From NCBI RefSeq assembly GCF_026153295.1, contig NZ_CP110615.1, positions 3,596,001 to 3,660,000 of the forward strand: a stretch of DNA of 64,000 bases, written 5' to 3'. Below the pieces are notes generated by a model. It ran no database searches and was not told the DNA's origin. It saw nothing but the letters and a program-made list of their open reading frames with translations. The stretch is from Rhodococcus antarcticus (lineage in GTDB: Bacteria; Actinomycetota; Actinomycetes; Mycobacteriales; Mycobacteriaceae). This document shows positions 1 to 64,000 of this stretch, one piece after another (position 1 is the stretch's first letter; each line of letters starts with the position of its first letter). The translations under genes and the position numbers were made by a program.

Positions 1-1869
1 GCGCACCTCGCCGGCCCGCAGCGCGGCGAACGCAGCGTCGCGGTCGTCGCGGGAGGTGGTGCCGGAGACCGCGAGCGCGGGCAGGCCGGCCTCGGTGAAG
101 ACCCGGGCCATGTACTCGGCGTGGGCGACGGAGACGCAGAACCCCAGGGCGCGGATCGACCCGGGGTCGTTGACGGTGTCCCGCAGGGCACTGATGACGA
201 AACGGGCTCTGGCGTCGTTGCCGGTGTAGATCTTGGACAGGCCCGTCACGTCGTAGGCCCCGCGCGTCCACTCCACGTCCCGGAGGTCGGTGCCGTCGGC
301 GATGCCGTAGTAGTGGAAGGGGCAGAGCAGGTCCTGCTCCAACGCGTCCCACAGACGCAGCTCGTGGGCCGTCCGGCCGTCGAAGAAGGACCGGACGTCG
401 ACGCCGTCAGTGCGTTCCGGGGTCGCGGTGAGGCCGAGCAGCTCCTGGGGTCGCAGGGTGTCCAGCAGTCGGCGGTAGGTGGGTGCTTCGGCGTGGTGGA
501 ACTCGTCGATGACCACGACAGCGAACTGGGTGGGATCCAGGTCGAGGCTGGCGAGGCCCTGGATGCTGGCGAACACGTGGCGCCACTGCGTGGGCCGGGC
601 CCCGTCGACGAACTCTTCCCCGAACGAGGCGTCCCCGAGCACGTCGCGGTAGGTGCGCAGGCTCTGCTGCAGGATCTCCCGCCGGTGCGCCACGAACAGC
701 AAGGTCGGACGCGTGCCGGTGCGCTCGCACAGGCGCAGGTAGTCCAGGGCGGCGACCACGGTCTTGCCGGTCCCGGTGGCGGCCACCAGCAGGTTGCGGT
801 GACGGTCGTGGATGGTGCGCTCCACGTCCAGGGCCTCGAGCATCTGCTCCTGGTGCGGGTAGGGCCGCACCTGGGGCCCGCTCGGGGTGGGCACCACCGT
901 GAGCCGCGGGACGAGGGCCAGGCCGGCGGGCGGCGCCTCGGCGGGGTCGTCCTGGGGGACCAGGGGGTAGGCGATGTCCACCGGCCGGCGCACTCCGGGC
1001 CCGTGCGCCTCGTCGAGCGCGGCCGCGAGACGGTCACCGTCGAGGTCGGGGTCGTAGGGGACGAACGCATCGTCGTTCCAGTAGGTGTCGAAGGCGGCGG
1101 AGAACTGCCGCACCAGGGTCGGGGTGGCGACGCCGGAGATGCGCACGTTCCACTCCAGCCCGTCGACCATCGCGGCGTGGCTGAGGTTGGAGCTGCCGAC
1201 GAAGCCGGTGTCGAACCCGCTGCTGCGGTGAAACAGCCACGCCTTGGCGTGCAGCCGGGTGGAGCGGGCGTTGTAGCTGATCCGCACGTCGGCGCCGAGG
1301 TCGCGCACGAGCTGGTCGATGGCGCGGCGCTCGGTGGCCCCCATGTAGGTGGTGGTGAGCACGCGGAAGGGCACGGCGCGGTCGCGGAGCTGCCGGAGCT
1401 GGTCGCGGATGATGCGGATTCCGCTGTAGCGGATGAAGGCGCACAGCAGGTCCACCCGGTCGGCGCTGCCTAGCTCCGAGCCCAGCGCGGCCCCCAGGTT
1501 GGGCTGGTCCTTGGCGTTGGTGAGCAGGGCGACGTCGGAGAGCTTGATGGTCGGCTCGGGGATGAGCCGGTGGACCCCGGAGGACACCTGCTCGGTGAGC
1601 GTGACGAGCTGCTCCAGGGCGACGACCGGGTCCGGGGTGGCAGTGAGGCGCGTCAGCAGCTCGTTCACCGTCGCGATCTGCGCGGCGGGGTCGGCCATGC
1701 TGGACAGCGCCCTGGTCAGCGTCTCGGCGACGTGCCGGGCGAGGACCTCGGGCGCGGAGGCCCCGCTGACCGCGGCGTAGCGCGGCGTGAACGGGCTCGC
1801 CGAGAGTGCTGCTTCCAGTGCGGTCGTGTGCAGCGACTCGTACGCGCCGGCCTGCAAGTCATCCCCCAT
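1..1869 (-). CDS. PLD-like nuclease domain fused to DEAD/DEAH-box helicase (3' end outside window)
   Basis: Open from an ATG at 1869 to the window edge (623 codons visible; the C-terminus is missing). An in-frame TGA at 1879-1881 fixes the upstream limit. Residues about 130-250 form a phospholipase-D-like domain with an HAK motif near residue 211 followed by GSSNLS. A superfamily-2 helicase follows: the Walker A stretch ATGTGKT ends near residue 369, IDEFHH is near 455, then LGLTATPERTDG, and the start of the second RecA domain is visible. This order matches the PLDc-DEAD-DUF3427 family, which is normally over 1000 residues, so roughly 400 are likely missing. Such proteins occur in defence islands, and the neighbours fit. 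Expected activity is ATP-dependent nucleic-acid unwinding or translocation coupled to the PLD-like domain. The exact substrate cannot be inferred. Confidence 0.85.
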   Translation of the reverse strand, partial: MGDDLQAGAYESLHTTALEAALSASPFTPRYAAVSGASAPEVLARHVAETLTRALSSMADPAAQIATVNELLTRLTATPDPVVALEQLVTLTEQVSSGVHRLIPEPTIKLSDVALLTNAKDQPNLGAALGSELGSADRVDLLCAFIRYSGIRIIRDQLRQLRDRAVPFRVLTTTYMGATERRAIDQLVRDLGADVRISYNARSTRLHAKAWLFHRSSGFDTGFVGSSNLSHAAMVDGLEWNVRISGVATPTLVRQFSAAFDTYWNDDAFVPYDPDLDGDRLAAALDEAHGPGVRRPVDIAYPLVPQDDPAEAPPAGLALVPRLTVVPTPSGPQVRPYPHQEQMLEALDVERTIHDRHRNLLVAATGTGKTVVAALDYLRLCERTGTRPTLLFVAHRREILQQSLRTYRDVLGDASFGEEFVDGARPTQWRHVFASIQGLASLDLDPTQFAVVVIDEFHHAEAPTYRRLLDTLRPQELLGLTATPERTDGVDVRSFFDGRTAHELRLWDALEQDLLCPFHYYGIADGTDLRDVEWTRGAYDVTGLSKIYTGNDARARFVISALRDTVNDPGSIRALGFCVSVAHAEYMARVFTEAGLPALAVSGTTSRDDRDAAFAALRAGEVR

Positions 1870-1949
1870 GGTGTGAGCTCACCACGCGGCGCCCGATTCG
1901 TGCAGGAAGGCGCGGACGTAGGCCAGTTGGAGATGGTGCAGAGCTCGCT

Positions 1950-2153
1950 TCATGTGGCGGGACTGTGATCCGGGCACCCGCAGCAGTCGAGGCAGAACCC
2001 CGTGACGTTGAAGCAGGCAATGACGTCCATCTCGGGCGTTGCACAATCGCGGCAGGGGACGAAGGTGAACGCCACGTCCGCCCAGCTGAAGGGTTTGGCG
2101 GTGTCTGACGTCCGAATTCTTGCGACGGAAACGCTGGTTGGATCACGATTCAC
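1950..2153 (-). CDS. Small cysteine-rich protein (67 aa), hypothetical
   Basis: A GTG at 2153 is preceded by GGAGGT with a 9-base gap, a good ribosome binding site. Seven cysteines lie in the C-terminal half as CRDC, a lone C, then a CxxCCxC cluster, which resembles a small zinc ribbon. I do not recognise a family. It lies between the DUF2075 gene and the PLD-helicase gene on the same strand (80 bases before the latter), so it could be co-transcribed with both. Being short, it could also be a spurious reading frame. The spacing of the cysteines and the strong Shine-Dalgarno sequence are the arguments for it. Confidence 0.4.
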   Translation of the reverse strand: MNRDPTSVSVARIRTSDTAKPFSWADVAFTFVPCRDCATPEMDVIACFNVTGFCLDCCGCPDHSPAT

Positions 2154-2308
2154 TTGTCCGGCACCTCCTCGATCCTCATGGTGCTCTACCCCGCCCCGTT
2201 CGTCATTGAGCTCGAGTTCCCAGACGCCGCGCAACCAGACGCGCGGCTGCCCCGGATTGCGTGCGGAAGCCCGTCGGGCCGTGCTCGGTGGTTCGTGGTG
2301 CCGGATGG

Positions 2309-4165
2309 TCAGCGGGGGACCAGCTCGTGCAGTGCCTCCTGCGTCTCGAGGTCGGTCGAGAACAGGACGGTGCCGACCATCCCGCGGGTCAGCAGCACCT
2401 TGTAGACGTGGCGGACCAGGCGGTCGAACTGCGGCTCGGGCACCTTGGTCCGGCTGCGCATGTCCGGGTCGCGGTTGGCCTCGCGGATGGTGGTGAACGC
2501 GCCGTCCCGCCACACCAGGTCCGGCCCGAGGATGACCCCGCTCCAGTCGTACTCGAAGCCCTGCGCGGTGTAGACGCAGCCCACCTGGTCGAAGCCGCCG
2601 TCGTCGGTCGCCCACAGCGCCGAGGGGGGCGCGTTGCCGATCCGCCGGTCGCCCTTGAGGTTCCACGGCCGGGCCCAGCCACCCACCTGCACGTCCGGCA
2701 CCAGGGTCCCGTCGGGCTGGGGGTCGCTCCACGGCCAGCAGTAGCCGGCGGACATCCGCGCCGAGCAGCCCGCGTCGAGCTGGGTGCGCAGCAGGTGCTC
2801 CAGCTCCTCGGGGCCGTCGGCCACGGTCACCGCGAACTGCGGGTCCGGGGCCCAGGCACTGGGCGCGTCGTCGGTGAGCCCGAGCAGGCGCTGCACCCAC
2901 AGCAGGTACTCCTCGCTGCCGCCGCAGCGGAACTGCTCGCCCAGGTGCACGTGCTCGACGTCGATGCCGACGTGCTGGGCGTAGCGGGTGATCTGCTCCA
3001 GCGAGCCCATCTCGCCCGGGCGCACCACCTGGTGCTCGTCGAGCAGGAACACCGGCACCCGCGCGGCGGCGATGAGCTCGTCGACCTGCAGGCGGTCGGT
3101 GCGCAGCGCGGCCTTGGTGTAGCGGTCGACGGAGGTCTGCCGGATGCGGTGGGCCTCGTCGAGGATGAGCACGTCGAGGTCGTTCTCCTCGGCCGTCATG
3201 AACTGGTTGAAGTACTTGAACATGGCCTTGACCCGCGGGTTGCGGTGCCCGGCGACCTTGCGCAGCGTCTGGGTGAACGAGCGTGACCCGGTGGCGTGCA
3301 GGACGGTGCGACCCTTGCGAGCCAGGTCGCCCAGCAGGGACAGCGCCACCACGCTCTTGCCGCTGCCCGGCCCACCCGTCACGACGATGGCGCGCTTGGT
3401 GTTCGACCGACGGGACTGCTCGACGGCGTGCCGCACGAGGTCCACGGCCAGCTGCTGGTTGCCCACCAGGCGGAACTGCTCGCGCTCGCGCACCTCGTCC
3501 GCGGCCACCTTGAGCAGCTGCTTCGACGGGGCGACGGCCGAGCCGAGCAGCTGGTCGGCGGCATCGCGGCCGGGGCCGGGGGCCAGGCGGGTCTGCAGGA
3601 AGCTCACCAGCGCGCCCCGGTCGGCGCCGGTGAACAGCCGGCCGGTGGTGGAGACGGGGTAGCGGCGCAGGTCCGCGGTGGCGGCCGGATCGGTCGCGTT
3701 GTGCAGGTAGGCGAGGCCGGCCAGCGCGTCCGGCTGGTGCTCCAGCGTGCGGAGGAAGTCGGCCAGGTAGGCGCAGTAGCCCTCGACCTGGCGCACCGGG
3801 TGCTGCTTGGGGCCGCCCGGCATGCCCGGCACGTCCACCAGCTCGACCGAGCCCTCGAAGCTGCGCGCCGCCGACCACTGCTTCAGCTCGACCACGACGT
3901 AGGACACCGCACCGGTGCGCGGGTGGGTGCCGCACAGGACGACGTCGGCGCGCTGGGAGGTCAGCGGCAGCTGGTACTCCAGGAGCATCTCGACCTGACC
4001 CAGGCCGGCGTCGGCCAGGTCGGCGGCGAGCACGGGCAGGCTGCGGCCCCAGGAGGTCTGCTCGGCCGGGCTCACCCCGCGCAGCATCCCGGCCAGCAGT
4101 CGCTCGATGATCGAGTCGCTGGTCATGCCGAGCAGGATCGTCGGCGTGGTGCGCAGCAGTGTCAC
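2309..4165 (-). CDS. DUF2075 / schlafen-like helicase with N-terminal PD-(D/E)xK-like domain
   Basis: 618 residues from a GTG with GGGGGA upstream. Residues 1-145 look like a restriction-endonuclease fold: D74 in RADVV and E93-x-K95 in VVVELKQW are candidate catalytic residues. The helicase part has Walker A GGPGSGKS at 264-271, a DEAH box at 336-339, DEHQ further on, and the C-terminal TAQGFEYDW motif typical of DUF2075 proteins. DUF2075 proteins are superfamily-1-like ATPases related to the schlafen group and common in defence islands. The first ~145 codons and about 45 bases of upstream DNA are duplicated at 6677-7155, almost base for base. Role in phage or plasmid defence is an inference from context. 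Confidence 0.85.
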   Translation of the reverse strand: MTLLRTTPTILLGMTSDSIIERLLAGMLRGVSPAEQTSWGRSLPVLAADLADAGLGQVEMLLEYQLPLTSQRADVVLCGTHPRTGAVSYVVVELKQWSAARSFEGSVELVDVPGMPGGPKQHPVRQVEGYCAYLADFLRTLEHQPDALAGLAYLHNATDPAATADLRRYPVSTTGRLFTGADRGALVSFLQTRLAPGPGRDAADQLLGSAVAPSKQLLKVAADEVREREQFRLVGNQQLAVDLVRHAVEQSRRSNTKRAIVVTGGPGSGKSVVALSLLGDLARKGRTVLHATGSRSFTQTLRKVAGHRNPRVKAMFKYFNQFMTAEENDLDVLILDEAHRIRQTSVDRYTKAALRTDRLQVDELIAAARVPVFLLDEHQVVRPGEMGSLEQITRYAQHVGIDVEHVHLGEQFRCGGSEEYLLWVQRLLGLTDDAPSAWAPDPQFAVTVADGPEELEHLLRTQLDAGCSARMSAGYCWPWSDPQPDGTLVPDVQVGGWARPWNLKGDRRIGNAPPSALWATDDGGFDQVGCVYTAQGFEYDWSGVILGPDLVWRDGAFTTIREANRDPDMRSRTKVPEPQFDRLVRHVYKVLLTRGMVGTVLFSTDLETQEALHELVPR

Positions 4166-4494
4166 CAGTAGTTCCCCCGGGCAGCACGAACAGAGTCGTG
4201 CGGGTGGGGGCGTGTCCGGTGCTCACGTGCTCAGCGGGGGAAGCCAGTCGGGCCGCGGAGGTGAGGGTAGCGGGCGGGGTGTCTCGCGATACCTGGCGCG
4301 GTCCGGCAAGTGGGACACGCACTCTGCAGCGGCGTGCAGCGAAACCCTGGCTTCCACTCACTGCCCGGTGGGCTGGTCGAGCCTGTGAAGATGTCATCGA
4401 CGCATGGCCTGGGCGCAACCTCGGGCATCGAACGAGTCTGACATAGCTAGTGTCGACGTGACGTCTGTGAAAGAGCTAGCCCAGGGGGTTTGTA
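4166..4494. promoter_or_regulatory. Divergent intergenic region between DUF2075 and hydrolase genes
   Basis: These 329 bases hold no convincing gene. The first ~45 bases next to the DUF2075 start recur upstream of its truncated copy (7113-7155), so they probably include its leader or promoter. Near the hydrolase gene there is a short near-palindrome, GACA-TAGCTAG-TGTC, at 4440-4454, roughly 40 bases before the hydrolase GTG, in a position suited to a promoter or operator. AGGGGG at about 4482-4487 serves as the ribosome binding site of the hydrolase. The stretch is less GC-rich than the flanking genes. Confidence 0.35.
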
Positions 4495-6333
4495 GTGCGA
4501 ACGCTCGTCTATCTGCACGGCATCGGCAAGGCAAATTCGGACTGGCTGAGCAGCTTGAATCGCAGTCTGGTGCAGCAGGGGATACCCGCCATCGAGCAGC
4601 CGGCGGTCGCGGCTCCGACGTACGCCGACATTCTGGGGGACAACGGCCATGAGGCTGACGTCCCGGCCATGACGTACCGCGTGGACGACGACGATGGCGC
4701 ACGCCGTGATTTTGAGCGTCGCCAGGCGGCGTTGTACCGGCGGCTCAGTGCACAACCGGGAGTGCGGGGCTTCGGATTCAGACATCTCGCGGACGGCATG
4801 GTTGGCGCGGGAGCAGATGTCGCCCTCGGGGTCGACCTGGGTGTGCTCCGGCAAGTGAACAACTACGTCTGCAGCGAGGGCGTGCGAGGTGCGGTGCTGC
4901 GGCGGATCCTCTCGCACATTCCTACCAGGGGGGAGATTGTCCTGGTGGCGCACAGCCTGGGCTCGGTCATCGCGATCGACCTGCTGGATCACCTACCGCC
5001 CTCAATTCATGTCAGCCGTTTCATCACGATCGGCAGCCCCGCGAACGTCGACTCCCTGCACAAGAGCAGCGAGCGGCTGCTCAAGAAGTTCCCCTACGCC
5101 CGGGTGGACGACTGGACCAACTTCTTCGGGCCTCGCGACATTGTCCCTGCTGGGCGTGGGCTGGCGAGGCACTTTCCCGGTGCGCAGGACTTCGAGGTGG
5201 ACATCGGCGTAGCCCACGGCGCCGCGAAGTACCTGGAGCAGCCAGTGATCGCCGAGCTCGTGGGCGAGATGTTCACTGAACGCCAAACGCTCGCCGCCGG
5301 CACGCCGTCCACGGAGCTGGCTCTCCCGGTCAGCTCGGATGACGAGAACGTTCTGCTCGGCCTTGCCCTGGGTCACGCGATCGCCGCACACACCGGGAAC
5401 GCTGCGGCAGCGGAGCGTTACCGCTCAGCCCTCGGCCTCGTCCAGGACAACCTGCTGGCCCTGGCGACCGAGGTTGCGGCCTCGGCGCGCCGCGGCGTGC
5501 CCAGCGAGGTCCTGGCGTTGGCCTCTGGCCTGCCGCCGCAGGTCCCGCAGAACGTGGGGCAGAAAGATGCTGTTCTGCGGCTGACCACCCTGGCCGAGAC
5601 CAACATCATCACCCCGTACGAGATCGACACCGGCAAGGCCATGGATGCCGCGCTGCTGGACATCGCGGGCCAGCTCGGTTTCGGTGCGAACCTCGGCAAG
5701 ATGGTCGGTGAGGCGCTGGCGGAGGTGCGCGAGCACACCGGTCGCAAGGGTGTGCCGTGGGGGCGCGTGTTGAGTGGTGCCGCGGGGCTCGCGCTGATCG
5801 CGGCAGGCCCGGTGGGGCTAGCGGTAGCCATGCCCGCGGGGGTGTTCGGGGGTGCGGCCATCGCAGGAGGACTCGCCGCGTTTGGTCCGGGCGGGATGCT
5901 CGGTGGCGTGGCGATGTTCGGCGGACTCGCCGGCGCTGGTGCGGCTGCAGCTGCCGCCGCGGCCGTCAGCGGACACGGCGCCGTGTCGGCCGCGCAGCGG
6001 GCCGAGACCCTCCTAGTGCGGGTCGCCGCCCAGCGCGCGCTCCAGCTGCTCCAACTGCCCCGTGACCCCGACGTGTGGTTCGCCGTGACCAATCTCGAGA
6101 CGGCGCTCTCGTCGGAGCTCGCGCGCCTGCGGCCATTCAGTGACTCCAAGGCAGCGGGCCTCGCCGAGCGGGAGCGCGCGCTGGCCCTCGTGACGTCGCT
6201 GCTCGGCTTCCTGACGTTGCACAAGTTGGGACCTGAAGCGCTGGAGCAGCCCGAACAAGGTGCCATCCCCGAAGGCCGACCGGCGCGAGCGGCGGTGGTC
6301 AGCCTGGTGCGGCGTCAAATCGGTCGACGGTGA
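4495..6333 (+). CDS. Alpha/beta hydrolase with glycine-rich hydrophobic C-terminal region
   Basis: 612 residues from a GTG behind AGGGGG. Residues 1-250 form an alpha/beta-hydrolase: LVYLHGIG at 4-11 (oxyanion loop), nucleophile elbow VAHSLGS with Ser154, then candidate Asp215 (GPRDIVP) and His241 (GVAHG), a complete lipase/esterase triad. Residues about 260-420 are helical with no family I recognise. Residues about 421-490 are a long Gly/Ala-rich hydrophobic stretch with repeated small-xxx-small spacing, like a membrane-inserting glycine zipper, followed by a charged helical tail. No signal peptide is seen. Hydrolase plus membrane-seeking tail, next to defence-type helicases, suggests an effector attacking membrane lipids or lipid-linked substrates. 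That is inference; a housekeeping esterase is the alternative. Confidence 0.75.
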   Translation: MRTLVYLHGIGKANSDWLSSLNRSLVQQGIPAIEQPAVAAPTYADILGDNGHEADVPAMTYRVDDDDGARRDFERRQAALYRRLSAQPGVRGFGFRHLADGMVGAGADVALGVDLGVLRQVNNYVCSEGVRGAVLRRILSHIPTRGEIVLVAHSLGSVIAIDLLDHLPPSIHVSRFITIGSPANVDSLHKSSERLLKKFPYARVDDWTNFFGPRDIVPAGRGLARHFPGAQDFEVDIGVAHGAAKYLEQPVIAELVGEMFTERQTLAAGTPSTELALPVSSDDENVLLGLALGHAIAAHTGNAAAAERYRSALGLVQDNLLALATEVAASARRGVPSEVLALASGLPPQVPQNVGQKDAVLRLTTLAETNIITPYEIDTGKAMDAALLDIAGQLGFGANLGKMVGEALAEVREHTGRKGVPWGRVLSGAAGLALIAAGPVGLAVAMPAGVFGGAAIAGGLAAFGPGGMLGGVAMFGGLAGAGAAAAAAAAVSGHGAVSAAQRAETLLVRVAAQRALQLLQLPRDPDVWFAVTNLETALSSELARLRPFSDSKAAGLAERERALALVTSLLGFLTLHKLGPEALEQPEQGAIPEGRPARAAVVSLVRRQIGRR

Positions 6334-6339
6334 GCCCCG

Positions 6340-6676
6340 ACCGTCACGCCGACGAAGATCACCGCCTGGCTGGACTGCGCCCACTTCCTGACGCTGGCCC
6401 ACCAGGTCGACGACGGCACGCGCGAGGCGCCGGGCGGGGGCATGGGGGCCTTCGCCCGGCTGCTGGTCGACAAGGGCCTGCAGCACGAGGCGGCGTGACT
6501 GGCCGAGTACGAGGCGCAGGGCCTGCGGGTGCTTCGGGTGCCGGACCGGGAGCGTCGGGAGTCGTTCCAAGCCTGGGCGACTCGGGTCAGGGGAACCTTC
6601 AGCGGTGACGACGACGTGAACTACCAGACGCCCCTGGTGCACACCGGGATCAGCGGCATCGCCAACTTCCTGGTCG
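6340..6676 (+). pseudogene. Truncated second copy of the RecB-like nuclease/helicase gene (5' part only)
   Basis: Begins 7 bases after the hydrolase stop. Positions 6340 to about 6570 are nearly identical to 9616-9846, the start of the large nuclease-helicase gene. After that the protein similarity continues (GISGIANFLVG against GIRGIADFLLR) but the bases diverge, so the source was a homologous allele rather than a very recent copy. The start codon region is missing, and codon 58, a TGC cysteine codon in the intact gene, is TGA here (6496-6498). Homology stops abruptly at about 6676, where an inverted fragment of the DUF2075 gene begins. Not expected to make a protein. Confidence 0.88.
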
Positions 6677-7112
6677 GATGGTGCTCCAGCGTGCGGAGGA
6701 AGTCGGCCAGGTAGGCGCAGTAGCCCTCGACCTGGCGCACCGGGTGCTGCTTGGGCCCGCCCGGCGTGCCCGGCACGTCCACCAGCTCGACCGAGCACTC
6801 GAAGCTGCGCGCCGCCGACCACTGCTTGAGCTCGACCACGAGGTAGGACACCGCGCCGGTGCGCGGGTGGGTGCCGCACAGGACGACGTCGGCGCGCTGG
6901 GAGGTCAGGGGCAGCTGGTACTCGAGCAGCATCTCCACCTGGCCGAGGCCGGCGTCGGCCAGGTCGGCGGCGAGCACGGGCAGGCTGCGGCCCCAGGAGG
7001 TCTGCTCAGATGGGCTCACCCCGCGCAGCATCCCGGCCAGCAGTCGCTCGATGATCGAGTCGCTGGTCATGCCGAGCAGGATCGTCGGCGTGGTGCGCAG
7101 CAGTGTCACCAC
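6677..7112 (-). pseudogene. Truncated second copy of the DUF2075 helicase gene (first ~145 codons)
   Basis: Reads from a GTG near 7112 and matches the first ~145 residues of the protein encoded at 2309-4165 with only a handful of changes (for example a Phe-Glu-Cys for Phe-Glu-Gly). Similarity ends after TLEHHP, at the junction with the inverted RecB-helicase fragment. The open frame continues about 18 codons into antisense DNA before stopping. About 45 bases of upstream DNA are copied too (to about 7155). It keeps the nuclease-like motif with E and K but lacks the whole ATPase. A short chimeric protein could still be made, but decay is the simpler reading. Confidence 0.85.
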
Positions 7113-7483
7113 TGTGTCCCCCGGGCAGCACGAACAGAGTCGTGCGGGCGGGGGCTGATCTGCGCGGAGCGCGCCGACTCTTCAGCTCTAAACCCAACTT
7201 CGCCACTTCACCCCGTCAGGTGAAGAGCTCAGCGGTGAAGTAGTGGGCATGGACGGCAACGGACCTCGTCGAGCTCCTCGATCTCCTCGTCGTGAACTGG
7301 AAACTCATCGCGGGGCAGCACCGCCTTGGGGGCTTGATGACGGGAAAAACGGGCAATCGGTGACCGGATGGTCAGATGCCGGAAAAAACAGTCGCAGGGT
7401 GGCGGTGGGCGGCTGGCCACGACGGGGTAGAGGCGGTCGGCGGGGTACGTCCTACCTGGTTGATCGGGACGTCAGCCGCGGTG
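7113..7483. other. Gene-free stretch after the duplicated fragment, with inverted repeat
   Basis: No credible gene in these 371 bases. To about 7155 it repeats the DUF2075 leader. At 7206-7225 there is an inverted repeat, CTTCACC, six bases, GGTGAAG, followed at 7234 by another GGTGAAG, which could be an operator or an attachment-like site. An open minus-strand frame at 7229-7420 is short and atypical, and I do not call it. Confidence 0.4.
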
Positions 7484-8476
7484 TCACTGGCCCTGTGCCG
7501 TCCGCCAGGCCTGGGTGATCTCCGGACGCAACCGCCCCCGGTCGGACACTGCGAGCCCTTGCTCGCGCGCCCAGGCCCGCACCTCGGACGTGCTGGGCAG
7601 CTCGACCGCCGCAGGGCCGATCCGCGCCACCGCGGCCTGCTCCTCCGACGCCCAGGCGTGCGCAGCGGCGAGCCAGCGGTAGGTCCACTCCTCGGCGGTC
7701 TTGCGGTTGTCGCAGAACACGATCGGGATGGTCGGCCAGCGCACCTGCAGCTCCGCCAACCCGTCGGCCACCGTCGCCGGCTGTGCCCACTCCTGCTTGA
7801 AGATCGCCGGGTAGCGGTCCTCCACGACTACCGCGGCCCGGCCGAGGGTGGCCAGCTCGGTGAGGGCGAAGCGCAACCGCCCGCTGGTGAGGCTGGAGAC
7901 CAGGTCGGTCAACGACTTCCGCTCCACGGCGGCCACCACCTTCCCGTCGAGCTCCACGGCGTAGTCCCCGCAGGCGAGCGCGCGCTTCGTGGTGCGCACC
8001 TGCTGGCCGGGGAAGGAGTACGCGTAGCGCTCGTGGGCATCGACGACGACGTCCAGCTCCACGATGCCGGCGGCCCGCGCGGTGGGCAGCCGCACGTTCG
8101 GGCGCGCCTGCTTGCGGGTGCGGGGGGACTGCCAGAACACCATCTCCCGCCCGCGCGCCACGGTGAACACGACCTGGGAGCGGTGCTCGCGGGCCCGGTC
8201 GGCGACGACGTCGATCGCCGCACCCCGTCGGGCGCACGCGCGCAGCGGCACCCGCTCCACCACGTCCGGCTCCGCGGGCCACTCGTCGAGGGTGACCGGG
8301 TGGCAGTACAGCGCCGACGTCCGCGGCCAGGTCCCCTTGGTGCGGAACACCAACCCGTCGCCCAGCGGCAGGAGCAGGAGGTACGGCAGCGAGCTGTCCG
8401 GGTCCGGGTTGCGCGCGATCACCAGCTCCACGAGGGCATCCTGCCGCAGGGGGGTGCACCGGCCGGTGCACGTCAT
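7484..8476 (-). CDS. ERCC4-type nuclease with Lsr2-like DNA-binding tail
   Basis: 330 residues from ATG 8476. The central domain carries the ERCC4/XPF nuclease signature: D147 (VVVDAHERY), GDY at 170-172 and VERK at 184-187 followed by DL. The residues at about 298-325 (EVRAWAREQGLAVSDRGRLRP) resemble the C-terminal DNA-binding domain of Lsr2, the actinobacterial xenogeneic silencer that reads AT-rich minor grooves. The fusion would direct a structure-selective nuclease to Lsr2-type sites, possibly foreign DNA. The N-terminal ~130 residues are unassigned. No strong Shine-Dalgarno sequence is seen, and upstream in-frame DNA overlaps the opposite-strand antitoxin gene, so ATG 8476 is the most economical start. 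Confidence 0.8.
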   Translation of the reverse strand: MTCTGRCTPLRQDALVELVIARNPDPDSSLPYLLLLPLGDGLVFRTKGTWPRTSALYCHPVTLDEWPAEPDVVERVPLRACARRGAAIDVVADRAREHRSQVVFTVARGREMVFWQSPRTRKQARPNVRLPTARAAGIVELDVVVDAHERYAYSFPGQQVRTTKRALACGDYAVELDGKVVAAVERKSLTDLVSSLTSGRLRFALTELATLGRAAVVVEDRYPAIFKQEWAQPATVADGLAELQVRWPTIPIVFCDNRKTAEEWTYRWLAAAHAWASEEQAAVARIGPAAVELPSTSEVRAWAREQGLAVSDRGRLRPEITQAWRTAQGQ

Positions 8477-8572
8477 GACCCACGAGCACAGCTCGACGGG
8501 GATGGATCGCGCACAGGCGGGATGTCGAACGTGGGTGTTGACATCCCTCGCGGGGCGGACGGAGACTGAGCC

Positions 8573-8905
8573 ATGGCCACCTCCCGAGACGCGCTGCCGC
8601 TGCGGTTCAAGAACCCGCGGACCAAGGAGGCGCTCCGGGAGCTGTCCGCGCAGACCGGCGCGTCGATGACCGACATCGCGGAGAAGGCTGTCGAGCACGA
8701 GCTCGCCCTGCTCGGCGCCGATCTCGAGCGGCGGCTCGTCGCGGCGTTGGACGTCGTGCAGTCCTACACGCCGGAGGTCGACCTCGAGGCGTACCTGGCC
8801 GAGGTGGCCGTGGGTGAGCGCTCGGGTCTGGAGCCCGTGCGGTCGGTGCGCGCGAGGCACCTGGACGACCGGTTCGGGGTGCTCGCGGCGTTCCGGCAGG
8901 GCTGA
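8573..8905 (+). CDS. Putative antitoxin of the Fic toxin (110 aa)
   Basis: Starts at ATG 8573 after GGAG with suitable spacing. The N-terminal 45 residues read LPLRFKNPRTKEALRELSAQTGASMTD..., the pattern of a ribbon-helix-helix antitoxin (a beta strand followed by two helices with a GxS turn). The C-terminal half is acidic and could cover the toxin. The stop is separated by two bases from the GTG of the Fic gene, so the pair should be translated together. I find no clear (S/T)xxxE(G/N) inhibition motif, so inhibition might differ from the VbhA type. A DNA-binding, autoregulating antitoxin is the likely role. Confidence 0.65.
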   Translation: MATSRDALPLRFKNPRTKEALRELSAQTGASMTDIAEKAVEHELALLGADLERRLVAALDVVQSYTPEVDLEAYLAEVAVGERSGLEPVRSVRARHLDDRFGVLAAFRQG

Positions 8906-8907
8906 CC

Positions 8908-9564
8908 GTGCCGGGTCCGCCCTGGGGCGAGGACAGCTCGGCCGACGAGATCCTGGTGGCGGCGCACGTGGTGACGCTGCTGCGCGAGCTCGTGGGGCGT
9001 GCGCCCGAACGCCTCGGGCCTACCGTGGGCATGGCCCACACCTGGCACCGGGCGATCTACCGCGGAGTGGGCTCCGTCCCGCTCGAGTCGTACCTGGGCG
9101 CGCCGCGCGGCAGCACGCCCGAGCTCGACGGGTACGAGGTGGGCCTGCTCGACCACCGCGGTCGCCTGACGGCCCAGGCAGTGCCGGCGGCCGATGTGCG
9201 TTCCGCCCTGAGTGGCTTCCAGCGTTCGGTCACCGCGGCCGTGGCGGTGCTCGACGACGTGATCCCCGTCGGGGCGCGACCCCGGGGTGGTGATGAGCTG
9301 ATGGCGGTGCTGAGGCTCGCCGCGGAGGTGCACGGTGAGTGGGTGCGCATCCACCCGTACGCGAACGGCAACGGCCGGGTGGCACGCGTGTGGGCGAACT
9401 GGTTGGCCCTGCGCTACGGGCTGCCGCCGTTCGTCCGGATCAAGCCCCGCCCCGACGGGCTGTACTACGCCCAGGCTGCGCACCGCAGCATGCGGCTGGG
9501 CGACCACGCGCTGACGGCGCAGGTCTTCCTCGACCTGCTGCGGGCGGCGCCGGGCACGCGGTGA
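8908..9564 (+). CDS. Fic/Doc-family AMPylase-type toxin
   Basis: 218 residues from a GTG two bases after the antitoxin stop. The Fic core motif is intact: HPYANGNGR at 149-157, matching HPFx(D/N)GNGR, with the catalytic His149 and the phosphate-binding Asn/Gly/Arg residues, followed by the usual helix. Fic enzymes transfer AMP or other nucleotide groups onto protein hydroxyls; Doc relatives phosphorylate EF-Tu. The N-terminal helical region (residues 1-130) is long and could hold regulatory contacts. The target cannot be told from sequence. Its position directly after the putative RHH antitoxin and inside a defence-type island supports a toxin-antitoxin role. Confidence 0.85.
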   Translation: MPGPPWGEDSSADEILVAAHVVTLLRELVGRAPERLGPTVGMAHTWHRAIYRGVGSVPLESYLGAPRGSTPELDGYEVGLLDHRGRLTAQAVPAADVRSALSGFQRSVTAAVAVLDDVIPVGARPRGGDELMAVLRLAAEVHGEWVRIHPYANGNGRVARVWANWLALRYGLPPFVRIKPRPDGLYYAQAAHRSMRLGDHALTAQVFLDLLRAAPGTR

Positions 9565-9600
9565 GGCAGGAGCTGTCAGCCCCTCCCGCACAGTGTCCCC

Positions 9601-12600
9601 ATGACCCCCGCGCGCACCGTCACGCCGACGAAGATCACCGCCTGGCTGGACTGCGCCCACTTCCTGACGCTGGCCCACCAGGTCGACGACGGCACGCGCG
9701 AGGCGCCGGCCGGGGGCATGGGGGCCTTCGCCCGGCTGCTGGCCGACAAGGGCCTGCAGCACGAGGCGGCGTGCCTGGCCGCGTACGAGGCGCAGGGCCT
9801 GCGGGTGCTGCGCGTGCCGGACCGAGAGCGGCGGGAGTCGTTCGCGCAGCACGTGTCCCGGACCCGTGGGGTGTTCGACAGCAACGCCGACGTGCTCTAC
9901 CAGCTGCCGCTGGAGCACGACGGGATCCGCGGCATCGCCGACTTCCTGCTCCGCACCGTCGACGCCGAGGGCCGGGTCAGCTGGGAGCCGGTGGACGCCA
10001 AGCTGGCCCGCGCGCAGGCCAAGCCCGGCCACGTCCTGCAGCTGTGCTTCTACGCCGAGGCCATCGCCGCGGCCACCGGTACCCGCCCGGCCTGGATGCA
10101 CCTGTGGCTGGGCTCGGGGGTGGTGGAGACGTTGCGGGTGGGCGACTTCAGCGCGTACTGGCGGCGGCTGCGCAACCAGCTCGCCACGGTGCTGGCCGCC
10201 CCGGGGGACTTGCTGGCCACCACCCCGGAGCCGTGCGAGCACTGCGCGTTCTGCACCTTCGTCGACGTGTGCGACGCGCAGTGGCGGTCGGAGGACTCGC
10301 TGGTCTACGTCGCCGGTCTGCGCGCCCCGGAGCGGGACACCCTCGAGCTGGCGGGCGTCGACACCCTGGCCGCGCTGGCCGTGCGCACCACCGACGTCGA
10401 CGGGCTGGGCCCGCAGCGGCGGCAGCGCCTGGTCACCCAAGCCGCCCTGCAGCGCCGGGCTCGGGAGACCGAGGGCGCCCACCCGCCGTACCTGCTCGTC
10501 GAGCCGGGGGAGGACCCGACGTGGGGGCACGGCTTCGCCCAGCTGCCCGAGCCCGACGACGGGGACGTGTTCCTCGACTTCGAGGGCCACCCGTTCTGGC
10601 GGGCCGACACGGGGCTGTTCTTCCTGCTCGGCCTCATCGAGCGCGACTCGGTGAGCACCTGGGCCTACCGCACCTGGTGGGCGCACACCCAGGAGCAGGA
10701 GCAGGCCGCGTCGCTCGCCCTCATCGAGCACCTGGCCGCCGGCCGCGCCGCCCACCCGGGCATGCACGTCTACCACTACAACCACACCGAGCGGTCGTCG
10801 CTGGAGCGGCTGGCGACCACCTACGGCGTGGGCGAGGTGACCCTGGCGCAGCTGGTCGACACCGGAGCGTTCGTCGACCTGTTCCTCGTGGCCCGCAACG
10901 CCGTGCAGGTGGGCACCGAGTCCTACGGGCTCAAGCACCTGGAGCGGCTCACCAGCTACGAGCGCGGCCACGACGTCGAGGCCGGTGCGGGGGCGGTGCT
11001 GGAGTACGAGGAGTACACGACGACGGGGAGCGCCACCGCGCTGGACCGCATCGCCGACTACAACGAGGACGACGTGCGGGCCACCCGGGCGTTGCGGGAC
11101 TGGCTCGTCGACCACCGTCCCGCCGACCTGCCCTGGCGCGCCGCCGAGCTCGAGCCCGACAGCTTCCTACCCGAGCTGGACGAGATGGTCGCCGCGCTGC
11201 ACGCCTCCGGGCCGGGCAGCACCGAGCACCTGCTGGGCGACGTGCTCGGCTACTGGCGCCGGGAGCACTCCGCGTACGTGACGCCGCTGCGGGCGCGGTG
11301 CGCGGCGGCACCGGAGGACCTGCTCGACGACCCGGAGGCCGTGGCCGGGCTGGTGTGCGTCGGGCTCGAGGAGCGGGTGGGCAAGACCGGCAAGCCCATC
11401 ACCCCGGTCATGCGGTTCACCGTGCCGGAGCAGGACGTCAGCGGGTTCGCTGACGGGGACTCGCTGATCTACCTGACCCCCGAGGGGCAGACCGTCTACG
11501 GGTCCGTGGCCCGGCTCGAGGCCGGCGAACTGGACCTGGTCTGGAACGAGAAAAGCGCGGAGCTCGGCTGCCTGCCGGAACAGGTGGTGCGCTACGACTA
11601 CGTGCAGCCCAAGCCGAAGCCGGAGGCGCTGAACGAGCTGGCCACCGAGGTGCTCGGCGGCAGCGCGCCCAACCCCGTCGCGATGGCCCTGCTGCGGCGC
11701 GACCTCCCGGCTTTCGTGGACGGCGGTGGCCCGCCCGGCGGGGTGTTCAGCGACAACCTCGACGAGATGCTCGCCTGGGCCACCCGGCTCGACGGGTCCC
11801 TGGTCGCGATCCAGGGCCCGCCCGGCACCGGCAAGACCTACCGCGGCGCCAAGCTCGTGAAGGCACTGGTGGGGGCCGGACTCCGGGTCGGCATCACCGC
11901 GTTCAGCCACAGCGCGATCGACAACCTGCTGGAGGCCGTGGTGCGGGAGGTGGACCCGGGGGTGCTGCGGGCGGTGAAGCGTGGGCCTCGGGCGCCGATG
12001 GGGGCGCTGAGCGGCGTCGCCCACGCCGCGAACGGGAAGGCGGCCGCGAACGCGAAGTACAACGTTGTCGCGGGCACGACGTGGCTGTTCGCCGGCAACG
12101 ACATGGCCGACGCCCCGGTGGACGTGCTGCTGGTCGACGAGGCCGGGCAGCTGGCCCTGGCCGATGCCCTCGCCGCCTGCCGCTCGGCCCGCACCCTCAT
12201 CCTGCTGGGCGACCCGCTGCAGCTGCCCCAGGTCGCGCAGGCCGTGCACCCCGGCGGCAGCGGGGCCAGCGTCCTGGAGCACCTGCTCGGCGAGGACGCG
12301 ACGATGCCGCCCGAGCGCGGGGTGTTCCTGGCGCAGACCCGGCGCATGCACCCGGACGTGGCCACGTTCATCTCCACCGAGATCTACGAGGGCCGCCTTA
12401 CCACCCACCCCAGCTGCGCGGCGCAGTCCACCGACCTGGGCACCGGGCTGCGCTGGCTGCGCGCCGAGCACGTCGGGCGGAGCACGCAGGCGCCCGAGGA
12501 GGCGGAGGTGGTGGCCGCGGAGATCGCCCGGCTGCTGCAGGTGGGGTGGACCGACGCGGCCGGGGTGCGCGGGCAGCTGGAGGCCGCCGACATCCTCGTG

Positions 12601-12930
12601 GTCGCGCCCTACAACGACCAGGTGCACCTGCTGCGCGAGCGGCTGGACGCCGACCCGGCGACGTCCGGGCTGGCCGTGGGCACCGTCGACAAGTTCCAGG
12701 GCCGGGAGGCGGCGGTGGTGTTCTTCACCATGACCAGCTCCTCCGCGGCGGACATCAGCCGCGGGGCGGACTTCCTGTTCTCCCGCAACCGGCTCAACGT
12801 GGCCGTCAGCCGCGCCCGGTGCCTGGCCTACCTGGTGTGCACCGAGGAGCTGCTGAACAGCCGGGGCCGCGACGTGGAGGAGATGCGGCTGATCTCCACC
12901 CTGTGCTCGTTCGTGGAGGGGTGCGGCTGA
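9601..12930 (+). CDS. RecB-like nuclease / RNase H-like / SF1 helicase fusion (TM0106-type)
   Basis: 1109 residues from ATG 9601. Domains in order: a Cas4/RecB-like PD-(D/E)xK nuclease, with Cys18 and a cluster CEHCAFCTFVDVC at about 212-224 that would ligate a 4Fe-4S centre; an RNase-H-like exonuclease of the YprB type, with FLDFEGHPFW at about 323-332; and a C-terminal superfamily-1 helicase, with Walker A GPPGTGK at about 740, DEAGQ at about 846, GDPLQLPQ, KFQGREA at about 1031 and NVAVSRAR at about 1066. It should process and unwind DNA, or RNA-DNA, ends. Homologous starts are found at 6340-6676. A defence role is inferred from the neighbours; a repair role is also possible. Confidence 0.9.
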   Translation: MTPARTVTPTKITAWLDCAHFLTLAHQVDDGTREAPAGGMGAFARLLADKGLQHEAACLAAYEAQGLRVLRVPDRERRESFAQHVSRTRGVFDSNADVLYQLPLEHDGIRGIADFLLRTVDAEGRVSWEPVDAKLARAQAKPGHVLQLCFYAEAIAAATGTRPAWMHLWLGSGVVETLRVGDFSAYWRRLRNQLATVLAAPGDLLATTPEPCEHCAFCTFVDVCDAQWRSEDSLVYVAGLRAPERDTLELAGVDTLAALAVRTTDVDGLGPQRRQRLVTQAALQRRARETEGAHPPYLLVEPGEDPTWGHGFAQLPEPDDGDVFLDFEGHPFWRADTGLFFLLGLIERDSVSTWAYRTWWAHTQEQEQAASLALIEHLAAGRAAHPGMHVYHYNHTERSSLERLATTYGVGEVTLAQLVDTGAFVDLFLVARNAVQVGTESYGLKHLERLTSYERGHDVEAGAGAVLEYEEYTTTGSATALDRIADYNEDDVRATRALRDWLVDHRPADLPWRAAELEPDSFLPELDEMVAALHASGPGSTEHLLGDVLGYWRREHSAYVTPLRARCAAAPEDLLDDPEAVAGLVCVGLEERVGKTGKPITPVMRFTVPEQDVSGFADGDSLIYLTPEGQTVYGSVARLEAGELDLVWNEKSAELGCLPEQVVRYDYVQPKPKPEALNELATEVLGGSAPNPVAMALLRRDLPAFVDGGGPPGGVFSDNLDEMLAWATRLDGSLVAIQGPPGTGKTYRGAKLVKALVGAGLRVGITAFSHSAIDNLLEAVVREVDPGVLRAVKRGPRAPMGALSGVAHAANGKAAANAKYNVVAGTTWLFAGNDMADAPVDVLLVDEAGQLALADALAACRSARTLILLGDPLQLPQVAQAVHPGGSGASVLEHLLGEDATMPPERGVFLAQTRRMHPDVATFISTEIYEGRLTTHPSCAAQSTDLGTGLRWLRAEHVGRSTQAPEEAEVVAAEIARLLQVGWTDAAGVRGQLEAADILVVAPYNDQVHLLRERLDADPATSGLAVGTVDKFQGREAAVVFFTMTSSSAADISRGADFLFSRNRLNVAVSRARCLAYLVCTEELLNSRGRDVEEMRLISTLCSFVEGCG

Positions 12931-12934
12931 GCGG

Positions 12935-13291
12935 TCAGGGCAGGAGCGGGACGAGCTTGGCTGAGACGTCGGTGGCGATCGGGCACGGGTCGACCTTGCC
13001 GATGGAGACGAACTTCAGCGAGGCGTGCACCACCACGGCGGGGGATCCGCTGGCCTGGGACGCCACGGCTACGTATCAGCTGTTCGGGTCATTGGTGGCG
13101 AAGCTGACGGAGTCCCGGCCCTGCAGCGACGACGTGGTGATGTTGGCCATGTCTTCGCAACGACGCACTGCCTGCTCGGCCACCCCGGTCTCCATCCGCA
13201 GGTGCCCGGACTGCGCTGTCTACGACAGGGCTGACCACTGCGTCTGCGTCTGCTTGAGCTGCACGGCCTGTGCCGCCATCGGCTCCAACAT
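12935..13291 (-). pseudogene. Decayed DUF3558-like / ESX-associated-like gene remnant
   Basis: One minus-strand frame from ATG 13291 to TGA at 12935 reads like two joined conserved pieces but contains two in-frame stops, a TAG after WSALS and a TGA at 13076-13078. The upstream part (AQAVQLKQTQTQWSALS, then LRMETGVAEQAVRRCEDM) resembles small helical proteins that accompany ESX/WXG genes. The downstream part ends GKVDPCPIATDVSAKLVPLLP, like the C-terminus of DUF3558 lipoproteins. No lipobox or signal peptide remains. I infer a remnant of a common actinobacterial lipoprotein locus. Family assignment is tentative. Confidence 0.4.
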
Positions 13292-13409
13292 CGTTGCGAA
13301 CTCGGGTCAGCGTCGGCCGGGCTGGCGTGGGGATCACTGCCATGAGCACGGCGCGATCAACAATCTGCGGGAGGCGGAGGGGGGCAACGGGGGGGGGTGG
13401 GGAGACGCC

Positions 13410-13650
13410 TCAGCCCGGCGGTCGTCTGACGCGCAGGCCGGTGCGCGTGGAGTCCTCACTGACGCAGAGGATCGGGTGCCCGGGCCGCTCGGGGAGGGCG
13501 TGGGTACAGCAGTCGCCGAAGTTCGGCTGGGCCGGGTGGCGCCCCTTGCCGAAGCGCCGCCACGCGTCGACGGCCCGAGCGGCGAGGTGCGCGCCGAGCT
13601 GGGCGACCCGACCTTCGTCACCTGGTACGCGGTGGTGGAGCGGCCGGGTG
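13410..13650 (-). pseudogene. C-terminal fragment of a VapC-type PIN-domain toxin
   Basis: The frame ending at 13410 contains RAVDAWRRFGKGRHPAQPNF then GDCCTHAL, closely matching the typical C-terminal half of VapC toxins (AWRRFGKGRHPA.LNFGDC, with the acidic Asp of GDC), followed by a degraded version of the usual ending. The N-terminal half with the first catalytic Asp is absent or shifted out of frame, and no VapB antitoxin is visible. I call it a dead remnant. The exact 5' limit is uncertain. Confidence 0.55.
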
Positions 13651-13653
13651 AGC

Positions 13654-15081
13654 TCAGGGCCATGCCCGGAGCAGGTCGGCGGAGTCCCACACCTGCGCCA
13701 GCCCGTCTGCCCGGGATCCGGCGGGACACACCGCAACCAGCGCGGTACCCACGTCGACACCGGGCACGGCGGCCGCGTCACGTGCGAGGGCGGCCACCTC
13801 CGCCGCGGTCACCGGGCTGCGCTGGCGCCACTTGACCGTCCCGACCAGGGAGACCGTGTCCGCGCTGCGCGGCCGGTCAGCGCCCACGAGGTCGATCTCG
13901 GGGATGTTGTTCCGAGGCCACCAACCACCCACGGCACTGACCGCCGGCCACCGCTCGTCGGGCAGCAGGCGCTCGAGCGCATCGCGCACGACTGGCTCGA
14001 CTGCGCGTCCCCGCCACGACGGGTAACCGGCGTCGAACCGGGCCACGGCCAGGTCTCCACGCCCGCGGTCGATCTCGGACAACGCCGGCTCGACGAAGGC
14101 CAGCCAGAACCGCAGGGCGGGATCGGCGATCCGGTACCGACGGTCGCGCCGGCCGGACCTGGTCGACAGTGGCTCGTCGGCCGTGACGATCCGCTTGTCC
14201 TGGAGCTGCCTCAGGCTGGTGGTCAGGCTGGCTGCGTTGAGCGGTGCGCCCCTCGACGCCTGTTGGATGCCGGTGAAGGTGCGCTCGCCCCGCCCGCCGA
14301 TGGCTCTGAGCACCTGGTGCGCCAGGCTCGTCTCGCCCACCTCGCCGTCCAGCACCCGGGTCCCCGCGACGACCAGCGCGCTCGTGGAGCTGTCGACGCT
14401 GGTGGCGAAGAACTGCGCGGCGCTCTCGCCCGGCCGCCACTCCCGGGCGATGAGCGGCAGCCCCCCCGTGAGCAGGTAGGCGTCGATCGCGTCGAAGGGC
14501 TCCAGCTCGGTCATCCGCTGCACGTCGACCGGGTTCAGCGGGTGCAGCACCATCTCGGTGGCCCGTGCGTGGAACGGCTGGTCCGCTGCCGCCAGCTGTT
14601 CCATCAGCGAGAGGTCGCTGCCGAGCAGGAGCAGCAGCACGGGTTTGCGGGACAGCACGGTGTCCCAGGCCCTCTGCAGCTCCCCTGCTCCACCGGCGAA
14701 TCCCTCGAGCAACCAGGGAACTTCGTCGATGACGACCACCGACGGGGTGTCCGGAAGTGCCGCTCCGAGCAACATCAGTGCAGCGGTGAGTGTGCTCGGG
14801 GTGTTCCCCGCCGCTACTGCGGCGAGCGGCAAGGACGAGACGGCGACGGCCTGGGCCAGCAGGTCGAGCTCCTGTCCAGGCGGTGCGCCGCGTGCGGCCT
14901 GGAAGTAGACAGACGGGAGACCGCTGCGGGCGATGAACTCGCTGACCAGCCGCGACTTGCCCACCCGGCGACGTCCTCGCAGCAGCAGGGCGACGCCCTG
15001 ATCAGCTCTGCGTCCCTCCACGACGACGTGCAGGAGGCGGTCGAGGTCCTCGAGCTCCCGTGCTCGTCCGATGAAGCTCAT
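13654..15081 (-). CDS. Archaeal-type AAA ATPase with C-terminal DUF234 nuclease-like domain
   Basis: 475 residues from ATG 15081 (MSFIGRARELEDLDRLL, the standard start of this family), with AGGAGG three bases upstream. Walker A is GRRRVGKS in the first 70 residues and Walker B is VVVIDEVPWLLEG. A winged-helix middle region is followed by a DUF234 region (IADPALRFWLAFVEP), which in this family resembles a PD-(D/E)xK nuclease fold and contains EIDLVGADR, then KW. Such ATPase-nuclease fusions are widespread in archaea and actinobacteria and of unknown function, often in mobile or defence loci. A frameshifted XRE regulator ends 11 bases upstream, so the two probably formed an operon. Confidence 0.8.
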   Translation of the reverse strand: MSFIGRARELEDLDRLLHVVVEGRRADQGVALLLRGRRRVGKSRLVSEFIARSGLPSVYFQAARGAPPGQELDLLAQAVAVSSLPLAAVAAGNTPSTLTAALMLLGAALPDTPSVVVIDEVPWLLEGFAGGAGELQRAWDTVLSRKPVLLLLLGSDLSLMEQLAAADQPFHARATEMVLHPLNPVDVQRMTELEPFDAIDAYLLTGGLPLIAREWRPGESAAQFFATSVDSSTSALVVAGTRVLDGEVGETSLAHQVLRAIGGRGERTFTGIQQASRGAPLNAASLTTSLRQLQDKRIVTADEPLSTRSGRRDRRYRIADPALRFWLAFVEPALSEIDRGRGDLAVARFDAGYPSWRGRAVEPVVRDALERLLPDERWPAVSAVGGWWPRNNIPEIDLVGADRPRSADTVSLVGTVKWRQRSPVTAAEVAALARDAAAVPGVDVGTALVAVCPAGSRADGLAQVWDSADLLRAWP

Positions 15082-15092
15082 GATCCTCCTGA

Positions 15093-15123
15093 CTATGGTC
15101 GTCCATAGTATGGCTGACCATAG
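15093..15123. promoter_or_regulatory. Double palindrome upstream of the DUF234 ATPase
   Basis: CTATGG-TCGT-CCATAG (15093-15108) is followed immediately by GTATGG-CTGA-CCATAG (15108-15123), two six-base inverted repeats with four-base spacers in tandem. They begin 12 bases before the ATPase start codon and overlap the 3' end of the frameshifted XRE gene. Placement and symmetry suit an operator for a dimeric repressor, perhaps the XRE protein itself. Binding is not shown by sequence. Confidence 0.5.
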
Positions 15124-15453
15124 CAACCCGATGAGACCGCACGGCAGTCCTCCTTCGCCCACGGAATCGCACCGTCGACGGTGTCGTACTCATCCAACCG
15201 CCACAGCATTTCCGGGACGACGAACGGCCGGCCGCGACGGGTCGTGCAGGTCCGAAAGTGGACCTGTGGAGCGGAGCCCAGCTCGTGTCCTGTCGCGTCG
15301 AGCAGGCGTGTCGAGCGCTGGCGCCTTCCGGCCGTGCTCGTAGGCCGACAGCGTCGTCCGCGACGTGTGCGCCCGTCGCGCGAGCTGATCCTGGGTCAGG
15401 CCGTCGGCGAGGCGGGACTGCCGCAGGATCAGCTGGATCGCCGTCGGTTCCAC
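15093..15453 (-). pseudogene. XRE-family regulator with a frameshift
   Basis: From GTG 15453 the frame encodes a complete helix-turn-helix of the Cro/CI type: LILRQSRLADGLTQDQLARR then TSRTTLSAYEHGRKAPALDT. At about 15310 the similarity jumps to another frame (RLLDATGHELGSAPQVHF, then RRGRPFVVPEMLWRLDEYDT) that stops at TAG 15093-15095. This C-terminal pattern is typical of XRE antitoxins found before AbiEii-type or related toxin genes. A single-base change would restore a protein of about 120 residues. It could be a real mutation, a programmed shift or a sequencing error. Confidence 0.65.
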
Positions 15454-15466
15454 GATCCCGGCCCGA

Positions 15467-16456
15467 TCACGCCCAGAACGCCTCGACGACCTCGTCCGCG
15501 ACCCGCTCCAGCAGCGGACGGTCCTCCAGCGCGGTGAGCCACTCCGTGGGCAGGGCGTCCACCCCGTGCGCGGCGCCCACGAGGTTGCCGCAGATCGCAC
15601 CGACGGAGTCGCTGTCGCCGGAGTGGTTGACCGCCGCGAGCAGGGCCGACGGTGCGTCCGGGGCGCGCAGCGCGCAGAACACGGCCATGGCCAGCGCCTC
15701 CTCGCCGACCCAGCCGGCGCCCACCCGCTCGACGGCCTCCGGGGTGGGCGGGCCGTCCGCGGCGACGGCTGCCCGCAGCGCGCGCAGGGTCTCGCCCGCC
15801 CCACCACCGGCCGCGTCCAGTCGGTCGCACGCGCCCTCGACCGCGGTCTCCAGGGGTGCCCCGTTGACGAGCGCGTGCACCAGCACCGCCATCGCGGCCG
15901 CGGCGAACCGGGCGGTGGGGTGGCCGTGGGTGAGCACCGCCCCGTCGATCGCGAGCTCCCACGCCTGCTCCGCCGGCCCGCCGAGCCAGCCGAACGGGGC
16001 GCTGCGCATCACGGTGCCGCACCCCTTCGAGTCGGGGCTCGCCGGGCGCGACCGCGTGCCCATGGTGGGCTCCCGCAGCCCCGACAGGCACGCGTTGCCC
16101 GGCGCCCGGGAGGCCTGCAGCACGGGCTCGCGCAGCAGCCCGGAGCGGTCTCCCACGTCGCGCCCGGGGTCGAAGCCCTGGGTGGACAGCCACCGCGAGT
16201 ACGCCCGCCACAGCTCGACGGTGACGTCGCCGCGCTGCCCGCGCAGCAGCCCCTCGGCGGTGAACAGCGTCATCTGCGTGTCGTCGGTGATGGCGCCGAG
16301 CACCCCGTAGGCGCGGGTCATCCCGGTGACGCCGTCCGGCCCGTGCTGCTGCCGGATCCGGGCCAGGTCGTCGAACTCGATGCCCGCTCCCAGCGCGTCG
16401 CCCACCGCCCCGCCGATCAGGCTGCCCCGCACCCGCTCCGCCCACGTCAGCTCCAC
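15467..16456 (-). CDS. ADP-ribosylglycohydrolase family protein
   Basis: 329 residues from GTG 16456 (VELTWAERVRGSLIGGAVGD). Signature residues of the DraG/ARH fold are present: GAVGDALGAGIEF near the N-terminus, ITDDTQMTLFTAEGLL (dinuclear magnesium ligands Thr-Asp-Asp) and NHSGDSDSVGAICGNLVGA in the C-terminal half (second metal site). The enzyme should remove ADP-ribose from protein or small-molecule substrates. It ends 13 bases before the start of the XRE remnant on the same strand. No ADP-ribosyltransferase is visible nearby, so its partner modification is unknown. Within the island it could counteract a toxin, or simply be a housekeeping hydrolase. Confidence 0.85.
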   Translation of the reverse strand: MELTWAERVRGSLIGGAVGDALGAGIEFDDLARIRQQHGPDGVTGMTRAYGVLGAITDDTQMTLFTAEGLLRGQRGDVTVELWRAYSRWLSTQGFDPGRDVGDRSGLLREPVLQASRAPGNACLSGLREPTMGTRSRPASPDSKGCGTVMRSAPFGWLGGPAEQAWELAIDGAVLTHGHPTARFAAAAMAVLVHALVNGAPLETAVEGACDRLDAAGGGAGETLRALRAAVAADGPPTPEAVERVGAGWVGEEALAMAVFCALRAPDAPSALLAAVNHSGDSDSVGAICGNLVGAAHGVDALPTEWLTALEDRPLLERVADEVVEAFWA

Positions 16457-16620
16457 GGGGTGCAGGTTACGGCTGCAGCGGCGTGCGCCAGCCGTCGATC
16501 GGATCTCCAGTCCATCCGGCGGCAGATGCGCACGAGTCACGCCGTGAGGCCGATTGAGTCGACGTGTGGTCTGTCCCGATGATCTCGAAGGTCCCTTCGT
16601 TGCCGCCCTCTGGTTCAGCG

Positions 16621-16779
16621 CTAGACCGGATCGTCGGTGCCCTGCATGGGAACGGCCGTGAGGATCGGCAAGGGCAGGCCGGTGTCCCACCCCGGCACGG
16701 TGAGCACCGGACCGGGACGGCGGCCCTCGGCGCGCAGCCCCTCGACGTGGGCGCGCAGGGCCGGGCCTGCCAGGGCCAT
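16621..16779 (-). CDS. Short ORF translationally coupled to the DUF4143 ATPase (52 aa)
   Basis: Its ATG overlaps the ATPase stop as TGATG (16779-16781), the classic arrangement for coupled translation. The product (MALAGPALRAHVEGL... ending MQGTDDPV) has no motif I recognise, no Cys pairs and no membrane segment. It could be the tail of an older gene cut off by insertion of the ATPase, or a small partner protein. Codon choice is GC-rich like the neighbours. Confidence 0.35.
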   Translation of the reverse strand: MALAGPALRAHVEGLRAEGRRPGPVLTVPGWDTGLPLPILTAVPMQGTDDPV

Positions 16780-18026
16780 CAGGCGGTGTCGGCCCACAAC
16801 GTCCAGATGGGCAGCGCCCAGATCCGCTCGTCCAGCTCGAACGGTTGGCGGCCGGTGTGGAAGACGACGCCGCGCACGAACTCGTCGCCCAGCGTGTCGC
16901 GCAGCCTCGCGAGGTGCTTCGCATCGGTGCGGGTCGGCGCGGATCCGGCCTTGACCTCCATGCCGATGACCCGTCCCCGTCCGAGGTCGACGAGCAGGTC
17001 GACCTCCTGCTCGCCGGAGCTCGTCCGAAGGTGGTGCAGGCGTGCGGAGGGGTGCAGAGCGACCTCGGGGCGGAGCTGAGCTGCGACGAAGGTGTCCAGG
17101 GTGCGACCGAGCAGGTCGCCGTCGCCCAGGACGTCGTCGGCGTTGACCCGGGCGGCAGCCGCAGCGAGGCCCGGATCGAGGAAGTAGCGCTTCGCGCGCT
17201 TGATCAGACGGTTCAACCGGTTGCTGATCCACGGTGGCGTCCTCTCCACGAGGTACAGACCTTCGAGGAGGTCGTCGTACGCGTCGGCCGTGCGCTGGTT
17301 GATCCCGGCTGCATCCCTGAGGGTGGCCGTCGCCGGGAGACCCGCGGTGGACAGGCCCAACACCTCGAGGTAACGGCGCAGCCGCACGGGGTCGCGGACC
17401 TGACCGGCCGCCCGGGCGTCACGGGTGACCAGCTGATCGAGGTAGCCCTCGAGCCAGGCTGTCCGCGCGACCGGCCCTAGCCGCAGTGCGGGTTCGGGAA
17501 AGCCGCTGGCCAGCGCCGTCCGGACGTAGGAGTCGACGTCGGGCACGGCGGAGGGAGACACGATCGCGCCAAGACGGCCGGAGACCAGGGTCGGCAGGAG
17601 ACGGCTCGCCGTGCTCCGGTGCACCTCCCGCTGGGTCAACCCGTGCAGCACCACCCGCACCACGCGGCCCGTGCTCGGCCACATCGTCGTGCTGACGTCC
17701 GCCTCCACGCTTCCGGTGAGCAGGAAGCGGCCGGGGCTCGGATCGTCGTCGACCGCGCGCTTGACGGCACCGAGGACGCTGGGAACCTCCTGCCACTCGT
17801 CGATGAGCACGGTCCCGCGCGAACGTCGCAGCGCCGCGTCGGGGTCGGCGCGGACCGCTGCCGCCACGGCCGGGTCGTCGAGGCGCAGGACCTCGCTGGC
17901 AAGACGTCGAGCTGACGTCGTCTTGCCCGCCGCCCGTGGCCCGGTCACCATCACGGCGGGAAGCTCCGCCATCAGGGTCGAGAGCGTGCCGTCGGCAAGG
18001 CGCGGCAGGTACTCACGGGCGGCCAC
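16779..18026 (-). CDS. AAA ATPase with DUF4143 nuclease-like domain
   Basis: 415 residues from GTG 18026 (VAAREYLPRLADGTL, the usual N-terminus of this family). Walker A is GPRAAGKT at 29-36, Walker B is VLIDEWQEVP, and a sensor region FLLTGSVEAD follows. The C-terminal DUF4143 region carries EQEVDLLVDLGRGRVIGMEVK, a D-xn-E-x-K arrangement typical of PD-(D/E)xK nucleases. This class resembles the DUF234 ATPase encoded upstream but is a different subfamily; its function is unknown. No Shine-Dalgarno sequence is obvious, so the message may be leaderless. Three direct repeats lie just upstream of the start. The gene abuts a truncated acyl-CoA synthetase, which suggests insertion. Confidence 0.82.
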   Translation of the reverse strand: MAAREYLPRLADGTLSTLMAELPAVMVTGPRAAGKTTSARRLASEVLRLDDPAVAAAVRADPDAALRRSRGTVLIDEWQEVPSVLGAVKRAVDDDPSPGRFLLTGSVEADVSTTMWPSTGRVVRVVLHGLTQREVHRSTASRLLPTLVSGRLGAIVSPSAVPDVDSYVRTALASGFPEPALRLGPVARTAWLEGYLDQLVTRDARAAGQVRDPVRLRRYLEVLGLSTAGLPATATLRDAAGINQRTADAYDDLLEGLYLVERTPPWISNRLNRLIKRAKRYFLDPGLAAAAARVNADDVLGDGDLLGRTLDTFVAAQLRPEVALHPSARLHHLRTSSGEQEVDLLVDLGRGRVIGMEVKAGSAPTRTDAKHLARLRDTLGDEFVRGVVFHTGRQPFELDERIWALPIWTLWADTA

Positions 18027-18033
18027 CTCGTCA

Positions 18034-18094
18034 GAGTACAAGTTCTGCAGGCCTCTGAGTGCATGTTCTGCGGAGTCTTGAGTGCACGTTCTAC
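18034..18094. repeat. Three 15-bp direct repeats at exact 23-bp spacing
   Basis: GAGTACAAGTTCTGC (18034-18048), GAGTGCATGTTCTGC (18057-18071) and GAGTGCACGTTCTAC (18080-18094) fit the consensus GAGTRCANGTTCTRC. Repeat spacing is 23 bases in both gaps, about two helical turns. They lie directly upstream of the DUF4143 ATPase start (18026, minus strand), where a promoter must be. They look like iterated sites for one DNA-binding protein, most simply autoregulation. A relic of tandem duplication is the alternative. Confidence 0.6.
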
Positions 18095-18126
18095 GGAGCT
18101 TCCCGTGCTTGTTCCGCCGCCGTCGA

Positions 18127-18312
18127 CAACCGCCGCGCAGGCGGACAGCGTCTCCAGGGCGGCGGGGTGGTTCGCGCCGAACCAGGCCACCCGGTCCCCG
18201 CGGCGCACGTCCGGGGCGTCCAGTGCCGCCGCGGCCCGACGGACCCGCAGCGCGAGCTCGCCGTGCGTGGTGGTGGCCCCCTCGAACCACAGGGCCGGGC
18301 GGTGCGGGGACA
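18127..18312 (-). pseudogene. N-terminal fragment of an acyl-CoA synthetase
   Basis: From ATG 18312 the frame reads MSPHRPALWFEGATTTHGEL, then RRGDRVAWFGANHPAALETL, which is the beginning of an AMP-binding (ANL-superfamily) acyl-CoA synthetase. Similarity stops at about 18127 after roughly 60 residues, before any of the catalytic AMP-binding motifs. The DNA that follows belongs to the ATPase unit with its direct repeats. The remaining ~450 residues are not found in this window. It starts 30 bases after the MarR stop, so MarR and the synthetase were probably once one operon. Confidence 0.7.
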
Positions 18313-18342
18313 TCCCCAGCCGGGGATCGGCCCGGTCCGCGG

Positions 18343-18801
18343 TCAGGGCGGGCCGCGAAGGCCTTCCCGGCAGAGCTCCAACAACCGACGCAGCTCCCCG
18401 GCCTCGTCGGGGGACAGCGACGTGAGCATGCGCAGCTGCACGGCCTCCACCCTCGGTCGCAGCCGTGCGAGCAGCCGGCGCCCGGACACGGTCAGCTCGA
18501 TGACCAGGCGACGACGGTCGGTCGGGTCGCGCCGTCTCTCCACCCAGCCGCGGTCCAGCAGCACCGTCACCATGTCCGCCATACTCTGGGCGGTCACGAA
18601 GGAGTGCCGGGCCAGGTGCGCCGACGTCAGGTCCGGGTGCTGGTCCAGCACGGTCAGCGCGGTGTACTGCAGGGCCGTCAGCCCCGCCGGCCGGGTGATC
18701 TCGTCCAGGTCCGACCGCACCGCGAGCTCCACCTGCTTGAGGAGGTAGAGCAGGGTGGAACCCGTTGCCCCGGCATCCGCCCAGGCTGCCACCCGGTCCA
18801 C
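18343..18801 (-). CDS. MarR-family transcriptional regulator
   Basis: 152 residues from GTG 18801. The winged helix is clear: LTALQYTALTVLDQHPDLTS leads into the recognition-helix region with AQSMADMVTVLLDRGWVERR, then the wing DPTDRRRLVIELTVSGRRLL, the DxRxR motif of MarR proteins. Flanking helices give the dimer interface. These repressors respond to small aromatic or lipophilic ligands. The target was probably the now broken acyl-CoA synthetase gene just downstream. It lies 24 bases after the start-proximal end of its neighbour's stop at 18826, and no separate operator is obvious. Confidence 0.88.
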   Translation of the reverse strand: MDRVAAWADAGATGSTLLYLLKQVELAVRSDLDEITRPAGLTALQYTALTVLDQHPDLTSAHLARHSFVTAQSMADMVTVLLDRGWVERRRDPTDRRRLVIELTVSGRRLLARLRPRVEAVQLRMLTSLSPDEAGELRRLLELCREGLRGPP

Positions 18802-18825
18802 GGTCGCGGCCCGGCGGCCCGGCGG

Positions 18826-20034
18826 TCACCGGCCCAGGTCGGCCCGGTCGGCGGCGGCACGGCCGGCGTTCCAGCCCTGCGCGTCCACCCGGGTGCGGCG
18901 CGGGGCCCGCAGCGCCGGGAACATCGTGGTGAACGCGGCGTCCACCGCCTCCGACCGCTCGGCGAGCACCGGGACCAGGGCTGCGCCGTAGGTGCGCTCG
19001 GCGTCGCCGCGGGCGTGGGCCCGTGCCTGCTCCAGCCGCTCGCCGATGCGGATGGCGTAGGCCAGCAGGAACGCCCGCCGGAAGCTCTTGGCGCTCTGGG
19101 TGCGGGCGGCGTCGGCCAGCGCCCGGGTGGCCTGCACCAGCAGCGAGGTGAACACCAGCTCGACGGTGTCCAGGTCGGTGGGGTGGCCCACCACCGTGGC
19201 CGTGCCGAACGCGTCGGTCCACACCACCCGCACCTCGTTCACCCGGCCCACCGCGTCGAGCAGCTGCACCTTGGCCGAGGCGTACGGGTTGCTCACGTGC
19301 ACCCGCCGCGCCAGCACCCCACCGGCCGCGGGCTCGCCGGCGTGCAGCACCGCCTCGTCGATGGCGTGGCGGGTCATCAGGTCCTGGGCCTTGGCCGTGA
19401 GGGCGTCGGCCTCCTCCGGGAAGTCGGTGGACTCCGCCTTGGCCAGCAGGGCCCGCACCCGCGCCAGCACCTTGGGCTCGGGGGCGGCCGTCCGGATCAC
19501 GGTCGGCCGGGCCGAGCGGCCCCACTCCGAGGGCGGGGGCAGCAGCGGATCCACCCGCGGCAGCTGGCTGAGCTGGCCCAGCAGGCGCAGCCCGTCGCGC
19601 CACGCGTCGCCGGGGTCGAGGTCCTCGCGGCGGTGCCAGGCGGACACCACGTCCGGTCCGTGGTCGGGGCCGAGGTCGGCGAGCTGGGCCACCCACGCCT
19701 CGGGGGCCCGCACGGCGGCGTGCGTGGTGACGGCCTCCTGGGCCAGCACCGCCGCAGCCAGGCGCTGCACCCGCTGCGTCCACGCCCGGCCCACCACGTG
19801 CAGCAGGTCCGCGGGCTGCCAGCCGTGCTCGTGCAGCCGGCCGACGGCCGCGAGCAGCCGGGCGGTGAGCAGCCGCTCGGAGTCCACCTCCGGGTCCGAC
19901 ACGGTGAGCGCCAGCACATGCCGCTCCAGCTCGGCGGCGTGGGCCAGGGGGCCGGATGCCGCGCGGGCGCCGCTGAGCAGCAGCTGGTCGACCAGCGGGG
20001 GTCCGGCGGAGGGACGTCGGAACAGGCGGGCCAC
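18826..20034 (-). CDS. DUF2786 domain protein
   Basis: 402 residues from GTG 20034. The middle holds the DUF2786 motif: VLARVRALLAKAESTDFPEEADALTAKAQDLMTRHAIDEA, found in many actinobacterial proteins and some phages, of unknown function. The C-terminal half (VVGHPTDLDTVELVFTSLLVQ, then SFRRAFLLAYAIRIGERL) is the region that usually accompanies DUF2786, a possible protease-like or nucleic-acid-related fold. The N-terminal ~200 residues are helical and alanine-rich. No signal peptide or membrane segment is seen. The start could be slightly different because no strong ribosome binding site is visible. Confidence 0.75.
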   Translation of the reverse strand: MARLFRRPSAGPPLVDQLLLSGARAASGPLAHAAELERHVLALTVSDPEVDSERLLTARLLAAVGRLHEHGWQPADLLHVVGRAWTQRVQRLAAAVLAQEAVTTHAAVRAPEAWVAQLADLGPDHGPDVVSAWHRREDLDPGDAWRDGLRLLGQLSQLPRVDPLLPPPSEWGRSARPTVIRTAAPEPKVLARVRALLAKAESTDFPEEADALTAKAQDLMTRHAIDEAVLHAGEPAAGGVLARRVHVSNPYASAKVQLLDAVGRVNEVRVVWTDAFGTATVVGHPTDLDTVELVFTSLLVQATRALADAARTQSAKSFRRAFLLAYAIRIGERLEQARAHARGDAERTYGAALVPVLAERSEAVDAAFTTMFPALRAPRRTRVDAQGWNAGRAAADRADLGR

Positions 20035-20088
20035 GTCGTCGATGGTGGACCACGGGTCCGACAGCTCCGCAGGGGCGGTGCTCCCCGA

Positions 20089-20320
20089 TCAGGAACCGAG
20101 CTGGGTCCAGGGCCGGTTCATCCGCTGCTGCTGGAACTTCCGCCGCTGGCTCGCGCTCATCTGCGACCACAACATCTCCGATGCCCACCGGGGCAGACCC
20201 TGGAAGTGCTCCCAGCGTGCCGTTCGGGTCGAAGCAGGGGCTGGGCACCGATCCGCGCTGCCCGTGGATCTGCTCGTTGGTCAGGTCGGGCGGACCGCCG
20301 GCGAACACCTGGGTGACCAT
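20089..20320 (-). pseudogene. Small hypothetical gene with apparent frameshift
   Basis: From ATG 20320 one frame gives MVTQVFAGGPPDLTNEQIHG then SVPSPCFDPNGT. At about 20215 the protein-like pattern moves to a second frame, WEHFQGLPRWASEMLWSQ then SQRRKFQQQRMNRPWTQLGS, ending at TGA 20089. Both halves have GC-rich third positions and non-random composition. Together they would make about 77 residues. I do not recognise the family. A sequencing error or a true frameshift would both explain the pattern. Confidence 0.35.
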
Positions 20321-20486
20321 CCCGCCGGTGGTGGTGTTGAGCGGGGCCTGCGGGGCCGGACCCCACTGCTGCTGGGGCGGCGGCGGAGACCCCCAGCGCC
20401 GCCCCTGCGGGCGACCCCGTGGCCCCCCGCCCGGCGATGGTAGGTCGGAACCGCGGGGCGACCTCCGGAAGGGCAGGATCGACGCC

Positions 20487-21320
20487 GTGCCCGCTGCCCT
20501 CCTGCCCGCGGACGACCACGTGCACTCCGAGTTCTCCTGGGACACCGGGCCGCACGCCTCCATGCGCGACGCCTGCGCCCGGGCCGTGGAGCTCGGGGTG
20601 CCGGCCGTCGCGTTCACCGAGCACGTCGACTTCACCCGGTGGTCGCCCGGCGACGTCCCGCTGGTGCACGACCAGCGCCCCCGTGACCCGGGCTGGTACC
20701 AGCCGGTGGACGTGCAGGCGTACCTGGAGAGCATCGAGGCCTGCCGCGACGAGTTCCGTGGGCTGACCGTGCGGGCCGGCATCGAGACCGGCGAGCCGCA
20801 CCTGTTCGCGGGCAGCGTCGAGCGGGTGCTGGCCCAGGGGCCGTTCGAGCGCGTGCTGGGCTCGCTGCACTCGGTGGTGCGCCACGACGAGCTGGTGGGC
20901 GTGGGCCGGGTGCTGCGCGCCGAGCACCCGCACGAGGTGGTCCGCGAGTACTTCGGCGAGCTGCTGGAGATGGTGCGCGGCAGCGCCGTGTTCGAGGTGC
21001 TCGCGCACTGCGACTTCCCGCGCCGCTACTGGCCCGACAAGCGGAACCTGTACCGGGAGAACGACTTCGAGGACGAGTACCGGGCCGTGTTCGCCGCGCT
21101 GGCCGCGTCGGACCGGGTGCTGGAGGTCAACACCGCGAGCCCGCTGGCCTCGGTGCGCCTGGTCCGGTGGTGGCGGGAGTCCGGTGGTCGCCGGGTGAGC
21201 TTCGGCAGCGACGCGCACGTGCCGTGGAACGTCGGCCAGCACTTCGCCCAGGCTCGGGACGTGGTGGAGGCGGCGGGGTTCCGCGCGGGCCGCGACCCGG
21301 GGGACTTCTTCCGGGTGTGA
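20487..21320 (+). CDS. PHP-domain phosphoesterase (histidinol-phosphatase-like)
   Basis: 277 residues from GTG 20487 preceded by GGCAGG. PHP metal ligands are in place: DDHVHSEFSWD at the N-terminus, FTEHVD, GIETG, LGSLHSV, LAHCDFPR, and FGSDAH near the C-terminus. The length and layout fit HisK-type histidinol-phosphate phosphatases, which hydrolyse phosphate monoesters with a trinuclear metal centre. No other histidine genes are present, so the true substrate is open. It stands alone between convergent small genes and a PP2C gene 104 bases downstream. Confidence 0.85.
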   Translation: MPAALLPADDHVHSEFSWDTGPHASMRDACARAVELGVPAVAFTEHVDFTRWSPGDVPLVHDQRPRDPGWYQPVDVQAYLESIEACRDEFRGLTVRAGIETGEPHLFAGSVERVLAQGPFERVLGSLHSVVRHDELVGVGRVLRAEHPHEVVREYFGELLEMVRGSAVFEVLAHCDFPRRYWPDKRNLYRENDFEDEYRAVFAALAASDRVLEVNTASPLASVRLVRWWRESGGRRVSFGSDAHVPWNVGQHFAQARDVVEAAGFRAGRDPGDFFRV

Positions 21321-21424
21321 GCCGTCCGGACCGGGGAGTGCGGTCCGGACCGGGTGCTGCCACCATCGACGCGCACCGGGCGTGGTCCACTGCACGCCCC
21401 ACACCCGATCCGAGGGAGCACCCC

Positions 21425-22117
21425 GTGAGCCCCACCGTGTTCGCCGCGGTCACCCACGTCGGCCGCGTGCGCACCAACAACGAGGACGCCTGGGGCACCG
21501 GGGACGAGCTGTGGGTGGTGGCCGACGGCATGGGCGGGCACGCCGGGGGCGAGATCGCCAGCCGCCTGGCCGTGGAGACCCTGCTGGCCGCCGCGCCCAC
21601 CGATTCCGACGCGTTCCGGGTGGCCTTCACCGCCGCGCACCAGGCCGTGGTCGACGCCTCCACCGACGAGCTCGCCGGGATGGGCACCACGCTGGTGGCC
21701 GCGGCGCGCGAGGCCGGTGGCGACGTGCTGCTGGGCAGCGTGGGGGACAGCCGCGGCTACCTGTGGGACGGGCGGTCGCTCAACCGGCTGACCACCGACG
21801 ACAACGAGGCGGAGGTGCTGCTCTCGGAGGGGTCGATCACCGCCGAGGAGGCCCGCACGCACCCGGGCCAGTTCTACCTGACGGCCTCGCTGGGCAGCTG
21901 GCGCTCGCAGGCCCCCGAGCCCCACCTGCTGCGCGTGCCGGCCCACGCCGGGCGGCTGCTGCTGTGCTCGGACGGGCTCAACGGCGAGCTCGACGACGAC
22001 CAGATCGCGGCCGGGCTCGCCGGGGGCAGCCCGGAGGAGGCCGCACAGCGTCTCGCCGGCGCCGCGGTGGACGCGGGTGGGCGGGACAACGTCACCGTGC
22101 TCGTGATCGACCTCTAG
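21425..22117 (+). CDS. PP2C-type serine/threonine phosphatase
   Basis: 230 residues from GTG 21425. All PP2C motifs are visible: RTNNEDAWG, VVADGMGGHAGGEIAS (metal-binding Asp), GMGTTLVAA, GSVGDSRGYLW, LCSDGLNGELDDD and GGRDNVTVLVIDL at the C-terminus. It lacks any membrane or regulatory domain, so it is a soluble, metal-dependent (Mn/Mg) phosphatase of the PstP class core. There is no adjacent kinase or FHA gene. Its stop touches the stop of the convergent gene at 22118, so the two genes are back to back at their 3' ends. Confidence 0.9.
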   Translation: MSPTVFAAVTHVGRVRTNNEDAWGTGDELWVVADGMGGHAGGEIASRLAVETLLAAAPTDSDAFRVAFTAAHQAVVDASTDELAGMGTTLVAAAREAGGDVLLGSVGDSRGYLWDGRSLNRLTTDDNEAEVLLSEGSITAEEARTHPGQFYLTASLGSWRSQAPEPHLLRVPAHAGRLLLCSDGLNGELDDDQIAAGLAGGSPEEAAQRLAGAAVDAGGRDNVTVLVIDL

Positions 22118-22612
22118 CTAGAGCAGCAGGACGAACGCCAGCACGACGAGCAGGAGCACGACCACCGCGACGACCGCCCCGCGCCGCCACGACGGAGCCG
22201 TCAGGCCCTCGCCCGCGAGCCCGTGGCCGTGCCCGTGGCCCTCGTCGTGGCCGTGGCCGTGGCCGTGGCCGTGGCTGTGCTCGGCCTCCGAGTCGCGGGG
22301 CGCGGGCTGGCTGCGGCGGGCCGTGACGGGCGCGTGGCCGCTGCGCAGCTGCTCGACCGCGGCGGCCAGCGCCTCGTCGTAGGCACCGATCTCGGCGAGC
22401 ACGTCGACCACCGGACGATTCGTGGCGGTGGCCAGCGCGGGTGCCTGCAGCCGCAGGGCCGGCACCCCGGCGCGCTGCGCGACCGTGGCGTCGAGGGAGG
22501 CGGCGTCCGCGGCCGGGTCACCGCCGACGAACTGGAGCGCGGCGGGGTCGCGCAGCCGGGCCGTCTCCTCGCGGAGGTCGGCGAGCAGCTGGTGGGCCTC
22601 GTTGGCGTTCAC
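22118..22612 (-). CDS. Tail-anchored protein with His-Gly-rich segment
   Basis: 164 residues from GTG 22612 (VNANEAHQLLADLREETARL). The N-terminal ~100 residues are soluble and helical. Next come about 25 residues made almost wholly of His-Gly pairs (SHGHGHGHGHDEGHGHGHG), likely to bind Ni, Zn or Co ions. The protein ends in one hydrophobic helix, RRGAVVAVVVLLLVVLAFVL, with no C-terminal extension, so the soluble part should face the cytosol. I know no family. It begins 10 bases after the HNH-like gene on the same strand, suggesting co-transcription. Confidence 0.7.
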   Translation of the reverse strand: MNANEAHQLLADLREETARLRDPAALQFVGGDPAADAASLDATVAQRAGVPALRLQAPALATATNRPVVDVLAEIGAYDEALAAAVEQLRSGHAPVTARRSQPAPRDSEAEHSHGHGHGHGHDEGHGHGHGLAGEGLTAPSWRRGAVVAVVVLLLVVLAFVLLL

Positions 22613-22622
22613 GGGCGGGTGT

Positions 22623-23066
22623 TCACGGCGTGCGCAGGACCAGCAGGAACTGCCCGCCCCCGCCGTCCACCTGGGTGCTGACGGGAAGCTCGGGGGCCAG
22701 GCGCGAGAGCCGGTCCACGAGCCACGTGCCGGCCTGCTCGGCGTCAGCCTTCGACGGGCAGCGGGCGACCACCTCGCGTCCACCCTTGCGGCTGAGCCGG
22801 TCCACGGTGGCGACGATGGGCGCGGGGTCCACCACGAACAGCTCCGGGGACCACGCGACGACGGGCTTCACCGCGCCCTTGCGGGTGTTGCAGGCCCGGT
22901 GCGCCAGCCGTTCGGGGGCCGGGGTGCCCTTCTTCGGCTTGGCGCTGGTGACGCTGTCGATGCTGGGACCGCGGGCGTCGTTGACGGACATGTCGGGGTC
23001 CACGGGCTCGTCGCACAGCCAGCAGCGCCACGCCTCGCGCTCGCCGACCTCGGTGAGGGTGCTCAT
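22623..23066 (-). CDS. HNH-like zinc-finger protein, hypothetical
   Basis: 147 residues from ATG 23066. It has a paired cysteine motif WRCWLCDEPVDP and, some 45 residues later, HRACNTRKG, resembling the C..C / H..CN..KG framework of HNH endonucleases. The central catalytic His-Asn combination is not clearly complete. The C-terminal half (GREVVARCPSKADAEQAGTW, then GGGGQFLLVLRTP) is a small alpha/beta region. It may be a nucleic-acid-binding relative rather than an active nuclease. It probably heads an operon with the tail-anchored protein. Confidence 0.6.
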   Translation of the reverse strand: MSTLTEVGEREAWRCWLCDEPVDPDMSVNDARGPSIDSVTSAKPKKGTPAPERLAHRACNTRKGAVKPVVAWSPELFVVDPAPIVATVDRLSRKGGREVVARCPSKADAEQAGTWLVDRLSRLAPELPVSTQVDGGGGQFLLVLRTP

Positions 23067-23118
23067 GGGCGTGGACGGTACGGGTCGGCCCCGACCGTTC
23101 CGTGCCAGGGTGAGCCCC

Positions 23119-23541
23119 ATGAGCGACCACTGGCACCGTGACCTCGACCGCCCAGATCTCCGCCACGTCCGTCCCGAGGAGATGACCGGCGACACCGCGC
23201 AGACCGGGGGGATGACCCGCCGCGAGGCCATCTCCGGCGCCACCGTCGGGTCGTCGTCGATCTGGATGGGCCAGACGCACGTGGCCCCGTCGACGTCCTC
23301 GGGCGACCACCACCACGGGGCCACCGAGACGGCCATCTACGTCATCTCCGGGAACCCGGTGTTCGTCTTCGGCAAGGACGGCGCCGAGGTGCGGCTGGAG
23401 ACCAGCCCCGGCGACTACGTGTTCGTCCCGCCCTGGACCCCGCACCGCGAGGAGAACCCCGGCACCGAGGAGGCCGTGGTCGTCATCGCGCGCGGCAGCC
23501 AGGAGGGCGTGGTGGTGAACCTGCCCAGCCTGTTCGACTGA
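23119..23541 (+). CDS. Cupin-domain protein
   Basis: 140 residues from ATG 23119. The two cupin motifs are present: SSGDHHHGATETAIYVISGN (metal-binding His residues and Glu) and GDYVFVPPWTPHREEN (last His). It is a single-domain, probably metal-dependent cupin of unknown substrate, perhaps a small-molecule oxygenase, isomerase or sensor. It stands alone, divergent from the HNH-like gene with a 52-base gap that must hold both promoters. Confidence 0.85.
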   Translation: MSDHWHRDLDRPDLRHVRPEEMTGDTAQTGGMTRREAISGATVGSSSIWMGQTHVAPSTSSGDHHHGATETAIYVISGNPVFVFGKDGAEVRLETSPGDYVFVPPWTPHREENPGTEEAVVVIARGSQEGVVVNLPSLFD

Positions 23542-23633
23542 CCAGGCGGCCGGCCCCTGGTCGCCGACGCCCCCACCACCGGGGCGGACGTCGAGCGGGT
23601 GTCCCGGGTGTGGGAGTCCGCCGCCGCCCTGCC

Positions 23634-25040
23634 TCAGCGACCGGCCGAGACCAGCTCGTGCTTCTCCTGCTCGGTGGCCACGGCCGGGGCCGAGCCGGGC
23701 AGGGGCTTGTTGGCCGACTCCCGGATCAGCCACACCGAGACGAAGCCGATGACGCCGGCCAGCATGAGGTAGTACGGCGCCACCAGGTCGCTGTCGAAGT
23801 AGCTCTGCAGCGACTCGGTGACCAGCGGCGTGGTCCCGCCGAACAGCGAGACGGACACGTTGAACCCGATGGCGAGCGCGCCGTAGCGGACGCCGGTCGG
23901 GAACAGGGCCGGCAGCGTCGACGGCATGACCGCCAGCAGCACCATGAGCAGCGCGCCGAGGATGGCCAGGCCCAGGAACACCGCGACGAGGCTGCCCTGC
24001 TTGACCAGCAGGAACGCCGGGAGGGAGAGCACGACGAACCCGGCGCACGAGCCCAGCAGCAGGGGCTTGCGACCCACCCGGTCCGACAGCGAGCCCAGCC
24101 GGGTCAGCCCGAACATCATCAGCACCATCACGACGATGATGACGACCAGGCTGTGCACCTCGTCGTAGCCGAGGGTGGACGACAGGTAGGTGGGCATGTA
24201 GCTCAGCAGCATGTAGTCGGTGACGTTGAAGACGAGCACCAGGCCGATGCAGAGCAGCATCGGGCGCCACTGGCCCCGGACGGTGTCCCGCAGCCGCGCG
24301 GTGGCGGGCTCCCCGTCGCTCTCGGGCGCGGCGGCCTTGGTGGCCTCCATGGCCTGGAACGCCGGGGTCTCCTCCAGGCGCAGCCGCAGGTACAGCCCGA
24401 CCATCCCGAGCGGACCGCCGATGAGGAACGGGATGCGCCACGCCCAGCTGTCGAGGCTGTCCTGGGTGACCGAGAGCTGGATGATCGTGACCAGGCCGGC
24501 CGCGGCGATGTAGCCGATCAGGGTGCCGAACTCCAGGAAGCTGCCGAAGTAGCCCCGCCGCTTGTCCGGGGCGTACTCGGCGATGAACGTGGTGGCGCCG
24601 CCGTACTCGCCGCCGGTGGAGAAGCCCTGCAGCATCCGCAGGGCGATGAGCAGCACCGGGGCGAAGACGCCGATGACGGTGTAGCTCGGGATCAGGCCCA
24701 TGCCGAACGTGCTCAGCGACATCATGATCATGGTGGTGGCCAGCACCTTCTTGCGGCCGATGCGGTCGCCGAGGGGACCGAAGAACATCCCGCCGAGCGG
24801 CCGCACGAGGAACGCGGCGGCGAAGGTCCCGAAGGTGAAGATGAGCTGCGCGCTGGTGCTCGCACCGGGGAAGAATACCCGGCCGAGGGTGGCGGCCAGG
24901 TAGGCGAACACGCCGAAGTCGAACCACTCCATGGCGTTGCCGAGCATGGCCGCGCGCACGGCTCGCTTCACGGCGGACTCGTCGGTGACGGTGATCGAGG
25001 AGGGGTCGACGGACGTGGCGCTGCTCAAGTCTGGGGTCAT
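23634..25040 (-). CDS. MFS transporter of the metabolite:H+ symporter (ProP-like) family
   Basis: 468 residues from ATG 25040 with GGAGAG upstream. About twelve hydrophobic segments are readable. MHS-family marks are GNAMEWFDFGVFAYLAA in helix 1, PLGGMFFGPLGDRIGRKK in the loop 2-3, GFSTGGEYGGATTFIAEYAP and a second GSLSDRVGRKP in the middle loop. These proteins carry compatible solutes such as proline or glycine betaine, or organic acids such as shikimate and citrate, with protons. Substrate cannot be read from sequence; similarity is greatest to the ProP type. It ends with a charged cytoplasmic tail. Confidence 0.88.
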   Translation of the reverse strand: MTPDLSSATSVDPSSITVTDESAVKRAVRAAMLGNAMEWFDFGVFAYLAATLGRVFFPGASTSAQLIFTFGTFAAAFLVRPLGGMFFGPLGDRIGRKKVLATTMIMMSLSTFGMGLIPSYTVIGVFAPVLLIALRMLQGFSTGGEYGGATTFIAEYAPDKRRGYFGSFLEFGTLIGYIAAAGLVTIIQLSVTQDSLDSWAWRIPFLIGGPLGMVGLYLRLRLEETPAFQAMEATKAAAPESDGEPATARLRDTVRGQWRPMLLCIGLVLVFNVTDYMLLSYMPTYLSSTLGYDEVHSLVVIIVVMVLMMFGLTRLGSLSDRVGRKPLLLGSCAGFVVLSLPAFLLVKQGSLVAVFLGLAILGALLMVLLAVMPSTLPALFPTGVRYGALAIGFNVSVSLFGGTTPLVTESLQSYFDSDLVAPYYLMLAGVIGFVSVWLIRESANKPLPGSAPAVATEQEKHELVSAGR

Positions 25041-25358
25041 GGTGCGTGCTCTCCAGCACGGGTCCGCGGCAGCCGGACGACGCACGCTGCGCCTGACCTG
25101 GTCTGCCCGCGGTGCACTCGGAAGCGGCGCGCGCCCACCTCGTCGAGGGCGGCCCGCTCCTGCGCACGGGGTCCCGGTCGGGGACCGGCGCGCTGGGTGC
25201 AAGGTCGTTGCACACGGTAACGAAAATTGCCGCGTCTTGGCCAATCGAAGGGGCGCACCTCCGCCGGGGCGGGGGCCGACCGTCCGGGGGCGCCGGCCGG
25301 CCGTCCGGAGCGTCGGACGGCCGTCCGGGGCGTCGGACGCGGGACGGACTAGTTTCCG
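25041..25358. other. Divergent intergenic region with GC-rich tandem repeat
   Basis: 318 bases without a gene between the MFS and WcbI-like genes. Bases 25200-25250 are AT-richer (GGTAACGAAAATTGCC) and are the best place for promoters. At 25299-25318 and 25319-25338 there is a 20-bp unit repeated twice with one change (GGCCGTCCGGRGCGTCGGAC), preceded by a degenerate third copy. The junction forms the palindrome CGGACGGCCGTCCG. It could be an operator or a replication-slippage product. Confidence 0.5.
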
Positions 25359-26453
25359 GTGGTGTCCACCGCACCCGGGACCCCCCAGCAGGAGCGCGCG
25401 GCCGCCGGGCTCCCGGCGATCGCGGCCGCCTCGACCGGCTCGACCGGCTCGATCGCCGACCCGGTGCAGGGCCGGGCGCCGCTCTCGGGCATGAGCGTGG
25501 CGAGCCCCGACGCGGAGCCGGACGGGCGCACACGGCACTACGGGGGCTTCTACGGCCTGGACCCGGTGCCGGCGGACCGGCCGCTGTGGCTGGTGCACGG
25601 CAACTGCCAGGCCGAGGCCCTGCGGGTGCTGCTGGCCACCGCCACCGACGCGGGGTTCGCCACCGTGCGCATCCCCCCGGTGCACGAGCTCACCGCCGCC
25701 GATCTGCCGCACCTGGACGCGCTGCTCGCCCGCACGCAGGTGCTGCTGAGCCAGCCGGTGCGGGTGGACTACCGCGACCTCCCGCTGGGCACCGCGCAGC
25801 TGGCCGGCCGGCTGCCGCCCGGGTCGCGGGTGCTGCGCTGGCCGGTGATCCGCATCGGGACGCTGCACCCGTACCAGGTGATCGTGCGCCACCCCCGCGA
25901 CCGCTCGCTGGGCCCGCCCGTGGTGGCCTACCACGACCTGCGCACCGTGGTCGCGGCCCGCGCCCCGGGCGAGCTGGGCCCGCTGCCCCCGGCCGACGCC
26001 CCGCCGCAGGCCTACCGCGCCGCCGCCGCGGCCTCGGTGGCCGAGCTCGCCCGCCGGGAGGCCGCGCAGTGCGACGTGGGGGTGTCCGACGCCCTCGTGG
26101 CCGCCGGGGCCGGGGCGGCGCACACCGTGAACCACCCGGGCAACCCCGTGCTGACGGCGCTGGCGCAGCGGGTGCAGGCGGCGCTGGGGGAGCCGGTGGA
26201 CGTCGGCGATCCCGGCCGCGACCTGCTCGGCGGCGTGCGGGCCCCCCTGGAGCCGGCGGTGCTCGTGGCCCTGGGGCTGGGCACCGGTGCGGCGCGGGCC
26301 GGCTGGCTCGTCGGGGGTGAGCCCGTGGACGCCCAGCACGTCCACCGGGTGCAGGGTGCGTTCTACCGCGCCGACCCGGGGTGGCTGGACGCCGCGCAGG
26401 CCCGGCACGGTGAGCGGATGGCCCTGCTCGGGCTGACCACCGACCCCGGGTAG
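25359..26453 (+). CDS. WcbI-like polysaccharide-modification protein
   Basis: 364 residues from GTG 25359; another GTG one codon later is equally possible. The key motif LVHGNCQAEALRVLL matches the GNCQ motif of WcbI, a fold related to SGNH-type enzymes first seen in capsule biosynthesis and thought to act on acetylated or CoA-linked groups. Further family features are LSQPVRVDYRDLP, VIRIGTLHPYQVIVR and VNHPGNPVL (possible catalytic His). The N-terminal ~60 residues are low-complexity and disordered. No glycosyltransferase lies directly next to it, so the acceptor is unknown. Confidence 0.72.
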   Translation: MVSTAPGTPQQERAAAGLPAIAAASTGSTGSIADPVQGRAPLSGMSVASPDAEPDGRTRHYGGFYGLDPVPADRPLWLVHGNCQAEALRVLLATATDAGFATVRIPPVHELTAADLPHLDALLARTQVLLSQPVRVDYRDLPLGTAQLAGRLPPGSRVLRWPVIRIGTLHPYQVIVRHPRDRSLGPPVVAYHDLRTVVAARAPGELGPLPPADAPPQAYRAAAAASVAELARREAAQCDVGVSDALVAAGAGAAHTVNHPGNPVLTALAQRVQAALGEPVDVGDPGRDLLGGVRAPLEPAVLVALGLGTGAARAGWLVGGEPVDAQHVHRVQGAFYRADPGWLDAAQARHGERMALLGLTTDPG

Positions 26454-26462
26454 CGGGCCAGC

Positions 26463-27860
26463 TCAGAAGCCGCGGGAGCCGCCGCCGCCCCCGCCACCGA
26501 AGCCCTGGGAGCCGCCGCCACCGCCGAACGAGCGCGAGCCGCCGCCGCCACCGCCCCCGCCGCCACCGAAGCTCCCACCGCCGAAGCCGCCGAAGCCGCC
26601 GAAGCCGCCGAACCCGCCGAACCCGCCGCGCCGGGGCCGGCCGTACCCACCGCCGTACCCGCCCCCGCCGAAGCCCGACCCGCCCCAGCCGCCGGAGCGG
26701 GACTGGCGGTCGTGCTCGGCCTGCTGCGCCGCCGCCCGGGCCTGCTCGGCCTGCCGCGTCGAGGCCTGGTTCGCCGCGCGCCGCCCGGCCACGGCCTGCT
26801 CCTGCTGCTCCACCTCGTCCTCGACCGCCAGCAGCTGGGCCAGGCCCGCCGAGACCGGGGTGCGCCCGTCGCGGACCGCGGCCAGCAGCTGCGCGAGCTC
26901 GTCGTCCCGGTCGGCGGGGGAGGGCAGGTCGTCGCCCGGCACCTCGGACCGCAGGGCGGCTGCGTCCTCGGTCAGCCGCTGGGCCTCCGCGCGCACCCGG
27001 GCCACCTCGTCGTTCCACAGCTGCTCCCAGCCGCCGCCGGCCCGCAGCAGGGTCAGGTGGCGCTCGGTGCGGTCCAGGCCCGCGACCATCCGCTCGAGCT
27101 GGGCGGCCTCGCCGTGCGGGTCGGGACTGTCACCCTGGCGACCCTCGATCGCGCGCAGCGCCACGTCGACGTCGTTGAGCTCGGCGGAGAGCCGGGACTC
27201 GTCGGCGCCGCCGTCGGGCAGGGCCTGGACCAGGATCTGCAGGTTGTCCAGCCGCTCCCGGGTCTGCACCACCGTCAGCCCGTTGGCCGCGGACTGCTCC
27301 GCCCGGTCGGCGGTGGCCCGCTCGGCCAGCTTGCCTCCCTGCACCTTCCGGTAGCCGAGCCACCCGAGCACCGCCGCCACCACGGCGGCGAGGACCGCGA
27401 CGGTCGACCACGGGAACCCGCCCCCGCCCCCTCCGGCGAGCTGGGAGCGGACCTCGGCCAGCCCGGCGAGCATCCCCTCGGTCCACCGCGCGGCGCCGAA
27501 GTCGGTCGTCATCGCGCTGGTGACGGCGCCGTCGTCGAGGGTGACGCCGGGGCCGTAGTACGTGCCGACCTGCTGGTCCTGGAGGCTGACGGCCAGGACC
27601 ACGGTGCCCGCGCGCGGCTGCTTCCCGCTGAAGCCGGCGGCCGACCCGGCCCGGACGAGGGCGGTGTCGAGGTTGCCCCCGGAGCTGGCCAGGGTCACGA
27701 AGACGACGTCGACCGGCACGTCCGAGGCCGCCCCGGTCAGCCGTCCCGCGTCCAGCACCCCGGCGGCGTCGTCCACCGAACCCGCGGCCAGGGCCGGCGC
27801 CGTGCCCGCGAGCACCGCCAGCAGGGCCGTGACCAGCACCAGCAGCAGCCGTCGCACCAT
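26463..27860 (-). CDS. TPM-domain membrane protein with coiled coil and Gly/Phe-rich tail
   Basis: 465 residues from ATG 27860. Residues 1-26 form a signal peptide (MVRRLLLVLVTALLAVLAGT, then APALAA). A TPM/TLP18.3-like domain covers about 28-140 (VVFVTLASSGGNLDTALVRA, GTYYGPGVTLDD). A transmembrane helix follows near 155-178 after a glycine linker. Residues ~190-400 are highly charged and heptad-rich, a long coiled coil, and the last ~75 residues are GGFGGFGG- and GGGG-type repeats ending GSRGF. It probably sits in the membrane with the TPM domain outside. The function of the family in bacteria is unsettled. The glycine tail causes long spurious frames on both strands. Confidence 0.8.
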   Translation of the reverse strand: MVRRLLLVLVTALLAVLAGTAPALAAGSVDDAAGVLDAGRLTGAASDVPVDVVFVTLASSGGNLDTALVRAGSAAGFSGKQPRAGTVVLAVSLQDQQVGTYYGPGVTLDDGAVTSAMTTDFGAARWTEGMLAGLAEVRSQLAGGGGGGFPWSTVAVLAAVVAAVLGWLGYRKVQGGKLAERATADRAEQSAANGLTVVQTRERLDNLQILVQALPDGGADESRLSAELNDVDVALRAIEGRQGDSPDPHGEAAQLERMVAGLDRTERHLTLLRAGGGWEQLWNDEVARVRAEAQRLTEDAAALRSEVPGDDLPSPADRDDELAQLLAAVRDGRTPVSAGLAQLLAVEDEVEQQEQAVAGRRAANQASTRQAEQARAAAQQAEHDRQSRSGGWGGSGFGGGGYGGGYGRPRRGGFGGFGGFGGFGGFGGGSFGGGGGGGGGGSRSFGGGGGSQGFGGGGGGGSRGF

Positions 27861-27923
27861 GGTGCGGACCCTACCGGCGGCACCGGTTCGACCCCGGCCG
27901 GTCGACCGGCCACGCTGGGGCCC

Positions 27924-29756
27924 ATGAGCGCACCCGACCCGAGCCCCCTGGACCGCGCCGAGCGTGACACCGACGACTGGGGCGTCGCCCGCCACTGGCT
28001 CGACGACGCCGAGACCGAGTGCACGCCGAGCGCCGGCACCGTCGAGGCCCTGCGCGCGGTCATCGGGACCCCGCCGCAGGACCTGGTGCGGCGCGTCCCG
28101 ATCGTGCTCGCTCCGGGTCGCGACGCCGTCCTCCCCGCCGGGGAGCTGGAGTGCGAGGACGGCACCCGGCGCCCCGTCGGCGGGCCCGCGCCCGAGGACC
28201 TGCCGCTGGGCTACCACCGGCTGCACCCCGCCGACGGGCCGAGCCGACGGGTGATCGTCTCGCCCGGCCGCTGCTACCGGCCCGACGGGCTGCGCACCTG
28301 GGGCTGGGCGGTGCAGCTGTACGCGGCGCGCTCGGCGGGCAGCTGGGCGACCGGCGACCTGGCCGACCTGCGGGCGCTGCGCGAGCTCGCCCGGGCCCAG
28401 GGTGCGGGCTTCCTGCTGGTCAACCCGCTGCACGGCGTCGCGCCCACCACCGAGCAGGAGGACAGCCCGTACCTGCCCGCCACCCGCCGCTTCCGCAACC
28501 CGCTGTACCTGCGGGTCGAGGAGGTGCCCGGGGTGGAGCTCACCGCGGCCGAGCGGGCGCAGGGAGCGCGCCTGGGGGCGGCCGACGTGCTGGACCGCGA
28601 CGCCGGCTGGGCCCTGCACCAGGCGGTGCTGCGCCGGGCGTTCTCGACCTCGGCGGACTTCGAGCGCTGGCGCACCGAGCAGGGCGAGCCGCTCGAGCAG
28701 TGGGCCCGCTGGTGCTCGCTGGCCCAGACCCACGGCGACGACTTCCACGACTGGCCCGTGCCCCTGCAGGACCCGGCCGCGGCGCCGACCGACGCCGACG
28801 AGGTCACCTTCCACGCCTGGCTGCAGTGGTGCCTGGCCGTCCAGCTGGACGCGGCGTGCGACGGGCTGACCGTGCTGCAGGACCTGCCGATCGGGGTGTC
28901 CGGCGGCGGTGCGGACGCCTGGGCCTGGCAGGACGTGCTCGCCCACGGGGTGACGGTGGGCGCGCCGGCGGACGCGTTCAACTCCCTCGGCCAGGACTGG
29001 GGCTCGCCGCCACTGGTGCCGTGGCGGCTGCGCCTGGCCGACTACGAGCCGTTCGTGCAGTCGGTGCGGGCGACGCTCGCCGGCGGGGGCGGGCTGCGCA
29101 TCGACCACGTGATGGGCCTGTTCCGGCTGTGGTGGGTGCCGGCGGGGATGAGCCCGGCCGACGGGGCGTACGTCCGCTACCCGTGGCGGGACATGCTCGC
29201 GATCGTCGCGCTGGAGAGCCACCGGGCCCGCGCGCTGGTGGTCGGCGAGGACCTCGGCGTGGTCGAGGACGGGGTGCGCGAGGCGCTCGCCGAGCACGAC
29301 ATCCTCAGCTACCGCGTCCTGTACTTCGAGGACGACGCCCCGGCCGACTACCCGGTGGACGCCATGGCCGCGGTGAGCACGCACGACCTGCCGACCGTCG
29401 CCGGGCTGCTCGACGGGTCCGACGTCGCGGAGATGGTGGGGCTGGGGCTGGGCAGTGCCGAGGAGCTCGCGCCGGGGCGTCAGGCCATGCTCGACGTGAT
29501 CGGTGCCCAGCCGGGCGAGCGGGCCTCGCGCGCGGTGCTCGACGCCTACCGGGCGCTGGGCGGGGCCCCGAGCGCGATGCTGTGCGCGACGCTGGACGAC
29601 GCCGTGCTCGCCGCGCGTCGTCCGAACATCCCGGGCACCACCGAGCGCGCGAACTGGTGCATCCCGCTGCCGGTGCGGGTGGAGGAGCTGGGCGGGCTGG
29701 AGTCGGTCCGGGCGGTGGCGGACGTCCTCACGGCGGCGACCACCGGGGACCGCTGA
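27924..29756 (+). CDS. malQ: 4-alpha-glucanotransferase (GH77, amylomaltase)
   Basis: 610 residues from ATG 27924. Catalytic motifs of family GH77 are intact: [17 protein letters not shown] (nucleophile Asp), [13 protein letters not shown] (acid/base Glu), [11 protein letters not shown] (transition-state Asp) and the substrate-loop end [17 protein letters not shown]. MalQ transfers alpha-1,4-glucan segments between maltodextrins in the cytosol, feeding glycogen or trehalose metabolism. The N-terminal ~120 residues form the extension common in actinobacterial MalQ. It is monocistronic, divergent from the TPM gene (63-base gap), and followed by a repeat-filled gene-free stretch. Confidence 0.93.
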
Positions 29757-29993
<237 letters not shown>

Positions 29994-30140
29994 TGACCCG
30001 TCGACCGCCTCTCGGCGAGTGGCCGCTCGTGGCGGCAGGGGTGAGGCCCGGGGGTTGATGCGGGCCAGCCGATGGGTTCAACGTACCCGGCGCCGCGGTG
30101 TTCCCGCCGTCGGTGCGCCCCTGCGGCCGGGCGACCGAAA

Positions 30141-30467
30141 GGTTCCACGTGGCCCGGTGCGGGCCCGGCCCGGCGACCACAAGGTTCCACGTGGCCCCGT
30201 GCGGGCCCGGCCCGGCGACCACAGGGTTCCACGTGGCCCCGTGCGGGCCCGGCCCGGCGACCACAGGGTTCCACGTGGCCCCGCGCGGGCCCGGCCCGGC
30301 GACCACAGGGTTCCACGTGGCCCGGTCAGGGGACGGCTGGACGACCGAAGGGTTCCACGTGGCCCGGTCAGGGGACGGCTGGACGACCGAAGGGTTCCAC
30401 GTGGCCCCGCGCGGGCCCGGCCCGGCGACCGAAGGGTTCCACGTGGCCCCGGAAGGCGTTCGCGACC
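30141..30467. repeat. 42-bp tandem repeat, 7 full units plus partial, with CACGTG core
   Basis: Units start at 30141, 30183, 30225, 30267, 30309, 30351 and 30393, exactly 42 bases apart, with a partial eighth at 30435. Every one begins with GGTTCCACGTGGCC. The rest of the unit is of two types: a GC-rich one ending in GGCGACC (units 1-4 and 7) and one with GGACGGCTGGACGACC (units 5-6, identical to each other). The array ends 17 bases before the stop of the HxlR gene. The left half GTTCCACGTG differs by one base from the half site GTTTCACGTG of the ParB centromere sequence. No spacers are present, so it is not a CRISPR array. Open frames across it result from the unit being a multiple of three. 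Confidence 0.9.
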
Positions 30468-30483
30468 GCGCCGGGTGCCCCGG

Positions 30484-30933
30484 TCACGGCTGCACCCGCT
30501 CGAGGTGCGCGTGGGAGCCACGCAGCGGCTGCCTGCAGGTGACGCAGGTCCACTCGGCGCGGGCCTCGTGGTCGTCGGGGCCGTGGACCAGGCGCACCGG
30601 CGGCGCGGTCACCACGTTGTCGTCGCCCCACTGCCGCAGCGCGTGCAGCACCGGGAGCAGTCCCCCGCCCGCCGCGGTGAGGTGGTACCCCGCGCGGGGC
30701 GGATGGTCCTGGTACGGGCGGCGCTCCAGCACCCCCACCTCCACGAGCAGCTTCAGCCGCGCGGTGAGGCGGTCCCGGGGGGCGCCCGTGCCGGCGAGGA
30801 TCTCGCTGAAGCGGTGGTGCCCGAAGCTCACCTCGCGGACGACGAGCAGCGACCACCGGTCACCCACGACGTCCAGCGCGGCGGCCACGGAGCACGCGCG
30901 ACCGGGCAGGTCAGCGGGGTCGGTGCGGTGCAT
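30484..30933 (-). CDS. HxlR-family transcriptional regulator with C-terminal zinc-ribbon-like pair
   Basis: 149 residues from ATG 30933. The HxlR winged helix is clear: ACSVAAALDVVGDRWSLLVV (with the family's N-terminal Cys), SFGHHRFSEILAGTGAPRDR, LTARLKLLVEVGVLERRPYQ and GYHLTAAGGGLLPVLHALRQ then WGD. After the domain, EWTCVTCRQPL forms a CxxC pair. HxlR proteins often sense aldehydes, redox state or aromatics and control nearby catabolic genes. No target gene is adjacent downstream, where the 42-bp array lies. An inverted repeat just before the start suggests autoregulation. Confidence 0.88.
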   Translation of the reverse strand: MHRTDPADLPGRACSVAAALDVVGDRWSLLVVREVSFGHHRFSEILAGTGAPRDRLTARLKLLVEVGVLERRPYQDHPPRAGYHLTAAGGGLLPVLHALRQWGDDNVVTAPPVRLVHGPDDHEARAEWTCVTCRQPLRGSHAHLERVQP

Positions 30934-30942
30934 GCCAATAAG

Positions 30943-30957
30943 GTTTGCACATCAAAC
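30943..30957. promoter_or_regulatory. Operator-like inverted repeat before HxlR gene
   Basis: GTTTG-CACAT-CAAAC, a perfect five-base inverted repeat with a five-base spacer, lies 10 bases upstream of the HxlR start codon in an AT-richer patch. Its position and the winged-helix dimer architecture of HxlR proteins make it a good candidate for self-repression. Confidence 0.5.
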
Positions 30958-31097
30958 TCACTGGTGCTAGCTCTCCCGCGTCCGGTGCACACCGTGGATC
31001 CCCCGTCCAGCTCCGTCGTCGACCCGGGCGCGACACCCCGACCCGCCCGGACGTCCGAAGAGCCCCGCGGGCCGTGAGCGCCCGGGCCCGACCGAGA

Positions 31098-31415
31098 TCA
31101 GCCCGCCAGCGCCCGGACCCGGTCGCGGTCCGCCGGGTCCACCAGGTCGAGGTAGTCCGGGTGCCGGGCGATCCACCCCGCGAGGAAGTCGCACTCCGGC
31201 ACCACGAGGCCGCCCTGGGCGCGCACGTCGTCCAGCGCGCCCCGGGCCAGCTCACCGCCGATCCCCCGGCCGCCGAACGCGTCGTCGATCTCGGTGTGGG
31301 TGAACACGGTGCGCCCGTCGCGCAGCTCGCGGAAGGCGTGGCCGGCGTGCACCCCGTCCACGGTGATCTCGTAGGCGGAGCGCTCGGCGTCGTCGTGGAC
31401 CTCGGTTCCCTGCAC
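31098..31415 (-). CDS. GNAT-family N-acetyltransferase (small, YjdJ-type)
   Basis: 105 residues from GTG 31415 (VQGTEVHDDAERSAYEITVD). The short acetyl-CoA-binding signature is GGRGIGGELARGALDDVRAQ, preceded by TVFTHTEIDDAFGG and followed by PECDFLAGWIARHPDY, the pattern of the small single-domain GNAT family (COG2388-like). The acceptor is unknown. It is convergent with nothing and divergent from the FKBP gene, with 72 bases between the starts. Confidence 0.85.
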   Translation of the reverse strand: MQGTEVHDDAERSAYEITVDGVHAGHAFRELRDGRTVFTHTEIDDAFGGRGIGGELARGALDDVRAQGGLVVPECDFLAGWIARHPDYLDLVDPADRDRVRALAG

Positions 31416-31487
31416 CCCGGCAACGGTAGTCCCGCAGACTTCCGTGGGAGCCTGGGCACGACACATCCCAGAACCTGAGGAGAGCAC

Positions 31488-31865
31488 GTGAGCGAGCTGA
31501 CCCGTCCGGACGTCGACCCGCCCGAGGGCCCTGCCCCCACCGAGCTGGTCATCGACGAGATCGTCGTGGGTGACGGCGCCGAGGCCGAGGCGGGCCAGCA
31601 CGTCCGCGCGCACTACACCGGCGTCACGCACGCCGAGGGCGAGCAGTTCGACTCGTCCTGGGACCGTGGCGACCCGTTGGAGTTCCGCCTCGGCGTCGGC
31701 CAGGTCATCGCCGGCTGGGACCAGGGCATCGTCGGCATGAGGGTCGGTGGCCGCCGTCGCCTCACCATCCCGTCCGCCCTGGCCTACGGCGACCGGGGTG
31801 CCGGGGGTGTCATCAAGCCCGGTGCGGCGCTGGTCTTCGTCGTGGACCTCGTCGCCGTCCGCTGA
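31488..31865 (+). CDS. FKBP-type peptidyl-prolyl cis-trans isomerase
   Basis: 125 residues from GTG 31488 with GAGGAG upstream. The FKBP fold motifs are VRAHYTGVTHAEGEQFDSSW, GQVIAGWDQGIVGMRVGGRRRLTIP, LAYGDRGAGGVIKPGAALVF and VVDLVAV, including the aromatic pocket residues (Tyr, Phe, Asp, Trp, Tyr, Phe). There is no signal peptide, so it is a cytosolic isomerase assisting folding. Its last ~82 bases overlap the extended 3' end of the opposite-strand ferredoxin reductase frame. Confidence 0.92.
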   Translation: MSELTRPDVDPPEGPAPTELVIDEIVVGDGAEAEAGQHVRAHYTGVTHAEGEQFDSSWDRGDPLEFRLGVGQVIAGWDQGIVGMRVGGRRRLTIPSALAYGDRGAGGVIKPGAALVFVVDLVAVR

Positions 31866-33406
31866 CGGGCTGACCCTCCACCCAGAACCGCCAAGTGCGG
31901 GCTTCTGGTCGTCATTCCGCCCCGGATGGCGACCAGAAGCCCGCACTTGGCGCCAGAGGCGGCAGTGGCGCCAGTGGCGCCGGCCGCGACGTCGGTGAGC
32001 AGCGCGCGCACCACCTCCTCGGCGTCCGCGCGGTTGTCGCCGATGCCGCCGCCGGTGCCGCGACGGGCCCAGCCGACGACGTACTGCCCCGGCACCACCG
32101 CGCCCGCGGCGTCCAGCACCCGGCCGCCGTCGTTGCGCACGGTGGCCGTGCTCGCGTCGAAGGGGACCCCGTCCAGCGCGGTGCCGCGGTAGCCGGTCGC
32201 GGTCACCACGAGCTGGGCGCGCACGGTCTCGCCCGTCGCCAGCTCCACCGAGGCGACCCGACCGTCCGTCCCGGCGGTGACCGCGGTGGGCGTCCGGCCG
32301 AACGCGAGGACCACCCGGGTTCCCGGCGCCGGGGGCGCGGTCCAGTCCACGGACTGCCGCCGCGCCCCGCGCACAGCGGAGGCCGACGCCGTGGCGGGCA
32401 GCGCGTCCAGCGTGGACCCGACCCCGGCGGTGTCGTCGACCACCACGTCCACCCCGGGCACCCGGGTCAGGGCCAGGGCCTCGGAGCGGGTGAAGGCGGC
32501 GTGCTCGGGGCCGCGGCGGGCCACCAGCACCACCTCGCGCACCCGGTGGCGGCGCAGGGCGGCCAGGGCGTGCGGGGCGATGTCGGTGCCGGCCAGCGCC
32601 TCGGGGTCCGCGGTGAGGATGCGGGCGACGTCCACGGCCACGTTGCCGTTGCCGACGAGCACCACGCGCGCCACCCCGGCCAGGTCCACCGCGTCGGCGG
32701 GCACCCCGGGGTGGCCGGTGTACCAGCCGACCAGGGTGCGGGCGCTGAGGCTGCCGGGCAGCTGCTCCCCGGGCACGCCGAGCTGTCGGTCCCCGTCCGC
32801 GCCCACGGCCCACAGCACCGCGTCGTGGTCGCGGGCGAGCTCGGCGGCGGAGACGTCGCGGCCGACCTCGGTGCCCAGGCGCAGGGTGACCCGGGGGTGG
32901 GTGAACACGGGGGCGAAGTGCTCGACGATGCGCCGGGTGGCGAGGTGGTCCGGCGCGACGCCGAAGCGGGCGAGGCCCCCCGGCCTGCTGAGGCGCTCCA
33001 CCATCGTGACCCGCACGTCGGCGGTGCGCAGCAGCGACTGCACGGCGTAGCAGGCCGCCGGCCCGGTACCCACCACGGCGACCCGGACGCCGCGCACGCC
33101 CGAGAGCCCGGCCGGGGGGAAGCGGGGGGCGTCCCAGGCCGGGTCCACGGGCCGGTCGGCGTAGTAGTCGGCGTTGATGTCGGCGTACACCGCCTGCTCC
33201 GGCGCGAGCCGGGAGACGTGGGTGATGGCCCCCACCGGGCAGGCGTCTGCGCAGGCCCCGCAGTCGATGCACGCACGGGGGTCGACGTGCAGCAGGTCCG
33301 TCGTCCCGAAGTCCGGCTCGCCCGGGGTGGGGTGGATGCAGTTGACCGGGCACACCGACAGGCACGAGGCGTCCTTGCAGCAGGCCTGGGTGATGGCGAA
33401 GGCCAC
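31784..33406 (-). CDS. fprB: Ferredoxin / ferredoxin-NADP reductase (FprB type) with element-derived C-terminal extension
   Basis: 540 codons from ATG 33406. The N-terminal ~70 residues hold two 4Fe-4S cluster motifs (CCKDASCLSVCPVNC, CIDCGACADACPVGA). Then come the FAD-binding GTGPAACYAVQSLLR, the NADP-binding GNGNVAVDVARIL and a late GWARRGTGGGIGDNRADAEE, as in FprA/FprB. The normal family end is near residue 475. Here the frame runs on through the palindromic element at 31889-31952 (AKCGLLVAIRGGMTTRSPHL) and into antisense of the FKBP gene. It carries electrons between NADPH and ferredoxin-like clusters. Only 17 bases separate it from the diiron oxygenase gene, so it probably serves that enzyme. 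Confidence 0.9.
   Translation of the reverse strand: MAFAITQACCKDASCLSVCPVNCIHPTPGEPDFGTTDLLHVDPRACIDCGACADACPVGAITHVSRLAPEQAVYADINADYYADRPVDPAWDAPRFPPAGLSGVRGVRVAVVGTGPAACYAVQSLLRTADVRVTMVERLSRPGGLARFGVAPDHLATRRIVEHFAPVFTHPRVTLRLGTEVGRDVSAAELARDHDAVLWAVGADGDRQLGVPGEQLPGSLSARTLVGWYTGHPGVPADAVDLAGVARVVLVGNGNVAVDVARILTADPEALAGTDIAPHALAALRRHRVREVVLVARRGPEHAAFTRSEALALTRVPGVDVVVDDTAGVGSTLDALPATASASAVRGARRQSVDWTAPPAPGTRVVLAFGRTPTAVTAGTDGRVASVELATGETVRAQLVVTATGYRGTALDGVPFDASTATVRNDGGRVLDAAGAVVPGQYVVGWARRGTGGGIGDNRADAEEVVRALLTDVAAGATGATAASGAKCGLLVAIRGGMTTRSPHLAVLGGGSARQRTATRSTTKTSAAPGLMTPPAPRSP
31889..31952. repeat. Palindromic element, copy 1
   Basis: Perfect 22-base-pair stem: left arm 31889-31910 (CGCCAAGTGCGGGCTTCTGG plus TC), right arm 31931-31952, with a 20-base loop. 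It is the first of four related copies in this window (others at 45591, 46651 and 58370). This copy lies 23 bases after the FKBP stop and inside the 3' end of the fprB frame. No U-tract follows on either strand, so it is not a standard terminator, although it may protect or end messages. Confidence 0.92.
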
Positions 33407-33423
33407 GGCTCAGGTCCCCGCGC

Positions 33424-34332
33424 TCACAGCATGTGCAGCTGGCGGTAGACGGCCTCCGCCGGCCTGGTGACCAGGCCGCAGTCGCGGAGGAAGGCCACCA
33501 GGTGCTGGCTCGAGGTGCGCATCATCGCGTGGTGGTGCTCGTTGCCGGCGGCTGCGGCCAGGGCGCGCCTGCGGTCCAGCCCGGCGGCCTCGTAGACGCC
33601 CGGGTTCACCATGTTGGACACGATGAAGTACGCCGAGCTGGCGATGACGACGGCGCTGACCTTGCGCTGCGCGGCGCTGGTGCCCTCGAGCCGCTCGCGC
33701 ATCTGCTGGCGGGCGAAGGTCATGTGCCGCGACTCCTCGACCACGTGGATGCGGCTGGTGGTGCGGACCATCGGCAGCACGTCCTCCCCCCGCATCCAGT
33801 CGCGCTGCATGACGTCGAGGACCTCCTCGGCGACGAGGATGCCGCCGTAGGCCGCCTCGGAGCTGGCCAGGGCCTTGTAGCCGCGGCCCAGCTGGATGCT
33901 CAGGCGGTTGGGCAGGTAGGCCTTGATGCCCAGGGTCTGGCAGGCGCGGGCGAACATCATCGAGTGCCGGCACTCGTCGGCGATCTCGGTGAGCGCGAAG
34001 CGGAAGTCCGAGGACGAGGAGTCCTTGCAGTACTGGTCGCGCAGCACCATCTGCTGCAGGATCATCTCGAACCAGATGCCGGTCGACATGATCGAGCACA
34101 CCTCGTGCCGGGTGAGCGTGACCCGCTGCTGCTCGGTCATCTCGTCCCACAGCGCCGTGCCGTACAGGGTGCACCACTGCGGGTTCACCCCGTGCAGGGC
34201 CGGGTCCAGCGGCTCGTCCCAGTCCACCTCGGTGGCCGGGTCGTAGGAGAGCTGGGCGACGGAGCTGAGCAGGCGGGCGGAGACGTCCTCGCGCTCCTGC
34301 TGGGCGGGAGCGTGGTCCATGGTGGCGGTCAT
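33424..34332 (-). CDS. Diiron oxygenase (AurF-like)
   Basis: 302 residues from ATG 34332. The ferritin-like diiron ligands appear as EIADECRHSMMF (ExxxxH type), VEESRHMTFAR (EExxH) and an earlier TRHEVCSIMS helix, the arrangement of AurF/CmlI-type N-oxygenases and related enzymes. These oxidise amines or hydroxylate substrates with O2 using electrons from a reductase. Directly downstream, 17 bases on, is the FprB ferredoxin reductase, which fits as electron donor. A strong operator-like palindrome lies upstream (34367-34403). The substrate is unknown; relatives in mycolic-acid bacteria are also uncharacterised. Confidence 0.85.
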   Translation of the reverse strand: MTATMDHAPAQQEREDVSARLLSSVAQLSYDPATEVDWDEPLDPALHGVNPQWCTLYGTALWDEMTEQQRVTLTRHEVCSIMSTGIWFEMILQQMVLRDQYCKDSSSSDFRFALTEIADECRHSMMFARACQTLGIKAYLPNRLSIQLGRGYKALASSEAAYGGILVAEEVLDVMQRDWMRGEDVLPMVRTTSRIHVVEESRHMTFARQQMRERLEGTSAAQRKVSAVVIASSAYFIVSNMVNPGVYEAAGLDRRRALAAAAGNEHHHAMMRTSSQHLVAFLRDCGLVTRPAEAVYRQLHML

Positions 34333-34366
34333 GTCCGTCTGCCTCTCCGTGGAGCTGGAGCTGGGT

Positions 34367-34403
34367 GTTACCCGAGGTACGCGTGACGAACAGTACCTGT
34401 AAC
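34367..34403. promoter_or_regulatory. Interrupted palindrome upstream of diiron oxygenase
   Basis: GTTAC (34367-34371) and GGTAC (34376-34380) are mirrored by GTACC (34393-34397) and GTAAC (34399-34403). The whole covers 37 bases in the gap between the oxygenase start and the PIG-L gene. It resembles other TTAC/GTAA sites in this window at 48532, 51442 and 60321. A TetR-type repressor site is likely. Confidence 0.5.
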
Positions 34404-34432
34404 AAGAAGCAACACGCAAGAGGTTCGAGGCG

Positions 34433-35176
34433 TCAGCTCCGGGCGCGCTCGACATAGAACTCCCGGCCCAGGGCCAGCCGGAACAGCGGACCCGGCAGGC
34501 GCAGCAGCAGCGCGAGGGTGCGCACCCCGCCGCCGCCCCCGGCCTGGCTGGCGTGCGCGCGCATGGCCGCCCGCTTGGCCGCGCAGTGCGCCCGCACGTC
34601 CACCACCAGGGTGATGTCCTCGTGCGCGGTGTAGGCGTGGTCGAGATCGGCGACCCGCGCGTGCACCCCCGGGATCCAGCTGACCGCCCGGACCGCCCGC
34701 TGCAGCAGCCTGCGGTCGATCGTCGCCTCCAGCACGCGCGGGGTGCCGGCGAGCTCGGCGGCGCGCACCCCCACCCGGTGCACGGCCACGTGGTCGGGGT
34801 GGCCGTAGCCGCCGGCGGGGTCGTAGACGGTGAGCACGTCGGCGGACTCGGCCCGCAGCACGTCCACCAGCCCCGCCGCGGCCACGTCCGTCTCGACCTC
34901 GCTGAACCCGCCCGGCCGGGCGCTGTCGCCCCACCCGGAGTCGGCGTGGCCCAGCCACACCACCCGGGCGCAGCCCAGGGCCGTGGCCGAGGCCGCCAGC
35001 TCGCCCCGGCGCCGCGCCCCGAGCTCCGCGGTGTCCGCGGCGAGACCCGCCGCGCCGTCGGTGGCGACCACCAGCACCACCCGGTGCCCCTCCGCGGCGG
35101 CGCGGGCGAGGCTGCCCCCGGTGAGCAGCACCTCGTCGTCGGGGTGCGCGTGGAACGACACGATCGTCAGGGGCAC
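34433..35176 (-). CDS. PIG-L/LmbE-family deacetylase
   Basis: 247 residues from GTG 35176. Zinc-binding motifs are SFHAHPDDEVLLTGG at the N-terminus and GYGHPDHVAVHRVG in the middle, as in MshB and Mca. Further conserved elements are RRGELAASATALG and WLGHADSGWGD. The family removes acyl groups from GlcNAc-type substrates, such as in mycothiol or mycothiol-conjugate metabolism. This one lacks other mycothiol genes nearby, so the substrate is uncertain. It is divergent from the flippase-like gene with 61 bases between. Confidence 0.87.
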   Translation of the reverse strand: MPLTIVSFHAHPDDEVLLTGGSLARAAAEGHRVVLVVATDGAAGLAADTAELGARRRGELAASATALGCARVVWLGHADSGWGDSARPGGFSEVETDVAAAGLVDVLRAESADVLTVYDPAGGYGHPDHVAVHRVGVRAAELAGTPRVLEATIDRRLLQRAVRAVSWIPGVHARVADLDHAYTAHEDITLVVDVRAHCAAKRAAMRAHASQAGGGGGVRTLALLLRLPGPLFRLALGREFYVERARS

Positions 35177-35237
35177 CGGCCGAGCATGGCAGGGCGTCCA
35201 GCGGATGCTCAGCACGTTCACAGTGCTCTTTGGTTCA

Positions 35238-36266
35238 ATGCTCAGCGTGACGTCCACCGCGCCGCTCCGTCGACTGCACCCCAGGTTGCTGGCGTCGGTC
35301 GCCGCGGTGGCCGGGGTGGTGGTGCTGCTGGCCGTGCTCCCGCGCGTCGTCGGCACCTCGTGGAACCCGGTCGGCGAGCTGCTCGGGTCGCTGCCCGTGC
35401 GCGGGCTGCTCCTGCTGCTCGCCCTCTGGTTCGCCGGCCTGGTCAGCTACTCCTGGGTGCTCACCAGCTCGCTGCCCGGGCTCAGCACCCGCCGCGCGCT
35501 GCTGCTGAACCTCTCCGGCAGCGCGGTGGCCAACGTCGCGCCGTTCGGTGGTGCCGCCGGGGTCGGCATGAACTTCGCGATGGTGCGCTCCTGGCGCTTC
35601 ACCCGGTCGAGCTTCGCGACCTTCACCGTCGTGAGCAACCTGTGGGACTGGCTGGGCAAGCTGGTGGTCGCCGGGGTCGTGCTGACCTGGGTGCTGGCCA
35701 CCGACGTGCTGCCCGACGGACCGCTGTCCACCGCCGTCGAGTCCGCGCTGGTCGTCCTCGCGCTGGTCCTGTCCGTCGTCGCCGTCGCGCTGACCAGCGC
35801 CCGGGCCGCACGAGCCACCGGCGCCCTGCTCGACCGCGCGGTGTGGTTCCGGCCCACGGCGTTCGGCACCAGCCTGCCGGAGCTGCGAGCGAGCACCGTC
35901 GCGGTGGCGCGGGAGCGCTGGGTTCCGCTGACCGGCGGGGTGGTCGGGTACCTCCTGCTGCAGGCCGTCCTCCTGGGGGCCTGCCTGCACCTGCTGGGCA
36001 GCGACCTCGCGCCGGCCGCGGTGCTGGCCGGGTTCGCGGTCGAGCGGCTGCTCACCCTCGTGCCCCTCACCCCGGGCGGGGCCGGTTTTGCCGACGCCGC
36101 CTGCGCCACCATGCTCGTCGCCCTGGGTGGGGACCCGGTCGTGGTGGCGGCGGCGGTGCTGCTCTACCGCGGGTTCACCTTCCTGCTGGAGATCCCCGTC
36201 GGCGGGCTCGGCATCCTGGGCTGGCTGCTCGCCCAGCGCCGCTCGGCCGCGGTGGCGGCGGCGTGA
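35238..36266 (+). CDS. Lysylphosphatidylglycerol-synthase-type flippase-like membrane protein
   Basis: 342 residues from ATG 35238, about eight hydrophobic helices. Family marks are LLLNLSGSAVANVAPFGGAA in the second quarter, VVSNLWDWLGKLVVAG, and ERLLTLVPLTPGGAGFADAA followed by VVAAAVLLYRGFTFLLEIPVG, as in the UPF0104/LPG-synthase transmembrane family. There is no synthase domain, so it is probably a lipid flippase or export protein. Its stop overlaps the GTG of the glycosyltransferase gene by four bases (GTGA), so the two are translationally coupled and may act together on a glycolipid. Confidence 0.85.
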   Translation: MLSVTSTAPLRRLHPRLLASVAAVAGVVVLLAVLPRVVGTSWNPVGELLGSLPVRGLLLLLALWFAGLVSYSWVLTSSLPGLSTRRALLLNLSGSAVANVAPFGGAAGVGMNFAMVRSWRFTRSSFATFTVVSNLWDWLGKLVVAGVVLTWVLATDVLPDGPLSTAVESALVVLALVLSVVAVALTSARAARATGALLDRAVWFRPTAFGTSLPELRASTVAVARERWVPLTGGVVGYLLLQAVLLGACLHLLGSDLAPAAVLAGFAVERLLTLVPLTPGGAGFADAACATMLVALGGDPVVVAAAVLLYRGFTFLLEIPVGGLGILGWLLAQRRSAAVAAA

Positions 36267-37315
36267 GGATCGCGCACGTCACCGACTGCTACCTGCCGCG
36301 CACCGGCGGCATCGAGCTCCAGGTGCGCGACCTCGCCGCCCACCAGCGGGCGGCCGGCCACGAGGTGGAGGTGCTCACCAGCACCGAGGCCGCGGCCGGG
36401 ACGCCCGACGAGCCCGGGGTCCGCCGTCTCTCCCGCCGCCGGCTGCGCACCGAGCTGCGCGAGTTCGACGCGGTCCACGCCCACACCTCGCTCGTCTCGC
36501 CCTTCGCGTGGACCGGAGCCGCCACCGGCTCGGACCTGGGCCGGCCGACGGTGGTGACCATGCACTCGGTGCCGCCGCCCGGGCCGGTCCTGTGGGCCGC
36601 CGGGCTCGCGGCGGGCTGGCGCCGCTGGGACGTGCAGTGGTCCGCCGTCAGCGAGGTGGCGGCCCGGCCGCTGCGCACCATGCTGCCCGGGCGCGAGGTG
36701 CGGGTGCTGCACAACGGGATCGACGTCGACGCGTGGGTGCTGCCGCCGCGTCGCCAGCGGGTCGAGGAGCTCACCGTCGTCAGCGTCATGCGGCTGGCCC
36801 AGCGCAAGCGCCCGATCCCCCTGGTGAAGGTGCTGGCGCGGGTGCGGGCGCAGGTCCCGGAGCACGTCCGCCTGCGGGCCGTGCTCGTCGGGGACGGCCC
36901 GCGGCGCGCGGACGTCGAGCGCGCACTGGCCCGGCGGGGCATGGACGGCTGGGTGCACCTGGCGGGGCGGCTGGACCGCGAGCAGATCCGGGCGCTGTAC
37001 CGGGAGTCGGACCTCTACCTGGCCCCGGCGACCCTGGAGTCGTTCGGGCTCGCTGCGCTGGAGGCGCGCTCGGCCGGGCTGCCCGTGGTGGCCATGCGCC
37101 GCGGCGGGGTGGGCGAGTTCGTCCGCGACGGGGTGGAGGGGTTCCTCGTCGACGGCGACGCCCAGATGGCGGCCGTGACCGCGCGCCTGCTCCGCGACCG
37201 GAACGAGCTCGAGACCCTGCGCGCGCACAACACCGCGACCGCGCCGTCGATGACCTGGGAGCGGGTGGTGGCCGCGAGCCTGGCGGCCTACGGCGCCGCT
37301 CCCGCCCGTCGCTGA
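36263..37315 (+). CDS. GT4-family glycosyltransferase
   Basis: 350 residues from GTG 36263, which overlaps the flippase stop. GT-B fold marks are HVTDCYLPRTGGIELQVRDL at the N-terminus, VLHNGIDVDAW, VLVGDGPRRADVERAL and SDLYLAPATLESFGLAALEA then GLPVVAMRRGGVGEFVRDGV, with the E-x7-E motif of retaining GT4 enzymes. It should add a sugar (as in PimB or mannosyltransferases) to a lipid or metabolite in the cytoplasm. Pairing with a membrane flippase-like protein suggests glycolipid synthesis and export. Confidence 0.9.
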   Translation: MRIAHVTDCYLPRTGGIELQVRDLAAHQRAAGHEVEVLTSTEAAAGTPDEPGVRRLSRRRLRTELREFDAVHAHTSLVSPFAWTGAATGSDLGRPTVVTMHSVPPPGPVLWAAGLAAGWRRWDVQWSAVSEVAARPLRTMLPGREVRVLHNGIDVDAWVLPPRRQRVEELTVVSVMRLAQRKRPIPLVKVLARVRAQVPEHVRLRAVLVGDGPRRADVERALARRGMDGWVHLAGRLDREQIRALYRESDLYLAPATLESFGLAALEARSAGLPVVAMRRGGVGEFVRDGVEGFLVDGDAQMAAVTARLLRDRNELETLRAHNTATAPSMTWERVVAASLAAYGAAPARR

Positions 37316-37327
37316 CGCCGGGGTCGG

Positions 37328-38068
37328 TCAGCGCCCCAGCAGCCCGCCGAGCCCGCCGCCGCCCACCCCGGCCTGCGAGCCGCCACCGGTGCCGCCGATG
37401 AGCCCGCCGGGGGGCTGCTCGGAGGGCTGCACGATGACGAAGCCCTGACCGGTGAACTCCAGGGTCATCCGCTCCCCGGTGCTGCGGCCCATCAGCGTGC
37501 CGAGGTTCATCTGGTCGTTGCGCTTGATGGAGGTACGCAGCCCGGCCGACCAGGCGACGGCGGCCTGCGGGTCGGCGAAGGTCGGCTGGTCCACGTGCAG
37601 CACCACCGGGTGGCCGTGGGTGGTGATGGCGATGCGGCCCTGGCCGGTGAAGACGCAGTTGAACAGCCCGGCGTTGGAGAGCATCCCGCTCAGGCCCTGC
37701 ACCCGTTGGATGTCGTAGCGCAGCGAGGTCTCGAAGGCCAGCACGTTGGCGCCGTTGATGGTGAGCCCGTCGGTGCCGTCCAGCTCGACGACGTGCACGT
37801 CGGCGGCGGCGTCGGCCAGGAAGAGGTCACCCTGGCCGGAGACCTTCATCAGCGGCACGCCCTCGCCGGTGAGCTTCTGCTTGATGATGTTGCCGATCCC
37901 ACCCGCGCCGAGCGCCTCGAACCTCAGGTTGCCCTGGTAGGCCACCATCGACCCCGAGCGGGCCATCACCTCGCCGTTGAGCGCGACCTTGAGCATCTTG
38001 CTGCCCTGGATCTGCATGCCCTGGCCGGAGGCCTCGGCGTGGGTGGGCGCGAACAGGTCACTACGCAT
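37328..38068 (-). CDS. AIM24-family protein
   Basis: 246 residues from ATG 38068. Conserved AIM24 pattern: MLKVALNGEVMARSGSMVAY, FEALGAGGIGNIIKQKLTGE, GQGDLFLADAAADVHVVELD, GLFNCVFTGQGRIAITTHGH. The fold is a beta-solenoid-like bundle related to TRAP domains. The protein ends in a Gly-rich tail (GGGSQAGVGGGGLGGLLGR). The bacterial function is unknown; the mitochondrial namesake affects inner-membrane organisation. It is convergent with the glycosyltransferase gene (12-base gap between the stops). Confidence 0.88.
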   Translation of the reverse strand: MRSDLFAPTHAEASGQGMQIQGSKMLKVALNGEVMARSGSMVAYQGNLRFEALGAGGIGNIIKQKLTGEGVPLMKVSGQGDLFLADAAADVHVVELDGTDGLTINGANVLAFETSLRYDIQRVQGLSGMLSNAGLFNCVFTGQGRIAITTHGHPVVLHVDQPTFADPQAAVAWSAGLRTSIKRNDQMNLGTLMGRSTGERMTLEFTGQGFVIVQPSEQPPGGLIGGTGGGSQAGVGGGGLGGLLGR

Positions 38069-38314
38069 CGGTGCGCTCCTCGTCGGGGGGTCCCGGCACG
38101 GCACGGTCGGGTCGCCCCCATCGTCCCGGCCCGGGCGGCGGTCGACAAGGTCGCACCCCGCGGTGGAGGGTTCGAGCAGGCTCCGCACCGACCGGGTGGT
38201 GGGCCGGACCACCCCCGCCACACCGCCCTCGCCACACCGCTCGCGCCCGGCGACGGTGCCGGACGCGCCGCCCCCTGTCCGGGGTCCGGCCCCCGCGTGG
38301 CAGGGTCGCAGCCC

Positions 38315-39307
38315 ATGACGGACTGGACGACGCCCGGGGTGTACCCCGTCGCCCCCGGGGTGCACCGCATCCCGCTGCCCCTGCCCAACGACGGGCTGCG
38401 CGCGGTCAACGTCTACGTCATCGACGACGGGGACGGCCCGGTGCTCGTGGACTCCGGGTGGGCCATCCCCGAGTCGCTGGAGCTGCTGCGCGCCGGTCTC
38501 GCCGAGCTGGGGACGTCGGTGGCCGACGTGCGACGGGTGCTCGTCACCCACGTGCACCGCGACCACTACACGCAGGCGGTCAGCGTGCGGGCCGAGTCCG
38601 GGGCCGACGTGGCCCTCGGGGTCGGCGAGCGGCCGTCGCTGGAGGCCATCCTGGCGCCGGGCGACGTCGGCCTGGCGCGCAACGTGGCGCGGCTGCACCG
38701 CTGCGGCGCCGACGAGCTGGCCGGGAAGCTGCCCCGCACGGACGTCGACCCCGGTACCTGGGAGTCCCCGGACACCTGGCTCGAGCCCGGCACGGCCGTC
38801 GACCTCGGCGCCCGCACCCTGGACTCCGTGCCCACCCCCGGCCACACCCGGGGCCACGTCGTGTTCGTGGACGCCGCCGCGAGCCTGCTGTTCGCCGGCG
38901 ACCACGTGCTGCCCTCGATCACCCCGTCCATCGGGGTGGAGCCCGAACCGTCGCGGCTGGTGCTGCGCGACTACATGGACTCGCTGCGGGTGGTGCGCGG
39001 CATGCCGGACCGGCAGCTGCTGCCCGCCCACGGCGCGGTGACCGCCAGCGCGCACGACCGCATCGACGAGCTGGTCGCCCACCACGACACGCGGCTGGAC
39101 GACACCCTGGCTGCGGTGACGGCGGGGTGCACGGTCATGGACGTCGCCCGGGTCATCACGTGGACCCGGCACCAGCGCAGCTACGCCGAGCTGGACCTGT
39201 TCAACTCGGTGCTGGCCGTGGGGGAGACCTCGGCGCACCTGGACCTGCTGGTGCACCAGGGGCGCCTGACAAGCCGCGAGGTGGACGGGGTCACCCGGTT
39301 CGGCTGA
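38315..39307 (+). CDS. Metallo-beta-lactamase-fold hydrolase
   Basis: 330 residues from ATG 38315. Metal ligands: THVHRDHYTQAVSV (HxHxDH), PTPGHTRGHVVFVD, LLFAGDHVLPSITP and LLPAHGAV. The C-terminal ~80 residues form the winged-helix-like extension seen in the LACTB2/MBL group (ELDLFNSVLAVGETSAHLDLL). These enzymes hydrolyse thioesters, phosphodiesters or lactones. No neighbouring gene defines the substrate. Confidence 0.88.
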   Translation: MTDWTTPGVYPVAPGVHRIPLPLPNDGLRAVNVYVIDDGDGPVLVDSGWAIPESLELLRAGLAELGTSVADVRRVLVTHVHRDHYTQAVSVRAESGADVALGVGERPSLEAILAPGDVGLARNVARLHRCGADELAGKLPRTDVDPGTWESPDTWLEPGTAVDLGARTLDSVPTPGHTRGHVVFVDAAASLLFAGDHVLPSITPSIGVEPEPSRLVLRDYMDSLRVVRGMPDRQLLPAHGAVTASAHDRIDELVAHHDTRLDDTLAAVTAGCTVMDVARVITWTRHQRSYAELDLFNSVLAVGETSAHLDLLVHQGRLTSREVDGVTRFG

Positions 39308-39344
39308 GCCCGGAGCCCTCGGGCGGGGGTCCTAGGCTCGGGTC

Positions 39345-39779
39345 GTGGAGCAGCGGATCAGCCTCGTCACCCTCGGCGTGGACGACCTCGACCGGGCGCG
39401 AACGTTCTACGAGGCGTTGGGCTGGCGGGGCCAGGAGGTCGAGCGGACGGTGTTCTTCCAGGCCGGCGGCCTGGTGGTCGCGCTCTGGGGGCGGGCCGAC
39501 CTCGCGGCCGAGTGCGGGCTGACCGATCGGTGGTCGGCCGGTGGCGGCGGGATCGCGCTGGCGCACAACGTGCACAGCCGGTCCGAGGTGGACCAGGTGG
39601 TCGCCGCCGCCGCGCAGGCCGGGGCCCGGGTGACGAGGCCGGCCGCCGAGACCTCCTACGGCGGCTACGCGGCGGTGTTCACCGATCCGGACGGCCACGC
39701 CTGGGAGGTCGCGCACAACCCCGGTTTCGCCCTGGCGGCCGACGGGACGCTGACGGTGCCGGACTTCGGCCTCAGCTGA
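39345..39779 (+). CDS. VOC-family (glyoxalase-like) protein
   Basis: 144 residues from GTG 39345. Two beta-alpha-beta-beta-beta modules: RISLVTLGVDDLDRARTFYE with the start of the first, and AAVFTDPDGHAWEVAHNPGF with the Glu metal ligand of the second. The size and motif resemble VOC relatives of unknown role (bleomycin-resistance or glyoxalase type). It may bind or convert a small molecule. Independent of its neighbours, 37 bases after the metallo-beta-lactamase-fold gene on the same strand. Confidence 0.87.
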   Translation: MEQRISLVTLGVDDLDRARTFYEALGWRGQEVERTVFFQAGGLVVALWGRADLAAECGLTDRWSAGGGGIALAHNVHSRSEVDQVVAAAAQAGARVTRPAAETSYGGYAAVFTDPDGHAWEVAHNPGFALAADGTLTVPDFGLS

Positions 39780-39812
39780 CGACGACGCCACCCACGAGGG
39801 CTACGCGCTGGT

Positions 39813-39920
39813 GTGGCGGAGATGGAGCCGGTCCTCGGGCCGCTGCGCGCCGAGCTCGAGCCCCTGCGCGGCGAGGTGGGCCGGTTGCGCGCCGAGCTGG
39901 TGGCGGCTCAGCGCAGGTAG
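39813..39920 (+). CDS. Possible 35-residue coiled-coil peptide
   Basis: From GTG 39813 the frame encodes an amphipathic helix with leucine heptads (GPLRAELEPLRGEVGRLRAE) and stops at TAG 39920, overlapping the 3' end of the opposite-strand oxidase gene by 13 bases. No ribosome binding site is clear. It could be a micro-protein, the decayed end of an older gene, or chance. Confidence 0.2.
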   Translation: MAEMEPVLGPLRAELEPLRGEVGRLRAELVAAQRR

Positions 39921-41158
39921 CGCTCCACCAGCTCGTTGCGCAGCTTCCCGGCCGGGTCGTGCTCGTGGACCAGGGCGCGCGCGTCCTCGAGCCGGGGGAA
40001 CAGCCCACGCACCACCTCGGGGTCCACGGTGTTGACCTTGCCCCAGTGCGGCCGGGCGTCGAGCTCGGCCAGCCGCTGCTCCAGCCGGGGCAGGAACGTC
40101 GTCACCCCGGGGGTGTCGGGGAACCACGTGAAGTGCAGGGCCAGGCTGTCGCGGCCCTGGGCGGGGCTGAGCCACAGGTCGTCGGCGGCCACCGTGCGGA
40201 GCTCGGAGATCATCAGCAGCGGGGCCATCTCCTCGGCCAGCTCCGCCAGCACCCCGAGGGCGGCGCGGCCGTGCTCGCGGGGCACGAAGTACTCGCTCTG
40301 CAGCTCCTCGCCGCTGCTGGGGGTGAAGTCCAGCCGGAAGTGCGGCAGCCGCTCGTGCCACGGGCCCGCGACCGCGCCCTGGGTGGTGCTCGCCGCGGGG
40401 TCCTCACCCGGCACCGGGTGGCGCGGTCCGTCGGCCGGGTGCGTGCCGAGCCACCCCTGCGGGGCGGTGGTCCCGGTGTGCTTCTGCCACACCGACGGGC
40501 TGGTGCCGGCGCGGTGGTCGGTGAACACGCTGACGCTGTAGGCGCTGTCCATCACCTCGTCGAGGTTCTCCTGCAGGCCGGCGCGGGTGAGGCCCTCCTG
40601 GACCACCTGGCGGACGTCGAAGGTCGGGACCAGGTCCAGCACGAGGTGGGTGACCACGCCCAGCGCACCCAGCGACAGCGCCGCACCCTCGAAGCCGGGC
40701 TCACCCCGTCGCAGCGTGACCAGCTCGCCGTCCGCCCGGACCAGCTCGACGGCGGCGACGTGGGTGGCGAGGACCTGGTTGCGCACGCCGGAGCCGTGCG
40801 TGCCGGTGGCGCAGGCCCCGGCCACGGAGATGTGCGGCAGCGAGCCGGTGTTGGGCAGCGCGAACCCGGCGGCGTGCAGCGGGTTCGCCAGCTCGCCGTA
40901 GCGCACCGCCCCCGCGACCCGGGCCTGCGCGCGGGTGGAGTCGATCTCCACCGTGGGCGCCATCCCCGCCAGCACGAGGAGGTCGCCCGGGGTGTCGGCG
41001 ATCCGGTTGAACGAGTGACCGCTGCCCAGCACCCGCAGGTGGCTGCTGCCGGCCACGAGCGCCTGGACCTCGGCGACGGAGCCCGGTCGGTGCACGGCGG
41101 CCGGACGGAAGGCGATGTTGCCGGCCCAGTTGGTGAGGGCGGGAGCAGCGGTGGGCAT
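39908..41158 (-). CDS. FAD-binding aldonolactone/alditol oxidase-like protein
   Basis: 416 residues from ATG 41158. The N-terminal half is a PCMH-type FAD domain: NWAGNIAFRPAAVHRPGSVA, VLGSGHSFNRIADT (His of the HWxK-type/covalent-FAD region), NTGSLPHISVAGACATGTHG. The C-terminal half has the ALO domain with ARPHWGKVN near the end, the HWGK motif of alditol oxidases and L-gulono-lactone oxidases. It oxidises polyols or sugar lactones with O2 and FAD. Length fits alditol oxidase (about 420). It is monocistronic. Confidence 0.9.
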   Translation of the reverse strand: MPTAAPALTNWAGNIAFRPAAVHRPGSVAEVQALVAGSSHLRVLGSGHSFNRIADTPGDLLVLAGMAPTVEIDSTRAQARVAGAVRYGELANPLHAAGFALPNTGSLPHISVAGACATGTHGSGVRNQVLATHVAAVELVRADGELVTLRRGEPGFEGAALSLGALGVVTHLVLDLVPTFDVRQVVQEGLTRAGLQENLDEVMDSAYSVSVFTDHRAGTSPSVWQKHTGTTAPQGWLGTHPADGPRHPVPGEDPAASTTQGAVAGPWHERLPHFRLDFTPSSGEELQSEYFVPREHGRAALGVLAELAEEMAPLLMISELRTVAADDLWLSPAQGRDSLALHFTWFPDTPGVTTFLPRLEQRLAELDARPHWGKVNTVDPEVVRGLFPRLEDARALVHEHDPAGKLRNELVERYLR

Positions 41159-41232
41159 GGGTCTCAGTGTCCTCCGCACCGCCCGCCCGCCCGCCGGAGC
41201 GGGGGTCTCCCGCGGCCCGGTGGACGGCAGCC

Positions 41233-41670
41233 TCACTCCGCCGGTCGTCCACGCAGCTTCTTGGTCCGCCCCCGCGCGACCTTCTCGTCCACCCGCCGTC
41301 GCTGCGAGCCCCGGGTGGGCCGGGTCGGCCGCCGGTTCGGGGCGTCCGGGGCCAGGGCGTCGCTCAGCAGCACCTGCAGCCGCCGCCGCGCGGCCTCGCG
41401 GTTGCGCAGCTGGGAGCGCGTCTCGGAGGCGGCGATGACCAGGACCCCGTCCACCAGGCGGGACCCGAGCCGGCGCTGCACCCGCTCGCGCTGCCAGTCG
41501 GTGAGCCCACCCACCGAGCGCAGGTCCACCACGAGCTCCACCCGGGAGTCGGTGGTGTTCACGCCCTGCCCACCGGGCCCACCCGAGCGGGAGAACCGCC
41601 ACCCCAGCTCGGCGCCCGGCAGCACCACGTGCGGGGTCACCCGCAGGTCGGAGTCCACCCGGTCGGCCAC
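41233..41670 (-). CDS. arfB: Ribosome-rescue factor ArfB (class-I release-factor-like)
   Basis: 145 residues from GTG 41670. The RF catalytic loop is RSGGPGGQGVNTTDSRVEL with GGQ at 33-35, and the C-terminal tail is strongly basic (PTRPTRGSQRRRVDEKVARG, then RTKKLRG), as required for insertion into the mRNA channel of stalled ribosomes. It lacks the codon-recognition domain of RF1/RF2. ArfB hydrolyses peptidyl-tRNA on non-stop ribosomes. It is divergent from bkdA, with 190 bases between the starts. Confidence 0.92.
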   Translation of the reverse strand: MADRVDSDLRVTPHVVLPGAELGWRFSRSGGPGGQGVNTTDSRVELVVDLRSVGGLTDWQRERVQRRLGSRLVDGVLVIAASETRSQLRNREAARRRLQVLLSDALAPDAPNRRPTRPTRGSQRRRVDEKVARGRTKKLRGRPAE

Positions 41671-41860
41671 GTGGGCCAGTGTCCCGCACGTCGCAACGGG
41701 GTTCTGGGCGTGACCTGGGCCACCGGCCCACCGCAACCTTGTGCCACGATGGCCCCAGACCACCGGTGTGACCCGGCGCACCCCACCAGGGTCGCGTCGG
41801 GCCGCGCCGCCGCACCCCCCGTCACGAGCGGGACCGCGGACGAGACGACAGGAGCAGACC

Positions 41861-43132
41861 GTGCCTGAGGACCCCCCGCTCGACCTCCCGAGCACCCCCG
41901 CCGCCGACACCCCCGCCGCGAGCACGTTCGCCCCGATGGGCGCCCCGCAGACGATCGCCGGCACGCCGGACGCCGAGCAGGTCATCGCCGGGCTGCGCGC
42001 CACCAGCGAGGGCGGCGCCGACCTGGTGCAGCTGCTCACCCCGGAGGGCGTGCGCGTCCCGGACGAGCGCTTCGACTCCTACGTCGCCGACGTGACGGTC
42101 GAGGACCTCAAGGGCTACTACCGCGACATGGTCCTGGTGCGCCGGGTGGACCGGGAGGCCAGCGCGCTGCAGCGGCAGGGCCAGCTCGGGATCTGGGTCC
42201 CCCTGCTGGGCCAGGAGGCCGCGCAGATCGGCGCGGGCCGGGCGATGGCGCCCCAGGACATGGCCTTCCCGTCCTACCGCGAGCACGGCGTGGCGTGGTG
42301 CCGGGGCATCGACCCCACCGAGCTCATGGGGATCTTCCGCGGCACCGACCACGGTTCCTGGGACCCCCGCGAGGTGGGGTTCCACCTCTACACGATCGTC
42401 ATCGGCAACCAGTGCCTCAACGCGACCGGCTGGGCGATGGCCTCCCGGCTGCACGGCAAGGTGGGCGACGCTGGCCCGAACAGCACGTCCGAGGCCACCA
42501 TGGTCTTCTTCGGCGACGGGGCCACCAGCCAGGGCGACGTGCACGAGGCCTTCGTCTGGTCGGCCGTCTACGACTCCCCGGTGGTGTTCTTCTGCCAGAA
42601 CAACCAGTGGGCCATCTCGGAGCCGCTCGAGCGCCAGACCCGTGTCCCGCTGTACCAGCGCGCGCAGGGCTACGGCTTCCCCGGCATCCGGGTCGACGGC
42701 AACGACGTGCTCGCCACCCTGGCCGTCAGCCGCTGGGCGATGGAGCAGGCACGCACCGGCAACGGCCCGCTGCTCATCGAGGCGTTCACCTACCGCATGG
42801 ACGCCCACACCAGCTCCGACGACCCCACGCGCTACCGCCTGGCCGACGAGCTGGAGACGTGGAAGCTCAAGGACCCCATCGAGCGGCTGCGGGTGAACCT
42901 CGTCCGCGAGCACGAGGTGGGTCACGAGTTCTTCGACGCCCTGCAGGAGGAGTCCGACGCCCTGGCCGCGCGGCTGCGCGAGTTCGTGACGTCGATGCCC
43001 ACCCCGGGCCCGGAGCGGATCTTCTCCGAGGTCTACGACGACGTCCCCCCCGAGATCACCCGCCAGCGCGACGAGCACGTCGCCTTCCACGCCTCGTTCG
43101 CCGACGCCGAGACCGCAGGAGCCGGCGCATGA
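41861..43132 (+). CDS. bkdA: Branched-chain 2-oxoacid dehydrogenase E1 alpha
   Basis: 423 residues from GTG 41861 behind GGAG. The thiamine-diphosphate motif is FFGDGATSQGDVHEAFVWSA then PVVFFCQNNQWAIS (GDG-x-NN), and the E1-alpha features SYREHGVAWCRGI and DAHTSSDDPTRYR are present. It works with E1 beta to decarboxylate branched-chain 2-oxoacids from Leu, Ile and Val, giving acyl-CoA primers for branched fatty acids. Its stop overlaps the start of bkdB (ATGA). The first ~45 residues are proline/alanine-rich and probably disordered. Confidence 0.93.
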   Translation: MPEDPPLDLPSTPAADTPAASTFAPMGAPQTIAGTPDAEQVIAGLRATSEGGADLVQLLTPEGVRVPDERFDSYVADVTVEDLKGYYRDMVLVRRVDREASALQRQGQLGIWVPLLGQEAAQIGAGRAMAPQDMAFPSYREHGVAWCRGIDPTELMGIFRGTDHGSWDPREVGFHLYTIVIGNQCLNATGWAMASRLHGKVGDAGPNSTSEATMVFFGDGATSQGDVHEAFVWSAVYDSPVVFFCQNNQWAISEPLERQTRVPLYQRAQGYGFPGIRVDGNDVLATLAVSRWAMEQARTGNGPLLIEAFTYRMDAHTSSDDPTRYRLADELETWKLKDPIERLRVNLVREHEVGHEFFDALQEESDALAARLREFVTSMPTPGPERIFSEVYDDVPPEITRQRDEHVAFHASFADAETAGAGA

Positions 43133-44121
43133 GCACCCAGACGCTGACCATCGCCAAGGCGCTCAACACCGCCCTGCGCACCTCCATGGAGGCCGACCCG
43201 TCGGTGATCGTGATGGGCGAGGACGTCGGCAAGCTCGGTGGGGTCTTCCGCATCACCGACGGCCTGCAGAAGGACTTCGGTGAGCACCGGGTGCTGGACA
43301 CCCCGCTGGCGGAGTCCGGGATCATCGGCACCGCGATCGGCCTGGCCCTGCACGGCTTCCGGCCGGTGTGCGAGATCCAGTTCGACGGCTTCGTCTTCCC
43401 CGGCTACGACCAGATCGTCAGCCAGCTGGCCAAGATGCGCTACCGCAGCCAGGGCAAGCTGCCCATGCCCGTGGTGGTCCGCATCCCCTTCGGCGGCGGC
43501 ATCGGCGCGGTCGAGCACCACTCCGAGAGCCCCGAGAGCCTCTTCGCGCACGTCGCGGGCCTCAAGGTCGTGGCCTGCGCGAACCCGGCCGACGCGCACT
43601 CCATGCTGCGCCAGGCCATCGCCTCCGACGACCCGGTCATCTTCTTCGAGCCCAAGCGCCGGTACTGGGAGAAGGGCGAGGTCGACCTCGAGGCCACCCC
43701 GCCCCCGCTGCACAGCGCCCAGGTGGTCCGCCCCGGCACCACCGCGACCGTGGTCACCTACGGGCCGTCGGTGAAGACGTGCCTGGACGCCGCGACCGCC
43801 GCCGCCGCGGACGGCATCGACCTCGAGGTCATCGACCTGCGCACGCTGTCCCCGCTGGACCTGCGGCCGGTGTTCGACTCCGTCCGGCGCACCGGTCACG
43901 TGGTGGTGGTCAGCGAGGCCCCGGGCGAGTCGTCCGTGTCGTCGGAGGTGGTGGCCCGGGTGCAGCAGGAGTGCTTCTACTCCCTGGAGGCACCCGTCCT
44001 GCGCGTCACCGGCTTCGACACCCCCTACCCGCCGAGCAAGATCGAGGAGGACTTCATCCCCGACCTCGACCGCGTCCTGGACGCCGTCGACCGCTCCCTG
44101 GCCCACCGAGACAGGGGCTGA
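43129..44121 (+). CDS. bkdB: Branched-chain 2-oxoacid dehydrogenase E1 beta
   Basis: 330 residues from ATG 43129. Transketolase-like motifs: VMGEDVGKLGGVFRITDGL, DTPLAESGIIGTAIGLALHG, EIQFDGFVFPGYDQIVSQLA, and the C-terminal transketolase domain with DLRTLSPLDLRPVFDSVRRT. It forms the alpha2-beta2 E1 with BkdA and completes the thiamine-diphosphate site. It is coupled to bkdA by a four-base overlap and followed three bases later by bkdC. Confidence 0.94.
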   Translation: MSTQTLTIAKALNTALRTSMEADPSVIVMGEDVGKLGGVFRITDGLQKDFGEHRVLDTPLAESGIIGTAIGLALHGFRPVCEIQFDGFVFPGYDQIVSQLAKMRYRSQGKLPMPVVVRIPFGGGIGAVEHHSESPESLFAHVAGLKVVACANPADAHSMLRQAIASDDPVIFFEPKRRYWEKGEVDLEATPPPLHSAQVVRPGTTATVVTYGPSVKTCLDAATAAAADGIDLEVIDLRTLSPLDLRPVFDSVRRTGHVVVVSEAPGESSVSSEVVARVQQECFYSLEAPVLRVTGFDTPYPPSKIEEDFIPDLDRVLDAVDRSLAHRDRG

Positions 44122-44124
44122 CCC

Positions 44125-45576
44125 GTGGCGATCCAGCAGTTCCTGCTCCCCGACGCCGGCGAGGGCCTCACCGAGGCCGAGATCCTCACCTGGCACGTCG
44201 CCCCCGGTGACACCGTCACCGTCAACCAGGTCATCGTCGAGATCGAGACGGCCAAGGCAGCCGTCGAGCTGCCCTGCCCGTACGCGGGCGTGGTCACCGA
44301 GCTGCTCGTCGAGCCCGGCGTGACCGTCGCGGTGGGGGTGCCCATCATCTCCATCGAGACCGGCTCGCCCGCGTCGGGCTCGCCGGCTCCAGCCGCACCC
44401 GCGGCGGCCGCGAGCACCGGGAAGATCGGCGAGGAGATGCCGGGTGGGCGCATCGCGACGCTCGTCGGCTACGGCCCCCGCTCCGGGGCCGCCGTGCGCC
44501 GGGCCCGGACCACCCCGGCTCCGGCCGTGCCCACCCCTGCGGCCGAGGTGCCCGACCTCCCGCCGACGCCGCAGCCCGTGGCCGCACCTGCCGCTGCCGC
44601 CCCGGCCGCACCCGTGGCCGCACCTGCCGCTGCCGCCCCGGCCGCACCCGCCCCGGACGCACCCGCCCGGGGCCAGGTGGCCGCCGCGGCGGCCGGGCCC
44701 CGCACGGTGCCGCTGGCCAAGCCACCGGTCCGCGCCCTGGCCCGCTCGCTCGGGGTGGACCTGGCGGCGCTCGCCGGCTCCGGGCCGGACGGGGTGATCA
44801 CCCGGGACGACGTGCGCACCGCCTCCGCCGCGCCCGTGCCGGAGCCCGCCACGGCCGCGGTCGCCCCGGGCGCACCCGCGCTCGAGCGGCGGGTCCCGGT
44901 CAAGGGGGTCCGCAGGGCGACCGCGGCCGCGATGGTGGCCAGCGCGTTCACCGCGCCCCACGTCACGGAGTTCCTCACCGTGGACGTCACGCCGATGATG
45001 GAGCTCCGCGCACGGCTGAAGGCCCACCCGGACTTCGCGGGGCTGCGGCTCACTCCGCTCACGTTCGCCGCCAAGGCCGTGTGCCTGGCCGCGGCCCGCA
45101 CGCCGGACGTGAACGCCCGCTACGACGCCGACACCCAGGAGATCGTCTACTTCTCCCAGGTGAACCTCGGTATCGCCGCGGCCACCCCGCGCGGGTTGAT
45201 GGTGCCGAACGTCCGTGGTGCCCAAGCCCTCTCGCTCGCCGAGCTGGCCGCGGCGCTGGGGGAGCTCACCACCACCGCCCGCGAGGGTCGCACCCCACCC
45301 GCCGCCATGACCGGGGGCACGTTCACCATCACGAACGTCGGGGTGTTCGGGGTGGACACCGGCACGCCGATCATCAACCCGGGCGAGTCCGCGATCCTGG
45401 CGCTCGGCGCGATCAAGCCGGCGCCGTGGGTGGTGGACGGCGAGCTCGCGGTGCGCACCGTGTGCCAGCTGGCGCTGAGCTTCGACCACCGGGTCGTCGA
45501 CGGTCAGCAGGGATCACGGTTCCTGGCCGACGTCGGGGCGCTGCTCGCCGATCCGGGTCTGGCCATGACCTACTGA
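44125..45576 (+). CDS. bkdC: Dihydrolipoamide acyltransferase E2 of the Bkd complex
   Basis: 483 residues from GTG 44125. Domain order: one lipoyl domain with VEIETAKAAVEL (lipoyl Lys44); a Pro/Ala linker about 95-200; the E1/E3-binding domain near 200-236 (VRALARSLGVDLAALAGSGP DGVITRDDV); and the catalytic domain ending LSFDHRVVDGQQGSRFL with the active-site His and Asp. The linker contains an exact 36-base tandem duplication (44575-44646) coding a 12-residue repeat. It transfers the acyl group to CoA. No E3 gene follows; lipoamide dehydrogenase must come from elsewhere. Confidence 0.94.
   Translation: MAIQQFLLPDAGEGLTEAEILTWHVAPGDTVTVNQVIVEIETAKAAVELPCPYAGVVTELLVEPGVTVAVGVPIISIETGSPASGSPAPAAPAAAASTGKIGEEMPGGRIATLVGYGPRSGAAVRRARTTPAPAVPTPAAEVPDLPPTPQPVAAPAAAAPAAPVAAPAAAAPAAPAPDAPARGQVAAAAAGPRTVPLAKPPVRALARSLGVDLAALAGSGPDGVITRDDVRTASAAPVPEPATAAVAPGAPALERRVPVKGVRRATAAAMVASAFTAPHVTEFLTVDVTPMMELRARLKAHPDFAGLRLTPLTFAAKAVCLAAARTPDVNARYDADTQEIVYFSQVNLGIAAATPRGLMVPNVRGAQALSLAELAAALGELTTTAREGRTPPAAMTGGTFTITNVGVFGVDTGTPIINPGESAILALGAIKPAPWVVDGELAVRTVCQLALSFDHRVVDGQQGSRFLADVGALLADPGLAMTY
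44575..44646 (+). repeat. Exact 36-bp tandem duplication in bkdC linker
   Basis: Bases 44575-44610 recur unchanged at 44611-44646 and code for PVAAPAAAAPAA twice. It lies in the flexible linker between the lipoyl and E1-binding domains, so it lengthens the swinging arm without changing the frame. Confidence 0.9.
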
Positions 45577-45590
45577 TCGTCGACCCCTTC

Positions 45591-45656
45591 CCGCCAAGTG
45601 CGGGCTATTGGCTGCCATCCGGGGGTGAATGGCGACCAATAGCCCGCACTTGGCGG
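45591..45656. repeat. Palindromic element, copy 2
   Basis: Perfect 21-base-pair stem: left arm 45591-45611, right arm 45636-45656, same CCGCCAAGTGCGGGCT core as copy 1, with CTATTGG at the inner end. It begins 15 bases after the bkdC stop. Together with copy 3 it brackets the DUF559 gene. Confidence 0.92.
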
Positions 45657-45755
45657 AGCGGTGGGGTGGAGCAGTCCTCGAGTTGTCCACAATGGCGGAA
45701 GCTGTCCACAGGGGGCCGGCGGCGCCGCAGCAGCTGAATCTTCGCGACCAGGCTG

Positions 45756-46634
45756 ATGGACATGCGACCACCTCGCCCCGTGCACGTGTCAGGACCGTTC
45801 CTCGGCACCGACGCGGTAGTCGCAGGTGTCCTGACCCGGGCCCAGCTCCGCGGCCCCCTCGTGCGGCGTCTGTACCGCGGTGTGTACCTGCACGCTGCGG
45901 AGCCGCTCACGGCTGAGGTGCGGGTGCGCGCCGCCACGCTCCTGCTGCCCGGTTCGGCGATCATCACCGGGCGTTCTGCGGCGGTGGTGCGCGGCGTGTC
46001 GCTGGGGTGGCCCGACGACCCGGTGGAGGTCGTCGTGCCCGAGGACGACCACTTCGGACCTGTGCGCGGCCTGCACGTGGTGCGCACGGTCGTCCACCCG
46101 ACGGACTCCGAGCCCTGGGAGCACGGCCACCTGGCCACGCCCGAGCGCGCGGCCTTCGACCTCGTCCGTTGGCGGCCGCTGCCCGAGGCCGTGGGCGATC
46201 TCGACTCCGTGGTGCGGGCCGGCACGGTGACGCTGGACGGCGTGCAACGGTACCTCCGCGGCCGCCACGACCACGGGATCGTCAACGCCCGCGCAGCGCT
46301 GGAGCTGGCTGATCCCCGGGCGGAGTCCCCGCCGGAGTCGGCGCTGCGTGTGTACCTGGTGCTCGCCGGCTTGGACCCGGTGCCGCAGCACGAGGTGGTG
46401 GTTCCCGGCGGGCGCACGGTCCGCGTCGACCTCGCCTTTCCCGGTCGGCGTCTTGCCGTGGAGTACGACGGCGGGTGGCACGTGCTCCGTGAGCAGCTCG
46501 AGCGCGACCGCTGGCGGATGGCGGCACTGCGGGCGGCGGGGTGGACGATCGTGCACGTCACGGCGCAGATGATGCGGAGGCCCGCCGCAGTGGTTCGCCA
46601 GGTGCAGGCGGAGCTCGCCACGGGGGCCGCCTGA
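45756..46634 (+). CDS. AbiEi-like/DUF559 protein with VSR-type nuclease fold
   Basis: 292 residues from ATG 45756 (a second ATG two codons on is also possible). The N-terminal half resembles AbiEi-type antitoxin and winged-helix proteins (VLTRAQLRGPLVRRLYRGVY, LHAAEP, ITGRSAAVVRGV). The C-terminal ~80 residues form a DUF559/VSR-like endonuclease: VDLAFPGRRLAVEYDGGWHV, ERDRWRMAALRAAGWTIVHV, with the conserved Asp, Glu, Asp-Gly and Arg positions. Such proteins are abundant in actinobacteria but uncharacterised. It is flanked by palindromic copies 2 and 3, unlike its core-metabolism neighbours, so it may have arrived as cargo. Confidence 0.75.
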   Translation: MDMRPPRPVHVSGPFLGTDAVVAGVLTRAQLRGPLVRRLYRGVYLHAAEPLTAEVRVRAATLLLPGSAIITGRSAAVVRGVSLGWPDDPVEVVVPEDDHFGPVRGLHVVRTVVHPTDSEPWEHGHLATPERAAFDLVRWRPLPEAVGDLDSVVRAGTVTLDGVQRYLRGRHDHGIVNARAALELADPRAESPPESALRVYLVLAGLDPVPQHEVVVPGGRTVRVDLAFPGRRLAVEYDGGWHVLREQLERDRWRMAALRAAGWTIVHVTAQMMRRPAAVVRQVQAELATGAA

Positions 46635-46650
46635 TCCCCGCCGGCTCGGA

Positions 46651-46714
46651 CGCCAAGTGCGGGCTATTCGCGATCATTCCGGGGTGGATGACAGCCAAAA
46701 GCCCGCACTTGGCG
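46651..46714. repeat. Palindromic element, copy 3
   Basis: Left arm CGCCAAGTGCGGGCT (46651-46665) pairs perfectly with the right arm ending at 46714; the inner part has diverged (TATTCGCG against CCAAAA). It lies 16 bases after the DUF559 stop and 21 bases before the stop of the convergent acyl-CoA dehydrogenase gene. It is the least regular of the four copies. Confidence 0.88.
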
Positions 46715-46735
46715 GAAAAAGCCGGGAGGGGGCGG

Positions 46736-47944
46736 TCAGCGGATGTGCACGCCCGAGATGGCCCGGGCGATGACCAGCTGCTGGATCTGCTCGGTGCCCT
46801 CGAAGATGTCGTAGATCTTGGCGTCGCGGTGCATGCGCTCCACCGGGTACTCCCGGGTGTAGCCGTTGCCGCCGAGGATCTGCATGGCCCGCTCCGTGGC
46901 GTGCACGGCCACCCGGCCCGCCTTGAGCTTGCTCATCGAACCCTCGCCACTCGTGAAGGGGACGCCGTTCTTGCCCATCCACGCCGCCCGCCACACCAGC
47001 AGCCGGGCCGCGTCGATCTCGGTCCTGATGTCGGCGAGCATGAACGCGATGGACTGGTTCTCGATGATCGGCCGCCCGAACACCACCCGGCCCTTGGCGT
47101 ACTCCAGCGCGTACTCGTAGGCCGCCCGAGCGATGCCCAGCGCCTGGCTTCCGACGATCGGGCGGGTGAGCTCGAAGGTGGCCATGGCCGCCTGCCCACC
47201 CCCCTTCCTGCCCTCGCGGGCACGGGCGAGCTTGGCGTCCAGCTTCTCCTTGCCGCCCAGCAGGTTCGCCCCCGGCACCCGCACCTCGTCGAAGAAGATG
47301 TCCGCGGTGTTCGAGGCCCGCAGGCCGTGCTTCTTCAGCTTCTTGGAGCGGTCGATGCCGGGGAGGTCGGCCGGCATGACGAAGGCTGCCTGCCCGCGCG
47401 AGCCCAGCTCCTTGTCCACCACCGCCTGCACCACCAGCACGTCCGCGATGCCCCCGTTGGTGGCCCACGCCTTCTGCCCGGAGATCACCCACTCGTCGGT
47501 GGCCTGGTCGTGGACCGCGCGGGTGCGCATCGCGGAGACGTCGGAGCCGGCCTCGGGCTCCGAGGAGCAGAACGCCCCGGCCTTCACGTCGGCGGCGTCG
47601 CCGTAGCACTGCGGGATCCACTCGACCATCTGGTCGGGGGTGCCGGCGGAGAAGATCCCGGCCACGGCCAGGGACGTGCCGAAGATGGCCATCCCGATGC
47701 CACCGTCGCCCCAGAACATCTCCTCGTTGACGATCGGGAGGCTCAGGCCGGTCTCGTCGGCCTGCAGGTTCGCCATGGTCTCGAACCCGTAGAGGCCGAT
47801 CTTGGCGGCCTCCTGCAGGATCGGCCAGGGGGTCTCCTCCCGCTCGTCCCACTCGTGGGCGTTCGGGCGGATGACGTCGGCGGCGAAGCCGTGCGCCCAG
47901 TCGCGGAGCTCGGTGTGCTCCTGCGAGAGCTCGAGGGAGAACAT
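46736..47944 (-). CDS. Acyl-CoA dehydrogenase
   Basis: 402 residues from ATG 47944. Flavin and substrate motifs: AGAFCSSEPEAGSDVSAMRT, DEWVISGQKAWATNGGIADV, GRVVFGRPIIENQSIAFMLA, QILGGNGYTREYPVERMHRD, and the catalytic-base region KIYDIFEGTEQIQQLVIAR with the Glu of the FEGT motif. It oxidises an acyl-CoA to the 2-enoyl-CoA, passing electrons to ETF. It is preceded 42 bases upstream by the SCP2-like gene on the same strand, and the pair is divergent from the TetR gene, its likely regulator. Confidence 0.93.
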   Translation of the reverse strand: MFSLELSQEHTELRDWAHGFAADVIRPNAHEWDEREETPWPILQEAAKIGLYGFETMANLQADETGLSLPIVNEEMFWGDGGIGMAIFGTSLAVAGIFSAGTPDQMVEWIPQCYGDAADVKAGAFCSSEPEAGSDVSAMRTRAVHDQATDEWVISGQKAWATNGGIADVLVVQAVVDKELGSRGQAAFVMPADLPGIDRSKKLKKHGLRASNTADIFFDEVRVPGANLLGGKEKLDAKLARAREGRKGGGQAAMATFELTRPIVGSQALGIARAAYEYALEYAKGRVVFGRPIIENQSIAFMLADIRTEIDAARLLVWRAAWMGKNGVPFTSGEGSMSKLKAGRVAVHATERAMQILGGNGYTREYPVERMHRDAKIYDIFEGTEQIQQLVIARAISGVHIR

Positions 47945-47986
47945 GGTGGGTCCTTCCGGGTCGGTCGGGGTCAGGACGTGCGGGGC

Positions 47987-48499
47987 TCAGGACCGGGGGA
48001 TGTCGAACAGGTTCGTGAGGTTCGACGCGAAGCCGATGTCGCCGCCGAGCTTGAGCTTGCGGGTCATGAACAGCATCGGGGCGTTGGCGTTGCCGGAGGC
48101 GAGCTTGAGGAACTCCGGGAACGAGATCGTCATGGTGGCGCGGGGCTCGGAGTCGGAGGTTCCCTCGGTGACGGTGCAGCCGGTTGGGCTCAGCTCGGTC
48201 TCGTAGATCGACTCCGACTCGCCGCCGACGTGCCAGCGGACCAGCGAGGCGCGCGACGAGCTCAGCTTGTCCGGCCGGAAGGCCTCGCCCATCCGGCCGA
48301 AGATGGTCTCCAGCACGCGCTCGCGCATCGGGCTGGCGTCGAGGGCCTTGAGCTGGTCGCCGGAGGTCCGCTTCACCATGGTCGCGAACTCGGGCGGGGC
48401 CGCGGTGCGCAGCGCGCCACCCTCGACCGTCGCGGCGTCCATGGCGGCCAGGTACTCGGCCACGTCGAGCTTCTTCGGGTCCACGCTCAGGTCGGCCAC
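47987..48499 (-). CDS. SCP2-type sterol/lipid-binding protein
   Basis: 170 residues from GTG 48499. The SCP2-like domain has VRWHVGGESESIYETELSPT, GCTVTEGTSDSEPRATMTIS, and FLKLASGNANAPMLFMTRKL KLGGDIGFA, typical of lipid-transfer proteins that form a hydrophobic tunnel. It may deliver acyl-CoA or sterol-like substrates to the acyl-CoA dehydrogenase encoded immediately downstream. Purine-rich GGCGCC is the only ribosome binding feature. The operator TTAC-n6-GTAA lies 32 bases upstream. Confidence 0.87.
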   Translation of the reverse strand: MADLSVDPKKLDVAEYLAAMDAATVEGGALRTAAPPEFATMVKRTSGDQLKALDASPMRERVLETIFGRMGEAFRPDKLSSSRASLVRWHVGGESESIYETELSPTGCTVTEGTSDSEPRATMTISFPEFLKLASGNANAPMLFMTRKLKLGGDIGFASNLTNLFDIPRS

Positions 48500-48531
48500 G
48501 GCGCCTCCTCGGGTAGGTGTGTCGGCTGTTC

Positions 48532-48545
48532 TTACTCGTCGGTAA
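48532..48545. promoter_or_regulatory. Operator-like TTAC/GTAA palindrome between SCP2 and TetR genes
   Basis: TTACTCGTCGGTAA, an imperfect palindrome (TTAC, six bases, GTAA), lies in the 98-base divergent gap and is followed by GTTACGCG. A similar site is found twice before the fabG/fadA2 genes (51442-51470). It is a good candidate target for the adjacent TetR protein. Confidence 0.55.
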
Positions 48546-48597
48546 GTTACGCGACGGTAGGGTTATCGGCAAGAGCGGGGACGGAGGGGGTGCGACG

Positions 48598-49197
48598 GTG
48601 ACGACGGCGAAGCGGCTGCCCCGGGCGCAGCGCGAGCAGCAGATGCTCGATGCCGCAGTGGAAGTGTTCTCCCGCAACGGTTTCCACGGATCCTCGATGG
48701 ATGACATCGCCGAGGTCGCGGCGATCTCCAAGCCGATGCTCTACCTCTACCTCGGGTCGAAGGAGGAGCTGTTCGCCGCCTGCATCACCCGGGAGGCGCT
48801 GCGGTTCGTCGAGGCGGTGACGTCCAGCGCTGATCCGACCCTGCCGCCCCGGGAGCAGCTCGCCCGCGGCGCCGAGGCCTTCTTCACCTTCGTCGCAGAG
48901 CACCGCGACAGCTGGTTCGTGCTCTACCGCCAGGCCCGCGCCGAGCAGCCCTTCGCCCAGCAGGTGCTCTCCGGCCGCGCCCAGATCGCGCTCGTGGTGT
49001 CGGCCCTGCTGCAGCGCGCCAACCCGCACGGCCTGGACGCGGGGTACTTCGACTCCGTCGCGTTCGCGCTGGTGGGGGCGGGGGAGACCCTCGCCGACCG
49101 GATGCTCGACCAGGCCGAGCCCGACCCGACGGCCACCGCGACGCTGCTGGTCGGTCTCGCCTGGCACGGCCTCGCGGGAGCCCGCCCCGCGCCCTGA
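48598..49197 (+). CDS. TetR-family transcriptional regulator
   Basis: 199 residues from GTG 48598. An in-frame ATG at 48517 would place the start inside the operator region, so I prefer the GTG. DNA-binding helix-turn-helix: REQQMLDAAVEVFSRNGFHG, SSMDDIAEVAAISKPMLYLY LGSKEELFAAC. The C-terminal ligand domain is typical of lipid-responsive TetR proteins. Likely targets are its own divergent partners (SCP2 and acyl-CoA dehydrogenase) and the fabG4/fadA2 region, where the same TTACTC-type palindromes occur; an acyl-CoA or fatty acid would be the expected inducer. Confidence 0.9.
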   Translation: MTTAKRLPRAQREQQMLDAAVEVFSRNGFHGSSMDDIAEVAAISKPMLYLYLGSKEELFAACITREALRFVEAVTSSADPTLPPREQLARGAEAFFTFVAEHRDSWFVLYRQARAEQPFAQQVLSGRAQIALVVSALLQRANPHGLDAGYFDSVAFALVGAGETLADRMLDQAEPDPTATATLLVGLAWHGLAGARPAP

Positions 49198-49209
49198 GCC
49201 CGCGCGCCC

Positions 49210-50058
49210 TCAGGAGGGGGTGACGGTGCCGGTCAGGTGCGGGGTGCCGGTCCGGGCGTCGCGGAGGTCGAGCGACCACCGGCCGTCGACCTCGCTCGCG
49301 GTGAACGCCACCGTGCCCGGCAGCAGCACCGGCCGTCGGAAGCCGACCTCCTGGACGTAGCCGGCGGGCAGGCGACCCTCGAGGTCGGCGAGGCACCGTG
49401 CCGCGGTCCACATGCCGTGGGCGATCGCCCGGGGGAAGCCGAGGGCCCGTGCGGTCCACGGGTGCAGGTGGATGGGGTTGCGGTCGCCGGAGACCGCTGC
49501 GTAGCGACGGCCGAGCCCACCGTCGAGACGCCACCGTGCGCCGGCGGTCGGGGCGTCGGGCTCGCCCCCGGAGCCGCCTCCCGCGGGCCCGGACCGGTGC
49601 AGGTAGGTCGACGTCGACTCCCACACGCGCTCCCCGGCCACGTCCACCTCGGTCACCAGGTCCACCTGTCGGCCGCGCTCGTGCGGACGGAGCTCGGCCG
49701 CCCGCACGGTGACCCCCAGGGCCTCCTCGGCGCGGACGGGCCGGTGCACGTGGATGCGGTTGGCCACGTGCACCAGCCCGAGCAGCGGGAACGGGAAGTC
49801 GCCGGCGCTCATGAGGTGCATCTGCAGCGGGAAGCCGAGGACGTGCGGGTAGGTGCCCGGAAGGGTGTCGCGGAGGCCGAACCCGCACACCCGGGTGTAC
49901 TCGGCGAGGTGGCCCCGGTCGACCCGCACGCCCTCCAGCCGCAGCTCGCGGTCGGTCAGGGTGGAAGGCCGGTGGCCGGGCCGCGGCAGGGCCCCGAGCG
50001 CTGCGCGCAGGTACGACGCGGCCAGCCCCGGGGGGGAGGTCAGGGTGTGGGGCGCCAT
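49210..50058 (-). CDS. MaoC-like enoyl/hydroxyacyl dehydratase (HtdX-like)
   Basis: 282 residues from ATG 50058, overlapping the FabG stop as TGATG. The C-terminal hot-dog domain carries the hydratase-2 motif YAAVSGDRNPIHLHPWTARA LGFPRAIAHGMW (catalytic Asp and His). An N-terminal hot-dog domain of similar size lies before it, giving the double-hot-dog arrangement of HtdX. In mycobacteria the order htdX-fabG4 divergent from fadA2 is the same as here. It would interconvert 3-hydroxyacyl and 2-enoyl thioesters. Confidence 0.9.
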   Translation of the reverse strand: MAPHTLTSPPGLAASYLRAALGALPRPGHRPSTLTDRELRLEGVRVDRGHLAEYTRVCGFGLRDTLPGTYPHVLGFPLQMHLMSAGDFPFPLLGLVHVANRIHVHRPVRAEEALGVTVRAAELRPHERGRQVDLVTEVDVAGERVWESTSTYLHRSGPAGGGSGGEPDAPTAGARWRLDGGLGRRYAAVSGDRNPIHLHPWTARALGFPRAIAHGMWTAARCLADLEGRLPAGYVQEVGFRRPVLLPGTVAFTASEVDGRWSLDLRDARTGTPHLTGTVTPS

Positions 50059-51401
50059 CACGCCCCCAGCAGGCTCTGGCCGCACACGCGCACCACCTGG
50101 CCGGTGACGGCGGCGGACCCGGGGCTCGCGAACCACGCCACGGTCTCGGCGACGTCCACCGACAGCCCGCCCTGGCCCAGCGAGCTCAGCCGCCGGCCGC
50201 CCTCGCGGGTGACCAGCGGGATGGCTGCGGTCATGGCCGTCTCGATGAACCCGGGGGCCACGGCGTTGATGGTGACGCGCCTCGTGGCCAGCTCGGGTGC
50301 GAGGGCCTGGACCAGCCCGATGACCCCGGCCTTGCTCGCGGCGTAGCTGGTCTGGCCGGCGTTGCCCGCGATCCCCGCCAGGGACGACACCCCGACCACC
50401 CGCCCGCCGTCCCGCAGCGCCCCGGCCGCGAGCAGGGCGGCCGTGATCCGCTGCGGAGCCAGCAGGTTCACCGCCATCACCGACGTCCACCGGTCGGCGT
50501 CCATGTTGACGAGCTTCTTGTCCCGGGTGATGCCGGCGTTGTGCACCACGACGTCGACGCCACCGTGCCGGGTGAGCAGGTGCTCGGCGAGCACGGCCCC
50601 GGCGTCGGGGCCGGTGACGTCCAGCGCGAGCGAGGTGCCGCCGACGGCGTTCGCGGTGGCCGACAGCGCCTCGCCCGCGGCGGGGACGTCCGCGCAGACC
50701 ACGTGCGCACCGTCGCGGGCCAGCACCTCGGCGATGGCGGCCCCGATGCCCCGCGCTGCGCCGGTCACGACGGCGACCTTCCCGGCCAGCGGGCGGTCCC
50801 GGTCCGCGGGAGCGTCGGGGTGGTCGGTCGGTGAGGGCGAGCCGACCCGGACGACCTGGCCGTCGACGAACGCGGAGCGCCCGGAGAGCAGGAACCGCAG
50901 CGTGGACTCGAGCTGGTCGATGCCGGCACCGGGCGCGACGTGGACCAGCTGGGTGGTCGCGCCGCGCACCTGCTCCTTGGCGAGGGAGCGGGTGAAGCCC
51001 TCCAGCGCGCGCTGGGCGACGGACTCGTCGACGGTGGCGGTGTGCTCGGGTGCGGTGCCCAGGACCACCACCCGCCCGCTGGGGGCCAGCCGACGCAGCA
51101 CCGGGTGGAAGAAGGTGTGCAGCTGCTGCAGCCCCTCCACGTCCGTGATCCCGGTGGCGTCGAGGACCAGCGCACCGAAGCGGGGGGCGTCCGGCTCGGC
51201 CAGGCCGTGCACCGCGAGCTGCTCGCGCAGCGCCTCGACCAGTCGGCCCACGCCGCCGACCAGCACCGGGCCGTCCAGGGCGGGCTGCCCGGGGACGAAG
51301 CGGCGCAGCGGCTCGGGCCGGGGGAGGCCGAGCCGGGCGGCGATCGCGGCCCCGGGTCCGGAGGCGACGAGCTGGGAGTAGCGGTCGGTGGTCTGCGCCA
51401 T
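50058..51401 (-). CDS. fabG4: High-molecular-weight 3-oxoacyl-thioester reductase (FabG4-like)
   Basis: 447 residues from ATG 51401 with GAGGAGG upstream. The C-terminal ~240 residues are a classic short-chain dehydrogenase: [56 protein letters not shown] (Ser, Tyr, Lys). The N-terminal ~200 residues are an extra flavodoxin-like Rossmann domain, which marks the FabG4 type rather than ordinary FabG (about 250 residues). It reduces 3-oxoacyl-CoA or -ACP. The gene overlaps that of the HtdX-like dehydratase, and operator-like palindromes lie between it and fadA2. Confidence 0.92.
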
Positions 51402-51441
51402 GGTGGGGCCTCCTCGAGTCCGGGTGTGGTCGACAACGAAC

Positions 51442-51470
51442 TTACTCACGAGTAAGAATACTCATGAGTA
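51442..51470. promoter_or_regulatory. Paired palindromic operators between fabG4 and fadA2
   Basis: TTACTC-AC-GAGTAA (51442-51455) is a perfect palindrome; TACTCATGAGTA (51459-51470) is a second one, two to three bases further on. They sit in the 95-base gap between two divergent starts, so one regulator could control both. The same TTACTC half site is present near the TetR gene at 48532. Confidence 0.65.
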
Positions 51471-51496
51471 ACCACCTACGTCGAGGAGCAGCAGCC

Positions 51497-52786
51497 ATGG
51501 CGCCGTCCGCACCGTCCGCCCGACCCGTCGCGATCCTCGGCGGCAACCGCATCCCCTTCTCCCGCTCCGACCGCGCGTACGCCCACGCGAGCAACCAGGA
51601 CATGTTCACCGCCGCCCTCGACGGTCTGGTCAGCCGGTTCGGGCTGCAGGGCGAACGCCTGGGCGAGGTCGTCGGGGGCGCGGTGCTCAAGCACAGCCGG
51701 GACGTCAACCTCACCCGCGAGTGCGTGCTGGGCAGCGCCCTGGGTGCCGACACCCCGGCGCACGACGTCTCCCAGGCCTGCGGCACCGGCCTCCAGACGG
51801 CCCTCGCGGTGGGCAACGCGATCGCCCTCGGCCACATCGAGGCAGGTGTCGCCGGCGGGGTGGACACCACCTCGGACGCCCCGGTCGCGGTGAACGAGGA
51901 CCTGCGCCGGGTGCTGCTGCAGCTCAACCGCACCCGGTCCACGGCCGGGCGGGTGAAGCTGCTTGGATCGCTGCGCCCCGGCCAGGTGGTGCCCGAGGTA
52001 CCGCGCAACGGCGAGCCGCGCACCGGGCTGTCGATGGGGGAGCACGCCGCCCGCACCGCGCTGGAGTGGGGCATCACGCGGGCGGCGCAGGACGAGCTCG
52101 CCGCGGCCAGCCACCAGCACCTGGCCGCGGCCTACGAGCGGGGCTTCCTGGACGACCTCGTGACGCCGTTCCAGGGGCTGCGCCGCGACGACACCCTGCG
52201 CCCGGACAGCACCGTCGAGACGCTCGCGGCACTGCAGCCGGTGTTCGGCAGGGGGCCCGGCGCGACGATGACCGCGGGGAACTCCACGCCGCTGACCGAC
52301 GGTGCCTCGACCGTGCTGCTGGCCAGCGAGGAGTGGGCGGCGACGCGCTCGCTGCCGGTGCTGGCCTACCTCACGCACTCCGAGACCGCGGCCGTGGACT
52401 ACGTGCACGGGCGGGACGGGCTGCTCACCGCGCCGGTGTTCGCGGTGCCGCGGATGCTGGCCCGTGCTGGGCTGATCCTCGCGGACTTCGACTACGTGGA
52501 GATCCACGAGGCGTTCGCCTCCCAGGTGCTGGCCACCCTGGCCGCGTGGGAGGACGAGACGTTCTGCCGCGAGCGGCTCGGGCTCGACGGCGCGCTCGGG
52601 ACGGTCGACCGCGCGAGGCTGAACGTGAACGGGTCGTCCCTGGCGGCCGGTCACCCGTTCGCGGCCACCGGCGGGCGCATCGTGGCGACCCTGGCGAAGC
52701 AGCTCGCGGAGAAGGGGTCCGGGCGCGGTCTCATCTCGATCTGTGCCGCCGGCGGCCAGGGCGTGACCGCGATCCTGGAGCGCTGA
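51497..52786 (+). CDS. fadA2: Acetyl-CoA acyltransferase (thiolase, FadA2-like)
   Basis: 429 residues from ATG 51497, chosen because GAGGAG stands just before it; an ATG at 51464 lies inside the operator. Thiolase motifs: DVSQACGTGLQTALAVGNAI (active-site Cys), NSTPLTDGASTVLLASEEWA, YVEIHEAFASQVLATLAAW (His), NVNGSSLAAGHPFAATGGRI (His) and CAAGGQGVTAILE (second Cys). It cleaves 3-oxoacyl-CoA in beta-oxidation. Divergent from fabG4-htdX, an arrangement shared with mycobacteria. Confidence 0.93.
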   Translation: MAPSAPSARPVAILGGNRIPFSRSDRAYAHASNQDMFTAALDGLVSRFGLQGERLGEVVGGAVLKHSRDVNLTRECVLGSALGADTPAHDVSQACGTGLQTALAVGNAIALGHIEAGVAGGVDTTSDAPVAVNEDLRRVLLQLNRTRSTAGRVKLLGSLRPGQVVPEVPRNGEPRTGLSMGEHAARTALEWGITRAAQDELAAASHQHLAAAYERGFLDDLVTPFQGLRRDDTLRPDSTVETLAALQPVFGRGPGATMTAGNSTPLTDGASTVLLASEEWAATRSLPVLAYLTHSETAAVDYVHGRDGLLTAPVFAVPRMLARAGLILADFDYVEIHEAFASQVLATLAAWEDETFCRERLGLDGALGTVDRARLNVNGSSLAAGHPFAATGGRIVATLAKQLAEKGSGRGLISICAAGGQGVTAILER

Positions 52787-52827
52787 GGCCGTCGAGCGCT
52801 GAGGACGTCGAGCGCTGAGGCCGTCGA
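52780..52827. repeat. 16-bp repeat, three tandem units over the fadA2 stop
   Basis: GCGCTGAGGCCGTCGA occurs at 52780-52795, 52796-52811 (one change) and 52812-52827. The first unit contains the fadA2 TGA stop, and each later unit supplies another TGA in a similar setting. It looks like slippage-generated duplication of the gene end. Confidence 0.85.
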
Positions 52828-52947
52828 GAGGTTGCTAAGGCCTTCTACCACCGACGCTAGACGGGCGGAGACGACACGATGGACGCCATCCGCATCGCGC
52901 TCTCTGCGCGCCTATCGGGGCAGCACTAGAGAGCCGCATACGGTCAC

Positions 52948-54162
52948 GTGGTGGATCCCGTGCGCAACCCCTTCGCCCCCGGGGCCGGCCAGCGCCCACC
53001 CGAGCTCGCCGGCCGTGACCGCGAGCTGGACGCCTTCGACGTGCTGCTCGAGCGCGTCTCCCGCGGTCGGCCCGAGCGCAGCCTCGTGCTCACCGGGCTG
53101 CGGGGGGTCGGCAAGACGGTGCTGCTCGGCGAGCTGCGCTCACGTGCCCTGCAGCGCGGCTGGGCCACCGGCAAGGTCGAGGCCCGTGCGGGGGCGGACC
53201 TGCGCCGCCCGCTCAGTGCCGCCCTGCACCGGGCCGTGCGCGACCTCGCGGTCCGCCACCGCGCACCCGACCGGGTCGAGGAGACGCTGGGCGTGCTGAA
53301 GGCCTTCGCGCTCAAGGCCAACCCCGAGGGCACCGGCATGCGGGACCGCTGGCAGCCGGGCATCGACGTGCCGGCCACCCGGGGCCGGGCGGACTCCGGT
53401 GACATCGAGATCGACCTGGTGGAGCTGTTCACCGCCGTGGCCGAGCTGGCCGCCGACGTCGGCACCGGCCTGGTGCTCCTGCTCGACGAGATGCAGGACC
53501 TGGGCCCCGACGACGTCTCCGCCCTCTGCGCCTCGTGCCACGAGCTCAGCCAGTCGGGGGCGCCGCTGGTGGTGGTCGGGGCGGGCCTGCCCCACGTGCC
53601 GAGCGTGCTCGCGGCGAGCAAGTCCTACTCCGAGCGGCTGTTCCGCTACCTGCGCATCGACCGGCTGGACGCGGTGGCGGCCGACCGCGCGGTGCGGACG
53701 CCGATCGAGCGGGAGGGCGCCACCATCGACGACGACGCGCTGCTCGCCCTGCACACCGCATCGGGGGGCTACCCCTACTTCGTGCAGGCCTACGGCAAGG
53801 CCGCCTGGGACGCCGCACCGGGGGACTCCGTCACCGCGGCGGACGTGGCGATCGCCGCTCCGGAGGCGGAGCTCGAGCTCGCGGTCGGCTTCTTCGGCAG
53901 CCGGCTGGAGCGGGCCACCCCCGCCGAGCGGGAGTACCTGCACGCCATGGCCGAGCTCGCGGGGGCCGATGACGAGGCGGTGCCCACCGCGCAGGTCGCG
54001 CTGCACCTGGGCCGCAAGGCGTCGTCGCTGAGCCCGGCGCGCGACAGCCTGCTCAAGAAGGGGCTGGTGTACGCGACCGAACGGGGATTCGTCGCGTTCA
54101 CGGTGCCGCACTTCGGACGATTCCTGGCTGGTCGCGACCACAGTCGGGACGATCAGCGGTGA
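52948..54162 (+). CDS. AAA-family ATPase (Orc/STAND-like)
   Basis: 404 residues from GTG 52948; a second GTG directly follows. Walker A is VLTGLRGVGKTVLLGELRSR, Walker B is GLVLLLDEMQDLGPDDVSAL, and sensor-1 is PLVVVGAGLPHVPSVL. The C-terminal ~100 residues form a winged-helix-like region (RATPAEREYLHAMAELAG, then KASSLSPARDSLLKKGLVYA). It belongs to the ATP-binding family typical of actinobacteria, often single genes of unknown role. It lies between two conserved lipid genes and is probably an accessory insertion; no nuclease partner is visible. Confidence 0.78.
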   Translation: MVDPVRNPFAPGAGQRPPELAGRDRELDAFDVLLERVSRGRPERSLVLTGLRGVGKTVLLGELRSRALQRGWATGKVEARAGADLRRPLSAALHRAVRDLAVRHRAPDRVEETLGVLKAFALKANPEGTGMRDRWQPGIDVPATRGRADSGDIEIDLVELFTAVAELAADVGTGLVLLLDEMQDLGPDDVSALCASCHELSQSGAPLVVVGAGLPHVPSVLAASKSYSERLFRYLRIDRLDAVAADRAVRTPIEREGATIDDDALLALHTASGGYPYFVQAYGKAAWDAAPGDSVTAADVAIAAPEAELELAVGFFGSRLERATPAEREYLHAMAELAGADDEAVPTAQVALHLGRKASSLSPARDSLLKKGLVYATERGFVAFTVPHFGRFLAGRDHSRDDQR

Positions 54163-54251
54163 GTGTGCCGTATCACCACTGAATCGTTGGCATTGAGTGG
54201 TACGAGCGTGCACAATGAAGAAGTCAGCACATCAGCACCAGCTCAGGAGCC

Positions 54252-54410
54252 ATGAGAGCCATGAAGGTCACGTCCCGCATCAAGGCCAACCGCACCGCCG
54301 CTCGGGCCCGTCGCGACTTCCAGCGCGCCGTGCACGGAGCGTCGACCCCGGCGCTGCGTGACGAGCTCATCACCATGGCCCAGATCCAGAGCGCCTCGCA
54401 CATGCGCTGA
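54252..54410 (+). CDS. Small basic helical protein (52 aa)
   Basis: From ATG 54252, with AGGAG a few bases upstream; the in-frame ATG at 54261 is the alternative. The product MRAMKVTSRIKANRTAARAR then RDFQRAVHGASTPALRDELI is strongly basic at its N-terminus and helical, ending TMAQIQSASHMR. Small proteins of this kind are found in many actinobacteria; no function is known to me. It is followed by an intrinsic terminator at 54476-54523 and is probably its own transcript. Confidence 0.65.
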   Translation: MRAMKVTSRIKANRTAARARRDFQRAVHGASTPALRDELITMAQIQSASHMR

Positions 54411-54475
54411 GCGCCCTCCAGCGCTCGCCCCCGTCGACGTGTAACGCCCTTCCGGGCACCGTCGATACAGAGTCA

Positions 54476-54523
54476 GACCCCCGCTGCTGCCCGACCCCCG
54501 ACCTGGCCGCAGCGGGGGTCTTT
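54476..54523 (+). terminator. Intrinsic terminator after the small basic protein gene
   Basis: GACCCCCGCTGC (54476-54487) pairs perfectly with GCAGCGGGGGTC (54509-54520), a 12-base-pair stem, and is followed by TTT then CC. It is one of the few textbook-like terminators in this window. Confidence 0.8.
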
Positions 54524-54576
54524 CCACGTGCCGAGCCGGGCGGAACAGGCCCGCCCCGCGCGGGCGTTCCCCTGGC

Positions 54577-56418
54577 GTGACCGCCACCGCCCCTCGCCGT
54601 CGTGCCCCCGGGGCCGGTCGTGCCCGGGTCCGCGCCCCCGAGCTCACCGGCTCCGGCGGCTGGATCCACACCGCGGAGCCGATCACCCTCGCCGGCCTGG
54701 GCGGCCGGGTGGTCCTGCTCGACTTCTGGACCTCCGGCTGCATCAACTGCCTGCACGTGCTGGAGGAGCTCCGCCCGCTCGAGGCGAGGTGGGCCCAGGA
54801 GCTGGTGGTCCTCGGCGTGCACTCCCCGAAGTTCGCCCACGAGGCCGACCACGACGCCCTCGCCGCGGCCGCCGCCCGGCACGGCGTGCACCACCCCGTG
54901 CTCGACGACCCCGAGCTGCGCACCTGGGACGCCTACAACGTCAAGGCGTGGCCGACCCTGGTCCTCGTGGACCCGGAGGGCTACGTCGTGCACGTGGCCG
55001 CGGGCGAGGGCCACGCGGGCATCGGCGGCGCGATCGACCGGGCGCTCACCGAGGTCGTGGCGGACGCCACCGCCCGGGGCACGCTGCGCACCGGGGACGG
55101 CCCGTACCGGGCGCCGGCCACCACCGGTACCCCCCGGCGCTTCCCGTCCGCGGCCCTGGCCACCCGCACCGGGACCGTGCTGGTCTCCGACGCCGGGCAC
55201 CACCAGGTGGTCGAGCTGGAGGCCGACGGGGTCACCGAGCTGCGCCGCTGGGGGACCGGCACCCGGGGAGCGCCGTTCACCGAGCCCGCGGGCATGACGC
55301 TGCTGCCCGCCGCGGTGGCCGCCGCCGTCGGCTACGACGTGGTGCTCGCCGACACCGCGGGCCACCAGCTGCACGGGCTGTCGCTGGCCACGGGCACCTC
55401 GCGGGTGGTCGCGGGGACCGGGGACCAGTGGCGGCACGGCGCTAGCTCCGACGGACCAGCCGCCGCCACCGCGCTGACCAGCCCCTGGGACGTCGAGTGG
55501 TGGCCGGCGCTCGGCGAGGTGGTGGTGGCCATGGCCGGCAACCACACCCTCGGCGCCCTCGACCCCGCCGCGGGCACCGTGCGACGCCTCGCCGGGACCA
55601 CGGTCGAGGGGCTGCTCGACGGCCCGCTCGCCGAGGCCTTCCTGGCCCAGCCCTCCGGCCTCGCCGCGGAGGGTGACCGGCTGTGGTTCGTCGACGCCGA
55701 GACCTCCGCGCTGCGCTGGCTGGAGGCGGGCCGGGCGCACACCGCCATCGGCACGGGGCTGTTCGACTTCGGTCACCGTGACGGCCCGGCCGAGCAGGCG
55801 CTGCTGCAGCACCCGCTGGGGGTGGCGGTGCTCGCCGACGGCTCGGTGGCCGTGGCCGACACCTACAACCGCGCCGTGCGCCGCTACGACCCCGCCACCG
55901 GTCTGCTGAGCACCCTCGCCCGGGACGTCGACGAGCCGCACGCCGTGCTCGTGCTCGGGGGTGAGCTGCTGGTGGTGGCCTCGGCCGGTCACGAGGTGCA
56001 CGCCCTGCCGGCACGACGCGAGCTCGTGCACGGCTCGGCCCCGCCGGTGGTCCGCCCGCCCAGCCAGCTGTCCCCCGGACCGGTGCGGCTGGGCGTCGTG
56101 CTCACGCCACCGCCCGGGACGCACCTCGACGAGCGGGAGGGCCCGGCCACCCGGCTCGAGGTGAGCGCCACCCCGCCCGGGCTGCTGGTCGAGGGGGCGG
56201 GCACCGGCACGGGGCTGGTCCGCGAGCTCGTGCTGGCCGCCGGGACCGACGGTGTGCTGCACGTGAGCGCCCGGGCCGCGGCCTGCGACACCGGCGTCGA
56301 GAACCCCGTGTGCCAGGTGGTGCGGCAGGAGTGGGAGGTGCCGCTGCGGCTGGTCGAGGACGGCCCGCGCACCCTCGAGCTTTTGATGGGTGGCCCCGCC
56401 GGGCCGGAGCGGGTGTGA
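54577..56418 (+). CDS. Thioredoxin-fold plus NHL-repeat protein (NHLRC2-like)
   Basis: 613 residues from GTG 54577. Residues ~25-155 form an AhpC/thioredoxin-like domain with WTSGCINCLHVLEEL (CINC redox pair) and AYNVKAWPTLVLVDPEGYVV (cis-Pro). Residues ~180-480 hold NHL-type beta-propeller repeats (DAGHHQVVELEADG, LADTAGHQLHGLSL, PWDVEWWPALGEVVVAMAGN, VADTYNRAVRRYDP). A C-terminal beta domain follows. No signal peptide is seen. The architecture equals that of the human NHLRC2 protein and its bacterial relatives, whose role is poorly known; redox scaffolding is plausible. Confidence 0.87.
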   Translation: MTATAPRRRAPGAGRARVRAPELTGSGGWIHTAEPITLAGLGGRVVLLDFWTSGCINCLHVLEELRPLEARWAQELVVLGVHSPKFAHEADHDALAAAAARHGVHHPVLDDPELRTWDAYNVKAWPTLVLVDPEGYVVHVAAGEGHAGIGGAIDRALTEVVADATARGTLRTGDGPYRAPATTGTPRRFPSAALATRTGTVLVSDAGHHQVVELEADGVTELRRWGTGTRGAPFTEPAGMTLLPAAVAAAVGYDVVLADTAGHQLHGLSLATGTSRVVAGTGDQWRHGASSDGPAAATALTSPWDVEWWPALGEVVVAMAGNHTLGALDPAAGTVRRLAGTTVEGLLDGPLAEAFLAQPSGLAAEGDRLWFVDAETSALRWLEAGRAHTAIGTGLFDFGHRDGPAEQALLQHPLGVAVLADGSVAVADTYNRAVRRYDPATGLLSTLARDVDEPHAVLVLGGELLVVASAGHEVHALPARRELVHGSAPPVVRPPSQLSPGPVRLGVVLTPPPGTHLDEREGPATRLEVSATPPGLLVEGAGTGTGLVRELVLAAGTDGVLHVSARAAACDTGVENPVCQVVRQEWEVPLRLVEDGPRTLELLMGGPAGPERV

Positions 56419-56534
56419 GCCCGCGGTCGATGGGTGCTTGACCGCGCCCTGACCCGTGTATGACCAGGCACGTATCGTGGCGCCGGCGGAGCGGGAACCC
56501 CCTTCCGGCAGCGTGACGGGGAGGTGCGGCCGAG

Positions 56535-58358
56535 GTGGACGAGCGCGAGCGTGCGGAGGACGGCACCGACCCCGGTTCGACCTCGGCCCTGCGGCCGCCG
56601 GACGAGCCCTTCGTGGTCCCGGACCTCGGTGAGCACCCGCCCGCCCGGCGCCGCCGCCGGCGGGTGCCCCGCACCGTCCTCGTGGGGCTCGGAGTCCTGC
56701 TGCTGTTCGCCCTCGTCTACGCAGGCGACCTGCTGACCTCCCGCGGCGACGTGCCGCGCGGCACCGTGGTGGCCGGGGTGGCGGTCGGTGGGCTCGACCC
56801 GGCCGCCGCCGAGGCCTCGTTGCGCTCGAGCCTCGAGGCACGGGCCACCGCCGCTGTCGTCGTGACCGCCGGTGACGTCACCACCGAGCTCGACCCGGTG
56901 TCCGCCGGGCTCGGCCTCGACTGGCCCACGACCCTGGCGCAGGCCGGGGCGCAGCCGCTCAACCCCTGGACGCGGCTCACCTCGTTGTACAGCGAGCGCG
57001 AGGTGCCCGTGGTGACCTCCACCGACACCGCGGCCCTCGCCACCGCCGTGGAGACGCTGCGCGCGAAGACCGACCGCGCCGCCGTCGAGGGCGCCCTCGG
57101 CTTCGACGGGGCGACCCCGGTTCCCGTGAGCCCCGCCCCGGGCCAGACCGTGGACGGGCCCGCCGCCACCGAGCTGCTCGCGGCGAGCTGGTTCGGCGGA
57201 CAGCCGGTGGTGCTGGCGGTCACGGAGCTGCCGGTCACCGTGACGCCCGAGGGGGTGTCGGCCGCACTGGCCACCGTCGCGACCCCGGCCGTCTCCGCGC
57301 CGTTCACGGTCACGGGCACCGCCGACGCCGTCGCGGTCCTCGACCCGGCCGGGATCGCGGCCGTCCTGAGCTTCGCGCCGGACGGCGCGGGCGGGTTGAC
57401 CCCCACCGTGGACGTCGCCGCCGCCACCGCGGCCCTGGCCCCGCAGCTGGCCGGCACCGAGACCACGGCCACCGACGCCACGGTCCGCCTCGCGGGGGGT
57501 GCGCCCCAGGTGGTCCCCGCCGTCGACGGCACCTCCATCGACTGGCCTGCGACGCTGACCGACCCGCTCGCCCTGCTCACCGGAGCCTCCCGGCGCGTAG
57601 CGGCGGTCTACGCCCACTCGCCCGCCAGGTTCACCACCGAGCAGGCGAAGGGTCTCGGCATCACCGAAGTCATCGGGGAGTTCACCACCGGCGGCTTCGG
57701 CGACGCGTCCGGGATCAACATCCGACGGGTGGCCGAGCAGGTGCAGGGCGCGGTGGTCAAGCCCGGCGAGACGTTCTCGCTCAACGGCTACACCGGCACC
57801 CGGGGCACCGCCCAGGGCTACGTGGAGTCGGGGATCATTTCCAACGGTCGCGCGGGCACGGCGGTCGGTGGCGGCATCAGCCAGTTCGCCACCACGCTCT
57901 ACAACGCCGCCTACTTCGCCGGGATGACCGACGTGCAGCACAAGGAGCACAGCTACTACATCTCGCGCTACCCGGCGGCCCGCGAGGCCACGGTGTTCGA
58001 GGGGTCCATCGACCTGCGGTTCGCGGTGCCCACCAGCACGGGCATCCTCATCCAGACCATCGGGACGTCCTCGAACATCACGGTCCGCATCTGGGGCACC
58101 CGGACCGTCGAGGTCGAGTCCATCGGCGCCGCCCGGACCGACCCCACCTCCCCGAGCACGGTGACCCTGCCCGCGGGTCCGGACTGCTCCAGCTCCGGTG
58201 GGGCGCCCGGCTTCACCACCAGCGACACCCGCGTCATCCGCAGCGCGGCGACCGGCGCGGAGATCTCCCGGAGCACCCGCACGGTGCGGTACAACCCGCA
58301 GCCGATCGTGGTGTGCGAGGCCCCGGCCCCGGCCCCGGCCCCCGCGCCTCCCGGCTGA
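56535..58358 (+). CDS. VanW-family protein with peptidoglycan-binding-4-like repeats
   Basis: 607 residues from GTG 56535. After a charged ~45-residue N-terminal tail (ending RRRRRR) there is one membrane helix (VPRTVLVGLGVLLLFALVYA). Outside, two PG_binding_4-type domains follow (GVAVGGLDPAAAEASLRSSL; TVDVAAATAALAPQL). The VanW domain at about 370-500 has VKPGETFSLNGYTGTRGTAQ, GGGISQFATTLYNAAYFAGM and SYYISRYPAAREATVF. The C-terminus is Pro-rich. Probably an extracellular, membrane-anchored cell-wall protein; its function is unknown and vancomycin resistance is not implied. Confidence 0.88.
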   Translation: MDERERAEDGTDPGSTSALRPPDEPFVVPDLGEHPPARRRRRRVPRTVLVGLGVLLLFALVYAGDLLTSRGDVPRGTVVAGVAVGGLDPAAAEASLRSSLEARATAAVVVTAGDVTTELDPVSAGLGLDWPTTLAQAGAQPLNPWTRLTSLYSEREVPVVTSTDTAALATAVETLRAKTDRAAVEGALGFDGATPVPVSPAPGQTVDGPAATELLAASWFGGQPVVLAVTELPVTVTPEGVSAALATVATPAVSAPFTVTGTADAVAVLDPAGIAAVLSFAPDGAGGLTPTVDVAAATAALAPQLAGTETTATDATVRLAGGAPQVVPAVDGTSIDWPATLTDPLALLTGASRRVAAVYAHSPARFTTEQAKGLGITEVIGEFTTGGFGDASGINIRRVAEQVQGAVVKPGETFSLNGYTGTRGTAQGYVESGIISNGRAGTAVGGGISQFATTLYNAAYFAGMTDVQHKEHSYYISRYPAAREATVFEGSIDLRFAVPTSTGILIQTIGTSSNITVRIWGTRTVEVESIGAARTDPTSPSTVTLPAGPDCSSSGGAPGFTTSDTRVIRSAATGAEISRSTRTVRYNPQPIVVCEAPAPAPAPAPPG

Positions 58359-58369
58359 CCCCCATAACG

Positions 58370-58433
58370 CGCCAAGTGCGGGCTTCTGGTCGTCATTCCG
58401 GGTGGAATGACAGCCAGAAGCCCGCACTTGGCG
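58370..58433. repeat. Palindromic element, copy 4
   Basis: Left arm 58370-58389 (CGCCAAGTGCGGGCTTCTGG) pairs perfectly with 58414-58433. The inner CATTCC and GGAATG also pair, so the whole element folds as a long cruciform-capable hairpin. It lies 11 bases after the VanW stop and 11 bases before the stop of the convergent FadE5-like gene. Confidence 0.93.
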
Positions 58434-58444
58434 GGTGGCTCAGG

Positions 58445-60277
58445 TCAGAAGGCGGCCTCGTCGAGCTCCATGATGGCGTTGTCCTCGTTCTCGGTGACCA
58501 CGCGGCGGGCGGACAGCTCCGGCAGCACCGTCCTCGCGAAGTACGACGCCACCGCGACCTTGCCCTCGTAGAACGCCGTGTCCCTGGGAGCGACCTCGCC
58601 GCCCAGGGCGGTCAGGGCCACCGTGGCCTGGCGCAGCAGCAGCCACCCGATGAGCAGGTCGCCCACGCTCAGCAGGGTGCGCACGCTGGACAGGCCCACC
58701 TTGTACAGGTTGGTGGCGTCCTCCTGGCTGGCCACCAGGTTCTGCGTCATCGACGCGAGCATCCCCTGGACGTCGGTCAGGGCGGTGGCGAGGTGCTCGC
58801 GCTCCACCTTGAGCCGGCCGTTGCCGCTGTCCGCGTCGAGGAAGGCCTGGATCTCGCCGTTGACGAAGCCCAGCGCCTGACCCTTGTCCCGGATGATCTT
58901 GCGGAAGTAGAAGTCCTGCGCCTGGATGGCCGTGGTGCCCTCGTAGAGGGTGTCGATCTTGGCGTCCCGGATGTACTGCTCGATGGGGTAGTCCTGCAGG
59001 TAGCCGGAGCCGCCCAGGGTCTGCAGGCTCTGCGCGAGCTGCTCGTAGGCCCGCTCGGAGCCGACGCCCTTGACGATGGGCAGCAGCAGGTCGTTGACCC
59101 GCTCGGCCATCGACACGTCGGTGTCGGTGCCCTCGGCGGCGGCGATCTCGTCCTGGAAGGTGGCGGTGTAGAGGTACACGGCACGCAGGCCCTCGGCGTA
59201 GGCCTTCTGCATCATGAGGCTGCGGCGCACGTCCGGGTGGTGGGTGATGGTGACCCGGGGGGCGGCCTTGTCCGTCATCTGCGTGAGGTCCGCGCCCTGC
59301 ACGCGCTGCTTCGCGTAGTCCAGCGCGGTGAGGTAGCCGGTGGACAGCGTGCCGATGGCCTTGGTGCCCACCATCATCCGCGCGTGCTCGATGACCTTGA
59401 ACATCTGCGCGATGCCCTCGTGCACCTCGCCGACGAGCCAGCCCTTGGCCGGGACGTCGGTGCCGCCGAAGGTGAGCTCGCACGTGGCGGAGGCCTTCAG
59501 GCCCATCTTGTGCTCGACGTTGGTCACGAACACGCCGTTGCGCTCGCCCAGCTCGCCGGTCCCGCCGTCGAAGTGGAACTTGGGGACGAAGAACAGCGAC
59601 AGGCCCTTGGTGCCGGGCTTGTGCCCCTCCGGCCGCGCGAGCACCAGGTGGAAGATGTTCTCGGTCATGTCCTGGTCGGCGGAGGTGATGAAGCGCTTCA
59701 CGCCGTCGATGTGCCAGGAGCCGTCGTCCTGCTGCACGGCCCTGGTGCGCCCGGCGCCCACGTCGGAGCCGGCGTCGGGCTCGGTGAGGACCATGGTGGC
59801 GCCCCAGCCACGGTCGACGCAGATCTTCGCCCAGCCCTTCTGCTCCTGGGTGCCGCAGTCGTGGAGCACCTGGGCGAAGCTGGGGCCGGCCATGTACATG
59901 AAGGCGGCCGGGTTGGAGCCGAGCAGCATCTCGTTGATGGCCCAGACCAGCGAGCGGGGCGCGGGCACGCCGCCGATCTCCTCGCGCAGGCCCATCCGGT
60001 ACCACTCGCCGTCCATGAGGGCCGCGAAGCTCTTCTTGAACGGCTCCGGCAGGGACACGCTGCTGGTCGCGACGTCGAAGACGGGCGGAGTGCGGTCGGT
60101 CCCGACGAACGACTCGGCCAGCGGGCCCTCGGCGAGCAGCCGGACCTGGGCGAGCAGGTCGCGCGCGGTCTGCTCGTCGAGGTCCGCGAAGGGTCCGGTG
60201 CCGAGGCGTTCGCCGAGCCGCAGCACCTCGAACAGGGTGAACTCGATGTCGCGGAGGTTGCTCTTGTAGTGGCCCAT
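58445..60277 (-). CDS. fadE5: Acyl-CoA dehydrogenase (FadE5-like)
   Basis: 610 residues from ATG 60277. Longer than the usual acyl-CoA dehydrogenase (about 390) because of an N-terminal extension and a C-terminal helical domain, as in FadE5. Motifs: [80 protein letters not shown] and [20 protein letters not shown] (Glu catalytic base in YEGT). FadE5 has broad chain-length specificity in mycobacterial beta-oxidation. Two operator-like repeats lie 43-83 bases upstream of the start. The gene is convergent with the VanW gene across a palindromic element. Confidence 0.93.
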
Positions 60278-60320
60278 CTCGATGCTCTTCTCCGGTGAGT
60301 CGTGCCGCAGCGCGGATGTG

Positions 60321-60360
60321 CTACTGGCCGGTAACTTAGATGGTACTACCGGCGGGTAAC
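60321..60360. promoter_or_regulatory. Two 15-bp operator-like direct repeats before fadE5
   Basis: CTACTGGCCGGTAAC (60321-60335) and CTACCGGCGGGTAAC (60346-60360) match at 13 of 15 positions and are 25 bases apart. Each is an imperfect palindrome ending in GTAAC. They lie between fadE5 and the GntR gene and probably bind a TetR-type repressor of fatty-acid genes. Confidence 0.55.
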
Positions 60361-60400
60361 CGCGGCACGAGCACCGCCGGTGACCGGGTACCGACGGTGG

Positions 60401-61129
60401 TCAGTCCGGGGGCAGCGCAGCGAGCAGGTCGGCCTCGGCCCGGTGCAGGTAGTCGGTGAGCAGGTCCGCGGCGCCCGGGGGATCGCCGGCCTCGAGCCGG
60501 GCGCACACGGCCTCGTTGCCGGACAGGTAGGGCAGGTGGAAGTCCCCCGCCCCGCTCACGCGGTGGAACACCAGCCGCATCTCGGCCAGCAGCAGCGCCA
60601 TCTGCTGGTCCAGGCGCGGGCTGCCGGCCAGGGCCACGACGGCCCGGTGGAAGTGCTGGTTGGCCGTGCCCACCCCGTCCCCGTCGTCGGCGGCGGCGGC
60701 GCGCTCGCCCTCGGTGACCGCGGCCCGCAGGGCGCCGGTGACGGCGGGGCCGGGGCCGGCCAGCCGCAGCGCACCGGGCTCGAGGACCCGGCGCGCCTGG
60801 TAGACGTCGCGCACGGTGCTCACGCCCGGGGTCGCGACGACGACCCCGCGGTGCGGCACGCGGGCGAGCACCCGCTCGGCGACCAGCTGGCCCAGCGCCT
60901 CGCGGACGGTGTTGCGGGAGACGGCGAGGGCGTCGCAGAGGGGCTGCTCCGGCAGCCGCGTGCCCGAGCGGAGCCGGCCCTCGGCCACCTCGCTGCGCAG
61001 GACGTCGGCCACCCGGTCCGCGGTGCTGGCCGCGGTGATGCGGCCCCGGGCCGCCGCGAGACCGACGAGCGGATCCGCGTCGACCGGGCCGGGGGACGTG
61101 TCCACCACGTCACCGTAGAGGACGTTCAC
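60401..61129 (-). CDS. GntR/FadR-family transcriptional regulator (FCD domain)
   Basis: 242 residues from GTG 61129. N-terminal winged helix: [54 protein letters not shown]. The C-terminal FCD ligand domain has [34 protein letters not shown] and [20 protein letters not shown]. It is divergent from the Nramp-pxpABC operon and most likely represses it, with a perfect palindrome between them. The ligand is probably a metabolite of that pathway, such as 5-oxoproline. Confidence 0.9.
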
Positions 61130-61167
61130 GTGCCTGATCGTCAGATAGTTCTATTGACCCCTTGTCG

Positions 61168-61182
61168 GATTGTTGAACAATC
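61168..61182. promoter_or_regulatory. GntR-type operator palindrome
   Basis: GATTGTT-G-AACAATC is a perfect 15-base palindrome, containing the TTGTTGAACAA core expected for FadR-subfamily regulators, in the AT-richer gap between the GntR gene and the transporter gene. Confidence 0.7.
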
Positions 61183-61250
61183 TCTACCGTACGCAGTGGT
61201 CCCGGTCACACCCGGCGGGACCGCCCGCGACACCGACGAGAGGCACCCTC

Positions 61251-62465
61251 GTGTCCGACACCCCCGCTGCCGTCACCGCAGCCCCCGGCAAGGCGAGCCG
61301 CTCGGCCGTGGTGGGGGCGATGTTCCTGATGGCCACCAGCGCCATCGGCCCCGGCTTCATCACCCAGACCACGACGTTCACCGCGCGGCTCGGCGCTGCG
61401 TTCGCCTTCGCGATCCTGATCTCGATCCTGGTCGACGTCGCCGTGCAGCTGAACGTCTGGCGGGTCGTGGGGGTGTCCGGCAAGCGGGTCAACGAGCTCG
61501 GGAACTCGGTGGTGCCGGGGCTCGGCTGGGCGCTGGCCGCCCTCGTCGTGGCCGGCGGCGTCGTGTTCAACATCGGCAACATCGGGGGCTCGGGGCTGGG
61601 CACCGAGGCGATGTTCGGCCTCGACGCCAAGATCGGCGGTGCGATCTCCGCGCTCGTCGCGATCGGGATCTTCCTGAGCAAGAAGGCCGGGGTGGCGCTG
61701 GACCGGATCGTCGTGGTCCTCGGCGCGGCGATGATCCTGCTGACGGGCTACGTCGCCGTCGTCTCGGGCCCGCCCGTCCTCGACGCCCTGCGCAACACCA
61801 TCGCCCCGGAGACCGTCGACCTGCTGGTCATCACCACCCTCATCGGCGGCACCGTCGGCGGGTACATCACCTACGCCGGGGCGCACCGGCTGCTCGACTC
61901 CGGGCTGACGGGCCCTTCCCACGCTCGCGCGATCGCGCGCAGCTCGGTGATCGGCATCCTGGTGACCGCGGTGATGCGGGTGCTGCTGTTCCTCGCCGTG
62001 CTCGGCGTCGTCGCCGGCGGGGTCACCCTGGCCAAGGACAACCCGTCGGCGAGCGCGTTCCAGGCCGCTGCCGGGCAGGTGGGTCTGCGCGTGTTCGGCA
62101 TCATCCTGTGGGCGGCCAGCCTGACCTCGGTGATCGGCGCCGCTTACACCTCGGTCAGCTTCCTGACCACCCGCCGCACGCGGGAGCGCACCCGGAACCT
62201 GCTCACGGTCGGCTTCATCGCGGGCTGCGCCGTGCTCTACCTCGTCATCGGCGCGGCCCCGGTCAAGCTGCTCGTGTTCGCCGGGGCGTTCAACGGGCTG
62301 ATCCTGCCCGTCGGGTTCACCCTGGTGCTGTGGGTGGCATGGCGCCGGCGCGACCTGCTGGAGGGCTACCGCTACCCGGCGTGGCTGCTGGGGGTGGGCG
62401 TGCTCGCGTGGCTGGTCACCCTCTACCTGGGCTACGCCGCGCTGACGAGCCTGGGCAACCTGTGA
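61251..62465 (+). CDS. Nramp-related membrane transporter lacking the metal motif
   Basis: 404 residues from GTG 61251 with about eleven hydrophobic helices. Overall it matches the Nramp/YcsG group. The helix-1 motif that binds metal in true Nramp proteins (DPGN) is replaced by AIGPGFITQ, and the helix-6 MPH motif is not seen ([16 protein letters not shown] instead). The gene overlaps pxpA by four bases (GTGA) and is therefore coupled to 5-oxoprolinase. This suggests that the transporter carries 5-oxoproline or a similar organic acid rather than a metal ion, an inference from context and missing ligands. Confidence 0.82.
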
Positions 62466-63238
62466 CCGTCGCGGTGGACCTGAACAGCGACGTCGGCGAG
62501 TCGTTCGGCCGCTGGACCCTGGGCGACGACGAGGCCGTGCTGGCCAGCGTGACCAGCGCGAACGTGGCGTGCGGCTTCCACGCCGGGGACCCCACCACCC
62601 TGCGGCGCACCTGCGAGCTCGCGGTGGCCGGCGGGGTCGTGGTCGGGGCCCAGGTGGGCTACCGCGACCTCGCCGGGTTCGGCCGCCGCTTCCTCGACGT
62701 CAGCGCCCGCGAGCTGGCCGACGACGTGCTCTACCAGCTCGGGGCGCTGGAGGCCCTGTGCCGGGTGAGCGGGACCCGGGTGCGCTACGTCAAGCCGCAC
62801 GGCGCGCTGTACAACGCGGTCGTGCACCACCAGGAGCAGGCTCGGGCGGTGGTCGACGCCGTGCACGCCTACGACCCCGGGCTGCCCGTCCTCGGCCTGC
62901 CCGGGTCGGTGTTCCTCGACGCCGCGCGGGCGAAGGGGCTGCGCGCCGTGCCGGAGGCGTTCGCCGACCGCGGGTACACCGCCGCCGGCACCCTGGTGCC
63001 GCGGACCGGGGCCGGCGCGCTGCTGAGCGACCCGGACCTGGTCGCCGCGCGGGTGCTGCGGCTGGTCACCGAGGGCGTCGTCACCGCCGTCGACGGCACC
63101 GACGTGCCGGTGCGGGCCGAGTCGGTGTGCCTGCACGGGGACTCGCCGGGGGCGGTCGCGATGGCGCGGGCCGTGCGGTCCACGCTCGACGGCGCGGGGG
63201 TCCCGGTCGTGGCGTTCGCGGGCGGGCCCGGTGCCTGA
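62462..63238 (+). CDS. pxpA: 5-oxoprolinase subunit A (LamB/YcsF family)
   Basis: 258 residues from GTG 62462. Family marks: [97 protein letters not shown] and [19 protein letters not shown]. PxpA with PxpB and PxpC hydrolyses 5-oxo-L-proline to glutamate with ATP. The gene overlaps the transporter before it and pxpB after it (8 bases). Confidence 0.95.
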
Positions 63239-63863
63239 GGCCCGCGTGCTCCCGTGCGGGGACACGAGCCTGCTGCTGGAGGTCGTCGACCTCGACGCGG
63301 TGCTCGCCGTCGCCGCGGCGGTCGAGGAGGTCCGGGCGGAGCTCGCGCTGCTCGACGTCGTCCCCGGGGCGCGGACGGTGCTGGTGACGGTCGAGCCCGG
63401 CCGTGCGCTGGGTCCGCTGGGCCAGCGCCTGCAGGACCTCGCCCGCACGGCCCCCGACGCCGCGGCGGCGCGCCACGGGGACGAGACCAGGATCGAGGTG
63501 GTCTACGACGGGCCGGACCTCGACGAGGTGGCGGCGCTGACCGGGTTGAGCCGGCAGCAGGTGGTCCGCGCGCACACCGGCACCCCCTGGCGGATCGGGT
63601 TCGGTGGCTTCGCCCCCGGCTTCGTCTACCTCGTGGACGGCGACCCCCGGCTGGCCGTGCCGCGCCGCACGGAGTCCCGCACCAGCGTGCCCGCGGGATC
63701 GGTGGGCCTCGCGGGGGCGTTCAGCGGGATCTACCCCCGGGCCTCGCCCGGCGGCTGGCAGCTGCTGGGGCGCACCGGTGCCCCCCTGTTCGACCTCGAC
63801 CGCGACCCGCCGGCCCTGCTCCGCACCGGCGGCTGGGTGCGCTTCGTCGCGGTGCTCTCGTGA
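63231..63863 (+). CDS. pxpB: 5-oxoprolinase subunit B (KipI-like)
   Basis: 210 residues from GTG 63231. The cyclophilin-like allophanate-hydrolase-1 domain shows [12 protein letters not shown] at the start, [20 protein letters not shown] and [39 protein letters not shown], then [18 protein letters not shown]. It forms a complex with PxpC and works with PxpA. In Bacillus the orthologue KipI also inhibits the sporulation kinase KinA, a role not expected here. Confidence 0.94.
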
Positions 63864-63876
63864 ACCCGGTGGGTCC

Positions 63877-64000
63877 GTGAGCGGGGTGCGCGCGGGCCTG
63901 ACCGTGCTGGCCACCGGCCCGCTGGCCCTGGTGCAGGACCGCGGCCGACCCGGCCTCGGTGGCACGGGCGTGGGCTGCTCCGGCGCCGCCGACCGCCGCT
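63877..64000 (+). CDS. pxpC: 5-oxoprolinase subunit C (KipA-like), 5' part only
   Basis: Begins at GTG 63877, 13 bases after the pxpB stop, and runs off the window. The visible 41 residues (VSGVRAGLTVLATGPLALVQ DRGRPGLGGTGVGCSGAADR) are the conserved start of the PxpC/KipA biotin-carboxylase-like family (VQDxGRPG and SGAxD). The GTG overlapping the pxpB stop gives only six codons and is not used. Confidence 0.92.
   Translation, partial: MSGVRAGLTVLATGPLALVQDRGRPGLGGTGVGCSGAADRR

Follow-up and report, generated by a model that had tools for sequence, protein, structure and literature searches.

A probable relic junction between two versions of a Schlafen-type helicase locus in Rhodococcus antarcticus, and a putative leader RNA at the helicase gene

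Translational riboswitches and leader RNAs sequester the Shine-Dalgarno site of the genes that they control. Among helicase-containing systems, Mokosh includes a second, partner protein. At the protein level, the available text of PMC12839542 describes Schlafen-family proteins as RNases in defence. EVE-HNH fusions are named in PMC7641849, the searched text of which holds no mention of DUF2075 or Schlafen. Titles and abstract openings in PubMed Central, with preprints outside the scope, gave no account of a pairing of the Schlafen-type (SLFN) and RecB genes described below or of a leader at SLFN genes.

Gene order and the junction at 6340-7155

The window (the whole 64,000 nt stretch that was analysed) is part of a 3.68-Mb contig in a 3.94-Mb genome of four contigs. 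From left to right, the locus carries SLFN (-), a hydrolase gene (+), a 5′ fragment of RecB (+), a 5′ fragment of SLFN (-), an ERCC4 gene (-), a PSK/Fic pair (+) and RecB (+). The intact SLFN gene (2309..4165, minus strand) encodes an SLFN-g3 (DUF2075) protein of 618 aa with a C-terminal Schlafen-group-3 helicase (Pfam PF09848, E = 2.7e-85). In its N-terminal third D74 and E93-x-K95 are invariant across an alignment of nine sequences, and the N-terminus is putatively PD-(D/E)XK-like, as assigned from the motif alone. No solved relative of this part was found by sequence, the Schlafen nuclease-core domain gave no Pfam match in SLFN, and AlphaFold2 run on SLFN with one relative returned a mean pLDDT of 35.6. 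The intact RecB gene (9601..12930, plus strand) encodes a TM0106-type protein of 1109 aa with Pfam matches to PDDEXK_1, RNase_H_2 and an AAA_11/AAA_12 helicase. Relatives of both SLFN and TM0106 were recovered in plasmid protein searches, in both cases at <60% identity. The window contains no tRNA genes.

Two sets of cargo genes lie between these flanks. Cargo 1 (4495..6333, plus strand) is an alpha/beta-hydrolase-like protein with a Gly/Ala-rich hydrophobic stretch, assigned by eye and without a Pfam match; the GC3 of its gene (0.81) is lower than that of SLFN and RecB (0.98). Cargo 2 consists, by Pfam, of an ERCC4-domain nuclease with an Lsr2 DNA-binding tail (7484..8479, minus strand) and a PSK_trans_fac (Rv0623-like) protein followed by a Fic protein (8573..9564, plus strand). 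The ERCC4-Lsr2 gene shares ~74% DNA identity with genes on two large mycobacterial plasmids, so that cargo 2 may come from plasmids; it was the only part of the locus matched when the whole locus was searched against plasmids.

Between the two sets of cargo, a RecB-helicase 5′ pseudogene (6330..6675, plus strand) abuts an SLFN 5′ pseudogene (6675..7155, minus strand). Repeat finding showed that 6340-6567 matches 9616-9843 (228 nt, 96% identical) and that 6675-6974 matches 3731-4030 (300 nt, 96%), the latter being lengthened by alignment to 6675-7155 against 3731-4211, while 6568-6675 aligned as a diverged homologue of the intact RecB gene. The similarity of the joined fragments to the intact genes is far beyond chance. 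The start-to-start spacings of the repeats are 2944 and 3276. At a minimum length of 40, positions 1-16000 held no further direct repeats except one 42-nt pair at 71%, and the sequence flanking the blocks 6340-6567 and 6675-7155 is without a match between copies. Protein searches of the whole genome found one intact copy and one fragment each of SLFN and RecB, plus one extra stretch elsewhere at 29% (E = 5e-4). At the join itself (6675) at most a few bases are shared, which makes the join illegitimate.

A closer inspection of the RecB fragment revealed several kinds of damage. Its initial GTG and the TGA stop of the hydrolase gene overlap, strict homology begins only at codon 6, the weak match over the start region contains a 5-nt deletion, an internal TGA stands at codon 58 and the end is cut at 6675. 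The first-pass annotation had both fragments retaining their 5′ ends and joined at about 6676; the join and the SLFN end stand, and the RecB fragment lacks the first bases of the gene. A switch from near-identity to divergence, placed by the same annotation at about 6570, was recovered near 6567, where 18-20 of 20 bases agree per 20-base block before the switch and 10-17 of 20 after it. Before 6567, eight of 76 codons differ (four silent, four not, one of the latter a stop), and in the tail peptide 19 of 37 residues equal those of the intact protein by ungapped count. The best match of the tail is to a Blastococcus locus (62% over 42 positions), with a Frankiales locus at 61%. Given this divergent tail and its Blastococcus match, two quite distinct homologues have recombined in the fragment, and this mosaic bears out the recombination that had been proposed for it.

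The SLFN fragment, supported by repeat finding, alignment and a match to the leader model R1 described below (44.6 bits at 7112-7187), keeps 145 codons of open frame before it is cut, together with 46 nt upstream. Fifteen of these 145 codons differ from the intact gene, of which 10 are silent and 5 replacing. All five replacements lie on the fragment, since at these codons the intact copy carries the residue of both outgroups, G016 and G078. By comparison with G016, six of the 10 silent differences are changes in the intact gene, two are changes in the fragment and two are ambiguous; the second outgroup, G078, conflicts with G016 at three of the 10 (codons 33, 58 and 61). The six silent changes on the intact gene argue against the fragment being just a recent copy of it. 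The pair reads as alleles that probably diverged under selection, the fragment then decaying after loss of function. Truncation, a stop or frameshift and replacements at conserved sites, all marks of pseudogenes, are present in the fragments. Upstream, P3 is the one leader hairpin that survives in the SLFN fragment (within 7110-7155), homology ending at the 5′ edge of P3. P1, P2 and a -10 box were not seen by eye at the fragment, which is therefore probably not expressed.

Together with the intact genes, the fragments give the order SLFN5′-RecB5′-SLFN5′-RecB5′, a set of interleaved direct repeats in which the two fragments themselves are convergent. An interleaved 1-2-1-2 pattern of this kind (spacings 2944 and 3276) is the mark of two SLFN(-)-cargo-RecB(+) units in tandem, and the convergent look of the fragments would be no more than the boundary between them. 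Two haplotypes with different cargo between the same flanks would thus have come to lie in tandem. One route is integration of a circularised SLFN5′-cargo-RecB5′ piece through a single crossover in SLFN, its join being the one at 6675; the other combines tandem duplication with deletion. By either route, the inner SLFN and RecB copies would have decayed after the tandem arrangement arose. In principle one event is enough, as a circularised piece and a single crossover yield exactly this order. A simple un-duplicated locus was not found in any close relative, and this two-haplotype history is for that reason inferred from geometry and codon changes. The first-pass annotation had instead assumed a second, convergent RecB/SLFN pair whose middle was deleted. 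Second 5′ ends and missing middles are indeed there; the supposed convergent pair is more plausibly a junction of two divergent units.

It is also conceivable, although unlikely, that the joined fragments came ready-made through an unrelated transposition or repair insertion. The illegitimate join, with so few shared bases, would suit such an origin, but interleaved direct repeats at such similar spacings fit tandem units and not a random insert. Moreover, positions 1-16000 hold no inverted repeat of at least 40 nt, and no transposase domain was detected in the seven proteins scanned. The stretch 6340-7155 is most likely a non-functional remnant left where two versions of the locus lie side by side, and not a defence system.

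Neighbours of the SLFN and RecB genes in other genomes

The two copies of each 5′ end within 11 kb had also been taken as a sign that SLFN and RecB formed a convergent two-gene module, duplicated and then bereft of its middle, whose proteins act together, perhaps in defence. This predicts that the genes neighbour each other elsewhere. SLFN matches were present in 77 genomes besides its own, and 49 loci were examined with ~8-10 kb of flanking sequence per side, contig ends permitting. They comprised 37 of the 57 matched in the family (E<=1e-3) and 12 of the 20 matched in the phylum (E<=1e-40), with most weak or fragmentary matches omitted. A full TM0106 gene lay within ~9 kb of SLFN in a single locus (G016), and weak, partial helicase matches occurred near SLFN in L070, L081, L095 and L101. 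In G016 the two genes are separated by ~2.6 kb that include a transporter gene, a proximity that would favour the module, but they are divergent, so that the sole other linked case does not reproduce the convergent order. The G016 gene is only 35-37% identical to the window RecB and 76-88% identical to the copy in G042, of the same genus. In G042 the similarity to G016 stops just upstream of the TM0106 gene, and there is no SLFN on the two short contigs available for it; by this comparison the G016 gene is a genus-conserved one.

The converse search gave a similar picture. At most three candidates per genome were scored in the RecB family search. No SLFN was found in the available flanks of the best 80 of 124 RecB relatives from genome contigs (30 of the 80 loci with at least 3 kb on both sides, 21 with the full 10 kb on both sides). 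Among 396 phylum genomes, SLFN (E<=1e-40) occurs in 21 and the RecB subfamily (E<=1e-100) in 16. Both occur in two, against ~0.85 expected, and these two are the source genome itself and G605, where the genes lie on separate contigs. With linkage in 1/49 and 0/80 loci and joint presence in 2/396 genomes, the search for neighbouring genes above expectation speaks mostly against a module, which we consider very unlikely. SLFN and RecB are flanks, not partners, and the inference of joint function is not supported. The repeated co-occurrence within one locus is a single event and not evidence for joint function. The junction itself is an ordinary relic of allele recombination, correctly observed and over-read as to function.

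A different gene is the usual neighbour of SLFN. Of the 29 family loci with the leader described below, 17 have an ORF of ~290 residues directly downstream of SLFN (the copy in L103 being broken) and 12 lack it. Examples are L064:7039-7953, L069:10738-11631, L079:7895-8770 and L084:7668-8579, among others. Six long partner proteins of the 17 were scanned, and HNH_2 (PF13391) was above cut-off in all six, whereas an EVE match was seen in two of the six below the curated cut-off (E of 6e-4 and 2e-3). Full-length relatives of this EVE-HNH protein were found in none of 44 family genomes lacking an SLFN match (three had matches to the HNH part) and in three SLFN-positive controls, one of which (G141) is the source of the query. 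From these neighbourhoods, the natural unit would be SLFN together with an EVE-HNH-like nuclease, as a restriction-like pair. In G016 (L064:4169-6946), a 443-residue ORF and a cytosine methyltransferase, predicted by eye, follow SLFN/EVE-HNH, much like a restriction-modification locus. Distant SLFN genes in L195-L197 overlap or adjoin a downstream ORF that is MazG-like by eye, a different partner.

The source genome has no full-length EVE-HNH gene, its only match being to the HNH part and on another contig. In the window a second leader-like element starts at 2283, 25 nt past the SLFN stop, and then breaks off. This remnant (2217..2283, minus strand; 5′ part only) is recognised by its motifs and by R1 at 26.5 bits, with E = 0.049 in 551 kb and E = 0.35 in the source genome. 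In relatives such a second element precedes the partner ORF, and the EVE-HNH gene has been lost from the window locus. The element before the EVE-HNH ORF shares leader sequence motifs and is 97% paired under a proposed structure. It shows no compensatory change and is not above shuffles, and is for lack of covariation claimed by sequence motif only.

A conserved leader upstream of SLFN

Nucleotide searches showed that SLFN homology extends for ~100 nt ahead of the start codon, including in a group whose proteins are 54-57% identical. The conserved part is a leader of ~70-105 nt, directly after a -10 box, with a proposed P1-P2-P3 fold, and is present in 34 of the 49 SLFN loci. Its consensus opens with GCGGCCCGACGGRCTTCC, a variable hairpin (missing in some) and GGACAYG, and closes with CCCCCACCCGCACGA-loop-TCGTGCTGCC-GGGG, with the start codon ~6-10 nt further on. 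No locus was matched by a leader DNA pattern of fixed length, because the pattern leaves the variable hairpin no freedom in length. In the window the element lies at 4168..4257 on the minus strand (70.5 bits with R1, as well as alignment and pair counts), and a -10-like TACCCT stands 6 nt before it (4264..4269, minus strand). A promoter scan of 1900-9700 gave no site. P3 occupies 4210-4174, and its final GGGGG (4178-4174) precedes the GTG at 4165 by 8 nt; the Shine-Dalgarno-like GGGG is thus enclosed within P3.

Counts for the leader use 36 distinct sequences of 37, L082 being a duplicate of L081. Pairwise identity averages 0.81 within the leader, compared with 0.62 over the preceding 90 nt and 0.68 over the first ~90 bases of the coding region. 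A -10-like TANNNT ends 5-8 nt ahead of the leader in 30 of the 36, the six without it forming the L188-L191 group. At this distance, transcription should start at the first bases of the leader. Eight of the 49 loci (L091-L094 and L097-L100, a second SLFN clade, 55-61% identical) have a variant leader with CGGCCCGACAG and CCACCCG motifs and the pattern CGGCCCGACAG...GGCTCCA...TGGAGCC; five of these eight have a different, unassigned downstream ORF of ~165 residues. The leader is absent from seven of the 49 loci, in which the only SLFN is <=42% identical. Two tandem SLFN paralogues (~55% and 38% identical to the window gene), each with its own leader, are found both at L190:7761-11906 and at L191:8274-12353, so that the leader does occur at these two second copies of 38% identity.

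In a plain MAFFT alignment of the 36 sequences, a structure of 26 pairs leaves 85.4% of cells paired, compared with 30-50% for slid partners. Both sides have changed in 29 cells against 18 in shuffles (none of 500 as high), and two-sided change affects nine pairs against 6.7 (14 of 500). Counted over the SLFN protein tree by parsimony, the unfitted alignment contains nine double compensatory changes, whereas permuted partners give 2.2 (maximum 8, 0/500). Eight of the nine lie in the variable P2 stem. In a model-fitted alignment of 42 sequences, 88.6% of cells are paired, with 44 two-sided cells and 12 such pairs, and the same parsimony count rises to 24 against 2.1 (maximum 7). P3 is nearly invariant, and its pairing therefore rests on conservation and energy. 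Other measures were flat: further pair types were not above shuffles on the unfitted alignment (22 vs 23.7), RNAalifold alone on the leader alignment returned just 14 pairs with almost no covariation, and single-sequence folding of eight leaders was mostly unremarkable against shuffles (z from -0.19 to -2.99; -0.52 for the window). In Rfam no leader matched at gathering score, three weak hits of 4-13 bits falling far below it. The leader is apparently a conserved folded RNA for which no previous description was found.

At E<=0.001 the covariance model R1 gave 35 hits, spread over 34 of the 251 family genomes; at E<=0.01 it gave nine hits in six of the 396 phylum genomes, of which seven, in five genomes, were new. 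All 42 hits (39 genomes) sit at SLFN genes or pseudogenes. A closer inspection of 39 hit loci found an SLFN gene or fragment downstream in 38, the other being the weak 3′ element of the source genome. Four more hits lie at SLFN genes by coordinates, including an SLFN pseudogene in G099. As a control, 49 loci chosen via other genes (872 kb; 40 of the 80 RecB loci and 9 others) gave no R1 hit at E<=1. Among viral contigs there was one SLFN relative and among phage records four, of which one, at 62% identity, was inspected. Outside the model set, the leader stands directly upstream of SLFN in a viral contig (L243), a phage record (MT836681), a Streptantibioticus plasmid and G092. Of six additional SLFN loci from plasmids or viruses, three (at 51, 52 and 40% identity) lack it. 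The leaderless copies are two Streptomyces plasmid SLFN genes (L245, L246), both with an ordinary GAGGAG ribosome site instead of the leader, and one from Nocardiopsis.

Proposed role and comparison with known systems

The leader occupies a fixed position between promoter and start codon at one gene family and its structure carries compensatory changes, mainly in P2 and weakly in P3, as befits a cis-regulatory leader. Most likely it acts as a cis-acting RNA for translational control. SLFN would head a unit that in relatives is often an operon with EVE-HNH as well, and its mRNA would begin with the leader, in which P3 would hide the ribosome site and hold translation down. A protein, a small ligand or a change of cell state may open P3; the P1-P2 part, with its conserved loop, might bind something or refold and so free P3. 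The related element before the EVE-HNH ORF suggests common control of both genes.

That the same conserved stretch is a DNA operator, or an N-terminal extension of the coding region, and not a folded RNA is improbable. It does start right after the -10 box, and in 17 of the 36 sequences an ATG ahead of P3 reads in frame into SLFN without a stop; of the other 19, 10 lack this ATG and nine have it out of frame or interrupted by a stop, so that a protein-coding extension is disfavoured by the reading frames. Compensatory changes in excess of permuted partners also count against both forms of this idea, as does the P2 stem, which varies in sequence and length yet mostly stays paired. A role in trans, such as that of an RNA antitoxin or of a decoy bound by SLFN or EVE-HNH, would accord with the occurrence of sequence-related elements ahead of both operon genes, and with Schlafen-family proteins being defence RNases in the accessible text of PMC12839542. 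The element nevertheless sits immediately ahead of the start codon, its P3 containing the Shine-Dalgarno-like stretch, and a simple-pattern terminator scan of 1900-9700 in the window found no site, which leaves a trans-acting role distinctly improbable.

Taken together, these data point to a non-functional tandem-haplotype junction at which SLFN and RecB are flanks and the SLFN leader serves translational control, an explanation that as a whole we regard as quite probable. More tentatively, the leader could be a true switch that silences translation of SLFN and, through the second related element, of EVE-HNH, and is opened by phage infection or translation stress. If so, a riboswitch-like sensor would sit within a two-gene restriction or defence operon on actinobacterial chromosomes, plasmids and phage-like contigs, and RNA control of restriction-like genes would offer a testable handle on how cells restrain such nucleases. 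In place of the RecB pairing, the locus points to a neighbourhood-supported partner, EVE-HNH, and to a conserved leader RNA at nuclease-helicase genes.

Each part of the locus can be set against a described system. The RecB protein scores above the cut-off of the TM0106 family (TIGR03491; 191 vs 97 bits) and falls in a mostly actinobacterial group with 48-66% identity (best 80 of 124 loci). The PADLOC models for MkoA and MkoC of Mokosh match its helicase part (151 and 94 bits), the best stretches spanning only residues 818-1090 and 905-1074, which are helicase only. The second Mokosh protein is absent among the six window proteins scanned, and RecB is not classed as Mokosh. Like leader RNAs that sequester the Shine-Dalgarno site, the SLFN leader starts at the inferred transcription start and its last stem encloses GGGG; unlike the known ones, it is without an Rfam match and is found at one gene family only. 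The SLFN partner resembles the VcaM4I-type EVE-HNH modification-dependent endonucleases, as described in the accessible part of PMC7897488, in having HNH_2 and, in two of six, a weak EVE match. It differs from them in being a second gene behind SLFN with a leader-like element, and in being absent from the window. With the bacterial Schlafens of anti-phage defence (bioRxiv 10.1101/2025.07.24.666596, as cited in PMC12839542), SLFN shares the name of a Schlafen-type helicase. Unlike those proteins, in so far as that citing text describes them, the protein here has a Schlafen group 3 helicase and, by motif, a putative PD-(D/E)XK-like N-terminus.
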